Below are positions 1 to 31,477 of a stretch of 31,477 nucleotides of DNA, piece by piece. Origin of the DNA: a virus. The notes beneath the pieces are model-generated. The model was not told the DNA's origin. It worked only from the letters and a program-made list of their open reading frames with translations, and ran no database searches. How positions within the stretch are numbered: position 1 is the stretch's first letter; every line of letters begins with the position of its first letter. Location: positions 1-31,477 of the IMG/VR virus record IMGVR_UViG_3300037485_000094. The stretch is one strand, 5' to 3'. Position numbers and translations under genes: made by a program.

Positions 1-70
1 TACGCTGATAGATGTAGTCCTCAACTACTCTTTGCATCATTGGTAAATCATCTGATGTTGTATTGTCCAT
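1..70 (-). CDS. Partial second copy of the 60-aa gene start
   Basis: The first 23 codons of the small gene that lies intact at 31278-31460 appear again here, cut by the contig end. In the closed circle there is one gene, starting at base 70 and overlapping the end of the terminase by 23 bases. It should not be counted twice. Confidence 0.8.
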   Translation of the reverse strand, partial: MDNTTSDDLPMMQRVVEDYIYQR

Positions 71-87
71 AGTTCTTTTTTAAACCT
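1..87. repeat. Terminal redundancy, left copy (circle junction)
   Basis: Bases 1-87 match 31391-31477 with two differences (positions 5 and 20, both C here and T in the right copy). Both fall on third codon positions of the 60-aa gene whose intact copy ends the window, and both are synonymous (Gln22 and Glu17). This is what an assembler leaves when a circular or circularly permuted genome is linearised. The two silent changes suggest that two closely related phage variants contributed reads. The copy contains the last 13 codons of the large terminase and the start of the 60-aa gene. Confidence 0.9.
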
Positions 88-1208
88 AATGTTTCCATCT
101 CGTGATATCTCAGTGCATCAATAGCGTGATTGAAATGGTCGATAGGTACGTTTGTCTTTTCACCGTCTTTCTTTACTCCCCAACAATAACTTCTAAGTTC
201 TTTGATTAGGTTTGTGCTTTGACTTGTCACTAAGTATTCTTGTCGTTGCATTACGTCAATACCAAACTTGATTGAGTCAACTCCTTTTGTAACTCCTTTA
301 ATCATCTTTCCAAAGCGTCTAATTTCTTCTATTGATTTGGGTTCTGATGAGTCTGCGTAAATAGTAACGTGATTCGGTAGTATGTTTGCTATGTCTGAGT
401 TTACCATTCCTGTGCGATAAACTATTTCGTTTATGATTCTTTGTCCGTTGTAGTTATAAATCTCTATTGCTGAAGTAGGGTCGTTCGTGTATCCAAAGTC
501 AAGTCCTATTCCGATTAACTTAGCTTCACTTGGTATCTTGTCAATCGTTTTCCAGTTGTCAAAGATTACGCCTTCTAAACTTCCTATCTCTCCAAGTCCG
601 TAAACTCGCCACCAATTTGCCCAATAAGAACTTGTTGCTGCTTTCTCTCGGTTCTTTTCTATTTGACTTACTATTGATTCATCTAATGCTTCATTGTCTT
701 TGTACGTCAATATTATAAAGTCTGAGTCTGCTTCGTCTTTTAGTTCCTTGTGTACCCAAAACTCATTCGCAGGATTAAAGTCTAAAAATACTTCCTTCTT
801 TGTACGAATCGAAAGCTCATTGTAAGATTCAAAACTTACGTTGTTGCACTCGTTTATGTAAAGGATATCACGTCTTGCTCCTCTGAGTTTAGATGCGTCA
901 TCTGCTGAGAAAAACTCAATTACACTTCCGTTTCTAAATTCGTATCTAAGTAATGATTTGTTAAACTGCCCGTCTATGTATCGGTTTGTCCACTTCATTA
1001 TTTTTAGAAAGTCCTTTAATGCACCTCTACGCAAATGTGGGATTGATTCGGACACTACCGATATCTCTAGGTTATCTGTTCTGATTGCTTTGTCTATTAA
1101 GATAGGAAGTATACCAAACGTTTTACCTGCCGATGTACCTCCTTGAATTATCTTAATTCGTTTTTTTAAAGCAAGTATCTTATTTATCGAGGTCGTCCGT
1201 TGAAACAT
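48..1208 (-). CDS. terL: Terminase large subunit
   Basis: This is the packaging motor: an ATPase that pumps DNA into the prohead and a nuclease that cuts the concatemer. Walker A is GGTSAGKT at residues 23-30, Walker B is ILYINE at 115-120, and the coupling motif LDFNP is at 142-146. The C-terminal RNase H-like nuclease shows acidic residues D237 (LDFGY), D286 (YADSS) and D364 in DHFNHAIDALRY (357-368). Its 386 residues suit the compact PBSX/terminase-3 type. It overlaps the small terminase by 29 bases and the downstream 60-aa gene across the circle junction, so it belongs to the late operon. Packaging strategy (cos or headful) cannot be read from the sequence. Confidence 0.96.
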   Translation of the reverse strand: MFQRTTSINKILALKKRIKIIQGGTSAGKTFGILPILIDKAIRTDNLEISVVSESIPHLRRGALKDFLKIMKWTNRYIDGQFNKSLLRYEFRNGSVIEFFSADDASKLRGARRDILYINECNNVSFESYNELSIRTKKEVFLDFNPANEFWVHKELKDEADSDFIILTYKDNEALDESIVSQIEKNREKAATSSYWANWWRVYGLGEIGSLEGVIFDNWKTIDKIPSEAKLIGIGLDFGYTNDPTSAIEIYNYNGQRIINEIVYRTGMVNSDIANILPNHVTIYADSSEPKSIEEIRRFGKMIKGVTKGVDSIKFGIDVMQRQEYLVTSQSTNLIKELRSYCWGVKKDGEKTNVPIDHFNHAIDALRYHEMETLGLKKNYGQYNIR

Positions 1209-1512
1209 CAGGGAATAAAGGTTGCTCTAGTATTGTTTGTTCGATTTGTTGCAAAGGTTGTCCATATCCTGAATCCATCAATGCCTTGTAAGCTGATACA
1301 TCACCCTCACGTGCCTTTTTAATCAATGCTAACGTCATCAAATCTTCTTGGCTCATAGTTTCCTGCTCACCTGTTAAAGGATTCTTCAGGGACTGATTTA
1401 CTTCTAACCATTGACGTGCTATTGTGCTTCGGTTTTTACTTCCTTTTGGTCTACCTGTTGGATTTCTTACCTCACCTTTCTGTGCAGGTATTAAGTTTTC
1501 TTCGTTTGCCAT
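1180..1512 (-). CDS. Terminase small subunit-like protein (DUF5681-type N-terminus)
   Basis: This 110-aa protein is encoded directly upstream of the large terminase and overlaps it. The N-terminal motif NPTGRPKGSKNR (residues 17-28) is the basic signature of DUF5681-type phage proteins, which sit in the small-terminase position of many phages. The middle part (about 55-90) is predicted helical and acidic-basic mixed. By position and motif it is the likely DNA-recognition partner of TerL. No full helix-turn-helix is obvious, so the role is inferred mainly from synteny. It is preceded by A-rich sequence rather than a Shine-Dalgarno site. Confidence 0.75.
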   Translation of the reverse strand: MANEENLIPAQKGEVRNPTGRPKGSKNRSTIARQWLEVNQSLKNPLTGEQETMSQEDLMTLALIKKAREGDVSAYKALMDSGYGQPLQQIEQTILEQPLFPDVSTDDLDK

Positions 1513-1532
1513 CTTTTCTAATTAATCTCTAA

Positions 1533-1694
1533 TTATTTATCTCGTGAATGTTCTGCCTTAATCATCTGTTCACTGGCTCTTTCGTATGCCTTGCGTTTAG
1601 ATGCTACATTCTTATTGTATGTAAAGCATTTACCGTTATCTGAATATTTGTATCCGTCTTTTCCGTTAAACTGACAATGTATAATTTTCTCCAT
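1533..1694 (-). CDS. Small hypothetical protein, 53 aa
   Basis: A short gene fills the gap between the ParB-methyltransferase and the small terminase. Its ATG at 1692-1694 lies 29 bases inside the end of the methyltransferase gene and it stops 20 bases before the small terminase, matching the tight packing elsewhere. The protein starts MEKIIHCQFNGKDGYKYSDN and is strongly basic toward the C-terminus (residues 29-53). The pattern of an aromatic, glycine-rich start followed by a charged helix recalls short phage proteins found next to packaging genes. I do not recognise a defined family or function. Confidence 0.6.
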   Translation of the reverse strand: MEKIIHCQFNGKDGYKYSDNGKCFTYNKNVASKRKAYERASEQMIKAEHSRDK

Positions 1695-2847
1695 TTCTCT
1701 TTACTTTTAAAGTTGGGTCTAATGTAAGCATTCTATTTATAATCACTTGACAATATTTCGGGTCTAATTCCATTCCGTAGCACTTACGTTTAAGTTGGTG
1801 TGAAGCTACCATTGTTGAACCTGAACCTAAAAACAAATCAAGAATGTTATCCCCTAATTTACTACTATTGTTTAATGCTCTTGATGGAAGTTCAATAGGT
1901 TTTTGTGTTGGATGAAATTCATTCTTTGACTCTCTACTAACATCCCATACAGTAACTTCATTTGTGGGTCCATACCAATATGGTGCATTTCCTTTCTTAA
2001 AGCAATAAAAGCAAGGTTCGTGTTTTTGTTTGTACTGTGCAGACAACGCACCAAACTGTGCCATATTTTTATTCCAAATAATCTGACTTCTAATTTCGAT
2101 ACCGTTATCCCATAAATGAGCAGCCATATCCGCATAGCCTGCAGCGTGCCATATATACATAGGAGCTTTGTCTACCGTAAATAATATAATATTTGGTAAT
2201 ACTTCTGAATATATATTTGTATTCTTTTGGTCATTATCTAACTTTGTTCTTTTACTTAATGCTCCACCTTGATAGTCTACCCCATAAGGAGGGTCTGTAA
2301 ACACCATATCAGCTTTCTTACCATCCATTAACTTGGAAACAGTATCTGAACAAGTGCTATCTCCACAAAGTAAACGGTGTTCTCCTATTTCGAATAAGTC
2401 ACCTAATACAATATCAGTTTCAATGCCACCTTCAGGAACACTAAAGTCGTCTTCCTCTGCTTCAAGTTCTGTTACACTTAAATCAACAGGTAAATCTAAA
2501 CCCCAGTCTTGTATCTTTTCTACATCCCATTCATTAGCTAACATATCCCAATCCCATTCACCAAAGCCTACGTTGTCTTTAACTATGAATTCGTCTTTTT
2601 GTAGTTCGGTTAAATTTTCTGCTCTGACAATAAATACTTCTTTAAGTCCTGCTTCTTTACACGCTTTTAAACGCATATTACCTCCCAGAACTATATTGTT
2701 CTCGTCTACTACTATTGGTCGTAGTTCTAACATCTGAGGAAACTCTTCTATTGACTTGACTAACTTACGGAACTTATCGTCTTTGATTAAACGTGGATTC
2801 TTTGGGTTCGTCTTTACTTCGTTAATCTTGACTTTTTCTACTTGCAT
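1666..2847 (-). CDS. ParB-like nuclease domain fused to beta-class DNA methyltransferase
   Basis: Two domains are visible. Residues 1-110 are a ParB/sulfiredoxin-type domain with the nucleotide-site motif GGNMR (55-59). Residues about 145-393 are an amino-methyltransferase with DPPY (185-188), HPTQKP (312-317) and the SAM-binding motif FLGSGST (339-345). DPPY precedes the SAM motif, which is the beta-class order, so the product is N6-methyladenine or N4-methylcytosine. Such fusions are common in phages and prophages and modify phage DNA against host restriction. Its place between the sigma factor and the terminase genes suggests late expression, just before packaging. It overlaps the 64-aa gene upstream by 26 bases. 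Target site unknown. Confidence 0.92.
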   Translation of the reverse strand: MQVEKVKINEVKTNPKNPRLIKDDKFRKLVKSIEEFPQMLELRPIVVDENNIVLGGNMRLKACKEAGLKEVFIVRAENLTELQKDEFIVKDNVGFGEWDWDMLANEWDVEKIQDWGLDLPVDLSVTELEAEEDDFSVPEGGIETDIVLGDLFEIGEHRLLCGDSTCSDTVSKLMDGKKADMVFTDPPYGVDYQGGALSKRTKLDNDQKNTNIYSEVLPNIILFTVDKAPMYIWHAAGYADMAAHLWDNGIEIRSQIIWNKNMAQFGALSAQYKQKHEPCFYCFKKGNAPYWYGPTNEVTVWDVSRESKNEFHPTQKPIELPSRALNNSSKLGDNILDLFLGSGSTMVASHQLKRKCYGMELDPKYCQVIINRMLTLDPTLKVKRNGENYTLSV

Positions 2848-3016
2848 AATTAAAGTGATTTAAAAATTCGTCTTCGTCTATTTCTTCGCAGCATAATAAT
2901 CCATCTGCGTTGGTTAAGTAAACTACATAGTGGAATTTATTACGTTCTAAATAATCGCAGAGTTGTTTACCTGCTTCTATCATCTCTTTACCGTAATCTA
3001 CAATGTAGTATCTCAT
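2822..3016 (-). CDS. Small acidic hypothetical protein, 64 aa
   Basis: A short protein beginning MRYYIVDYGKEMIEAGKQLC. It is acidic in its second half, with a CCEEIDEDEF stretch around residues 42-51. No domain is recognised. It starts 7 bases after the HAD gene stops and overlaps the start of the ParB-methyltransferase by 26 bases, so it is part of the same polycistron. The compact alternating secondary-structure pattern suggests a small folded protein rather than a chance reading frame, but function is unknown. Confidence 0.65.
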   Translation of the reverse strand: MRYYIVDYGKEMIEAGKQLCDYLERNKFHYVVYLTNADGLLCCEEIDEDEFLNHFNYASRKSQD

Positions 3017-3023
3017 TTCGTGT

Positions 3024-3458
3024 TTATGTAAAAAGTCTACCTACGTTTGGAAGTTTATTCACTACGTCTTGATTGTTGTCATAGTGAACTGCTATTTCTA
3101 ATTCTTTTATCTTTTGAACTTTTGCTTCGTTGCTTCCAGTTGCGTAAACTCTTGAGAAAAGTATTTTAGCTTTGTTTGCTCTTGGTAACATTCCGTCTTT
3201 TGAATCTCTCGCTGATATAATGTAAACTTCTGCACCTGATTCAATCAAACTAATTGCTCTATCAAATCCCTTTTGAGTTGAAAACGTTCCGTCATAATCA
3301 AAGGATATCTTTTCTCCTGCAAGTTTCTCAGAATAAGCAGAACTACAAACCGCAGCTCTTTGCTCTTGGTCGTACTCACTAACCATTTTACTATCAGACA
3401 TACATCTTTGTAAGAAGTCTGATTGTGATTCTCCTGAGTTAGGTTTAGGAATTGGCAT
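3024..3458 (-). CDS. HAD-like phosphatase with N-terminal phage RCMSD domain
   Basis: The N-terminal 45 residues carry the pattern PIPKPNSGESQSDFLQRCMS followed by QRAAVC (33-38), a module often seen in phage head or protease-associated proteins. Residues 50-144 look like a small HAD hydrolase: nucleophile motif DYDGT (54-58), motif II ISAR (80-83), a lysine around 113-119, and an acidic motif HYDNN (125-129) with D127. HAD enzymes remove phosphate groups. The substrate here cannot be told; nucleotides or a nucleic-acid 5' or 3' phosphate are plausible. It overlaps the upstream Cys-motif gene by 14 bases. The combination of these two modules in one chain is unusual. Confidence 0.75.
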   Translation of the reverse strand: MPIPKPNSGESQSDFLQRCMSDSKMVSEYDQEQRAAVCSSAYSEKLAGEKISFDYDGTFSTQKGFDRAISLIESGAEVYIISARDSKDGMLPRANKAKILFSRVYATGSNEAKVQKIKELEIAVHYDNNQDVVNKLPNVGRLFT

Positions 3459-3825
3459 CGTTCGTGTATTCGTTGAATATCTGTTGCATCTTCATAACGA
3501 TTTCTTTTAAGCAACTTGCACACGATGTAGGTTCTCTGCTTACTTTAAAAACACGATTGTAAATCTTTAAGATTGCATCCTGCTCACTTGGTTTAATTGT
3601 TTCTTTAAGTAATACCTGTGATTCGTTTAAATAGTTGTATTCGTCTTCTGTTAGACATTCAGGTTTGTTGTACGGAAACAATGCGTTTAGCTTCTCTTTA
3701 CGAGCTTCACATCCGCAGTCATCTCCAGCGATAAACTTTACTAATTTTTTAATTCCTGTTGCTTCCGTGATTTGTTCGATTGTATCTCCCAATCCTTGTG
3801 CTTTTTTTGTTGTTTGTTTTGCCAT
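3445..3825 (-). CDS. Conserved phage protein with DDCGC motif, 126 aa
   Basis: The N-terminus is basic, followed by GLGDTIEQITEATGI (11-25) and the cysteine motif DDCGC (35-39). More cysteines occur at 57, 102 and 105 (SCASC). The GLGDT...GDDCGC arrangement is one I recognise from many Bacteroidota phages, where it is unannotated. The cysteines could bind a metal. It lies 3 bases after the sigma factor gene and overlaps the HAD gene, so it is co-expressed with both. A role in late gene control or DNA processing would fit the position but is not shown by the sequence. Confidence 0.7.
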   Translation of the reverse strand: MAKQTTKKAQGLGDTIEQITEATGIKKLVKFIAGDDCGCEARKEKLNALFPYNKPECLTEDEYNYLNESQVLLKETIKPSEQDAILKIYNRVFKVSREPTSCASCLKEIVMKMQQIFNEYTNDANS

Positions 3826-3828
3826 AAT

Positions 3829-4356
3829 TTATTTTATTAATTCAAAATCTTCGTTTAAATAATCTTTGTAGTCTTCTCCTACTGCTTGTTTTATTCTTTG
3901 CTTACATCTTTTTAAAGTATGGAAGATAGAAGTGTAGTGAATATCTATTTTATCTGCTATTTCTCTAATTGATAAATTTGATTCTCTGTAAATACTAAAT
4001 AACTTCTCATCATAAAAATCCCAAGTTGATATCTCCTCTTGTATTAATCTATCTATTTTATGTAGTGCTTCGTGTTTTTCTGTACTTTTTCCTGTGTCTA
4101 CTACATTCCATACATCATCCAATGATATAAACTCAATTTTGTTCGCTTTGTTGGTGTCGTGTGCTACGTTTCTTAGTATAGACCACATTACTAACTTATT
4201 TATTTCTCCGTTTATTAATAGTTTTTCACTATTTCCGTACTTGTGAATGCGTAAATAAGCATCCTGTACAATATCATCGGGAAACTCACATCCAAACGTT
4301 CTGACTATTTTTAGCCATTCGTTATGATATTTTGATATTTCAGTTAATAATTCCAT
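3829..4356 (-). CDS. Phage RNA polymerase sigma factor (ECF-sized, regions 2 and 4)
   Basis: The 175-aa protein has the two-domain plan of a small group 4 sigma factor. Region 2 contains PDDIVQDAYLRIHKY (26-40). Region 4 is a helix-turn-helix at about 127-155 (NLSIREIADKIDIHYTSIFH). Regions 1.1 and 3 are absent. It would redirect host RNA polymerase. It stands at the head of the late transcription unit, behind a terminator (4421-4445) and a host-type -7 box (4372-4379). The likely targets are the four identical bipartite elements ahead of late genes, whose upstream half GCAACA resembles the AAC-containing -35 boxes of ECF sigmas. That link is inference; some homologues could be simple DNA-binding activators instead. 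Confidence 0.82.
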   Translation of the reverse strand: MELLTEISKYHNEWLKIVRTFGCEFPDDIVQDAYLRIHKYGNSEKLLINGEINKLVMWSILRNVAHDTNKANKIEFISLDDVWNVVDTGKSTEKHEALHKIDRLIQEEISTWDFYDEKLFSIYRESNLSIREIADKIDIHYTSIFHTLKRCKQRIKQAVGEDYKDYLNEDFELIK

Positions 4357-4371
4357 TGGTTAATTTCTAAT

Positions 4372-4379
4372 CAAACTTA
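4372..4379 (-). promoter_or_regulatory. Promoter -7 box for the sigma factor operon
   Basis: On the minus strand the sequence TAAGTTTG fits the Bacteroidota -7 consensus TAnnTTTG. It ends 15 bases before the sigma factor ATG and lies downstream of an intrinsic terminator, so a new transcript is needed here. A clear TTTG at the usual 19-base distance is missing; the nearest lies 23 bases upstream. GCAACG occurs 17 bases upstream of the box, similar to but not spaced like the late elements. Confidence 0.55.
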
Positions 4380-4420
4380 CGATGAAAATCTAATCACGTT
4401 GCCAAAAAGTTATCAACAAT

Positions 4421-4445
4421 AAAAAAACCACCTGTTAAAGTGGTT
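4421..4445 (-). terminator. Intrinsic terminator of the early operon
   Basis: On the minus strand AACCAC (4445-4440) and GTGGTT (4431-4426) form a 6-bp stem with an 8-nt loop, followed by a run of seven T (4427-4421). The stop codon of the 73-aa gene lies in the loop. It separates early genes from the sigma factor operon. Confidence 0.8.
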
Positions 4446-4656
4446 CTAAATTGTTTAAGTAAATCTCTCGTGACACGTAATTATCTAACTTAATTACTGT
4501 GCATAATGTTACATCTTTTCCTTTTAGAAATTTGTCTATTTGGTATTGATGGAATCTTCCTGTGTTTGATTTTATCTCTTGCACAATTTGGTTTCGTGTT
4601 TTGGTACGAAGCAACATCTCTAATTGCTTTCGCAATCCTCCCTCATCAATGTACAT
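4435..4656 (-). CDS. Small putative HTH DNA-binding protein, 73 aa
   Basis: Last gene of the early unit; its stop codon lies inside the terminator loop. The sequence from about residue 20 to 60 (NQIVQEIKSN, then YQIDKFLKGKDVTL, then VIKLDNYV) has the spacing of a Cro/CI-type helix-turn-helix, with a recognition-helix-like stretch and a following LDNYV. It could be a small transcriptional regulator. The match is by pattern only and a non-DNA-binding helical protein is possible. It overlaps the DUF736-like gene by one base (TAATG-type junction), so the two are probably translated together. Confidence 0.6.
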   Translation of the reverse strand: MYIDEGGLRKQLEMLLRTKTRNQIVQEIKSNTGRFHQYQIDKFLKGKDVTLCTVIKLDNYVSREIYLNNLEPL

Positions 4657-4895
4657 TAGAAAGGCAAATCATCATCCATTGAATCTCCAATAGGTTTACG
4701 TTCCATTGTTTCTGGTGCAACGTATGGTTCTGAGAATGATAAACTTAAGAATTTACCGTTTTTTCCTTCTTTAATCCAAGCAGCAATATCTACTTCTTTT
4801 CCGAATGAGTTTCCTTTACCTCTGTAATCAGGTTGGTTAGGATTTGTTTTTTTGTCGTTCTTAAATAGAACTCCAGTGTTTACTTTGTTTTCCAT
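4656..4895 (-). CDS. DUF736/SSB-like small DNA-associated protein, 79 aa
   Basis: The protein begins MENKVNTGVLFKNDKKTNPN. Around residues 23-57 it has the pattern PDYRGKG...EVDIAAWIKEGKNG followed by KFLSLSFSEP, which resembles DUF736 proteins. It ends in DDDLPF, the acidic tip typical of single-stranded DNA-binding proteins that recruits partner enzymes. Position just after the ERF and exonuclease genes fits a role in handling single-stranded DNA during recombination or replication. It is much shorter than a full SSB, so it may be an OB-fold-like substitute. The family assignment is moderate. Confidence 0.65.
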   Translation of the reverse strand: MENKVNTGVLFKNDKKTNPNQPDYRGKGNSFGKEVDIAAWIKEGKNGKFLSLSFSEPYVAPETMERKPIGDSMDDDLPF

Positions 4896-4947
4896 TTTAT
4901 ATTTATTTAATTGTTACTTATTCTGATTTATCATTTCTATTTAATAT

Positions 4948-4968
4948 AAGGGGCAACTTTTACCCCTT
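4948..4968 (-). terminator. Stem-loop at the end of the 81-aa gene (weak terminator)
   Basis: AAGGGG (4968-4963 on the minus strand) pairs with CCCCTT (4953-4948) around a 9-nt loop that contains the gene's TAA stop. The 3' tail is AT-rich but not a U-run, so termination may be partial. It may instead protect the mRNA end. About 50 bases of AT-rich sequence without other recognised signals follow before the next ATG. Confidence 0.4.
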
Positions 4969-5205
4969 TTTGTTTATTGATTTGGGCATTGTTCTACTTA
5001 AATCCTTGCTTTTGTATTCGTCTTTCAGTCGTTCCAAATATAAAACAAAGTCCATAGCTTCTTCTTGTGCGTGTGTAAGCCATTCTAACGTGCTTAAATC
5101 GGTTCTTTCCAGTGTAGTGTTGTACTTGGCTATTCCTACCTGTGAACGTTCGCTAAATCGACTAAGAACGCGTAATACTATTTTATCTTCTATTTGTTGG
5201 TTCAT
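4960..5205 (-). CDS. Conserved phage protein, possible MazG-like fold, 81 aa
   Basis: The start at 5205 is chosen over an upstream in-frame ATG because it forms a four-base ATGA overlap with the exonuclease stop, the junction used repeatedly in this genome. The core runs FSERSQVGIAKYNTTLERTD and then LEWLTHAQEEAMDFVLYLERL. I recognise this helical motif from many tailed phages, where it is unannotated. The conserved E-E-x-x-D arrangement (QEEAMD) recalls all-alpha nucleotide pyrophosphohydrolases such as MazG. If so it would clean or remodel nucleotide pools. The function remains a suggestion. Confidence 0.6.
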   Translation of the reverse strand: MNQQIEDKIVLRVLSRFSERSQVGIAKYNTTLERTDLSTLEWLTHAQEEAMDFVLYLERLKDEYKSKDLSRTMPKSINKKG

Positions 5206-5873
5206 AGGAAATTTATTAAGGTGTTGTAATACTCTCGGCAAAGTTCTACCTGCTCTTTTATTCTTTCAATGACTGCTTCGTCTTTCTGTACGTAAAATAC
5301 TTTTACTCTGCGGTTCTTTGGAATGTGTGAAAAGATATGCTTCTTTTGGATTTCATCTCTTAGGTCTAAACTTTCCTCCATTAGGTTTAACTTCCAGTGA
5401 GTTCTGCGAATCTCATCTTCAACCATTAGTTCTGGAGTATCAACAAGGCAGTAACATAACATTGATTGTTGTTTACCTGTTAGCCACATATACCCTTGAA
5501 GTTGATAGTAGTAATCCTTTGTAGGAATCTCAGTTTCAAAGAATGGGAACGTAGAACCATCCCAAGAAGATTTTACGTCTAACAATACTTGCTCCGTGTT
5601 TACATCGGGAGTTCCTGTAATCCAATCGTTTTGATAATGTTCCTCATTCTTGTAGATGAATCCAACGTCTAAGACTTCATTCACTAAGTTGATTGATTCG
5701 TTCTCTACTTCGTTTCCTTTGTCTGTATAACGTGAACTAAACTCTTTTCTGATTCCGTATTTATCCTGCAGGACTAACTCGTGAATGTATGTCTTTGCAG
5801 TCTGTGAAAGCACCTCCGATTTATTACGAGGTGCTGACATAATTTTTCCTATAGCAGAGCATCTAACTTTCAT
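5202..5873 (-). CDS. YqaJ-type recombination exonuclease (PD-(D/E)XK)
   Basis: A 223-aa nuclease that would resect double-stranded DNA ends to give single strands for annealing. The catalytic core is GTPD (87-90) followed by LLDVKSSWD (97-105), giving D90, D99 and K101. An upstream glutamate in GNEVENES (53-60) and the downstream QLQGYMW (124-130) complete the lambda-exonuclease/YqaJ pattern. Its start overlaps the ERF stop by four bases (ATGA), pairing nuclease with annealing protein as in other phage recombination pairs. Length is typical of the family. Confidence 0.88.
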   Translation of the reverse strand: MKVRCSAIGKIMSAPRNKSEVLSQTAKTYIHELVLQDKYGIRKEFSSRYTDKGNEVENESINLVNEVLDVGFIYKNEEHYQNDWITGTPDVNTEQVLLDVKSSWDGSTFPFFETEIPTKDYYYQLQGYMWLTGKQQSMLCYCLVDTPELMVEDEIRRTHWKLNLMEESLDLRDEIQKKHIFSHIPKNRRVKVFYVQKDEAVIERIKEQVELCREYYNTLINFL

Positions 5874-6388
5874 AGTGCGTTCAATATATCTGTTTGACCT
5901 TCTGTTAATGCAAACTTGCTTTCTAAAGATTCTCTTGTTATCTTACCTTCTGTTAATGCTTTGACTGCATCTTGGAATCTTTTAGTGTCTAACGTTTGTT
6001 TTTTTGGTTCGCTTTTTAATTGCTCTCCTCCTGCATCAGTATCTTTGTCAGTTACTATACCTAAAATTGAAGATAAAGCATATCTGCGAATGTAAGTAAT
6101 TGCAGAACCAAGCACTTGGAAATCATTCATTCCTTTGAGTTGTACGTTTTGAGGAATAGTAGTTGAACTTTGTAACTGCTCTCCACTTTCAACGTGGAAT
6201 AAAATAGTTAACACATCTCCTTCATTGATTAACTGAGTGAATCCTAATCCGTGTTTTTTTAGTAATGGATTAATAACGCTAAAGATTTTAGGTAAATCTG
6301 AGTAAGAATACCCATAGCCTTGTGTTGCTTTGTGGATTACTGGCACTTCTTGTTGGAACTCAGCCAACGCTTTAAATAAATGTTTCAT
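5870..6388 (-). CDS. erf: ERF-family single-strand annealing protein
   Basis: The ATG at 6388 (MKHLFKALAEF) is preferred; a longer reading from a TTG at 6412 would begin inside the promoter -7 box at 6410-6417. The 172-aa protein carries the ERF core: KATQGYGYSYSDLPKIFSVI, then LLKKHGLGF, and the signature SAITYIRRYALSSILGI followed by KDTDA. ERF proteins anneal complementary single strands, for genome circularisation and recombination-dependent replication. The C-terminal 50 residues are charged and probably a separate small domain. It is paired with the exonuclease directly downstream and has its own promoter. Confidence 0.92.
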   Translation of the reverse strand: MKHLFKALAEFQQEVPVIHKATQGYGYSYSDLPKIFSVINPLLKKHGLGFTQLINEGDVLTILFHVESGEQLQSSTTIPQNVQLKGMNDFQVLGSAITYIRRYALSSILGIVTDKDTDAGGEQLKSEPKKQTLDTKRFQDAVKALTEGKITRESLESKFALTEGQTDILNAL

Positions 6389-6409
6389 AATTAATTGTTT
6401 TTGTTTAGA

Positions 6410-6439
6410 CAAATATATAAATTATATTTCAATTACAAA
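6410..6439 (-). promoter_or_regulatory. Host-type promoter for the erf-exonuclease operon
   Basis: On the minus strand TTTG (6439-6436), an 18-base spacer and TATATTTG (6417-6410) fit the Bacteroidota promoter pattern TTTG-N19-TAnnTTTG. A transcript would begin about 6404, giving a short leader before the ATG at 6388. The box also rules out the longer erf reading frame. Confidence 0.75.
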
Positions 6440-6790
6440 CTATTTTTCTAAAAAATCTTTCATCGGAAGTAATATTCCTTTGCTTGTATTGGAATCTCCT
6501 CCTTTTTTATCTCTATCAGTTTTTAAATATTTTCTACACATTTGCTTTAATCTATCCGTTTTTATCAAAACACAATGCTCCTCACTTAGCCAGTAGCACC
6601 AATAATTAGCTTGTGTGGTACTTAATCCACTTAGCTTACCTCTGCTTTCGTATTCAACATATATGTTTCCTGTTTCCAAACATTTATAATCTCGCTTTAC
6701 TTCTATCTTTTGATTAAGTAATTCTCCTAACTGCTTTTCGTAAATTTGACCTAACATTAAATCAAATTTAAAATCATTGTTATATTCCAT
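6440..6790 (-). CDS. PD-(D/E)XK nuclease, Holliday-junction resolvase-like
   Basis: The 116-aa protein has the small-endonuclease pattern FKFDLMLGQIYEKQLGELL (8-26), then IEVKRD (29-34) containing the E-x-K pair, then YVEYESRGKLSGL (44-56) and ANYWCYW (61-67). I know this arrangement from phage PD-(D/E)XK proteins of the resolvase/VRR type. It would cut branched DNA intermediates before packaging. It sits between NinG and ERF, so the recombination functions are clustered. It shares a TAATG junction with ninG. Confidence 0.72.
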   Translation of the reverse strand: MEYNNDFKFDLMLGQIYEKQLGELLNQKIEVKRDYKCLETGNIYVEYESRGKLSGLSTTQANYWCYWLSEEHCVLIKTDRLKQMCRKYLKTDRDKKGGDSNTSKGILLPMKDFLEK

Positions 6791-7305
6791 TATTGCAACT
6801 GTCTTACTTTGTTTTTATAAACTCTGATTATTTCTTTGATTTCATCTATGCTCCATTTTTTCTCTATATGTGCTTTTTCTTGAAGTTCTATTAATCTTTC
6901 TGCTCCTATCCGTTTTTCTATGCCAATTTGATAGTTTAGTAAGTTGCCTGATAAGTAAGTGTTACACGCTTCGCATTGTAAATGAACGTTGTCCTCGTCA
7001 AATCGAACGTTTGAATGACCTCCCTGTGAGTAATAGTGTCCTGCATTTTTTTTCTTAGGAGGTAAACCACAGGATATGCACCATAGTCCGTTATCTCGCA
7101 GTCTTATGTATTGATTGAATATTGTTTGTGCTTCCTTTAACCAATCCTGTGTGGTTTTTAAGTCGTTCTTCATCCGTGTTTTCGTTTCCTTCCAAGTTTT
7201 TTCTTTTACCTCAGCTACAAATGCTTTTATGCAATCGTCTTTTAAGCAAAATTTGTGATTGAAACGGATAGGTTCGAACTTATCTTTGCAATGTTTACAT
7301 CTCAT
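6790..7305 (-). CDS. ninG: NinG/Rap recombination nuclease
   Basis: Homologue of lambda NinG (Rap), an HNH-like structure-specific endonuclease acting on recombination joints. The N-terminus has a small zinc site with C3, C6, C20 and C25. The characteristic core follows: KEAQTIFNQYIRLRDNGLWC, CISCG (76-80), AGHYYSQGGHSNVRFDEDNV and HLQCEACN (108-115), ending in SGNLLNYQIGIEKRIGAE. Length (171 aa) is close to lambda NinG. It overlaps the C5 methyltransferase by 11 bases and the following nuclease by one base. Confidence 0.9.
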   Translation of the reverse strand: MRCKHCKDKFEPIRFNHKFCLKDDCIKAFVAEVKEKTWKETKTRMKNDLKTTQDWLKEAQTIFNQYIRLRDNGLWCISCGLPPKKKNAGHYYSQGGHSNVRFDEDNVHLQCEACNTYLSGNLLNYQIGIEKRIGAERLIELQEKAHIEKKWSIDEIKEIIRVYKNKVRQLQ

Positions 7306-7963
7306 CTTGACTCAAAATATAGTTAGACCATTGTTCTGCCATTGCGTTAGCTATTCCGTCAAATGTTTTACTTCTTAAAGTTCGTCTTTCTGCGGGTGTT
7401 TTTGCTTTGCTTAATGCTTCAAAATACCATTTAGGCTGTTTCTTAAGTTGTCCTTTATGGCTTACAAATTCTATAAACTCGCCTTTACCTACTATGTTAG
7501 TTGGAACTAAATTAGGTAACTTAAATAACCAAAGACACGTACTTTTCTGCGCTTCATCACCAAATTGCCAAGGTTGGATTATTTGGTTCGGCTTTCTTAT
7601 TCCAGTGCTTATAACTGAAATAGGATTCTCAATGACTTTGTATTTTATTTGTGCGTTCATTAATTGCCCGACAAACTCTAAAGCTTCCTCTTGGTCTTTG
7701 TGTCTTTGTTCGTTTTTACTTCCGTCTTTGTTATAAAGCCAACGCGCACCGCTTACAGCTAAAAATGTACAAGGCGGGTGTGCTATCATTAAATCCCAAC
7801 CCAAATCAATTACTTCAAACACGTCTTGTTGGTAATGCCATTCAGGATGTCCACCACTGCAAGGTAATAAGTCACAGCTAAACGCTTCGTGTCCTAATTT
7901 TCTAAACGCTTTTGTAACAGATTGGCTTTCTTCGCACGCTATTAATACTTTTAATTTTCTCAT
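7295..7963 (-). CDS. Short C5-cytosine DNA methyltransferase-like protein
   Basis: Residues 5-32 (KVLIACEESQSVTKAFRKLG and following) resemble the SAM-binding motif I of C5-cytosine methyltransferases. The catalytic PPC is at 63-65 (AHPPCTFLAV) and the ENP motif at 112-114 (VIENPISVIS). Near the C-terminus FDGIANAMAEQW resembles motif X. At 222 aa it is much shorter than classical enzymes and lacks a visible target-recognition domain, like a group of phage-only proteins. It may methylate cytosine with low specificity or may modify by another route. It joins its neighbours by TAATG and an 11-base overlap. Confidence 0.8.
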   Translation of the reverse strand: MRKLKVLIACEESQSVTKAFRKLGHEAFSCDLLPCSGGHPEWHYQQDVFEVIDLGWDLMIAHPPCTFLAVSGARWLYNKDGSKNEQRHKDQEEALEFVGQLMNAQIKYKVIENPISVISTGIRKPNQIIQPWQFGDEAQKSTCLWLFKLPNLVPTNIVGKGEFIEFVSHKGQLKKQPKWYFEALSKAKTPAERRTLRSKTFDGIANAMAEQWSNYILSQDEM

Positions 7964-8217
7964 TAGTCTACAATTATTGATTCTACAAATTGACGAAACT
8001 TAATCTGCAAATCTACCTGCTGCTCGTAGATTTCCTCTCGGTTTGCTCCGTACACTTCAAGTACCTGATTGTCTACTCGTCTTATTTCTTGCATTAAGAT
8101 ATTTGCTTTACGCTTTAAGTTCTGTTTGAAAACTGATTGGTCGTTTAAATCTTCAATCCAATCTGCTAATACTGGTAATACTGCTGCTAAGGCAACTAAT
8201 TTGTGTTCGTTTCTCAT
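7963..8217 (-). CDS. Conserved helical hypothetical protein, 84 aa
   Basis: Predicted almost entirely helical, starting MRNEHKLVALAAVLPVLADW and ending FRQFVESIIVD. I recall similar unannotated proteins in Bacteroidota phages but know no function. Both ends form TAATG-type one-base overlaps with the flanking methyltransferase genes, so it is translationally coupled to both. It might be an accessory subunit, but this is only suggested by position. Confidence 0.65.
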   Translation of the reverse strand: MRNEHKLVALAAVLPVLADWIEDLNDQSVFKQNLKRKANILMQEIRRVDNQVLEVYGANREEIYEQQVDLQIKFRQFVESIIVD

Positions 8218-8849
8218 TAGAATAGTTTTTGTTGGTTAGTATGGTTTTTAATTCTTTGTATCGATTTTTCGTAATATTCTGAATCAAGTTCACAAGCGGT
8301 CAACTCAAATCCGTAATCGTGACAAGCTATGGCAATACTTCCACTACCTAAATGAGTGTCAAGTATTTTGTCGCCTTGCTTTGAGTACACATCAAGTATC
8401 CATTTGTAAAGTTTTATCGGTTTTTCAGTAGGATGAGTTCTTGTGAATTGAATTTGTTGAATTGAAGTCTTAAATATTTTAGCTGATTTATCAATACTTA
8501 TCCAAGCATACTCACACATAGCTTGGTCTAATCCTTCAGGTTGACACTTATCCCAACATATCATACCTCTTGAGTTACCAAGTATATCTAAAAAATAATT
8601 TCCACCCCAAATAATTTGATTTCTTGAAACTCTTTTAAGTTCATCAAAATAAGATTTGTTTGGTCTATCTATATCCCAATTTTTAGGAGTATATTTTATT
8701 TTAGAATTTTTATTTTTTTGTTTTCGTTTTGCATAATCAATCCCATAAGGCGGGTCAACAATAGCCAAATCAAAATAGTTGTCGGGATAACGTGCCATCA
8801 ACTGCATATTGTCCTCGTTTGTGATTGTTATTTTATCTGTTACTTTCAT
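8217..8849 (-). CDS. DNA N6-adenine (or N4-cytosine) methyltransferase, beta class
   Basis: A 210-aa stand-alone amino-methyltransferase. DPPYGIDYA lies at 32-40, HPTEKP at 139-144, and the SAM-binding region HLGSGS at 166-171 where most relatives have FxGSGS. The order DPPY then SAM motif is beta class. A short basic insert (KRKQKNKNSK, 41-50) may contact DNA. It would protect phage DNA from host restriction or mark it for replication control. Unlike the ParB fusion it is expressed with the replication genes. It starts in an ATGA overlap with the 98-aa gene. Confidence 0.88.
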   Translation of the reverse strand: MKVTDKITITNEDNMQLMARYPDNYFDLAIVDPPYGIDYAKRKQKNKNSKIKYTPKNWDIDRPNKSYFDELKRVSRNQIIWGGNYFLDILGNSRGMICWDKCQPEGLDQAMCEYAWISIDKSAKIFKTSIQQIQFTRTHPTEKPIKLYKWILDVYSKQGDKILDTHLGSGSIAIACHDYGFELTACELDSEYYEKSIQRIKNHTNQQKLF

Positions 8850-9142
8850 AGCTTAATGTCTTTATATTTTAATTCGTGTTCAAGTTCTTCAATTCTTTGT
8901 TTAAGTTCTCCGTTTATTTGTAGGCATCTGATTATTTCTCTGCCTTGTAAGCGTAGTTCTGTTTCAAGTTCGTGTATTGCTTGTTCAACTTGTTTTAAAT
9001 CGTTCTCCGTGTCTTTTGCTCCGTTAATGTATGCAACTGCTGATGGTTTATTTTCTTGTAGCTCTTCTCTCGTTAGCTTTACTTTCCAAATGTTCTTTTG
9101 AATTAGTCCTTTGATGTAAAGCAGTTTTAGTCCTATGTCCAT
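8846..9142 (-). CDS. Coiled-coil hypothetical protein, 98 aa
   Basis: Residues 45-95 form a strong predicted coiled coil with heptad leucines and alternating charges (ending ELKQRIEELEHELKYKDIKL). The N-terminal part is short and basic. No family recognised. It overlaps the helicase gene end by 10 bases and the methyltransferase start by 4, so it is produced with the replication proteins and may act as a helicase partner or loader; that is position-based inference only. Confidence 0.6.
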   Translation of the reverse strand: MDIGLKLLYIKGLIQKNIWKVKLTREELQENKPSAVAYINGAKDTENDLKQVEQAIHELETELRLQGREIIRCLQINGELKQRIEELEHELKYKDIKL

Positions 9143-10137
9143 CCTTTATTGTTTAGTGCGTTTAACTTTTGTTCTACCATTGTGAGCTTTTTCTGCTCAG
9201 GTAGTTTCTTTGTTCGATTAGCGTAAATACGATTGCCTTTGTAATCAAGCATATAAAATTGGTATTTATCTAAGTCCAAATATAGTTTATATACTCCGTT
9301 TTTTGATACGCCTTTAGGTTTGCTTTTAGCTACCTTCAAATGCACTTCGTTTTTCTCTGCTCCTACTCCATCACTATCCATTAATCCAAAAGGAGGACGC
9401 CAAGGAATCAATACGCTTAATCCTTTTCTAAACCAAACTTGACCTCCAGCGAAATCTCTTGCACTTGGCATAGGAAAATAACTGATGTCAGTTCCTGCTA
9501 TTGTCTTAGAACTTACCATAGGTTGGTCACGAACGTGATTAATTACGCAATTGTGTCTACCTGTTCTTCTTGCGTTTTTTCGCACCGTTCCTAAAATCCT
9601 ACTAAGGTATTTATCTTCACGTCCTAAATCACTTGGTAAAAACTCCTCCGTTAATTCGTTCCAAGGGTCAATCGTAGTTGTGTGAATCTTAATTCCCTCT
9701 TTCTTTTCAATTTCATCTACTAAGTCGTAAAACTTTGTAATGGTTAAATCTTCGTCTATTGGGTCAATCACAATAAAATGCTCGTTAATAAACATCTCAG
9801 CAACTATCTGCTCTGAGTTAGTCATTGAGTTTTGTCCTTGAACGTAAGGTTTACCAATGTACTTGTAACAAAGCTCTGCAAATATTTCAGCACTACTTCC
9901 TGTTTCAGGTGAAAATACAACGTGATTCCAATTATGTAAACACGAAAGGTTAATAAGAATTTCAAACCAAAGCTCCGTCTTTCCACTGGCAGGTGCAGAA
10001 CCTATGTAAGTTGTACATCCTTCTTTTATTGTGTAAGGAAGTATATCCCAATCCCATCCTATTGACTTTCCTCTTACGTCTTTCTGTAAGCGTATATCAA
10101 AAAGTTCGTTGTTTACGTTTGTTAGTCTTTTGTACAT
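9133..10137 (-). CDS. DnaB/RecA-type replicative helicase ATPase
   Basis: A 334-aa RecA-fold ATPase with Walker A GSAPASGKT (46-54) and a Walker B-like TTIDPWNEL (154-162). The motif HNCVINHVRDQP (195-206) matches the DnaB/KaiC H4-type strand, and residues 221-246 (around FPMPSARDFAGGQVW) resemble the DnaB segment that precedes the arginine finger. No DnaB N-terminal domain or primase domain is present, as in many small phages that use a single ATPase core. It probably unwinds the phage origin with the upstream initiator. It shares a one-base TAATG junction with that gene. Confidence 0.85.
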   Translation of the reverse strand: MYKRLTNVNNELFDIRLQKDVRGKSIGWDWDILPYTIKEGCTTYIGSAPASGKTELWFEILINLSCLHNWNHVVFSPETGSSAEIFAELCYKYIGKPYVQGQNSMTNSEQIVAEMFINEHFIVIDPIDEDLTITKFYDLVDEIEKKEGIKIHTTTIDPWNELTEEFLPSDLGREDKYLSRILGTVRKNARRTGRHNCVINHVRDQPMVSSKTIAGTDISYFPMPSARDFAGGQVWFRKGLSVLIPWRPPFGLMDSDGVGAEKNEVHLKVAKSKPKGVSKNGVYKLYLDLDKYQFYMLDYKGNRIYANRTKKLPEQKKLTMVEQKLNALNNKGWT

Positions 10138-10751
10138 TAGTCTATGATTGTTGTTGGAAGGTTAAATTTAGGTTTATTTCTTTCAAGTTGATTCTTTTTC
10201 CATCTTTCTAAACGACTTTTTATATTGAATGAAGTTTCTTTTTCAAATCTCATCTTCTTATCCTTATCTCCGTGTTCAGTCCAATACTCGTAAAATTCAC
10301 GCAAAATTACTTTATCAAAAGAATCTAAAAAAGACTTTAAATTATCAGCAAACTTTTGTTTGCGAACTAATATATTATCTTCTTCTTTATCTTTATCTAT
10401 AATGCTTGAGCCTTGCTTTAGCGACGCTTTAGCCTTGCTTAAGCCACCCTTACGTCCTGATTCGCTGAGTTTCAATCGTTTAGAAGATATTTCTTCTTTC
10501 TCTAAATCAAGAAATCTAATTACTAAATTATTTTTTTTAGTTTTTAAATATCCTTTTTCAATTAATAAATCAACAATTGTAGCATTCCTTAAGCGTAGCT
10601 TTGCTTCATCTACTGACATCTGATTATTACGATTCCAGTATTCAGCACATACGCTAATAAAAGCTCCTTGCAATTCAAATGATTCATAGCTAATGTTACC
10701 TGTAATCCACTCAGTAGCATTAAACTTAAAAAATGGTAGTTCCTTACTCAT
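10137..10751 (-). CDS. Replication initiator-like protein (DUF1376-type)
   Basis: The N-terminus FFKFNATEWITGNISYESFE (7-26) with LQGAFISVCAEYW (27-39) is the DUF1376-like winged-helix start found in phage replisome organisers. A linker with GRKGGLSKAKASLKQGSS (about 99-116) follows, then a charged C-terminal domain (135-204). It would bind the origin and load the helicase encoded next. The linker-coding DNA holds two 14-bp direct repeats in a locally GC-richer island (10404-10445), which fits an internal origin as in lambda O. The role is inferred from motif and position. Confidence 0.75.
   Translation of the reverse strand: MSKELPFFKFNATEWITGNISYESFELQGAFISVCAEYWNRNNQMSVDEAKLRLRNATIVDLLIEKGYLKTKKNNLVIRFLDLEKEEISSKRLKLSESGRKGGLSKAKASLKQGSSIIDKDKEEDNILVRKQKFADNLKSFLDSFDKVILREFYEYWTEHGDKDKKMRFEKETSFNIKSRLERWKKNQLERNKPKFNLPTTIID
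10404..10445. repeat. Paired 14-bp direct repeats, candidate origin iterons
   Basis: AGCCTTGCTTTAGC (10409-10422) and AGCCTTGCTTAAGC (10431-10444) differ by one base and start 22 bp apart, two helical turns. GCTTTAGC also occurs in the spacer at 10426-10433. The spacing is not a multiple of three, so a protein repeat does not explain it. It lies inside the initiator gene and is GC-richer than its surroundings. Confidence 0.5.
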
Positions 10752-10929
10752 TGGTTGTACATTTACTAAATTCTTCTAAACATTTTATTAGTGTGTATGC
10801 TTGTTTATTGTCTATGCAGACAGTTCTTGAGCCTTCTCCTTCAATAATTTCAAAGCAAATATGCTCTCCTTTTGATACAATCAATTCATCTTTTTCGTTA
10901 AATTGACATCTTAAATAAATTTCATTCAT
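10744..10929 (-). CDS. Small acidic hypothetical protein, 61 aa
   Basis: First gene after the structured RNA region. The protein begins MNEIYLRCQFNEKDELIVSK and looks like a small beta-rich fold with four cysteines (8, 25, 38, 50). No family recognised. It overlaps the initiator gene by 8 bases and so is the leading cistron of the replication operon. Its position directly behind a possible attenuator makes it the first product affected by that element. Confidence 0.6.
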   Translation of the reverse strand: MNEIYLRCQFNEKDELIVSKGEHICFEIIEGEGSRTVCIDNKQAYTLIKCLEEFSKCTTNE

Positions 10930-10944
10930 TTTATGAAAAATTAA

Positions 10945-11042
10945 GTAAATAAAAAAACCCTCGCAAATCCATCGGGTCTCACTTCGATTTCATTACAAGG
11001 GTAAATAATTCCTTAAGGATTTATAGTGTGAGACCAATCCTG
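10945..11042 (-). ncRNA. Candidate structured RNA or attenuator leader before replication genes
   Basis: On the minus strand, starting a few bases after a TATATTTG box, the sequence can fold in several ways. P1 pairs GGTCTCAC (11035-11028) with GTGAGACC (10982-10975), 8 perfect bp. ACCCTTG (11002-10996) inside the P1 loop pairs with CGAGGGT (10963-10957), 7 bp with one G-U, which makes a pseudoknot. AAATCC (11022-11017) can pair with GGATTT (10970-10965), or AATCC with GGATT (11040-11036). CCTTAAGG (11018-11011) is self-complementary. Seven T follow (10957-10951). ACCC (10977-10974) with GGGT (10960-10957) would form a short terminator hairpin that competes with P1. There is no open reading frame of note. 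It may be a stand-alone RNA of about 90 nt or a switching leader. Confidence 0.6.
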
Positions 11043-11044
11043 TA

Positions 11045-11052
11045 CAAATATA
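11045..11052 (-). promoter_or_regulatory. Promoter -7 box ahead of the structured RNA
   Basis: TATATTTG on the minus strand matches TAnnTTTG exactly. The expected start is about 5-8 bases downstream, immediately before the first RNA helix. No TTTG is present at the 19-base upstream position, so only the -7 half is convincing. Confidence 0.55.
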
Positions 11053-11058
11053 ACGAAC

Positions 11059-11469
11059 TTATTCCAATAAAGTTGCTTCAGGATTAAAATTTTTATATCT
11101 ACCTTCTTTTATCCATCGTTTAACTCTCTGGAGCTTGTATAAATTAGTAGAATCCATAACGTCTGAAATTAAATCTCTTGGTTCAATATAATACTCCGTG
11201 TTTTTCAAGAATACCTGATACTCACGAATGAAACTTGTGTACTCGTGTTTATTATACTTGTTCATATTTTTGTGCGTTTCGATATTATGTAAAACCGATG
11301 CGTGATGCTGATTAAAATACGAACCTATTTCGCCAAGTGTTAACTGCTCTTTTCGTAGTCTATACATTAGGTAGCATTTCTTATAAATGATTTCTCTATG
11401 TCTATTGCGTTTGTTTAATCCATCTCGTTCTATCAAGTACGTTACCTTGTCCATTAAGTTATCTTTCAT
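11059..11469 (-). CDS. DnaA domain IV-like DNA-binding protein, 136 aa
   Basis: Residues 20-68 resemble the C-terminal DNA-binding domain of DnaA. The helix LTLGEIGSYFNQHHASVLHN (43-62) corresponds to the DnaA pattern of IG-x-x-F followed by DHSTV. No AAA+ domain is present, so it binds DNA without the motor. It could recognise DnaA-box-like sites in the phage origin or act as a regulator. The C-terminal half is charged and helical with no known motif. It starts by an ATGA overlap with the 47-aa gene and ends just before the structured RNA region. Confidence 0.72.
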   Translation of the reverse strand: MKDNLMDKVTYLIERDGLNKRNRHREIIYKKCYLMYRLRKEQLTLGEIGSYFNQHHASVLHNIETHKNMNKYNKHEYTSFIREYQVFLKNTEYYIEPRDLISDVMDSTNLYKLQRVKRWIKEGRYKNFNPEATLLE

Positions 11470-11609
11470 ATTTGCTCTATTTTAAATGTTCCGTTGTTAA
11501 ATCTTCCTGTTTCAATAAGGTCGTATTTTTTCCAATTGGCTAAATTCTTGGAATGGAATCTCCACTCTTGAATTGTTGTTAGTCCTATGACGTAGCTTAA
11601 TTTATACAT
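11466..11609 (-). CDS. Small hypothetical protein, 47 aa
   Basis: The ATG at 11609 (MYKLSYVIGLTTIQEWRFHS) is chosen over a longer in-frame start at 11735. The upstream part is already used in another frame by the two small genes before it, which are linked by their own ATGA junction. The reading ends in an ATGA overlap with the DnaA-like gene. The protein is basic-aromatic with no recognised domain. Confidence 0.55.
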   Translation of the reverse strand: MYKLSYVIGLTTIQEWRFHSKNLANWKKYDLIETGRFNNGTFKIEQI

Positions 11610-11710
11610 AACGTGATTAGTTTTAATATGATTAACACTCCTGCGATTACTAAACTCACTACAATTCCTATCATTGAACATTTGTAGTTTTCTTTTCTTT
11701 TGTAGCTCAT
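11597..11710 (-). CDS. Small membrane protein, 37 aa
   Basis: A basic N-terminus (MSYKRKENYK) is followed by one hydrophobic segment at residues 13-36 (MIGIVVSLVIAGVLIILKLI onward). It starts in an ATGA overlap with the 42-aa gene and overlaps the next gene by 13 bases. A single-pass inner-membrane peptide made early suggests a role at the host envelope such as superinfection exclusion, but nothing in the sequence proves it. Confidence 0.6.
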   Translation of the reverse strand: MSYKRKENYKCSMIGIVVSLVIAGVLIILKLITLCIN

Positions 11711-11835
11711 AACGTTTGATTAAATTTGATTTCACATATTCTCCTGTAAAGTTCCTCGTTGAAACTTCCTCTGATTGTTTCTGCTGATGACTTCGTTTTC
11801 CAAAACTTAATCATCCTTTGTAGTTTAAATACCAT
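11707..11835 (-). CDS. Small basic hypothetical protein, 42 aa
   Basis: Begins MVFKLQRMIKFWKTKSSAET. It overlaps the 114-aa gene upstream by 11 bases and stops inside the start codon of the membrane peptide (ATGA). These two junctions are the main evidence. The protein is basic and likely helical, with no recognised family. Confidence 0.55.
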   Translation of the reverse strand: MVFKLQRMIKFWKTKSSAETIRGSFNEELYRRICEIKFNQTL

Positions 11836-12169
11836 AATCACTCCAATGTGTAAAATCATCTGTTTCTAAATCCTGCATCTTCTCAAGTGATTGATTGTAA
11901 AACCACAAGGTATTGTTTCTGTATTCTTTTAATTTTTCATTTAAGAAGGCAGTATATTCTTCCGTGATTTCAATGTTTCCTGTTTCATCGTTAAGGTAGT
12001 GAAAAAACGTACCTGACAAAGGAGTAACTGAAAAGTCTATATAATTACTTGTGCATTCGTCTGACCAATCAAAGTCGCAAAGAACACTATAACAATACTC
12101 TCCGTATAGGTATTCAAGCTCCATTGTGTATGGACTATATTTGTAGTCTGTTATTTCAAAGTTGTTCAT
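11825..12169 (-). CDS. Acidic hypothetical protein, 114 aa
   Basis: An acidic, aromatic-rich protein (beginning MNNFEITDYKYSPYTMELEY) with many Asp, Glu, Tyr and Trp residues and a probable beta-rich N-terminal half followed by a helix (NEKLKEYRNNTLWFYNQS). No family recognised. Strongly acidic early phage proteins often mimic DNA and inhibit host nucleases or regulators. That is only a possibility here. It lies 1 base after the 65-aa membrane-protein gene in the early operon. Confidence 0.65.
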   Translation of the reverse strand: MNNFEITDYKYSPYTMELEYLYGEYCYSVLCDFDWSDECTSNYIDFSVTPLSGTFFHYLNDETGNIEITEEYTAFLNEKLKEYRNNTLWFYNQSLEKMQDLETDDFTHWSDYGI

Positions 12170-12170
12170 C

Positions 12171-12368
12171 TTATTTGTTTTTAGTAATTAGTTGTCCGTA
12201 CTTCTCTAATACGGGGGATTGAACGTGTTTTGCTTCGATTTGCGGAGCTTTCTCCGTTTTCATATACGTTGGTTGCGTAGCTATAAAATAACTCATTACA
12301 ATCCAAAATAATGATAAAGCGAATACAGTACCTATAATGTCCTTTTGATTTTCGTTTAAAGTTTTCAT
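12171..12368 (-). CDS. Small single-pass membrane protein, 65 aa
   Basis: The ATG at 12368 is preferred because it forms an ATGA overlap with the preceding gene; a longer reading would begin 39 bases upstream inside that gene. Residues 1-9 are polar, 10-29 are a transmembrane segment (IIGTVFALSLFWIVMSYFIA), and about 35 polar residues follow. Function unknown. Early membrane peptides of this kind are candidates for host-takeover or exclusion functions. Confidence 0.6.
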   Translation of the reverse strand: MKTLNENQKDIIGTVFALSLFWIVMSYFIATQPTYMKTEKAPQIEAKHVQSPVLEKYGQLITKNK

Positions 12369-12529
12369 AGTCCTAAAGTTTTTAATAAGTTGTGAATAGT
12401 TGACCAACGTGTAGTCGCTGATTCTGTAATAGGGTCGTGAACTCCTAAGATGTCAATACATTGCTGAAGGTCATCGTATAATTTACGTTCTTCTGCTTTA
12501 ATTAAGTCAATCATTTCTTGTTTTTTCAT
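12365..12529 (-). CDS. Small helical hypothetical protein, 54 aa
   Basis: The start at 12529 (MKKQEMIDLIKAEERKLYDD) avoids overlapping the preceding 57-aa gene and leaves an 11-base spacer. The protein is charged and helical, probably a two-helix hairpin. No known domain. Its stop overlaps the next ATG (ATGA). Confidence 0.55.
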   Translation of the reverse strand: MKKQEMIDLIKAEERKLYDDLQQCIDILGVHDPITESATTRWSTIHNLLKTLGL

Positions 12530-12539
12530 AGCGTTGTTT

Positions 12540-12713
12540 TTAATTGTTAATTGATATAACATTTTCGGCAGAAATACACTTGCCTTGTGGTTTACCTTCC
12601 ATCTCTACTAAAATTCCACCACTACTTAACACCATTAATAATGGACAAGTAATAATCGTGTACTTTAAACCTTCGGAAGTCATTGCGTAAAATTTAAATG
12701 TTGCAGTTTTCAT
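12540..12713 (-). CDS. First gene of the early operon, small hypothetical protein, 57 aa
   Basis: This is the first reading frame after the strong early promoter (12748-12778), with a leader of about 30 bases. The protein begins MKTATFKFYAMTSEGLKYTI and appears to be a small beta-rich fold with two cysteines. No family recognised. Its promoter-proximal place implies it is made first and abundantly after infection, so it is a candidate host-takeover factor; the sequence gives no further clue. Confidence 0.55.
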   Translation of the reverse strand: MKTATFKFYAMTSEGLKYTIITCPLLMVLSSGGILVEMEGKPQGKCISAENVISINN

Positions 12714-12999
12714 AGCTTTTAATTTTTGTTTGTGAATTAATTATATACAAATATAAAGACTATTTCTTAACCACCAAACTTTTCCAACAATTTTTTTTAA
12801 TTATTTTACATTTATTTTGAAAAACCTTGATTTTACTGAAAGAAATTATACGTGAAAACTACTTAATGTAAAGGAAATTCACTTAATTATACCCGATAAG
12901 GTGTAATTAAAAGCACAATACAATGTGATTTTATCTTTTATATAAGAACTTATATTATTAAGTGTATTTAAACGCACATTATAATAAGGTTATAGCCAT
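12714..12999. other. Intergenic control region between late terminator and early operon
   Basis: About 285 bases with no credible gene on either strand, very AT-rich. It holds the early promoter near its low end. Around 12883-12910 there is a dyad, TTAATTATACC and GGTGTAATTAA, 11 bp arms with one mismatch and a 6-base centre. Short motifs of the ACTTAA/TTAAGT type recur (12871, 12881, 12957). These could be operator sites or replication signals; no U-tract follows the dyad, so it is not a terminator. Confidence 0.5.
12748..12778 (-). promoter_or_regulatory. Early promoter, full Bacteroidota consensus
   Basis: On the minus strand TTTG (12778-12775), exactly 19 bases, then TATATTTG (12755-12748). 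This matches TTTG-N19-TAnnTTTG in full. Expected transcription start is about 12740, giving a leader of roughly 30 bases before the first early gene. It is the best host-type promoter I found in the window. Confidence 0.85.
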
Positions 13000-13026
13000 A
13001 AAAAAAGGGATACCTTTCGATACCCC
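13000..13026 (-). terminator. Strong intrinsic terminator at the end of the late operon
   Basis: On the minus strand GGGGTATC (13026-13019), a GAAA tetraloop, GGTATCCC (13014-13007), then seven T (13006-13000). The 8-bp stem has two G-U pairs and a stabilising GNRA loop. It lies 37 bases after the metallophosphoesterase gene and insulates late from early transcription. Confidence 0.9.
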
Positions 13027-13062
13027 TAATTTAAAACCAAATAACTATGAACTGCAAATATA

Positions 13063-14097
13063 TTAAAAAATATGAGTTAAACGAGCAACTTGTCCCGAAT
13101 CTTTAGAATGAATAAACCCTTCAACTGCTTTAGGTGAATGCTGATACCCGTTTCTATGATGCCAAGAGTCCGTTCCTGAAGGACTTCTAAGTGATTCAAT
13201 ACATACAGACATTATATCTTTACTTGTCTTGTGGTGAACGTGATGCGTGTAAACGTACCTGTGTTTAGATAAGCTCCATTCGTGAGGAAACTCCGTAGCC
13301 ATCAATAAAGGTAAATCTCCGTGTTTCGCTCCATCTCCGTGAGTAGTTCCGATTAGATTCTTTCCATATAAGTACCCCTTGCGATGAGCAATAGAGCAAT
13401 CAAAAGTAATGTTATCACAATCTTTAAACCACGTTTGTATAACGTCTGCAAGAAAAAAGCCGTGTGTATAATCGTGATTGCTGGGATTGAAAGTAAAATG
13501 AACATCAGCCACAGATAGCAAAGTTTCCAAGATATCAACATATAAACGTTTTGCGATTAAAAAATTAGAATACCACATTCCGTCCGTGTCTTGTGGAGTT
13601 CCTGCAGTAGTTTGTCTTTTAGGAGTGTCAATATGTAAGATATCATTTCCTCCAATGAATAGAATTTTATCAATGTTAAACCCTGAGCTTTTATCCAGTA
13701 TTCCTTGAACGCCTTCTTTAACTCTTTGTACTGCGATTTGATTGTTGTATTCCTCTCCTGTTTCAAAAGCATCACATAATTTACCGATATGAATGTCAGC
13801 AGGGTCAATAACTAATAAATGACCATCCGTTGAAGGATTACGAAAGATAGTTGGATATTCAGGTTTGAAATCCTTGATATCTTTTAAGACTTGCTCTTGT
13901 AATTCTTTGTAGTTAGTTTCTTCTGATTCTTTAAAGTTTGGATTCTTAAAGAACAATGATGCGTTTTTAGATTTTAACCATCCGTGTTTTACATCTGCAT
14001 CGTCTAAACCAAGTCCATTGGATTCACGTTTAATTGCTCTGTATTGTTTAACTACTTCAAATTCATCGTGACTTATTCTTGGTCTAAAGTTACCCAT
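13063..14097 (-). CDS. Calcineurin-like metallophosphoesterase
   Basis: The metal-binding motifs of the family occur in order: ADIH (100-103), GGND (149-152), PSNHD (205-209) in place of the usual GNHD, THGD (252-255), and THHVHH (284-289) in the position of GHTH. The first 80 residues are a separate helical, DNA-binding-like region. These enzymes hydrolyse phosphodiesters or phosphomonoesters with two metals. In phages some act as nucleases or repair factors. It is the last gene of the late operon, after the lysis genes, and precedes the strong terminator. Substrate unknown. Confidence 0.8.
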   Translation of the reverse strand: MGNFRPRISHDEFEVVKQYRAIKRESNGLGLDDADVKHGWLKSKNASLFFKNPNFKESEETNYKELQEQVLKDIKDFKPEYPTIFRNPSTDGHLLVIDPADIHIGKLCDAFETGEEYNNQIAVQRVKEGVQGILDKSSGFNIDKILFIGGNDILHIDTPKRQTTAGTPQDTDGMWYSNFLIAKRLYVDILETLLSVADVHFTFNPSNHDYTHGFFLADVIQTWFKDCDNITFDCSIAHRKGYLYGKNLIGTTHGDGAKHGDLPLLMATEFPHEWSLSKHRYVYTHHVHHKTSKDIMSVCIESLRSPSGTDSWHHRNGYQHSPKAVEGFIHSKDSGQVARLTHIF

Positions 14098-14100
14098 ATA

Positions 14101-14553
14101 TTAAAGTTTAGTGAGAAGTCTTATCCTGCTTCTAAAGGTTTCACTTAAAGTCAACCTAACAAGGAGTCCTATAATAAATGCCAATATTACAACAAACCAA
14201 TTAACTTTTGTCTTAGTTATGTATTTATTTTTGTATTTCGTCTTTAAAGCGTCTGCTTTGATGTATTTTGTTTTGTACTTGTAAAGAATACGTGTCTGAA
14301 ATCGTGTTTGAGGCACTTTATAAGCCTTATAACGAACGATTGTATCTTTCTGAACGATTACCTTCTCCCAATAAATAGAGTCCCTTAAAACGTAAGGAAT
14401 TGAATCTATCGTTGAAATAGTTATTGTATCTGCGGTATCACCACAAGTATATCCTTTTTTTATTGCACGTTGAACGTGATAATTAGCAGAACACGAACCT
14501 AATATAATTAAGGTCGAAATGTAAAGCGATAATCGTTTAGCCTGTTTAACCAT
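14101..14553 (-). CDS. Probable unimolecular spanin (lipoprotein with C-terminal TM)
   Basis: The N-terminus is a lipoprotein signal: basic MVKQAKR, a hydrophobic stretch, and lipobox LGSC with C21 as the lipidated residue. A periplasmic segment rich in beta-prone and Lys/Tyr residues follows (about 25-115). Residues 118-136 (NWFVVILAFIIGLLVRLTL) are a transmembrane helix near the C-terminus, followed by a basic tail. An outer-membrane lipid anchor plus an inner-membrane helix in one chain is the plan of unimolecular spanins such as T1 gp11, which fuse the two membranes at lysis. It overlaps the endolysin by 46 bases and the holin precedes that, completing a lysis cassette. Confidence 0.72.
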   Translation of the reverse strand: MVKQAKRLSLYISTLIILGSCSANYHVQRAIKKGYTCGDTADTITISTIDSIPYVLRDSIYWEKVIVQKDTIVRYKAYKVPQTRFQTRILYKYKTKYIKADALKTKYKNKYITKTKVNWFVVILAFIIGLLVRLTLSETFRSRIRLLTKL

Positions 14554-15071
14554 CCTGTCAAAAATTTAGCGTTTTTACCTACTCCTATTGCGTAAAAGAA
14601 TCTTTCTCTTTCGTTTGTTAGTGCATCAAATAAAACTCTCGGTTCTATTGAATTTGCAAGTCCTATTGTTTTAACTCCGATTAAACCATCTACATCACAA
14701 TGTTTACCACAGTGATTGATAGCTACCTGTAAAGATTTAACTGCTTGTCTTGTTCCGCTTCCCCACGCCATACCTGTCACAAATATCGCAATGTTTTGTG
14801 AATTGTAAGCATCACCTCTTACGCCATCCCAATATCCTTTCTTGAATATCTTAAACCAATCCTCAGCGTTCATCGTGTAGAATCGTTCATCATTATCAGT
14901 TCCGAAAAAAGACGCCCAAGTTTTGTATGTTATTCCTGCGTTTGTGTGATATCCCGTTTTTGCTTTGTAAGGAGTTGGACAAGGATAAGACGAAGCTGAA
15001 TCGTTTTTATCACGACTTAAACCACCTTCCCACTTTTTAGTAAACTTAACGTACTTTTCTATTAGTGTCAT
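14508..15071 (-). CDS. Endolysin, GH108 N-acetylmuramidase-like
   Basis: The N-terminal KFTKKWEGGLSRDKND (9-24) carries the family glutamate (E15 in WEGG), and HTNAGITYKTWASFFG (42-57) matches the following substrate-groove motif of glycoside hydrolase family 108. The C-terminal half (about 100-187), with LQVAINHCG and DVDGLIGVKT, resembles the peptidoglycan-binding domain that usually follows. The length of 187 aa is normal. There is no signal peptide, so it needs the holin encoded upstream to reach the cell wall. Confidence 0.88.
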   Translation of the reverse strand: MTLIEKYVKFTKKWEGGLSRDKNDSASSYPCPTPYKAKTGYHTNAGITYKTWASFFGTDNDERFYTMNAEDWFKIFKKGYWDGVRGDAYNSQNIAIFVTGMAWGSGTRQAVKSLQVAINHCGKHCDVDGLIGVKTIGLANSIEPRVLFDALTNERERFFYAIGVGKNAKFLTGWLNRLNDYRFTFRP

Positions 15072-15080
15072 ATTGTGGTT

Positions 15081-15506
15081 TTATTTTAAATCATCAAGTG
15101 TTTCTTTACCTCTTTTGGCAAACTTAATAAATTTATCCCATACATTAACTCCAGTAACAGAGAAGTAACTTTCATTGATGGATTTTACTTCCGTGTAAAC
15201 GCAGAATGTAGTAAACGCTTTTGTCATTAGTAAATCAATTGCAATGAAGTGTCCTAATATATCCGCTACAACGTATTTTTCTAAAAGGAAGATAAAAACG
15301 ATAGCACCTGAATAAAGTAAGCTCTTAGAAATAGTGTGTGAAAGTCTACGTGAACGTATTGACCTCCATCCGCTTTTTCTTACGCTTCTCCATATTCCAA
15401 AACAAGTGTCGAGGATTATAGCAAAAACTGCGATTAATACTAAAGGTTTTATTGGTGTTAAAATCGTAAGCACTGAAAAAACGAGGAGAGAGATATTAGT
15501 TTTCAT
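15081..15506 (-). CDS. Holin (phage holin 4/TcdE-like family)
   Basis: A 141-aa membrane protein with hydrophobic segments at about 5-39 (probably two helices), 63-79 and 83-107, and a polar C-terminus. The motif ILDTCFGIWRSVRKSGWRSI (31-50) between segments is typical of the phage holin 4 family, where an Asp follows the second helix and a basic stretch lies in the cytoplasm. It makes the membrane holes that release endolysin. It lies 9 bases before the endolysin gene and overlaps the previous gene by 11. Confidence 0.85.
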   Translation of the reverse strand: MKTNISLLVFSVLTILTPIKPLVLIAVFAIILDTCFGIWRSVRKSGWRSIRSRRLSHTISKSLLYSGAIVFIFLLEKYVVADILGHFIAIDLLMTKAFTTFCVYTEVKSINESYFSVTGVNVWDKFIKFAKRGKETLDDLK

Positions 15507-15855
15507 TCGCTAATAATTGTGGGATGTAGTCAACCTCCTCTTTTACTGAATGTCCCGCAAATGCGTGTTTAGGATTCTTAGGCTCTACTAAGTTAGTTCC
15601 AAAGTCATAGTCATTGTCTGCCATCACATCGTAGTGGTAACCATCTGCGTAAATCGGTTGCTCGATTATTTCCATTCCTTCCATTACGGGCGGAGTTATC
15701 ATAATCAATCCTATCTCAACAACCGCTTGAACTCCTTCTCCGTATGCTTCGTGTTTTTCTCCGTTGAATTCTACTTCAATAAGAATACCTTTTGCTTTAA
15801 GGTCTGCAATGGCAGTTTGTTTGTCGCTATAAGTTAGCTTAAATATATTTATCAT
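15496..15855 (-). CDS. Hypothetical protein between fibre and holin, 119 aa
   Basis: The ATG at 15855 (MINIFKLTYSDKQTAIADLK) is chosen because it overlaps the stop of the large fibre gene as ATGA. A longer reading from 15903 would lie inside that gene. The protein looks like a small alpha-beta fold and is acidic. I recall similar short proteins after tail-fibre genes in Bacteroidota phages, where they may be fibre chaperones or structural caps, but no function is established. Confidence 0.6.
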   Translation of the reverse strand: MINIFKLTYSDKQTAIADLKAKGILIEVEFNGEKHEAYGEGVQAVVEIGLIMITPPVMEGMEIIEQPIYADGYHYDVMADNDYDFGTNLVEPKNPKHAFAGHSVKEEVDYIPQLLANEN

Positions 15856-17606
15856 ATCGTTGTAAGTTGTGCGAGTTGAGTATTTGTTAAGCGAGTTTTC
15901 CAAAGTGTTGACGCTTTAATTCCGTCTGATAATTGTGATGTGTTTGCATAGTTTTGACCTAAGTCTACTCTACTACACGTTGGTATAGTTGCACTTGTAT
16001 CAACTCCTACCTGAACTCCATTTACATAAAAAACAATATCATTATTTTTATAAGCTAAAGCAAGTTTATAAGTTCCCGTAGAAGTAATTGTAGATGTATC
16101 AATACTACATTGTAAAGTACCACCGTTAAATATTCTTCCTCTTAAAACATTTGAACTTGAACCTGAGAAAGCAAAATAAATACGATTATTTGTAGTTCCA
16201 TCTGAAATATGAAATATGTATCTCGATGCAATTCCTATTAATTTACTAACTTCAATTTCTGCAAACAAAGTACCTTCCGTTTGTCCAATCAAACTACTGA
16301 TTCCCGTTTTCGATACAACGTCAGCGTTTCGTGTTACACTTGCTGAGGTTGTTGGAATGTATGAGGTTGGATAAGAACCCGATTCTACTTGAGCTCCCCA
16401 AATATAAATACCATTGTTAAGTTGACCTGTAACAAGAAATGAAGTTCCGTTAATCGAAGGGGAAATAAAACAATATGAAATTGTAGGAAAATATGCTGTA
16501 CAACGATACCATCCATTACCTGCATCAGAAATAGTTGCAGTATATGCTCCCGTATTTTGTGAAATTGCCCCTGTATTCAAATTGAAAAATACCCCTTCAC
16601 TTGCGTTATCATTATTAAATCCAAGAAACAAATATTGAAGTTCTGCCTTTTTAGCATATACACTAAATGTTCTTGAAGCACTTGTTATAATTTGAAAACA
16701 TCCATAGTCAGCAATTAAATTATTTGACAAATACATCTTATCAGCAGTTAGTGTTCCATCAGGTGATGTTGTAGCATTTGTAGTTATTGCTATATTATTT
16801 CTTTTCTGCCAAACCGCATCATCAAACTGAGAACTATACAAAGCGAGATTAGTCCTCTGCGGTTCTACTAACAAACTTGGACAAGTTCCGTTTGAGTAGT
16901 CAAGTCGTGGAATGTTTAATCGTGTTTCTGCACGAAGGTAGTCCTTTGGTAATGTGCCTTCGACAAGTTGAGCACCCCAAAGGTAAGAACCACTTGTTCC
17001 ATCGCCCGTATATGAACTTACGTTATTAGCGTTTGTTAACCCATATCCACCATTTCCCAAATTACTTTGAGTTCGTGTTATTGAACATCTATACCATCCG
17101 TTTCCTACGCTTTCAATGTTCGCAGTCAACCCACTTTGAATAGTTCCTAAAGTTCCATTAGCTACGTTAAAATAAGCAAATAACGAACCCGCAACACTAT
17201 CAAATAAATATAACCATACCCAATCTCTTCCGTTTGCTTTTGCGTAAACACTTAGTGTGTTAGTTCCCGATGGAGTTGTACTTGCGGGAATGTTAATATA
17301 GTGTAATCCGTTTGATGAATCTTCAACTAACTTGTCAGCGGTCAAAGTTCCATTAGGTGCAGTCAACGCATTAGCTGAAATAGTTACGTTTGATTTTGTC
17401 CAATCAGCGTTACTAAAATCCTCAGACCACGTCAACAAATTATAAGGCACTAACTCAACCAACCCCGCACTATTCACACGCGTTGCAGTTGTTGCTCTAA
17501 CGACTGACATATCGCCTGCTCCAGTAGTTGGAATAACGGAATATAACGTACCTTCTTTGTACCCGTTTGGCGTTACTATTAAAGAAGCGGTATTTAATAA
17601 GCTCAT
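15852..17606 (-). CDS. Receptor-binding/tail fibre protein with repeated lectin-like domains
   Basis: Start at 17606 (MSLLNTASLIVTPNGYKEG) from its ATGA junction with the preceding gene. About 584 aa. After a short N-terminal stem ending in RATTATRVNSAGL, two related modules follow. The first begins TWSEDFSNADWTKSNVTISA and the second SSQFDDAVWQKRNNIAITTN; each later shows SVYAK, GNGWYRC and a YLWGAQ/YIWGAQ segment. The last 140 residues look like a LamG/concanavalin-like beta sandwich (EGTLFAEIEV through FYVNGVQVG). Such modules bind sugars, so this is the best candidate for host recognition. The tandem modules indicate internal duplication. Confidence 0.8.
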   Translation of the reverse strand: MSLLNTASLIVTPNGYKEGTLYSVIPTTGAGDMSVVRATTATRVNSAGLVELVPYNLLTWSEDFSNADWTKSNVTISANALTAPNGTLTADKLVEDSSNGLHYINIPASTTPSGTNTLSVYAKANGRDWVWLYLFDSVAGSLFAYFNVANGTLGTIQSGLTANIESVGNGWYRCSITRTQSNLGNGGYGLTNANNVSSYTGDGTSGSYLWGAQLVEGTLPKDYLRAETRLNIPRLDYSNGTCPSLLVEPQRTNLALYSSQFDDAVWQKRNNIAITTNATTSPDGTLTADKMYLSNNLIADYGCFQIITSASRTFSVYAKKAELQYLFLGFNNDNASEGVFFNLNTGAISQNTGAYTATISDAGNGWYRCTAYFPTISYCFISPSINGTSFLVTGQLNNGIYIWGAQVESGSYPTSYIPTTSASVTRNADVVSKTGISSLIGQTEGTLFAEIEVSKLIGIASRYIFHISDGTTNNRIYFAFSGSSSNVLRGRIFNGGTLQCSIDTSTITSTGTYKLALAYKNNDIVFYVNGVQVGVDTSATIPTCSRVDLGQNYANTSQLSDGIKASTLWKTRLTNTQLAQLTTI

Positions 17607-17848
17607 ATTGTATCTAAATTTTCTAATGTGGTTAATAAACAAGAATTAGCCTCGTATGTTCCAAAGTCAGTAACTACTCTTGTCGAAAAGTCAAAAGCTA
17701 ATCCGCCTTCATTTCCTACAATCTCAGTTTCTCCACTCCAACTTATATAATGAGAATATGCCCAATTAATTATATTGTTAAAAGCAGCCTGTCCCCAACC
17801 TATACCGTTGTTGTTAGCTCCTTGTCCCCATCCGTTGCTATTTGCCAT
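17603..17848 (-). CDS. Small tail protein with GWGQ repeats, 81 aa
   Basis: The N-terminus has a short repeat: SNGWGQGANNN then GIGWGQAAFNN (4-25). The middle (ISWSGETEI) and the rest look beta-rich. I recognise similar proteins preceding fibre genes in Bacteroidota phages. It probably caps or attaches the fibre. It ends in an ATGA overlap with the fibre gene and overlaps the 32-aa gene by 11 bases. Confidence 0.7.
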   Translation of the reverse strand: MANSNGWGQGANNNGIGWGQAAFNNIINWAYSHYISWSGETEIVGNEGGLAFDFSTRVVTDFGTYEANSCLLTTLENLDTI

Positions 17849-17936
17849 TTTCTATCTTTTTTAGGAATATTTTTAACTTTTGTATGTTTTCTGTTTTTGG
17901 TTTGTAGGTCATTCCCGTAGGTCTTTTCTTTTTCAT
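17838..17936 (-). CDS. Very small basic protein, 32 aa
   Basis: A Lys-rich peptide starting MKKKRPTGMTYKPKTENIQK. Its ATG overlaps the connector stop (ATGA) and its end overlaps the GWGQ protein by 11 bases, so both junctions follow the genome's rule. Short basic peptides after connector genes occur in related phages, with unknown role. Confidence 0.6.
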   Translation of the reverse strand: MKKKRPTGMTYKPKTENIQKLKIFLKKIENGK

Positions 17937-18661
17937 ATATACCAACCTGTGTAATTATTCATTGAATCAGGGAACATATCATTGTTCTTGTTTGCTCGGT
18001 ATTCAGGGAACAACGTTTGATTAAAGCTCATATATTCTATAAATCTTTCTGTGTAGTGTTGAGCAATGCTACGTTCTTTTTCTAATAAATAGTCTACTTC
18101 GTTTTTATCTACGTTCTCAGCGTTCTCAGATGTGTGCTTGTAGATTCCTTTGTTTGCGATTGTGTAAGCAGCGAAAGGAAGATATTCTACCATTCCCCAA
18201 TGGATTAACATTGGCTTCACAAAATTTACAAGTAAGTTGCGGTAGTTTGTAGGAATGTCATCTCCTGTGATTCTATATTGTCCTCCAGTACCTCCAAGTA
18301 ATGTAACTACATCTCCAACAACATAACCTGTTCCTGCAATGTTTATTGAAGCATTTGTAATTGCTCCTCCTGAAGTTCCTGTGACATTTATTTGTAATCC
18401 CGTTCCACTTCCACCTGTAACAAACTTATATCCCGTTGTGTAACCTGTTCCACCATTGACTAATTGAATTGATGAAGCTGCACCTGTGTTTGATGCTACG
18501 TCTGCTTGTAGTTTCTGAAACAATTTAGAACCTAAGTAATTCTGAATGTGAATATCTTGAGCTATTTTGATAAACTGAATAAACTTATCCGTATCAACGT
18601 TTCCGTTTAACGCAGTAAATTTAACAATATCGTTTCGTGTTATAAATAATGATTCTGCCAT
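17933..18661 (-). CDS. Head-tail connector protein with inserted glycine-rich beta domain
   Basis: The two ends form one helical fold: residues 1-60 (ITRNDIVKFTALNGNVDTDK, IKIAQDIHIQNYLGSKLF) and about 134-242 (LLVNFVKPMLIHWGMVEYLP, HTSENAENVDKNEVDYLLEK). This matches the DUF6712-type neck/connector proteins of Bacteroidota phages. Between them, residues about 63-130 are a glycine-rich beta repeat (NGGTGYTTGYKFVTGG, NIAGTGYVVGDVVTLLGG) of the kind found in tail and adhesin proteins. The insertion would sit as a surface decoration at the neck. It follows the portal gene by two bases, as expected for a connector. Confidence 0.78.
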   Translation of the reverse strand: MAESLFITRNDIVKFTALNGNVDTDKFIQFIKIAQDIHIQNYLGSKLFQKLQADVASNTGAASSIQLVNGGTGYTTGYKFVTGGSGTGLQINVTGTSGGAITNASINIAGTGYVVGDVVTLLGGTGGQYRITGDDIPTNYRNLLVNFVKPMLIHWGMVEYLPFAAYTIANKGIYKHTSENAENVDKNEVDYLLEKERSIAQHYTERFIEYMSFNQTLFPEYRANKNNDMFPDSMNNYTGWYI

Positions 18662-18663
18662 TG

Positions 18664-20439
18664 TTAATTGTTTTTAGGTAAAAATCCTTGATTAGGCATA
18701 TCAATAGGTCGCATAGCAACTTGTTGTGGATTTCTCACTCGATAACCTGCTTTCTCTGCTTTATTAGTGCTAATTGTTTTTGCGTTTGGACTTAATGGGT
18801 CAATGCCACGACCTTTTTCGTAAGCAACAAATGTTTGACGCATCCATTTATGATGACAAGCACCACCGCCTTTGTATAACCATACCGAATATGTATCAGC
18901 ACCTTTTGGTCCCCATCCTGCATTTACTGCCTGAGAACCCATTCTAATGATATCCTCTTTACGATATACTTTATCAGCACCAACCATTTTTTTACAGAAC
19001 TCACGAGTATTGTCTTTTATCCCTCCGTTGTATCGGTAACGTGTCATAAACTTAAATCCATCAATTGTTGCGTCTTGTTCTGATTTAGCTCTTGGATTTG
19101 CAGTTCCAGTGCTTACAAAATTGTAAACCTTAGATAATAAAGATTGTTTTTTATTGTTTGCGTTTTCAATCTCTAAGTCAATTTCGTCTTCTTGGTCGTA
19201 ATCAACTTCAAATTCATCAATTAATATCCAATTTTCATCAACTACTTCTCCGCATTCAATTAATGCATCAGCAATTTCGTTGTCTAATGCTTCGTGTTTA
19301 GATAATTCAGTACCTGTTTCTTCAGCAATTTGTTCTTGACTTTGTGCATTTTCAAGGTCTGTAAACTCTAAAGGTTGTAATGTACGGAAGTAAAGTTTTA
19401 ATGATATTCCGTTTACTGCTAAAACTGAATCAAATGCTTCTAATAATTCTTCTTGCATTGGTCTGATAACCATATTGTCAAACAACACTGCAGAGTTTTT
19501 AAGCTCGTCTGCATTAGAACTAAATCCATTTGATGAAGCAACTCCAAATAATAGCGGAGAAGTCACGTTATGACCTAACATAATCTTGCGTAAACACTCC
19601 TCAGATAAGTAAGTGTAGTGTTCTGGTGCATCGTTTAAAGGAATATCCTCAACAGTTGTTTTAGATTCAGCATTGTCGTTAAATGCAACGATTACTTTTT
19701 GTCCTCTTGAACCTGTAAGTTTATTCATTACCTTAGAAGTAATGATTGATTGTTGCTCTTCTGTTGGAACTCCGTTGTTAAAGTTGACCACTTTAGTTCC
19801 TGAGAATCCGTTTTGTACTTCGTTGATTAAGTAATCAGCTATCTCCTCTTCTAATAGTGCATAAGGTAAAGAACCTTGATAGTCAGGATAAGCATAATAC
19901 TTCATTCCTACTGCGTAAGGTTTAGAGAATAAAATCTCTACCTTGTCCTTTGATGTTCCGAATGCTGAGTAACGTACAGGAGCATATTTTTTAATATCTG
20001 TCCAATCATCCGAGTAGTAATATCCTTCGATATCTCCTTCTTTATTACATTTCTCTGCACGAATTAAATTAACAGGCATATGATAAGCCTTTAGAATTTT
20101 ATCGTGTTTGTCGTTGTAATGTACCTGAATAGCAAATTGACCTAACATCTTTCTGTCAAGTACCATCTTACGAACGCAATCCTTATTGAATAATGCCATC
20201 ATTTGAGCATACTCATTTGGCTTTTTGTTAGCGTCTAATGCAGACAATCCTTTTCCGTAAACTAAACGTGAAATGTTGTTTATAATTGCCGAGTTCGTTG
20301 TAGAGTTCGTGTATCTATCTATTAAGAAAGAATAGTAATTATTGTCCGAACCAAATTCCACCCAGTTGTCCTTTTTGGATTCTTGGATAGTAGGCGTTGT
20401 GTAAGCACTTAGGCTTAATATATGTACGTTATCACTCAT
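18664..20439 (-). CDS. Portal protein with C-terminal head-protein domain
   Basis: Residues 1-400 are a portal: SDNNYYSFLIDRYTNSTTNS, the following RLVYGKGLSALD, and the later HNVTSPLLFG and LDNEIADALIECGE segments resemble the portals of Bacteroidota siphoviruses. It forms the 12-fold ring through which DNA enters. Residues about 455-560 form a separate module (FKFMTRYRYNGGIKDNTREF, VNAGWGPKGADTYSVWLYKG, GACHHKW) that recalls minor head proteins and here is part of the same chain. The gene lies far downstream of the terminase, unlike the usual order. It overlaps the 110-aa gene by 8 bases. Confidence 0.85.
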   Translation of the reverse strand: MSDNVHILSLSAYTTPTIQESKKDNWVEFGSDNNYYSFLIDRYTNSTTNSAIINNISRLVYGKGLSALDANKKPNEYAQMMALFNKDCVRKMVLDRKMLGQFAIQVHYNDKHDKILKAYHMPVNLIRAEKCNKEGDIEGYYYSDDWTDIKKYAPVRYSAFGTSKDKVEILFSKPYAVGMKYYAYPDYQGSLPYALLEEEIADYLINEVQNGFSGTKVVNFNNGVPTEEQQSIITSKVMNKLTGSRGQKVIVAFNDNAESKTTVEDIPLNDAPEHYTYLSEECLRKIMLGHNVTSPLLFGVASSNGFSSNADELKNSAVLFDNMVIRPMQEELLEAFDSVLAVNGISLKLYFRTLQPLEFTDLENAQSQEQIAEETGTELSKHEALDNEIADALIECGEVVDENWILIDEFEVDYDQEDEIDLEIENANNKKQSLLSKVYNFVSTGTANPRAKSEQDATIDGFKFMTRYRYNGGIKDNTREFCKKMVGADKVYRKEDIIRMGSQAVNAGWGPKGADTYSVWLYKGGGACHHKWMRQTFVAYEKGRGIDPLSPNAKTISTNKAEKAGYRVRNPQQVAMRPIDMPNQGFLPKNN

Positions 20440-20764
20440 AAACTATAAATTCGTTTGTTGTAGTGTTTGATTTATATTGTCCGTTGTTTACGGAGAAAGT
20501 CGAAATTGATTGATTAGTACAAAACATTTTATCCTTGTGGCAGATAGTTGCACCATTAGAAAGCAAAAGCGTGTAAGTATGGCTCTCCTTGAGTGCAAAT
20601 GTAGCAGTAATCGTGTTTACATAGTCACCTTTTACTGAACTTGTAATAGCAACAATTGTAGTTACGTTTGTTTGTTCATCAGTAATAGACATCGTTGTGT
20701 AGGTGTCAAATCTTGGGATGAAACTAAACGTCTGAGCTGATGTTGATGGAGTTAATACTATCAT
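20432..20764 (-). CDS. Small beta-rich structural protein, 110 aa
   Basis: Begins MIVLTPSTSAQTFSFIPRFD. Strand-rich composition (Thr, Ser, Val) with an Ig-like rhythm, no recognised family. It is the first gene after a terminator and directly follows one of the four late elements (20769-20797), so it leads the portal sub-operon. A decoration or head-completion role is plausible. Confidence 0.65.
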   Translation of the reverse strand: MIVLTPSTSAQTFSFIPRFDTYTTMSITDEQTNVTTIVAITSSVKGDYVNTITATFALKESHTYTLLLSNGATICHKDKMFCTNQSISTFSVNNGQYKSNTTTNEFIVYE

Positions 20765-20768
20765 ATAT

Positions 20769-20797
20769 TATAAACTTAAATAATCCGTTTTTGTTGC
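20769..20797 (-). promoter_or_regulatory. Late bipartite element, copy 2 (portal module)
   Basis: Minus strand GCAACA (20797-20792), 13 bases, TAAGTTTATA (20778-20769), 4 bases, ATG. It lies just downstream of the terminator at 20802-20827, where a new promoter would be required for the portal genes. Confidence 0.75.
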
Positions 20798-20801
20798 AAA
20801 T

Positions 20802-20827
20802 AAAAAAGGGGTAGCCTAAGCCACCCC
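20802..20827 (-). terminator. Intrinsic terminator after the tail tube gene
   Basis: Minus strand GGGGTGGC (20827-20820), loop TTAG, GCTACCCC (20815-20808), then six T (20807-20802). An 8-bp stem with one G-U pair. It separates the capsid/tail tube transcript from the portal module. Confidence 0.88.
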
Positions 20828-20850
20828 CTAATTTACACTATTAAAAAGAA

Positions 20851-21420
20851 TTAAGAAGCAATGATAGTTGTAGTCGCTCCGAATACACTTCCTGCAGTTC
20901 CAGCTAATCCTGTTGCACCTGTTTCTCCTGTACAATCTAATAGATTTGCAAGGATTTTTTCAGTACCTACAAACGTCAAAGTATATCCTACAAGGTCACC
21001 CATTGCAGTTCCGTTTGTTACGTTTGCAGTAGTTAATTCCATTCCGTGCTCAATACCTGCAAGGAAGAATTGGTTGTTACGTGTTTTGATTACTACGTTA
21101 GGACGTCCGTAAGACAATAATTTAACTGTCTTGTGTGTAGCAGCGTCTTGTTTTTTCAAAGTCACTGATAAAGTTTGCTCAACAAATGAAGTTCCGTTAT
21201 CACGTGAAGTTGTGATTACTTGGTCAAATGTATTTGTCCCTTTCAATTGGTATTTGTAAAGGGATGTTACGTTAGCAATTGCATCAATTGTATCTGTTGA
21301 TGCAACATAAGTTACGTCTGCAGGGAAAGTATAGTCCCCGTAGTTAATGAAGTAGATAGCGTCAATTCCGCCTACTACATCTTTACATACTTCGAGTCTA
21401 CCTGTTGTTATTTCGCACAT
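20851..21420 (-). CDS. Major tail tube protein-like
   Basis: The sequence GRLEVCKDVVGGIDAIYFIN (7-26) followed by beta-rich segments, LSVTLKKQDAATHKTVKLLS (84-103), GRPNVVIKTRNNQFFLAGIE (105-124) and GYTLTFVGTEK is the pattern of tail tube proteins in Bacteroidota siphoviruses. It would polymerise into hexameric rings around the tape measure. The C-terminal 30 residues (GETGATGLAGTAGS) are flexible and small-residue rich, perhaps an exposed tail. It is flanked by terminators on both sides, consistent with a highly expressed structural gene. Confidence 0.75.
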   Translation of the reverse strand: MCEITTGRLEVCKDVVGGIDAIYFINYGDYTFPADVTYVASTDTIDAIANVTSLYKYQLKGTNTFDQVITTSRDNGTSFVEQTLSVTLKKQDAATHKTVKLLSYGRPNVVIKTRNNQFFLAGIEHGMELTTANVTNGTAMGDLVGYTLTFVGTEKILANLLDCTGETGATGLAGTAGSVFGATTTIIAS

Positions 21421-21447
21421 TTTCTGTATATTTTATTTAGATTAAAC

Positions 21448-21476
21448 AAAAAAGGGAAGGCACTTTACCTCCCCTT
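21448..21476 (-). terminator. Intrinsic terminator after the major capsid gene
   Basis: Minus strand AAGGGGAGG (21476-21468), a 7-nt loop, CCTTCCCTT (21460-21452), ending in a T-run (21453-21448). A 9-bp stem with one G-U pair. It probably allows partial read-through to the tail tube gene and raises the relative amount of capsid mRNA. Confidence 0.85.
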
Positions 21477-21496
21477 TCAATGATTGTCTGTTAATT

Positions 21497-22447
21497 TTAG
21501 TTAGCAGAGTTTGTGATTCCGTAAGTAACTACGTCAGAAGCAAAACCGTATTTAGCATCTGCAGTGAAACGCATAATTACACGAACGTTTTGTGAACCAT
21601 CGTTCTCAGCCATATCAATAACACGAACTTCGTTCATATCATTCAATAATCCTGTAGCAAAGTACAAGTTAGATTTTTGAGTTAACAAAGCAGTGTTAGC
21701 AGCTAATCCGTTTGCCATAAATACACGAACTCCATCAAAGTAAACATCACCTAAAGTTTGGTTTGTTCCTTTGTTGTCATATCCGTTAGCACCAACTCCA
21801 GCAGCAGCAAATCCACCCAAAGCACGTACATAAGCACGGTAGATGTTATTTGATACATACAAGTTCAAATCTTCTTTTCCGTAGATAGAAGCAGGACAAG
21901 CATCAACAACTTTACCTAACTCAGCAATAACGTTAGCAGCAGTAACTGTTGTACCTGCAACTTCTTGACCTGATGGTAAAGCAGCATCTGTAAGCAATTG
22001 TGTCATAATTCCTGCGAACTGACCTGCAGTTGCGTTAACTCCTGTCCAAATAGATGTTTCCATTGCAGCAGCAACTTTCTCAGCAGCGTGTGCCAATAAG
22101 AAGTCTGTAAAGTTTTTCGGCATCACTTCGAATGCAGAATAACCCATTGCGATAGCTTCCCAATCAGAAACGAAATCTTTTTTACACAATTGTAAGTTTA
22201 CTTGGAATTCCTCAGGTTGAAGAATTTTTTCAGTAAGTGTAATTGTTGATGTAGCATCGAAATCACAAGTAGCGTCTTTAACGATTCCGTCAGTAGCTAC
22301 TCTTTTAATAACTTGTTTGTATTTTACATTAGGAACGATAGTGATACCACCTTTGTCTAATGTTGGTGCAGATAACAAAGCGGCAGCGATGTATTTACCT
22401 GCGAACTCACCTGCGTAAGTTGTAGTAATTGATGTTGTAGTTGCCAT
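21497..22447 (-). CDS. Major capsid protein (HK97 fold)
   Basis: A 316-aa protein with the composition of an HK97-like shell subunit: an N-terminal arm, the extended-loop region (PNVKYKQVIKRVATDGIVKD), a helical spine (FTDFLLAHAAEKVAAAMETS), and an A-domain with NLYVSNNIYRAYVRALGG and GDVYFDGVRVFMANGL. The C-terminus ends in a strand pattern NVRVIMRFTADAKYGFASDV. Its place after the protease and scaffold genes and before the tail tube gene supports the call. A terminator follows it directly. The absence of a large N-terminal delta domain fits the separate scaffold protein. Confidence 0.86.
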   Translation of the reverse strand: MATTTSITTTYAGEFAGKYIAAALLSAPTLDKGGITIVPNVKYKQVIKRVATDGIVKDATCDFDATSTITLTEKILQPEEFQVNLQLCKKDFVSDWEAIAMGYSAFEVMPKNFTDFLLAHAAEKVAAAMETSIWTGVNATAGQFAGIMTQLLTDAALPSGQEVAGTTVTAANVIAELGKVVDACPASIYGKEDLNLYVSNNIYRAYVRALGGFAAAGVGANGYDNKGTNQTLGDVYFDGVRVFMANGLAANTALLTQKSNLYFATGLLNDMNEVRVIDMAENDGSQNVRVIMRFTADAKYGFASDVVTYGITNSAN

Positions 22448-22473
22448 TTTTTAAAAATGTTTGTTAGTTAATA

Positions 22474-23064
22474 TTATTTGTTTAATTTTTCAAAGATTGA
22501 ATCGATTGTAGAACGTTGTTTGTTTTTTGCAAAACGGAAAGATTCTACTTCATTCGTGTTTTCAGGATTAAAACTAATCGGTTTAGGCTCTTCTGAAAGT
22601 TCGGTTACTTCTTCTGTAACTTCGTCAACTTTAGAAAGCAATTCCAATTTAGCTTTCAATTCAATGTTTTCTGTTTTTAATGCTTCGATTTCTGAGAAGA
22701 AAGTTTCTTTAACGATTGATTCGATAGTTTTCTTTGCAGATGGTGCTACCGCTTCTGCTTCAACTTCTACTTCAACTTCTGCTTCAGGAGCTTCTACTTC
22801 AGGAGCTACTTCTTCAACTACCATCTCTTTAACTTCTTTGATGATACCTTCTACTTCTACTACTAAAATCATTCCGCTTTCTAATTCGTATTCACCAATC
22901 GGTAAAGGAATCTTTTGCTCGTCTTCTGTGATGATAAAAACCTCGTTATCCATTTCAAATGCGTCTGCTTCAAGGATAGTAATTCCATCCATTAACTTCA
23001 TTTGCTCTAAACTCACTTCCATTCCTAAAAGTGATTTGATTTTGTTAATTGTGCTATTTTTCAT
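22474..23064 (-). CDS. Capsid scaffolding protein, acidic coiled coil
   Basis: This protein lies between protease and capsid genes, the classical scaffold position. Residues about 85-110 are a Glu/Val/Ala low-complexity stretch (EVEAPEAEVEVEVEAEAVAP), followed by a coiled coil (ETFFSEIEALKTENIELKAK) and a basic C-terminal end (FRFAKNKQRSTIDSIFEKLN), which in scaffolds binds the capsid subunit. The N-terminal 75 residues form a small beta domain. It starts 14 bases after a late bipartite element. Confidence 0.75.
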   Translation of the reverse strand: MKNSTINKIKSLLGMEVSLEQMKLMDGITILEADAFEMDNEVFIITEDEQKIPLPIGEYELESGMILVVEVEGIIKEVKEMVVEEVAPEVEAPEAEVEVEVEAEAVAPSAKKTIESIVKETFFSEIEALKTENIELKAKLELLSKVDEVTEEVTELSEEPKPISFNPENTNEVESFRFAKNKQRSTIDSIFEKLNK

Positions 23065-23078
23065 TTTTGTCTTTTTTA

Positions 23079-23107
23079 TATAAACTTATTAATACTTACT
23101 TTGTTGC
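23079..23107 (-). promoter_or_regulatory. Late bipartite element, copy 3 (scaffold/capsid module)
   Basis: Minus strand GCAACA (23107-23102), 13 bases, TAAGTTTATA (23088-23079), then 14 bases to the ATG of the scaffold gene. This is the only copy with a longer leader; the spacing between halves is identical to the other three. Confidence 0.72.
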
Positions 23108-23111
23108 GTTT

Positions 23112-23312
23112 TTATCCGTTTTGACGCACTGTTGTTCTAACTCCTGAATTAGTTGTTACCGTAACTGATTCAGTGCCTGTGGTCATTCCTATGCCTTGTG
23201 CTTGTAGACTGCCATCACAACATTTAGAGGAGTATTTACCATCTGCACATAAGCATCCTCTTTTGCTCCCTAATCTTGGAGAAGAAGAACTCGGTGTTTT
23301 AAATTTGCTCAT
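23112..23312 (-). CDS. Small cysteine-rich conserved protein, 66 aa
   Basis: The core GCLCADGKYSSKCCDGSLQA (19-38) has four cysteines and is a motif I recognise in Bacteroidota phages between protease and capsid genes. The flanks are Ser/Thr rich. It may bind a metal or form disulfides in the virion. It overlaps the protease gene by 14 bases. Function unknown. Confidence 0.68.
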   Translation of the reverse strand: MSKFKTPSSSSPRLGSKRGCLCADGKYSSKCCDGSLQAQGIGMTTGTESVTVTTNSGVRTTVRQNG

Positions 23313-23889
23313 TGTCTAAAATTATTTGTTTAATTTTTTCGATTAATATATCTTCCTCAGTCATCTGTGACATTTCTAATTTATCAGCGAAGTAACCTTC
23401 AATAGAGAATCCTTTTACTTTACCTGCTTTAACGTCATTCCAAACTTGCTCGTTGTTTACTTTCATAGATATCATCCAAGTTCCTTTTGGTAAATCAAAT
23501 CCGTATTTAGCTGATTTGTCTTGTTTAGAGTCTTCAATAATCCAAGATTCTACAACTGACATTCCTTCGAGTTTTTTATCGTGTTCGTAGGTTGCGTTGT
23601 TTTGGTTTGAGTTCATTAAAAATAACTCTGATGCTTTACGAACTGTGTCCTCAGAAAAGTAAATATGGTATTCCTCTTTCGTTTTTTCGTTTACTCGGTA
23701 GATTTGTTTGTTAGGAACTAAGGCAGCTCCCATAAGAATCTTTTTCTCAGCATCTATTTCTTTAAGTTCTACTTCGTGTTTTGCTAAGGCAATAAAGTTT
23801 TCCTCAATAGCTGGAGAATGAACAACGGAAACTGCGTCGATTCCGCTTAGAGAATCCTTTTCGTCAATTACTAATTCAATGATTTTCAT
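23299..23889 (-). CDS. Prohead protease (XkdF-like)
   Basis: The N-terminus IDAVSVVHSPAIEENFIALA (17-36) is typical of XkdF-like phage serine proteases. The probable catalytic His is H103 in TYEHDKK and the Ser is S162 in GFSIEGYF. Between them lies GMSVVESWIIEDSKQD. This resembles the herpes/U35-type arrangement. It would cut the scaffold and perhaps the capsid arm during maturation. It is followed by the Cys-rich, scaffold and capsid genes and preceded by a late bipartite element. Confidence 0.82.
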   Translation of the reverse strand: MKIIELVIDEKDSLSGIDAVSVVHSPAIEENFIALAKHEVELKEIDAEKKILMGAALVPNKQIYRVNEKTKEEYHIYFSEDTVRKASELFLMNSNQNNATYEHDKKLEGMSVVESWIIEDSKQDKSAKYGFDLPKGTWMISMKVNNEQVWNDVKAGKVKGFSIEGYFADKLEMSQMTEEDILIEKIKQIILDNEQI

Positions 23890-23893
23890 ATTT

Positions 23894-23922
23894 TATAAAC
23901 TTAATTATTTAACTAATGTTGC
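23894..23922 (-). promoter_or_regulatory. Late bipartite element, copy 4 (protease/head module)
   Basis: Minus strand GCAACA (23922-23917), 13 bases, TAAGTTTATA (23903-23894), 4 bases, ATG of the protease. The upstream half overlaps the last codons of the tape measure gene. Confidence 0.75.
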
Positions 23923-25899
23923 ATTTTCAATTCTGTTTCTATCCAATGATTGTGCAGTTGTCATATCTCCTGAAACCACATAAGCCTTCATCGGTGATTG
24001 TTGCAATTGTGCTAACTGATTGATTCCTGAGTTTCCTACAACGTTAAAGGATGGTGACATTACAGAACCTCCTGATGGTGCAGTTGTATCTGTTGATGTT
24101 GTTCCTCCTTCAAATTTTGTTGATGCAATTTTTTTAACATTTACCAAACCCGCAGTAATTGCAGCACCCATTGCGATAAAGTTTAATGGTGGTGGTGCAG
24201 ATGCTAAAGCCATATTTGCTGCCTTATATGTATCCACTACTGCGTTTGCTATATTAACTGCTTTTTGAACTTTGAATGCATTCTCTTGTTGTTTCTTGGA
24301 TTTACCTGCAAATAAAGAAGCAATATCTGAAATCATTGATAAACCATCTTTTACTCCCTGTACTTTTTGGTCTTGTAATTTCTTATTTTTTTCTTTATCT
24401 TCTTTTCGATATTTATCATTTATTACTCCAAGTTCACGCCCTTTAGCTTCTTCAATTATTTTAAGTTCTTCTGCATTGCCTTTTGCAAGTTCTTCAAGTG
24501 TAAAATATTTATCCTCAACTGCTCTTATTTCACGTTCTTCTTCTGTTAATTTAGCATTAGTATTTGCTTCTTGTAAATCTGCAACTTGATTTAAATATTC
24601 ATTTTCTAAATCTATTCGTGCTTTGTTTGCTGCTTGTTTTGCTTTTTTAGTTATTTGATATTCTATATCTAAATACTTTGTATCTAATGCTAATTTTTCA
24701 CGCTGATATCCTTCCTCTAAAACTTTAAGTGCAACGTTTAATTGCGTTTTATCCTTAATTGTTAATTCAGCTTCTTTTCTTAATGATTTATATTTTTCAA
24801 TTAAGGCTTCTTTTTCAATTTGAATAGTTGTTTTATTGGCATCAAGATTAGCCTTTTTTATTACATCAATTTTTGCTAATGTTGCCTCAAGCGTTTTTTG
24901 ATATTCTTTTTCTGCATCGGATTTTTCCTTTGCTCTTGTTTTAGCTTCATCTGCTGCGGCTTTACCATCTGCAACTTCTTGTCTAAGTAACATTTTACGT
25001 TGCTTATTCAATTTAATTCCTGTCATTGCATTTTCCGTTTCAGCTTCATTTAATGCAATTGTAGCTTCACGAATCTCTTGTTTCATTTTAACCTCAGCTT
25101 GTCCACCTAATGCTTTAGCTTTTGATTTTAAAATGTTCAAGTCTACTTGTGCGGTTCTAACTTTTTCTTTTGAGCTATCTTTTTCCGCTTTTGTTACTTC
25201 TTCTAACGCTTTCTTTTTATCTTTTATAGACGCAGTTTCATCCGTTAAAATCTCACGTGATTGAACAAGTAATTTATTAATTTCAGATTGTCTAACCGCT
25301 TGTTCTTTTTTAGCTTTATTATTAGCTTGTTGTTGCTTTTCTAACCCTCTTAAAATAGCAAACGTAGTTCCATTTACTGAATCCCTTAATTGATTATATG
25401 AAGTTGTTGCTTCTCCATTAGCTTTTTTCATTGCTTTGGCTGCACCTGTAAAATCTAAAGTAATAAATTTATATGCTGCTTCTGCTGCGTATGCAAATGC
25501 CCTTACTAAACCCATTACGGAATCCACAATCTGGCTTCCAACTCCACTTAATCCTGCCCAAACCGCTGCGATTTCTTTACCAATTTTTACATTGGATTGG
25601 AATGCTTCATAGACAAACTTTAATGCTCCTACAATTCCTGTAATAACCAATACAACAGGATTAGCAAGTAACGCCTTTAAACTTGTACTAAATCCATTCA
25701 CACCACCTTCTGCAGATTTAAGCGAAGGAACCATTCCTGTAATGACATTTTTTACATCATTTAAAGTTTTAGATTTAGAACCTGCTTCTGCAGATGCATT
25801 ACCTAAATTAGTTGTAGCTTGTGCAGCACTATTAATATCAGCAGTAACACTTTTTGCATTACTATTTATTTGTATTTCTATTACTTTCTTTTCAGCCAT
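23905..25899 (-). CDS. Tail tape measure protein
   Basis: A 664-aa protein, mostly helical and coiled coil (about 190-500, Lys/Glu/Ala rich, such as KNKKLQDQKVQGVKDGLSMI). Hydrophobic segments occur near residues 75-100 (LLANPVVLVITGIVGALKF) and in the C-terminal third (FIAMGAAITAGLVNVKKIA). It sets tail length and is injected with DNA. At roughly 0.15 nm per residue a tail near 100 nm would be expected. It is the longest coiled-coil protein in the genome and lies downstream of the tail-tip genes rather than between chaperone and tip. Confidence 0.85.
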   Translation of the reverse strand: MAEKKVIEIQINSNAKSVTADINSAAQATTNLGNASAEAGSKSKTLNDVKNVITGMVPSLKSAEGGVNGFSTSLKALLANPVVLVITGIVGALKFVYEAFQSNVKIGKEIAAVWAGLSGVGSQIVDSVMGLVRAFAYAAEAAYKFITLDFTGAAKAMKKANGEATTSYNQLRDSVNGTTFAILRGLEKQQQANNKAKKEQAVRQSEINKLLVQSREILTDETASIKDKKKALEEVTKAEKDSSKEKVRTAQVDLNILKSKAKALGGQAEVKMKQEIREATIALNEAETENAMTGIKLNKQRKMLLRQEVADGKAAADEAKTRAKEKSDAEKEYQKTLEATLAKIDVIKKANLDANKTTIQIEKEALIEKYKSLRKEAELTIKDKTQLNVALKVLEEGYQREKLALDTKYLDIEYQITKKAKQAANKARIDLENEYLNQVADLQEANTNAKLTEEEREIRAVEDKYFTLEELAKGNAEELKIIEEAKGRELGVINDKYRKEDKEKNKKLQDQKVQGVKDGLSMISDIASLFAGKSKKQQENAFKVQKAVNIANAVVDTYKAANMALASAPPPLNFIAMGAAITAGLVNVKKIASTKFEGGTTSTDTTAPSGGSVMSPSFNVVGNSGINQLAQLQQSPMKAYVVSGDMTTAQSLDRNRIENATLVK

Positions 25900-26053
25900 T
25901 AGTTTGTTTTTTTATTGCGTGTTTTCTACGTTCTTGTCTTGTCATTTTACGAAAGGAAGTTGTGTAAGCAAATTTCCCTTTGGCTATGTCTATGTTTTCT
26001 GATACCCCGTAGAAATTATCTATCGTAAGCATTGCTATAATGTTCTTTATCAT
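25892..26053 (-). CDS. Small basic protein before the tape measure, 53 aa
   Basis: Begins MIKNIIAMLTIDNFYGVSEN and ends in a Lys/Arg-rich helix (FRKMTRQERRKHAIKKQTNG). It starts in an ATGA overlap with the 801-aa tail gene and overlaps the tape measure start by 8 bases. The position beside the tape measure gene suggests a tail-assembly accessory role; no family is recognised. Confidence 0.62.
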   Translation of the reverse strand: MIKNIIAMLTIDNFYGVSENIDIAKGKFAYTTSFRKMTRQERRKHAIKKQTNG

Positions 26054-28455
26054 TTTTGTATAATATAAGCGGTTTGTGTTTCTGTATCTCCGTTGTTTAA
26101 AGTAAACCTTGTTGATATTTCATAGGCAGTTCCTGCTGCTGCACTTGGTACTGTTATCGCTACAATTTGACTTGATGTAATTGTACTTGGTGAGATTGTA
26201 ACTCCTGAACCTGTGATTAAAGCAGTTGATGCGTTGTTTACAAAGTTTACAGGAAAACTTACTACTCCTCCTGCGATTCCGATATATGGTTGTATCGTAT
26301 TGTTTACCATAGGTCTGAAATCTAAAATCAACTGAAAGTTTACCTCTCCTGTTGTTAGATTAGATTGCATTGAGTTAATGATGTATCGTTTATCTCTGAT
26401 TACTAATCTATCGTTTAAACGTAGTCCAGTAAGTAAGCTAATTGGAAGGATTGTTTTGACGTTGATTAATCTTTGTTTAAGATTGTAAAGATTGTACAAA
26501 TAAGAAAAGTAATACGTTCCAAATAGTGTTTGTTGAATTGGTACGTTTAACATTGTACTAATATCAGGTGCAAAGTTTAACGTGTAGTTCGTCAAGTTAG
26601 TATACAAGTCTTGTCCGAATGGCGTGTAGTTAGTTATCGTTGAAGTTGACGTTCCATCGTTAAACTTGAAGTCAGCATCTTTATTGTCGTATTGATAAAG
26701 TAAAACAGGTTTAGGAACGTAAGGAGCAAACTCGTTGTTTAATGAATATCCTACTTGAAGATTTGTTCCAGTGAATTTAGTTTGTAATAAGTTTTCAAAT
26801 GGAACGTCTAAAGTAAACTCATCTCCATCATAGTTATATTGGTAAGTAGTATCTCCGTACTCACGATTAAATAGCTGACTAAACTGTTTGTTTAAGAATG
26901 ATTCCGAATCTTGATATTTCATCGAAACTTTCTTATATAGTTTCATTCTATCTATATCAATGGAATTTACGTCTGTGTATTGTGAGATATCTACAATTGC
27001 TCCTTGAGAATACCAATCGTCTAATGGTTCTATTTGATAAGTGTTTAATCCTGTTCCGTAGCAAGTCATATTAAAGACCTTTAAAACTCCACTAAAGAAC
27101 TCGCTAACTTTCATAACAGGCGACATAGAAGCTAAATCCGTGTTTACTACCATTACGTTATTAGAGCAAGTTGCAGAACAAATAGAACTAATAACTAAAG
27201 CACCTGAAACGATTGCAGTAATAGTATAAACAACAGAAACGTTTACCGTTACCGCAGTATGTGTTCTAACTTTAAAAGTATAAGTAGAATCTAATCCAAT
27301 GGTGTCTTGAATTGTAATTGCAGACAAACCACCTGCTGCACTAAATGGGAGGCTTTGCACAAAATTTCCGTTTTGATAAACGTCTATAATTGCTCCCGTT
27401 GCTGCACTTATTGAGTTGACATTAATTACAATGCTATGGTTTCCGCTTTGCAATCCTAAGTATTGAACTCTTATAGCATCGTTTGTTAAATCAAAAGCGT
27501 TACTTGCATCGTTTCCTGACGAAGATAAACTTGTGAAATTAATTGTTTGTGGCTCTGAATAGAAGTTAAAATCATTTCTGTTTTTATACCACAAGAAAAG
27601 TTTAGTAAATCTGTCATCATTTAGGAAGTTTCCGTTAAATGTGATTCCGTATTTTGTTTGTATTGCTTCGAATATCTTTTGAACTCTTAACGCAGGAAAT
27701 AACTCATCGTAGTGAATGTGTCCTGCATTTTGATGAATGTCGTGTGAACTATTTGTAGGAATAGAATAGTAGGCAGGAGTTATTGTTGTTGGTGCAGTTC
27801 CTTGATAAGTCCAAACTCGCTTAGAACTAATCAATGGATATTTAACATCAAATGAATTAGTAGCATCTGTTATTCTTTCCAATACATCAGTACCTGTGTA
27901 TTTATGGTTTACTGATGTGTAATCTAAATCAGATAACAAATCTTCTCCAAAGTAATCTAATAACGTCTTACCATCTCCGTAGAATGTTAACGTGTAACTT
28001 TCAGGTTTACCATTTTTTAGGTTCGCTTTTTCAACTTGAATTTTACCTCTACGGAAAAACGTTAGGTCTATTTCAATGAATGAATCTAAACGTAAGTTAT
28101 AATCAATCAAAGAATTTACATCCGATTGATAAAAGTGTTGTAAGATTTTATTGTTATGTGTTGAAGCAGGAATAGTAAAGCTCTGTGAAAAGTCCGTGTA
28201 AGTTTTAGAAATGTCCGCTACGTTTTGAATAGTTGAACTTACTTGAATCTGCTCATCGTTGAATAACTCTAATTTCTCGGAGTTTTTTATGATTGCTGAA
28301 ATACCACCTAACGATTCTAAATAATTAAACATACAAGTAGAAGCCTCAACAGTTCCACCCAGTGTAATTACATCAGTAGCAAAGTTATTTACTACTTGTG
28401 TTGTAGCATTTTGAAATCTTGATGTGCTAACGTATATATTTATTTTGCGATTCAT
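26050..28455 (-). CDS. Large tail-tip/baseplate hub-like protein
   Basis: An 801-aa beta-rich protein. The segment IQNVADISKTYTDFSQSFTI and the following PASTHNNKILQHFYQSDV (about 75-113) is a motif I know from tail-tip proteins of Bacteroidota siphoviruses. Later parts contain an inserted Ig-like domain (about 300-410), a region DRMKLYKKVSMKYQDSESFL, and a C-terminal Ig-like domain. It likely forms the hub that holds the receptor-binding parts. It follows the 350-aa tail gene with a one-base overlap. Confidence 0.72.
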   Translation of the reverse strand: MNRKINIYVSTSRFQNATTQVVNNFATDVITLGGTVEASTCMFNYLESLGGISAIIKNSEKLELFNDEQIQVSSTIQNVADISKTYTDFSQSFTIPASTHNNKILQHFYQSDVNSLIDYNLRLDSFIEIDLTFFRRGKIQVEKANLKNGKPESYTLTFYGDGKTLLDYFGEDLLSDLDYTSVNHKYTGTDVLERITDATNSFDVKYPLISSKRVWTYQGTAPTTITPAYYSIPTNSSHDIHQNAGHIHYDELFPALRVQKIFEAIQTKYGITFNGNFLNDDRFTKLFLWYKNRNDFNFYSEPQTINFTSLSSSGNDASNAFDLTNDAIRVQYLGLQSGNHSIVINVNSISAATGAIIDVYQNGNFVQSLPFSAAGGLSAITIQDTIGLDSTYTFKVRTHTAVTVNVSVVYTITAIVSGALVISSICSATCSNNVMVVNTDLASMSPVMKVSEFFSGVLKVFNMTCYGTGLNTYQIEPLDDWYSQGAIVDISQYTDVNSIDIDRMKLYKKVSMKYQDSESFLNKQFSQLFNREYGDTTYQYNYDGDEFTLDVPFENLLQTKFTGTNLQVGYSLNNEFAPYVPKPVLLYQYDNKDADFKFNDGTSTSTITNYTPFGQDLYTNLTNYTLNFAPDISTMLNVPIQQTLFGTYYFSYLYNLYNLKQRLINVKTILPISLLTGLRLNDRLVIRDKRYIINSMQSNLTTGEVNFQLILDFRPMVNNTIQPYIGIAGGVVSFPVNFVNNASTALITGSGVTISPSTITSSQIVAITVPSAAAGTAYEISTRFTLNNGDTETQTAYIIQK

Positions 28456-29507
28456 TACACTACTGAATTAATGATGTCGTAAGCGTATTCAAATTCTAAT
28501 TGGTAGTTAATCATATGCGTGTTAATACTCTTGAACAACTCAGTAGATTTCGTGTTTATCTTAACAGGTGTATTGTCTAATAGTATTCTTTCGCTTCCCA
28601 TTATTTGTTTAATTACTTCAGAGTAACTTTCTTTTACCCAATCCGTGTTTACCTTGATTTGTTGTTTAAGGTTTGTATTGAATACTTTACGTTGACCTTC
28701 TAAAATTGAGTAATTAGGGAATACCTTTTGCATTAAGTTATACTCCGTGTTTTCCATATTGATAGAAGTGTTAGAAGCCTTAAAGAAGTATTCTCTTTGC
28801 CAAGCTCCGTAACGATTAACAAAGTCGCATCTAATAGGTGTGTATTTACATTCTGCTTTTGGTTGGAATGTACCTGTCCATAGTGTAGTTCCTCCATTGA
28901 TTAATTCTACTTTGTTTCCTACTGCTAAATAAGTTGAATGTACTCTTGGAATATCTTGAACGCTTGATGCAGTTAAACTTATTGTTTGTGTTGCTCCTGT
29001 TGATAGGTTCGTGTATCTGATTGAATCTCCTGTATCAGTTTCTATTGTAATGTGTCCTAAGTTTCCACTACCATTATTAAAATAGTTATAAGTTCCTTCG
29101 TCTAAATGCACTCTGTACAAACTAAAGTTATAACCTTCTGTATAGTATGTGAATCCTTCGAAAGCCTTATATGTTTGTGTAGAACCTACTTGTGTAAATG
29201 CAGTTGATGTTTTCTTGTATAGCTTTAAACCTACGTTGCACCATTGAGTCGTAGGATTGTTTGTTAGCGTTGTAATGGTTTGATTTGTCGTGTGACTAAT
29301 AAACTCACGTATGTAATTAGATATATCGTAATAAGTCGAAGGTGCATTAGAAGCAGGTATCTTTTTACTTAGTGTATATGTGGGAGATAAAGGCATAGAA
29401 CCTGTACCATTCCATAAGAATATTTCTAATTTAGTTTCTATTTGCCCTGCTGAATTAATCGTGATTATGTAGGGTGAACGTGCGAAAATACTTCCTGAAA
29501 TTGCCAT
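28455..29507 (-). CDS. Tail protein, probable distal tail/tip component
   Basis: A 350-aa beta-rich protein beginning MAISGSIFARSPYIITINSA. The C-terminal part (NRYGAWQREYFFKASN, then a helical segment VKESYSEVIKQIMGSERILL and QLEFEYAYDIINSV) resembles unannotated tail-tip proteins of Bacteroidota phages. It sits between the neck genes and the hub gene, the usual place of a distal tail protein. Exact role inferred from position. Confidence 0.68.
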   Translation of the reverse strand: MAISGSIFARSPYIITINSAGQIETKLEIFLWNGTGSMPLSPTYTLSKKIPASNAPSTYYDISNYIREFISHTTNQTITTLTNNPTTQWCNVGLKLYKKTSTAFTQVGSTQTYKAFEGFTYYTEGYNFSLYRVHLDEGTYNYFNNGSGNLGHITIETDTGDSIRYTNLSTGATQTISLTASSVQDIPRVHSTYLAVGNKVELINGGTTLWTGTFQPKAECKYTPIRCDFVNRYGAWQREYFFKASNTSINMENTEYNLMQKVFPNYSILEGQRKVFNTNLKQQIKVNTDWVKESYSEVIKQIMGSERILLDNTPVKINTKSTELFKSINTHMINYQLEFEYAYDIINSVV

Positions 29508-30017
29508 CTATTTTTGTTTAGGGAATGTTGTAGTGTTAAATAATTTTATTGCGTCTAATCCGAATGCTTCAACTAATTGCTCAGGTAAACGTTTGTATGC
29601 TTTTTCAAATGGTTTGGTAAAGAACAAAGAAGGTTTAATCCCGTTGTAATAAACAGAACGTGCAATAGCAAAAGACAAAGACTTTCTATTCTTAAACTTT
29701 CCTTTTTCTCTTGGTGCTAATCCTTTACGAACTACCCACTTGTCAAATGCTTTTGCTGGAGGCATTTTGTTAGTGTATTTGTAATCCGTGTTATATTTCT
29801 TTTTTGTACCTGATACCCCTTTGTCTTGATAGAATCCGTACTCTTCCATTGAGAAGTCCATCTCGAATGAATTAGGATTCGCCTTTACGTTGCCTTTAAT
29901 GGAGTTATACAATCCCTTAGAAGCGTTTTTACCGCCTCTTGTAAGGTTTGCTTTAGCTTGACTAATTACATAGTCCCTAAACTTGTTTAGTTCTATTTGA
30001 AGCTCAGATTGTTTCAT
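29508..30017 (-). CDS. HK97 gp10-like tail completion/neck protein
   Basis: Residues 38-85 and 88-145 carry the gp10-like pattern: EYGFYQDKGVSGTKKK (58-73), MPPAKAFDKWVVRKGL (84-99), SLSFAIARSVYYNGIKPSLF (112-131), FTKPFEKA. These proteins join head and tail. The start at 30017 is the second of two identical ATG contexts made by a 22-bp tandem duplication; the first ATG (30039) is in another frame and stops after 11 codons. Confidence 0.75.
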   Translation of the reverse strand: MKQSELQIELNKFRDYVISQAKANLTRGGKNASKGLYNSIKGNVKANPNSFEMDFSMEEYGFYQDKGVSGTKKKYNTDYKYTNKMPPAKAFDKWVVRKGLAPREKGKFKNRKSLSFAIARSVYYNGIKPSLFFTKPFEKAYKRLPEQLVEAFGLDAIKLFNTTTFPKQK

Positions 30018-30040
30018 TTTGAAGCTCAGATTGTTTCATT
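29997..30040. repeat. Perfect 22-bp tandem duplication over a start codon
   Basis: The same 22 bases occur at 29997-30018 and 30019-30040 without any difference. The unit contains the ATG and first five codons of the gp10-like gene. Without the second copy the upstream gene would end as TAATG at this start, the junction type used elsewhere in the genome. The duplication moved the true start 22 bases away and left a decoy ATG. Confidence 0.95.
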
Positions 30041-30494
30041 AACAGATTGTCATTTCGTTAGGAACTATAACATCAAATGTCATTGTCCATCCTGCTAACA
30101 AGTTCTCGAATCTTTCAGTAAATGGTTCTAATGTAGGGTCTGTTTCAATTACATACTTATTGTCCCATAAGTTACCGTGTAACATCTGTTGATAAGCTCT
30201 ATTTAATACTGCGTGTTGAGTATTCAATACATCTAATTCGTTGTTGTTCTCTTGGAATAAATCAGTTACTTCTACGTTAGAAATATCTACAATATCCATT
30301 GCTAAGATTGAAACGTTAAACGTCATTGTGTTATCTCCTAAAGTAGAACTATTTACCATTATGTGCGTCAATGGAAATATAGTCTGCTTGTTTAAATCAA
30401 CTTGAAAGATGTCACCTTGTGTAATAGTATTTACAATAGCATCACTATCAAAGTGTGTTTTTAATCCGTTTAATAAGTCGTAGTATCCTGTCAT
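30039..30494 (-). CDS. Tail terminator/completion-like protein, 151 aa
   Basis: Starts MTGYYDLLNGLKTHFDSDAI, with a central strand region (FPLTHIMVNSSTLGDNTMTF, VSILAMDIVDISN) and a C-terminal strand FENLLAGWTMTFDVIVPNEM. This alpha-beta-strand layout and gene position next to the gp10-like gene fit a tail terminator. It starts in an ATGA overlap with the -1 frame of the chaperone gene, suggesting translation of that frame reaches its end. Confidence 0.65.
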   Translation of the reverse strand: MTGYYDLLNGLKTHFDSDAIVNTITQGDIFQVDLNKQTIFPLTHIMVNSSTLGDNTMTFNVSILAMDIVDISNVEVTDLFQENNNELDVLNTQHAVLNRAYQQMLHGNLWDNKYVIETDPTLEPFTERFENLLAGWTMTFDVIVPNEMTIC

Positions 30495-30766
30495 CTTTTT
30501 AAGTTTCTTTCAAATTGTCTTCTTTCGATTTCGTTTTTTTGCTTTTCGAAGGTAAGATAGGTAAGACATTTAGTAAGTTTGAGGTTGGTAATGTCGTCAA
30601 ATCTTGTAACATCTCCTTTAGCGAGTGCATATACTGATTGATACCATCCCCATCGTTTTGCAAATTGAGTTGTTTCTGAAAAGTCGTTGTTAGCGTCTTG
30701 TCCTTCTTCATCTGGCTCTCCAAATAATTCAGAGTAGCCTGCAGTAACTCGTTTCCTAAACTCCAA
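30491..30766 (-). CDS. Tail assembly chaperone, -1 frame extension (frameshift product)
   Basis: This reading has no ATG; it starts at a TTG directly after a run of nine T (30773-30765 on the minus strand). In the zero frame the ribosome reads G-TT TTT TTT TGG; slipping back one base on T TTT TTT gives LEFRKRVTAGYSELFGEPDE and so on. The product contains TQFAKRWGWYQSVYALAKGD and a C-terminal charged helix, resembling the second-frame part of tail chaperones in Bacteroidota phages. Joined to the first 167 residues of the zero frame it would be about 258 aa. Its TGA overlaps the next ATG as ATGA. An indel in the T-run is the alternative. Confidence 0.68.
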   Translation of the reverse strand: MEFRKRVTAGYSELFGEPDEEGQDANNDFSETTQFAKRWGWYQSVYALAKGDVTRFDDITNLKLTKCLTYLTFEKQKNEIERRQFERNLKR

Positions 30767-31266
30767 AAAAAAACACTACTTGCAATCACTACGTCAAGTG
30801 GAGCAAACTTCATTAACTCTTGGAAGTCTTTATTAGGTTCGTAAGGAATTATATCGTATTTATCTTTTCGTCTGTTAATAATTGGTCTATACATTACCGC
30901 CATTGCTTTATGGTAGTTATCCCAACTCGTTAAATGATTCTCTAAATCAACGTACTCACCAAAAGAAATTGCTTCAAGTTCTGGAATGAATCCAAAGTCT
31001 AACTGACCTTCTTCTGCTTTAATTGTAAACGTTGCTTGGAACTTAGGTTTCTCTGAGAATAGTTTAGTGAAATGTGCTATTAACTCATTCAAGCTCGTTA
31101 GCTTCATTTTAACTACGTCTTTAAGTTCTATTCCACAGAATATCTCTATCATCTTTTGAGCTACAAATTGCTCATCGTTGGAATCTGCCTGAACTCTTAG
31201 GAAGTCCTGATAGTGTTTAAGTGGAATTTCACTTAGTGTTGAAGGTACGTTGATTTCTAACTTCAT
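30499..31266 (-). CDS. Tail assembly chaperone, zero-frame product
   Basis: A 255-aa protein starting MKLEINVPSTLSEIPLKHYQ. The N-terminal 167 residues (KMIEIFCGIELKDVVKMKLT, EYVDLENHLTSWDNYHKAMA, LMKFAPLDVVIASSVFF) would be shared with the frameshift product. The C-terminal 88 residues in this frame (NDGDGINQYMHSLKEMLQDL among them) also look protein-like, so one DNA stretch of about 265 bases seems to encode two tails. These chaperones coat the tape measure during tail assembly, as lambda G and GT do. It is preceded by a late bipartite element. Confidence 0.7.
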   Translation of the reverse strand: MKLEINVPSTLSEIPLKHYQDFLRVQADSNDEQFVAQKMIEIFCGIELKDVVKMKLTSLNELIAHFTKLFSEKPKFQATFTIKAEEGQLDFGFIPELEAISFGEYVDLENHLTSWDNYHKAMAVMYRPIINRRKDKYDIIPYEPNKDFQELMKFAPLDVVIASSVFFWSLGNELLQATLNYLESQMKKDKTLTTTFQKQLNLQNDGDGINQYMHSLKEMLQDLTTLPTSNLLNVLPILPSKSKKTKSKEDNLKET

Positions 31267-31270
31267 AATA

Positions 31271-31299
31271 TATAAACTTATTTGTTCTTGTTTTGTTGC
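31271..31299 (-). promoter_or_regulatory. Late bipartite element, copy 1 (tail module)
   Basis: Minus strand GCAACA (31299-31294), 13 bases, TAAGTTTATA (31280-31271), 4 bases, ATG of the chaperone gene. The upstream half overlaps the end of the 60-aa gene. Confidence 0.75.
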
Positions 31300-31460
31300 A
31301 CTGTTATAATGTCAAAGGCTGCAGTTAACATTTGAAAGTGTCTGCGTATTTGCATAACGTCATCGAATACTATTCTAATTCGTTTTCCTGTACGTTGATA
31401 GATGTAGTCTTCAACTACTCTTTGCATCATTGGTAAATCATCTGATGTTGTATTGTCCAT
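31278..31460 (-). CDS. Small hypothetical protein between terminase and tail genes, 60 aa
   Basis: A helical protein starting MDNTTSDDLPMMQRVVEDYI, with a basic centre (YQRTGKRIRIVF). Its start overlaps the terminase end by 23 bases in the closed circle. No domain recognised. Position between packaging and tail chaperone genes is consistent with a small morphogenesis factor. The gene end contains the upstream half of late element copy 1. Confidence 0.65.
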   Translation of the reverse strand: MDNTTSDDLPMMQRVVEDYIYQRTGKRIRIVFDDVMQIRRHFQMLTAAFDIITVQQNKNK

Positions 31461-31477
31461 AGTTCTTTTTTAAACCT
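31391..31477. repeat. Terminal redundancy, right copy
   Basis: The partner of bases 1-87, with T at the two positions where the left copy has C. It contains the intact start of the 60-aa gene and a fragment of the terminase end (31438-31477). Confidence 0.9.

Follow-up and report, generated by a model that had tools for sequence, protein, structure and literature searches.

Covariation Supports a Conserved Kissing-Loop RNA Ahead of the Replication Genes in Bacteroidota Phages

Introduction

Plasmid copy-control RNAs, such as ColE1 RNAI/RNAII and the ColIb-P9 Inc RNA with the repZ pseudoknot, carry fully complementary hairpin loops of 6–8 nt; they control a replication step, and their loop types diversify rapidly. 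The C4 antisense RNA of phages P1 and P7 is encoded on the strand of its target gene, a short way upstream, and pairs with the start region of that gene. C4 is listed in PMC2864571. The CI immunity RNA of phage P4 pairs with seqA upstream and seqC downstream of it, stopping transcription of the replication genes (PMC4825925). For F. johnsoniae, the -7 promoter element has been described as TAnnTTTG with the G at -5, the -33 element is weak, and translation responds to base pairing close to the start codon (PMC6847099).

Genomic Setting of the RNA

The window analyzed here is the whole of a viral contig of 31,477 nt (31.5 kb; IMG/VR record IMGVR_UViG_3300037485_000094), whose genes lie nearly all on the minus strand and include those for a terminase, Erf, NinG, methylases, and a lysozyme-like enzyme; the window proteins that were scanned did not include an integrase. 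The RNA site is a 129-nt gap (10930–11058, minus strand) between a gene for a DnaA-like small protein upstream and, downstream, a 61-aa ORF followed by a putative initiator and then a helicase. The upstream gene (11059–11469, minus) encodes a small protein like the C-terminal helix-turn-helix of DnaA (Pfam PF08299, E 3e-7, slightly below the curated cut-off); this stand-alone DnaA domain IV-like protein adjoins the RNA on its upstream side in most relatives and is a possible origin-binding or regulatory partner. The 61-aa ORF (10744–10929, minus) matched no family in profile searches. The putative replication initiator (10137–10751, minus) matches phrog_19415 and phrog_29280, both without a named function, and its C-terminal part is common to proteins matching replication-initiation PHROGs. 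It is followed by the putative DnaB/RepA-type helicase (9133–10137, minus), which matches phrog_5482 and also phrog_239 (DNA primase/helicase, E 3.5e-11). A possible phage transcription regulator is encoded elsewhere in the window (3829–4356, minus); its 175 aa include a sigma-factor-like helix-turn-helix (PF04297, at the cut-off).

Structure and Covariation of the Type I RNA

Relatives of the initiator and of the DnaA-like protein were fetched from viral contigs, and most of these carry the RNA in the same gap. The set for the class of the window's RNA, here called type I, comprised 33 distinct related phage sequences with four helices, 27 pairs, and 890 cells, of which 97.6% are paired against 72.4% after shuffling. 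Changes on both sides occur in 20 of the 27 pairs, with 229 double-changed cells against 61 in the shuffled set. The covariation score is 0.731, compared with 0.24 for shuffled and 0.06–0.09 for slid controls; the slid control is partly biased, the structure having been read from the same sequences, yet so large an effect, seen again in a second class (type II, below), leaves little doubt about the structure. The original prediction had proposed a covariation check in related phages, and all four helices covary strongly in these 33 sequences. As judged from this comparison of relatives, which is decisive, the gap encodes a real, conserved structured RNA. Plain energy folding of the gap was uninformative on either strand, and the minimum-energy fold of the whole gap is unremarkable (z -0.68), so that the case rests on the comparison of relatives. 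The minimum-energy fold of the 95-nt RNA consists of helices P1, P2, and P3 with both X loops open (-21.3 kcal/mol), and a motif detector scored the real site at 29.6, with one match, scoring 20.0, in 3.8 Mb of shuffled window.

Along the minus strand, the first covarying helix, P1, pairs GGATT (11036–11040) with AATCC (11017–11021). This was one of two competing pairings proposed originally, and it is real; the other, AAATCC/GGATTT, shows no more than chance pairing, with both-side changes in none of its pairs and 74.7% of cells paired. The P1 loop contains the kissing arm X (GGTCTCAC, 11028–11035) and a 3' part, ACTATA (11022–11027), that is unpaired in the alignment of relatives. The linker that follows (TTAAGGAATTATTT, 11003–11016) is conserved and single-stranded, with the A/U-rich GGWATTATT recurring in relatives.

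P2, the terminator stem, pairs ACCCTTGTAA (11002–10993) with TTGCGAGGGT (10966–10957) and is paired in 98.8% of cells. It had been noticed as a 7-bp pairing ending in the T7 run; the pairing is genuine, its length being 10 bp. A short terminator hairpin, ACCC/GGGT, proposed alongside it fared no better than chance (no pair changed on both sides, 70.5% of cells paired). Within the terminator hairpin, P3 pairs ATCG (10985–10988) with CGAT (10971–10974), all 4 of its 4 pairs being changed on both sides, and the P3 loop contains the second kissing arm, X' (GTGAGACC, 10975–10982). X (11035–11028) and X' (10982–10975) form a perfect 8-bp helix enclosing exactly 45 nt, just as had been described from the window, and this helix covaries as well (98.1% paired, both-side changes in 6 of 8 pairs). 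With X in the P1 loop and X' in that of the P2/P3 terminator hairpin, the 8-bp helix is a loop–loop kiss; the suspected pseudoknot, with a U-tract and ahead of the replication genes, is borne out in this form. The kissing pairing is compatible with the terminator stem. Family-wide, the design is one of two hairpins on the same strand with a loop–loop kiss of 6–9 bp, one of the hairpins being the terminator. One relative (L013:3879–3979) carries an apparent recombinant RNA with X and X' from different types, whose kiss has one mismatch and one G-U pair.

Promoter, Start, and Terminator

The -7 box TATATTTG predicted within the gap is located at 11052–11045 (minus; consensus TAnnTTTG), and its T, A, and TTTG are near-invariant in relatives. 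The spacing of the F. johnsoniae box (PMC6847099) puts +1 at the first base of P1 (11040), and the predicted RNA extends for about 90 nt from there to the end of the T7 tract (10951–11040, minus). In relatives, P1 starts 2–6 nt past the box and the RNA measures 82–94 nt. A TTG element at -33 is not evident in the promoter region of the RNA, an element that is also weak in F. johnsoniae promoters (PMC6847099). The T7 tract (10951–10957, minus) belongs to an intrinsic terminator, and the 3' end of the aligned relatives is a stem directly abutting an invariant run of T5 or longer. Both marks of an intrinsically terminated Bacteroidota small RNA are present, TAnnTTTG at the right distance from the start (PMC6847099) and a hairpin with a U-tract. 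As far as can be read from the sequences, the elements are arranged as in a stand-alone RNA gene; a stand-alone small RNA was one of two options in the original prediction, and it fits best, with the box placing the start at base 1 of P1 and the last helix being an intrinsic terminator. Two contigs (L050:1642–1720 and L130:7112–7190) have another conserved -7 box, with a strong terminator hairpin (GCCCCATTCTATACGGATGGGGTTTTTT) about 60 nt beyond it; this element, about 2 kb upstream of the main RNA, is possibly a second small RNA.

A Sister Class with a Third Copy of X

Some relatives carry a type II form at the same site (L068, L073, L078, L090, L091, and L017), and a pattern search yielded about 60 members in all. 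In type II, X (6–7 nt) usually makes up the whole P1 loop, and X' forms the terminator hairpin loop. P2 and P3 are separated by an AGUA/GAA internal loop that is similar to a bulged-G motif. Covariation is again strong, with 98.3% paired and both-side changes in 16 of 23 pairs.

A third copy of X occurs in the leader between the terminator and the next gene in 46 of 65 type II RNAs and is absent in the other 19. It is found just ahead of the start codon in nearly all 46, as in GTTGCAG-ATG, AAGCAG-AAAATG, GTGCAG-TAAG-ATG, and GGGCAG-TAAAT-ATG. The leader copy changes in step with the loops: in 1756 comparisons between phages differing in X, the X of one was present in the leader of the other in only 35. 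The CAG end of X was set by the search pattern, and the signal is carried by the variable part. For type I, the pairing of the RNA with its own leader was no better than with other leaders, and neither the rest of the window nor the vicinity of start codons in type I contigs held second copies of the X arms above chance. The proposed connection with expression of the downstream initiator gene finds its support in type II and not directly in the window's type I RNA. One contig, L093, holds both types (2803–2907 and 7319–7419), one of type I and one of type II, with differing X.

Distribution and Exchange of the RNA

More than 100 relatives were found in Bacteroidota phages, most of them heading a replication module, further members having been recovered with a covariance model of type I (R1) in contigs fetched via a short pattern. 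In most of the loci tabulated, the RNA sits between the DnaA-like gene and the initiator. The downstream genes belong to several unrelated initiator classes (DnaD-like loaders, DUF6291, primosomal, and phrog_428), and a few RNAs precede non-initiator genes, such as the ATPase/acetyltransferase of L231.

Isolated phages carrying the RNA were found via the helicase protein together with model and motif scans; the window DNA showed no similarity to isolated phages, and single-RNA queries returned only self or chance matches. The RNA was identified in Flavobacterium phage FL-1 (KY421186.2, 18920–19026; R1, E 9e-8) and in phage 11b, whose host is an Arctic Flavobacterium (NC_006356.2, 33621–33724; R2, E 1.7e-6), where it precedes a 48-aa ORF and an initiator with a C-terminus resembling that of the window's. 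In phage FCL-2 (NC_027125.1, 37475–37588), it was recognized by inspection (CATCCAC/GTGGATG; weak by model) ahead of gp54, a phrog_428 replication initiation protein, and in Polaribacter phage P12002L (NC_028924.1, 34382–34477, minus; GGTCGTAG/CTACGACC) it precedes gp44, annotated as "primosomal protein." No convincing member was found in phages 6H and RAP44 by model and motif scans. Among Flavobacteriaceae host genomes, R1 matched in 1 of 299 and R2 weakly in 3 of 299, with 13–14 candidates scored per genome, such that absence is weak evidence.

Searches with cmscan against Rfam 15 (4227 families) at the gathering threshold gave no matches in the window and 12 relatives, in agreement with the original prediction, which matched the RNA to no known family, and a permissive search gave chance-level matches only (E 0.07–9). 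Neither C4 (RF01695) nor 6S-flavo (RF01685) or Flavo-1 (RF01705) was matched by cmscan; the latter two, structured RNAs of the Bacteroidetes (PMC2864571), are possibly the flavobacterial motifs meant in the original prediction. The RNA is not described within the open-access papers searched. We regard it as a family absent from Rfam, apparently unnamed, and widespread in Bacteroidota phages.

The RNA and its leader are exchanged together: a given gene start is preceded by type I in some phages, by type II in others. In phage pairs with flanks that are 91–99% identical, the RNAs can be only 70–74% identical; between L034 and L032, for example, P1, X, X', and P3 differ and P2 is identical. Such exchange of units and divergence between like flanks resemble, at the sequence level, an exchange of specificity types. 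Divergent members were also seen: in an Aequorivita MAG contig (L331:3294–3410), upstream of a relative of the initiator, with a 9-bp kiss (GTTGACGCT/AGCGTCAAC), and in L063 (3410–3554) and L065 (3113 onward), upstream of an initiator, with a much longer linker and TTTGACA/TGTCAAA arms.

Discussion

The four helices, the third X of type II, the position of the RNA, and its promoter and terminator layout emerge from the comparison of relatives. The reading we favor, with a probability of about 0.55, is that the gap encodes an RNA of about 90 nt that is transcribed on its own, ends at an intrinsic terminator, and exerts antisense-type control on the expression of the replication genes, probably as a brake or timer on genome copying. 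P1 would display loop X, the terminator hairpin (P2, internal loop, and P3) would display the complementary X', and the two would kiss, X' being the putative active loop. In type II, X' could pair alternatively with X in P1 or with the second X beside the start codon of the initiator, so that the free or bound state of X' would set initiator output; as flavobacterial starts are sensitive to pairing (PMC6847099), pairing of X' at the start codon should repress. A type I RNA, with the P1 copy of X only, would act on nascent copies of its own transcript, or else may be held inactive by its own transcript or have another target. That the RNA is transcribed, that it represses, and that the function seen in type II extends to type I are inferences; as the two types are found at one and the same site in these phages, they probably share a role in control of the replication module, and how type I would perform that role is less certain. 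As no sign of lysogeny was seen in the genes scanned, timing or copy control is favored over immunity.

A tentative extension, to which we give modest weight, is a phage-wide, plasmid-like compatibility system with one X/X' type per phage. The X' of one RNA would pair with the X of another copy and, in type II, with the initiator start region, such that co-infecting or over-replicated genomes of the same type would be restrained and those of other types would escape. In that case, the rapid and concerted change seen in P1, X, X', and P3 between close relatives would signal a diversifying specificity.

That rapid change also bears on a rival reading, a trans-acting small RNA with host transcripts as its targets, whose kissing structure would chiefly provide stability or bind a protein. 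Its own promoter and terminator, the conserved linker, and the lack of a second copy of the window's X in the phage would all suit such an RNA, but loops varying fast among close relatives are unlike a seed for a fixed host target, and the linkage to replication modules and the leader copies of X in type II point to a local target; we consider a host target unlikely. The other option of the original prediction, an attenuator, would be a cis-acting or ligand-sensing leader in which the kiss or a bound factor sets terminator read-through into the replication operon. Although the RNA is on the same strand, immediately upstream, and includes a terminator, the competing pairings lack compensatory changes, there is no conserved, mutually exclusive antiterminator, kiss and terminator stem do not exclude each other, and no conserved pocket-like core exists beyond the linker and small internal loops, all of which makes switching of this kind quite improbable. 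A role as part of the replication origin, either as primer RNA or as a DNA element extruded there, is suggested by the adjoining genes for the DnaA-like protein and the initiator; we think it very unlikely, as the strict promoter–P1 spacing and the U-tract indicate an RNA gene and the variable arms are unlike iterons or DnaA boxes. Chance inverted repeats around an ordinary terminator, with which the unremarkable gap energy would agree, are refuted by covariation in two classes and recurrence in more than 100 contigs.

The exceptional covariation support and unusual architecture define an RNA family. Its association with initiators of several unrelated classes suggests that the first step of DNA replication in these phages is under RNA control; such control is little explored in the Bacteroidota, a phylum without Shine-Dalgarno sequences. 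It is testable now, as isolated phages such as 11b carry the RNA.

Among the known systems closest to it is P4 CI (seqA – CI/seqB – seqC), likewise a short phage RNA that heads a replication operon and has complements on both sides on the transcript (PMC4825925). The type II order X – X' – X equals the P4 order of target, antisense loop, and target; the upstream complement is present here as the P1 copy of X, which pairs with X' and covaries, and the downstream complement, ahead of the operon genes, is found in 46 of 65 type II RNAs and is lacking in the window's type I RNA. P4 CI is processed from a longer transcript and works through premature termination of transcription, whereas the RNA described here has its own -7 box and terminator, and, unlike in P4, X and X' lie within one molecule; a sequence relation to CI was looked for via Rfam only. 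It should be noted that covariation does not separate a kiss in cis from pairing between two RNA molecules, and a version acting in trans would be close to the P4 model. C4 is similar in being a phage antisense RNA on the same strand upstream of its target gene, but it is found in Proteobacteria and their phages, controls ant, and differs in architecture. The antisense RNAs of plasmids come from the opposite strand, whereas here both loops lie on the same strand and in the same molecule, and the minus strand carries the RNA, the leader, and the replication genes alike. In its mode of working, the RNA seems to be a variant of the antisense control known from phages and plasmids, with an architecture distinct from these.

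Follow-up and report, generated by a model that had tools for sequence, protein, structure and literature searches.

Four identical two-part elements stand before the late operons of a phage, and the question raised by this arrangement is which protein reads them. The window, that is, the whole stretch of 31,477 bases that was analysed, comes from an uncultured aquatic phage, probably associated with Bacteroidetes, and nearly all of its long open reading frames (ORFs) lie on the minus strand. The original prediction was that the elements are a phage late promoter, perhaps read by a phage sigma factor encoded at 3829-4356. Taken as a whole, the best explanation, of which we have little doubt, is that they are ECF-type late promoters used by the phage sigma on host core RNA polymerase, with a sigma2 domain that is exchanged as a cassette together with matching -10 regions.

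The four elements and the operons behind them

The element GCAACA-N13-TAAGTTTATA occurs in four exact copies in the window, all on the minus strand and one per late operon. The copies first noted are all in place, with a gap of 13 bases in each, and their sequence, positions and exact spacing are directly observed. The putative late promoters and the features around them are as follows.

31271..31299, minus strand: late promoter 1; -35 GCAACA at 31294-31299, -10 region TAAGTTTATA at 31271-31280, ATG at 31266; in the same place in relatives
30499..31266, minus strand: opening gene of late operon 1, of unknown function; phrog_32199, plus a weak match to a tail protein
23905-25899, minus strand: tape-measure-like protein, the ORF upstream of the protease gene
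23894..23922, minus strand: late promoter 2; ATG at 23889, -35 half within the 3′ end of the tape-measure-like ORF
23299..23889, minus strand: head maturation protease; Peptidase_S78_2, N-terminal part of phrog_24921
23079..23107, minus strand: late promoter 3; ATG at 23064, 14 bases from box to ATG and 18 from GTT to ATG
22474..23064, minus strand: scaffold-like gene; matches phrog_24921 residues 207-328
21497..22447, minus strand: probable major capsid or virion structural protein; phrog_11320, and phrog_1623 at 1.5e-6
20802..20828, minus strand: hairpin resembling a terminator, GGGGT..ACCCC followed by T6, immediately upstream of late promoter 4; read by eye, unscored by program
20769..20797, minus strand: late promoter 4; -35 GCAACA at 20792-20797, -10 region TAAGTTTATA at 20769-20778, ATG at 20764
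20432..20764, minus strand: 110-aa ORF, first in the portal operon, conserved from residue 1 in relatives
18664..20439, minus strand: portal protein; phrog_33693, 8.4e-103

All four copies precede operons of the virion region, as expected of a phage late promoter, and tail proteins are also among the families found in the window. The module labels first given to the copies fit the protease and the scaffold-like and probable capsid genes; "tail chaperone" is not borne out, as 30499-31266 has only a PHROG of unknown function and the weak tail-protein match. Similarly, the "portal" copy does head the portal operon, but the gene immediately next to it is the 110-aa ORF, with the portal gene second. 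This copy was said to lie right behind a terminator, and the hairpin with its T-run is indeed there, though its strength has not been scored. Dozens of relatives preserve the stem of this hairpin, its bases altered, just a few positions upstream of the -35.

The protease and scaffold proteins match opposite ends of a single 349-aa family, phrog_24921, yet they are separate genes in the window (22474-23889). Between them are a 66-aa ORF (23112-23312) and late promoter 3, and relatives have other small genes at this place.

Under an order-2 Markov model, 8.7e-5 exact pairs (about 1e-4) are expected per strand, against the 4 observed on the minus strand. The -10 half TAAGTTTATA by itself is also in excess (4 observed, 0.14 expected), and GCAACA by itself is not enriched under the same model (20 observed, 19.0 expected). 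Numerous stray matches would have spoken against the prediction. When up to three mismatches are allowed, the window contains 7 matches versus 0.98 expected, the 3 non-exact ones having 2-3 mismatches, and the closest relatives have only the four late sites. A weak additional match lies at 19122-19150, inside the portal gene of the window.

The phage group is evidently large, since searches of IMG/VR with the capsid and the portal protein gave at least 599 matches each. Among 142 related loci, GCAACA and TAAGTTT at a gap of 13 occur 23 times in the sense of the late genes and 0 times in antisense. The window and four related genomes (G030, G014, G028 and G008) carry the element at four corresponding places, always in sense and never on the opposite strand; in these four relatives, the TAAGTTTA type is confined to those places, counting both strands. 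Loss of the spaced halves in relatives that keep the protein genes would have been a refutation; instead, the two-part element recurs upstream of the orthologous late genes, in a sequence that varies between phages and agrees within one phage.

ECF promoters have a -35 with AAC, a spacer of about 16 and a -10 with a CGT-like core. The usual geometry across the relatives is AAC-N16-core, where the core is AGTT, CGTT, CGTC, ACTT or AATT; in three gene classes 8 nt separate the core from the ATG, and the -35 of the relatives is mostly N(C/A)AACA or NNTACA. The ECF geometry is therefore met as AAC-N16-(A/C)GTT in the relatives, while the core of the window itself is AAGTT, not CGT. This supports the suggestion that AAC belongs to an ECF-type -35. 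The accompanying proposal, that the -10 is TTTATA at a 17-base gap, has to be given up, because relatives conserve (A/C)GTT 16 bases past AAC and the TATA tail is variable. We propose an ECF-type late promoter made up of GCAACA as -35 and the -10 core (A)AGTT, where 16 bases separate AAC from AGTT.

The phage sigma factor and its probable promoter

The proposed reader of these promoters and other features in the remainder of the window are listed here.

3829..4356, minus strand: ECF-type sigma factor of 175 aa, with sigma2 at about 1-90, a linker, and sigma4 at about 108-175
4372..4379, minus strand: host-type -7 box TAAGTTTG before the sigma gene, kept in relatives of any late-promoter class
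4421..4444, minus strand: terminator-like hairpin and T-run upstream of the sigma gene promoter, unscored by program
48-1208: terminase, by family match
1666-2847: ParB-like N-terminal domain fused to a DNA methyltransferase
5-9 kb: exonuclease and DNA methyltransferases, by family match
13063-14097: second exonuclease, by family match
14508-15071: endolysin, by family match

The window has no terminal repeat and six relatives do, so that its circularity is only inferred.

ECF sigma factors are proteins of about 160-200 aa in which sigma2 and sigma4 are joined by a linker, without region 3. The window protein meets this layout in its 175 aa, its helices and its two domains; its sequence shows the ECF-like motif DIVQ.aY...MW..LRN...D, with a helix-turn-helix in the C-terminal part. 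Full-length homologs are present in 22 of the 41 records searched, including 19/19 of those of at least 26 kb, and the records without one are all 25 kb or shorter. All of 19 members match TIGR02937 over residues 10-158 (to 10-164 of 165), the best at 1.4e-12. Pfam and NCBIfam sigma models score the phage sigma below their curated cut-offs (26.0 bits for the window protein versus 42.9 for TIGR02937), a cut-off of this kind being an annotation threshold and not a biological definition. A profile search of PDB matches the ECF sigma SigL, and the best Foldseek matches of the structural model are E. coli sigmaE, AlgU, SigH, SigL and SigW, at probability 1.00; sigma4 alone aligns with 2h27, sigmaE region 4 bound to -35 DNA, at a TMt of 0.79. 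As the AlphaFold pTM is 0.40, the arrangement of the two domains is unreliable. Judged by the full-length match, the motif and the predicted fold, the protein is an ECF-like sigma. No cultured relative, except for one weak metagenome record, came out of the search with the sigma protein.

It might be argued that the 175-aa protein is a two-domain activator and that the elements are its binding sites, working with the host holoenzyme. The family models matching its C-terminal half do include YlxM-like helix-turn-helix proteins. Such an activator would leave unexplained the full-length ECF match and the sigma2 motif and fold, the equality of the element geometry with that of ECF promoters, and the fact that the N-terminal domain tracks the -10, as sigmas do (see below). 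We regard it as very improbable.

The ECF-like sigma appears to have a promoter of another kind. TAnnTTTG is the box of the host primary sigma (PMC6847099), and it stands before the sigma gene in 21/23 genomes, at about -23 (-31 in one record of uncertain start). It is absent from G016 and G017, in which the sigma is most divergent and the start codon likewise uncertain. As first noted, this -7 box of the Bacteroidetes primary sigma (sigma-ABfr) is missing from the late boxes; it is the sigma gene that has it. Its constancy there, while the late boxes vary, serves as an internal control. The control bears on the notion that the late elements are simply promoters of the host primary sigma, for which the TAAGTTTA type, one base off TAnnTTTG, might be taken. 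That resemblance is confined to the AAGTTT class: in relatives whose sigma gene has a perfect TAnnTTTG, these positions have TCGTT, ACGTC, GACTT or TAATT instead, and a role of the host sigma at the late sites is scarcely credible.

On the coding strand of the window, TTG-N17-21-TAnnTTTG has 2 matches versus 1.3 expected, so these are noteworthy only through their position at gene starts. One, TTG-N19-TATATTTG at 12748-12777, precedes a leadered ATG in an AT-rich stretch (12563-13062) with TTAAATACAC-like repeats, possibly an early promoter region or an origin. The other is TTG-N18-TATATTTG at 6410-6438, likewise followed by a leadered ATG. Saccharibacteria were considered as host and rejected: a genome scan with the terminase gave only one bin contig, at 43%, and no credible host.

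Sigma2 and the -10 region change together

In known sigmas, sigma2 is the domain that binds the -10. Within the group, the four records most similar in sigma (55-75% identity) have TAAGTTTA-type promoters, and those at 36-50% have other -10 regions. The relationship was examined in at least 110 loci that contain both the first late promoter and the sigma, usually at a distance of 3-5 kb and on either side of the terminase, of which 61 remained after dereplication. In these 61 pairs, the distance between -10 regions is correlated with that between sigma2 domains, given terminase (partial Mantel 0.37, p=0.0005), compared with 0.10 for the spacer and 0.07 for the upstream sequence. Given the downstream protein, the values are 0.32 for the -10, 0.02 for the spacer and -0.03 for the upstream sequence.

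Trees, built with a quick method, agree. By parsimony in the 61 phages, possession of a CGT core requires a single change on the sigma2 tree, compared with 10 on that of sigma4 and 15 on that of the terminase, with shuffled labels requiring about 16. The sigma2 tree still gives 1 change when residues 54-74 are left out, and in windows sliding along the sigma the fit is perfect to residue 70 and worse from about 85 to 115, in the linker. One sigma2 clade contains all the CGT types, so that the replication comes through recombination into different backgrounds and not through repeated invention. The coupling is not accounted for by linkage, given that the two stretches situated between sigma2 and the promoter, the terminase and sigma4, have different trees.

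The exchange can be observed in individual pairs of genomes. G030 and G005 are only 28% identical in sigma2, versus 94% in sigma4 and 97% in terminase, and their DNA identity climbs sharply at about base 300 of the sigma gene. Correspondingly, three distant promoters have the -10 AAGTTTA in the one and TCGTTT in the other, with a -35 that is GCAACA or ACAACA throughout. In G010 and G029, whose sigma genes are L182 and L206, sigma2 is 42%, sigma4 85% and terminase 95% identical, and the -10 is CGTT versus ACTT. Among the promoters that could be read, the -10 type is concordant in 23/23 genomes. This gives strong support to the prediction that the 3829-4356 sigma reads the late promoter: a change in sigma2 goes with one in the -10 core and is not matched by terminase, sigma4, spacer or upstream sequence.

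A coupling specific to sigma4 and the -35 could not be shown in the 61 dereplicated pairs, because spacer and upstream sequence follow sigma4 equally. At residue 63, S, A or T goes with CGT, and N or R with other cores, in all 61 pairs. This rule fails in the Nonlabens phage P12024S, which apparently has N at that residue and yet CGTT, and we do not put it forward as a code of general validity.

Proposed transcription of the late genes in the phage group

In the mechanism that we propose, the sigma would first be expressed from the host-type TAnnTTTG promoter before its own gene and would then join the host core RNA polymerase, replacing the host primary sigma. Recognition of the -35 would fall to sigma4 and that of the -10 to sigma2, and four operons would be switched on: those of the unknown tail-region gene, the protease, scaffold/capsid and the portal. 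Across relatives, sigma2 would be swapped as a cassette, sigma4 staying, with every late -10 of a genome of the matching type. In the absence of 5′ end, binding or infection data, binding and temporal order, like the transcription start and leaderlessness, are inferred.

The ATG was first noted to lie 4 bases past the box in three copies. This holds for those three; at the 23079 copy the distance is 14 bases. From GTT to ATG there are 8 nt at promoters 1, 2 and 4. In phages 7-11 and phiEco32, transcripts start 6-9 bp from the element (PMC8948821). By analogy, transcripts of promoters 1, 2 and 4 should begin between -3 and +1 relative to the ATG and be leaderless or nearly so, and promoter 3 should give a leader of about 10 nt. 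In two orthologs of the 30499-31266 gene (L251, L252), the start codon is shifted downstream and the element is unchanged, a leadered form of what would normally be a leaderless gene.

The near-constant distance allows another interpretation, namely that the stretch before the ATG is an RNA translation signal to which ribosomes are drawn in a phylum lacking Shine-Dalgarno sequences; GTT is 8 nt from ATG in nearly all promoters of three gene classes. A translation signal does not call for a paired upstream half at a fixed gap, nor should its type depend on sigma2. Moreover, the GTT of promoter 3 stands 18 nt from its ATG, L251 and L252 retain the element despite their displaced start codons, and operon-internal late genes have A-rich leaders instead. 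We consider this interpretation highly unlikely and retain that of a promoter read by the phage sigma.

Bipartite late promoters used by phage-encoded sigmas are already on record, and the present promoters are a variant of that theme. The sigma of Salmonella phage 7-11, SaPh711_gp47, uses the bipartite late promoter GTAAtg-(16)-aCTA (PMC8948821). Both systems have a phage sigma, in the present case by inference working on host core, few bipartite copies before late genes and similar spacing; sequence, host phylum and phage group differ, and starts have been measured in 7-11 only. In the accessible portion of the source, no series of sigma2 exchanges is described for 7-11, unlike the present relatives. 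The gp36 protein of phiEco32 is also a phage sigma, for middle and late genes, with starts 6-8 bp from the element (PMC8948821); it recognises a single tAATGTAtA without a -35 and lacks region 4 homology, whereas here there are two elements and a sigma4. The motif SM6 of Flavobacterium psychrophilum resembles the CGT classes of the relatives but belongs to a host regulon, in a host with only 5.5% leaderless mRNAs (PMC9723704).

The nearest cultured relatives by portal, at 35%, are the Nonlabens phages P12024S/L (NC_018271, NC_018272); no cultured phage matches the window at the DNA level. Upstream of the terminase, P12024S encodes gp33, a distant sigma homolog (hhalign probability 96.7, 21% identity) found only via its annotation: the record states "contains Sigma-70 region 2" and annotates no promoter. 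AAC-N17-CGTT precedes gp01, gp05 (before the portal), gp08, gp35, gp44 and gp45, and AAC-N16-CGTT precedes gp41, seven elements in all, 7-8 nt ahead of start codons. P12024S/L thus share with the window a sigma near the terminase and AAC-N16/17-CGTT, and differ in the seven copies and a sigma only about 21% identical. Because P12024S carries a distant version and its host is known, the idea is testable. In the open-access literature, we found no description of these promoters or of sigma2 exchange in these phages; descriptions elsewhere are not excluded.

We think it rather probable that a widespread group of aquatic phages exchanges sigma2 cassettes and has at least six promoter dialects, one per genome, with leaderless late mRNAs. 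The proposed leaderless mRNAs would contrast with the mostly leadered ones of Flavobacterium: in F. johnsoniae, 87% of mRNAs have leaders of over 10 nt (PMC6847099), and in F. psychrophilum 5.5% are leaderless (PMC9723704). For a large group, of which only two distant cultured relatives were found, this would amount to a transcription programme leading from a host-type promoter to a phage sigma and on to four late operons. Roughly a hundred sigma/promoter pairs occur naturally that vary jointly in sigma2 and the -10 but not in sigma4 or the structural genes, and with them the ECF-type recognition code, as well as the in-step switching of several distant promoters, becomes directly testable. 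If the proposal is true, these pairs are a natural data set for the code by which sigma2 recognises the -10, and the dialects keep late transcription private among co-infecting relatives.
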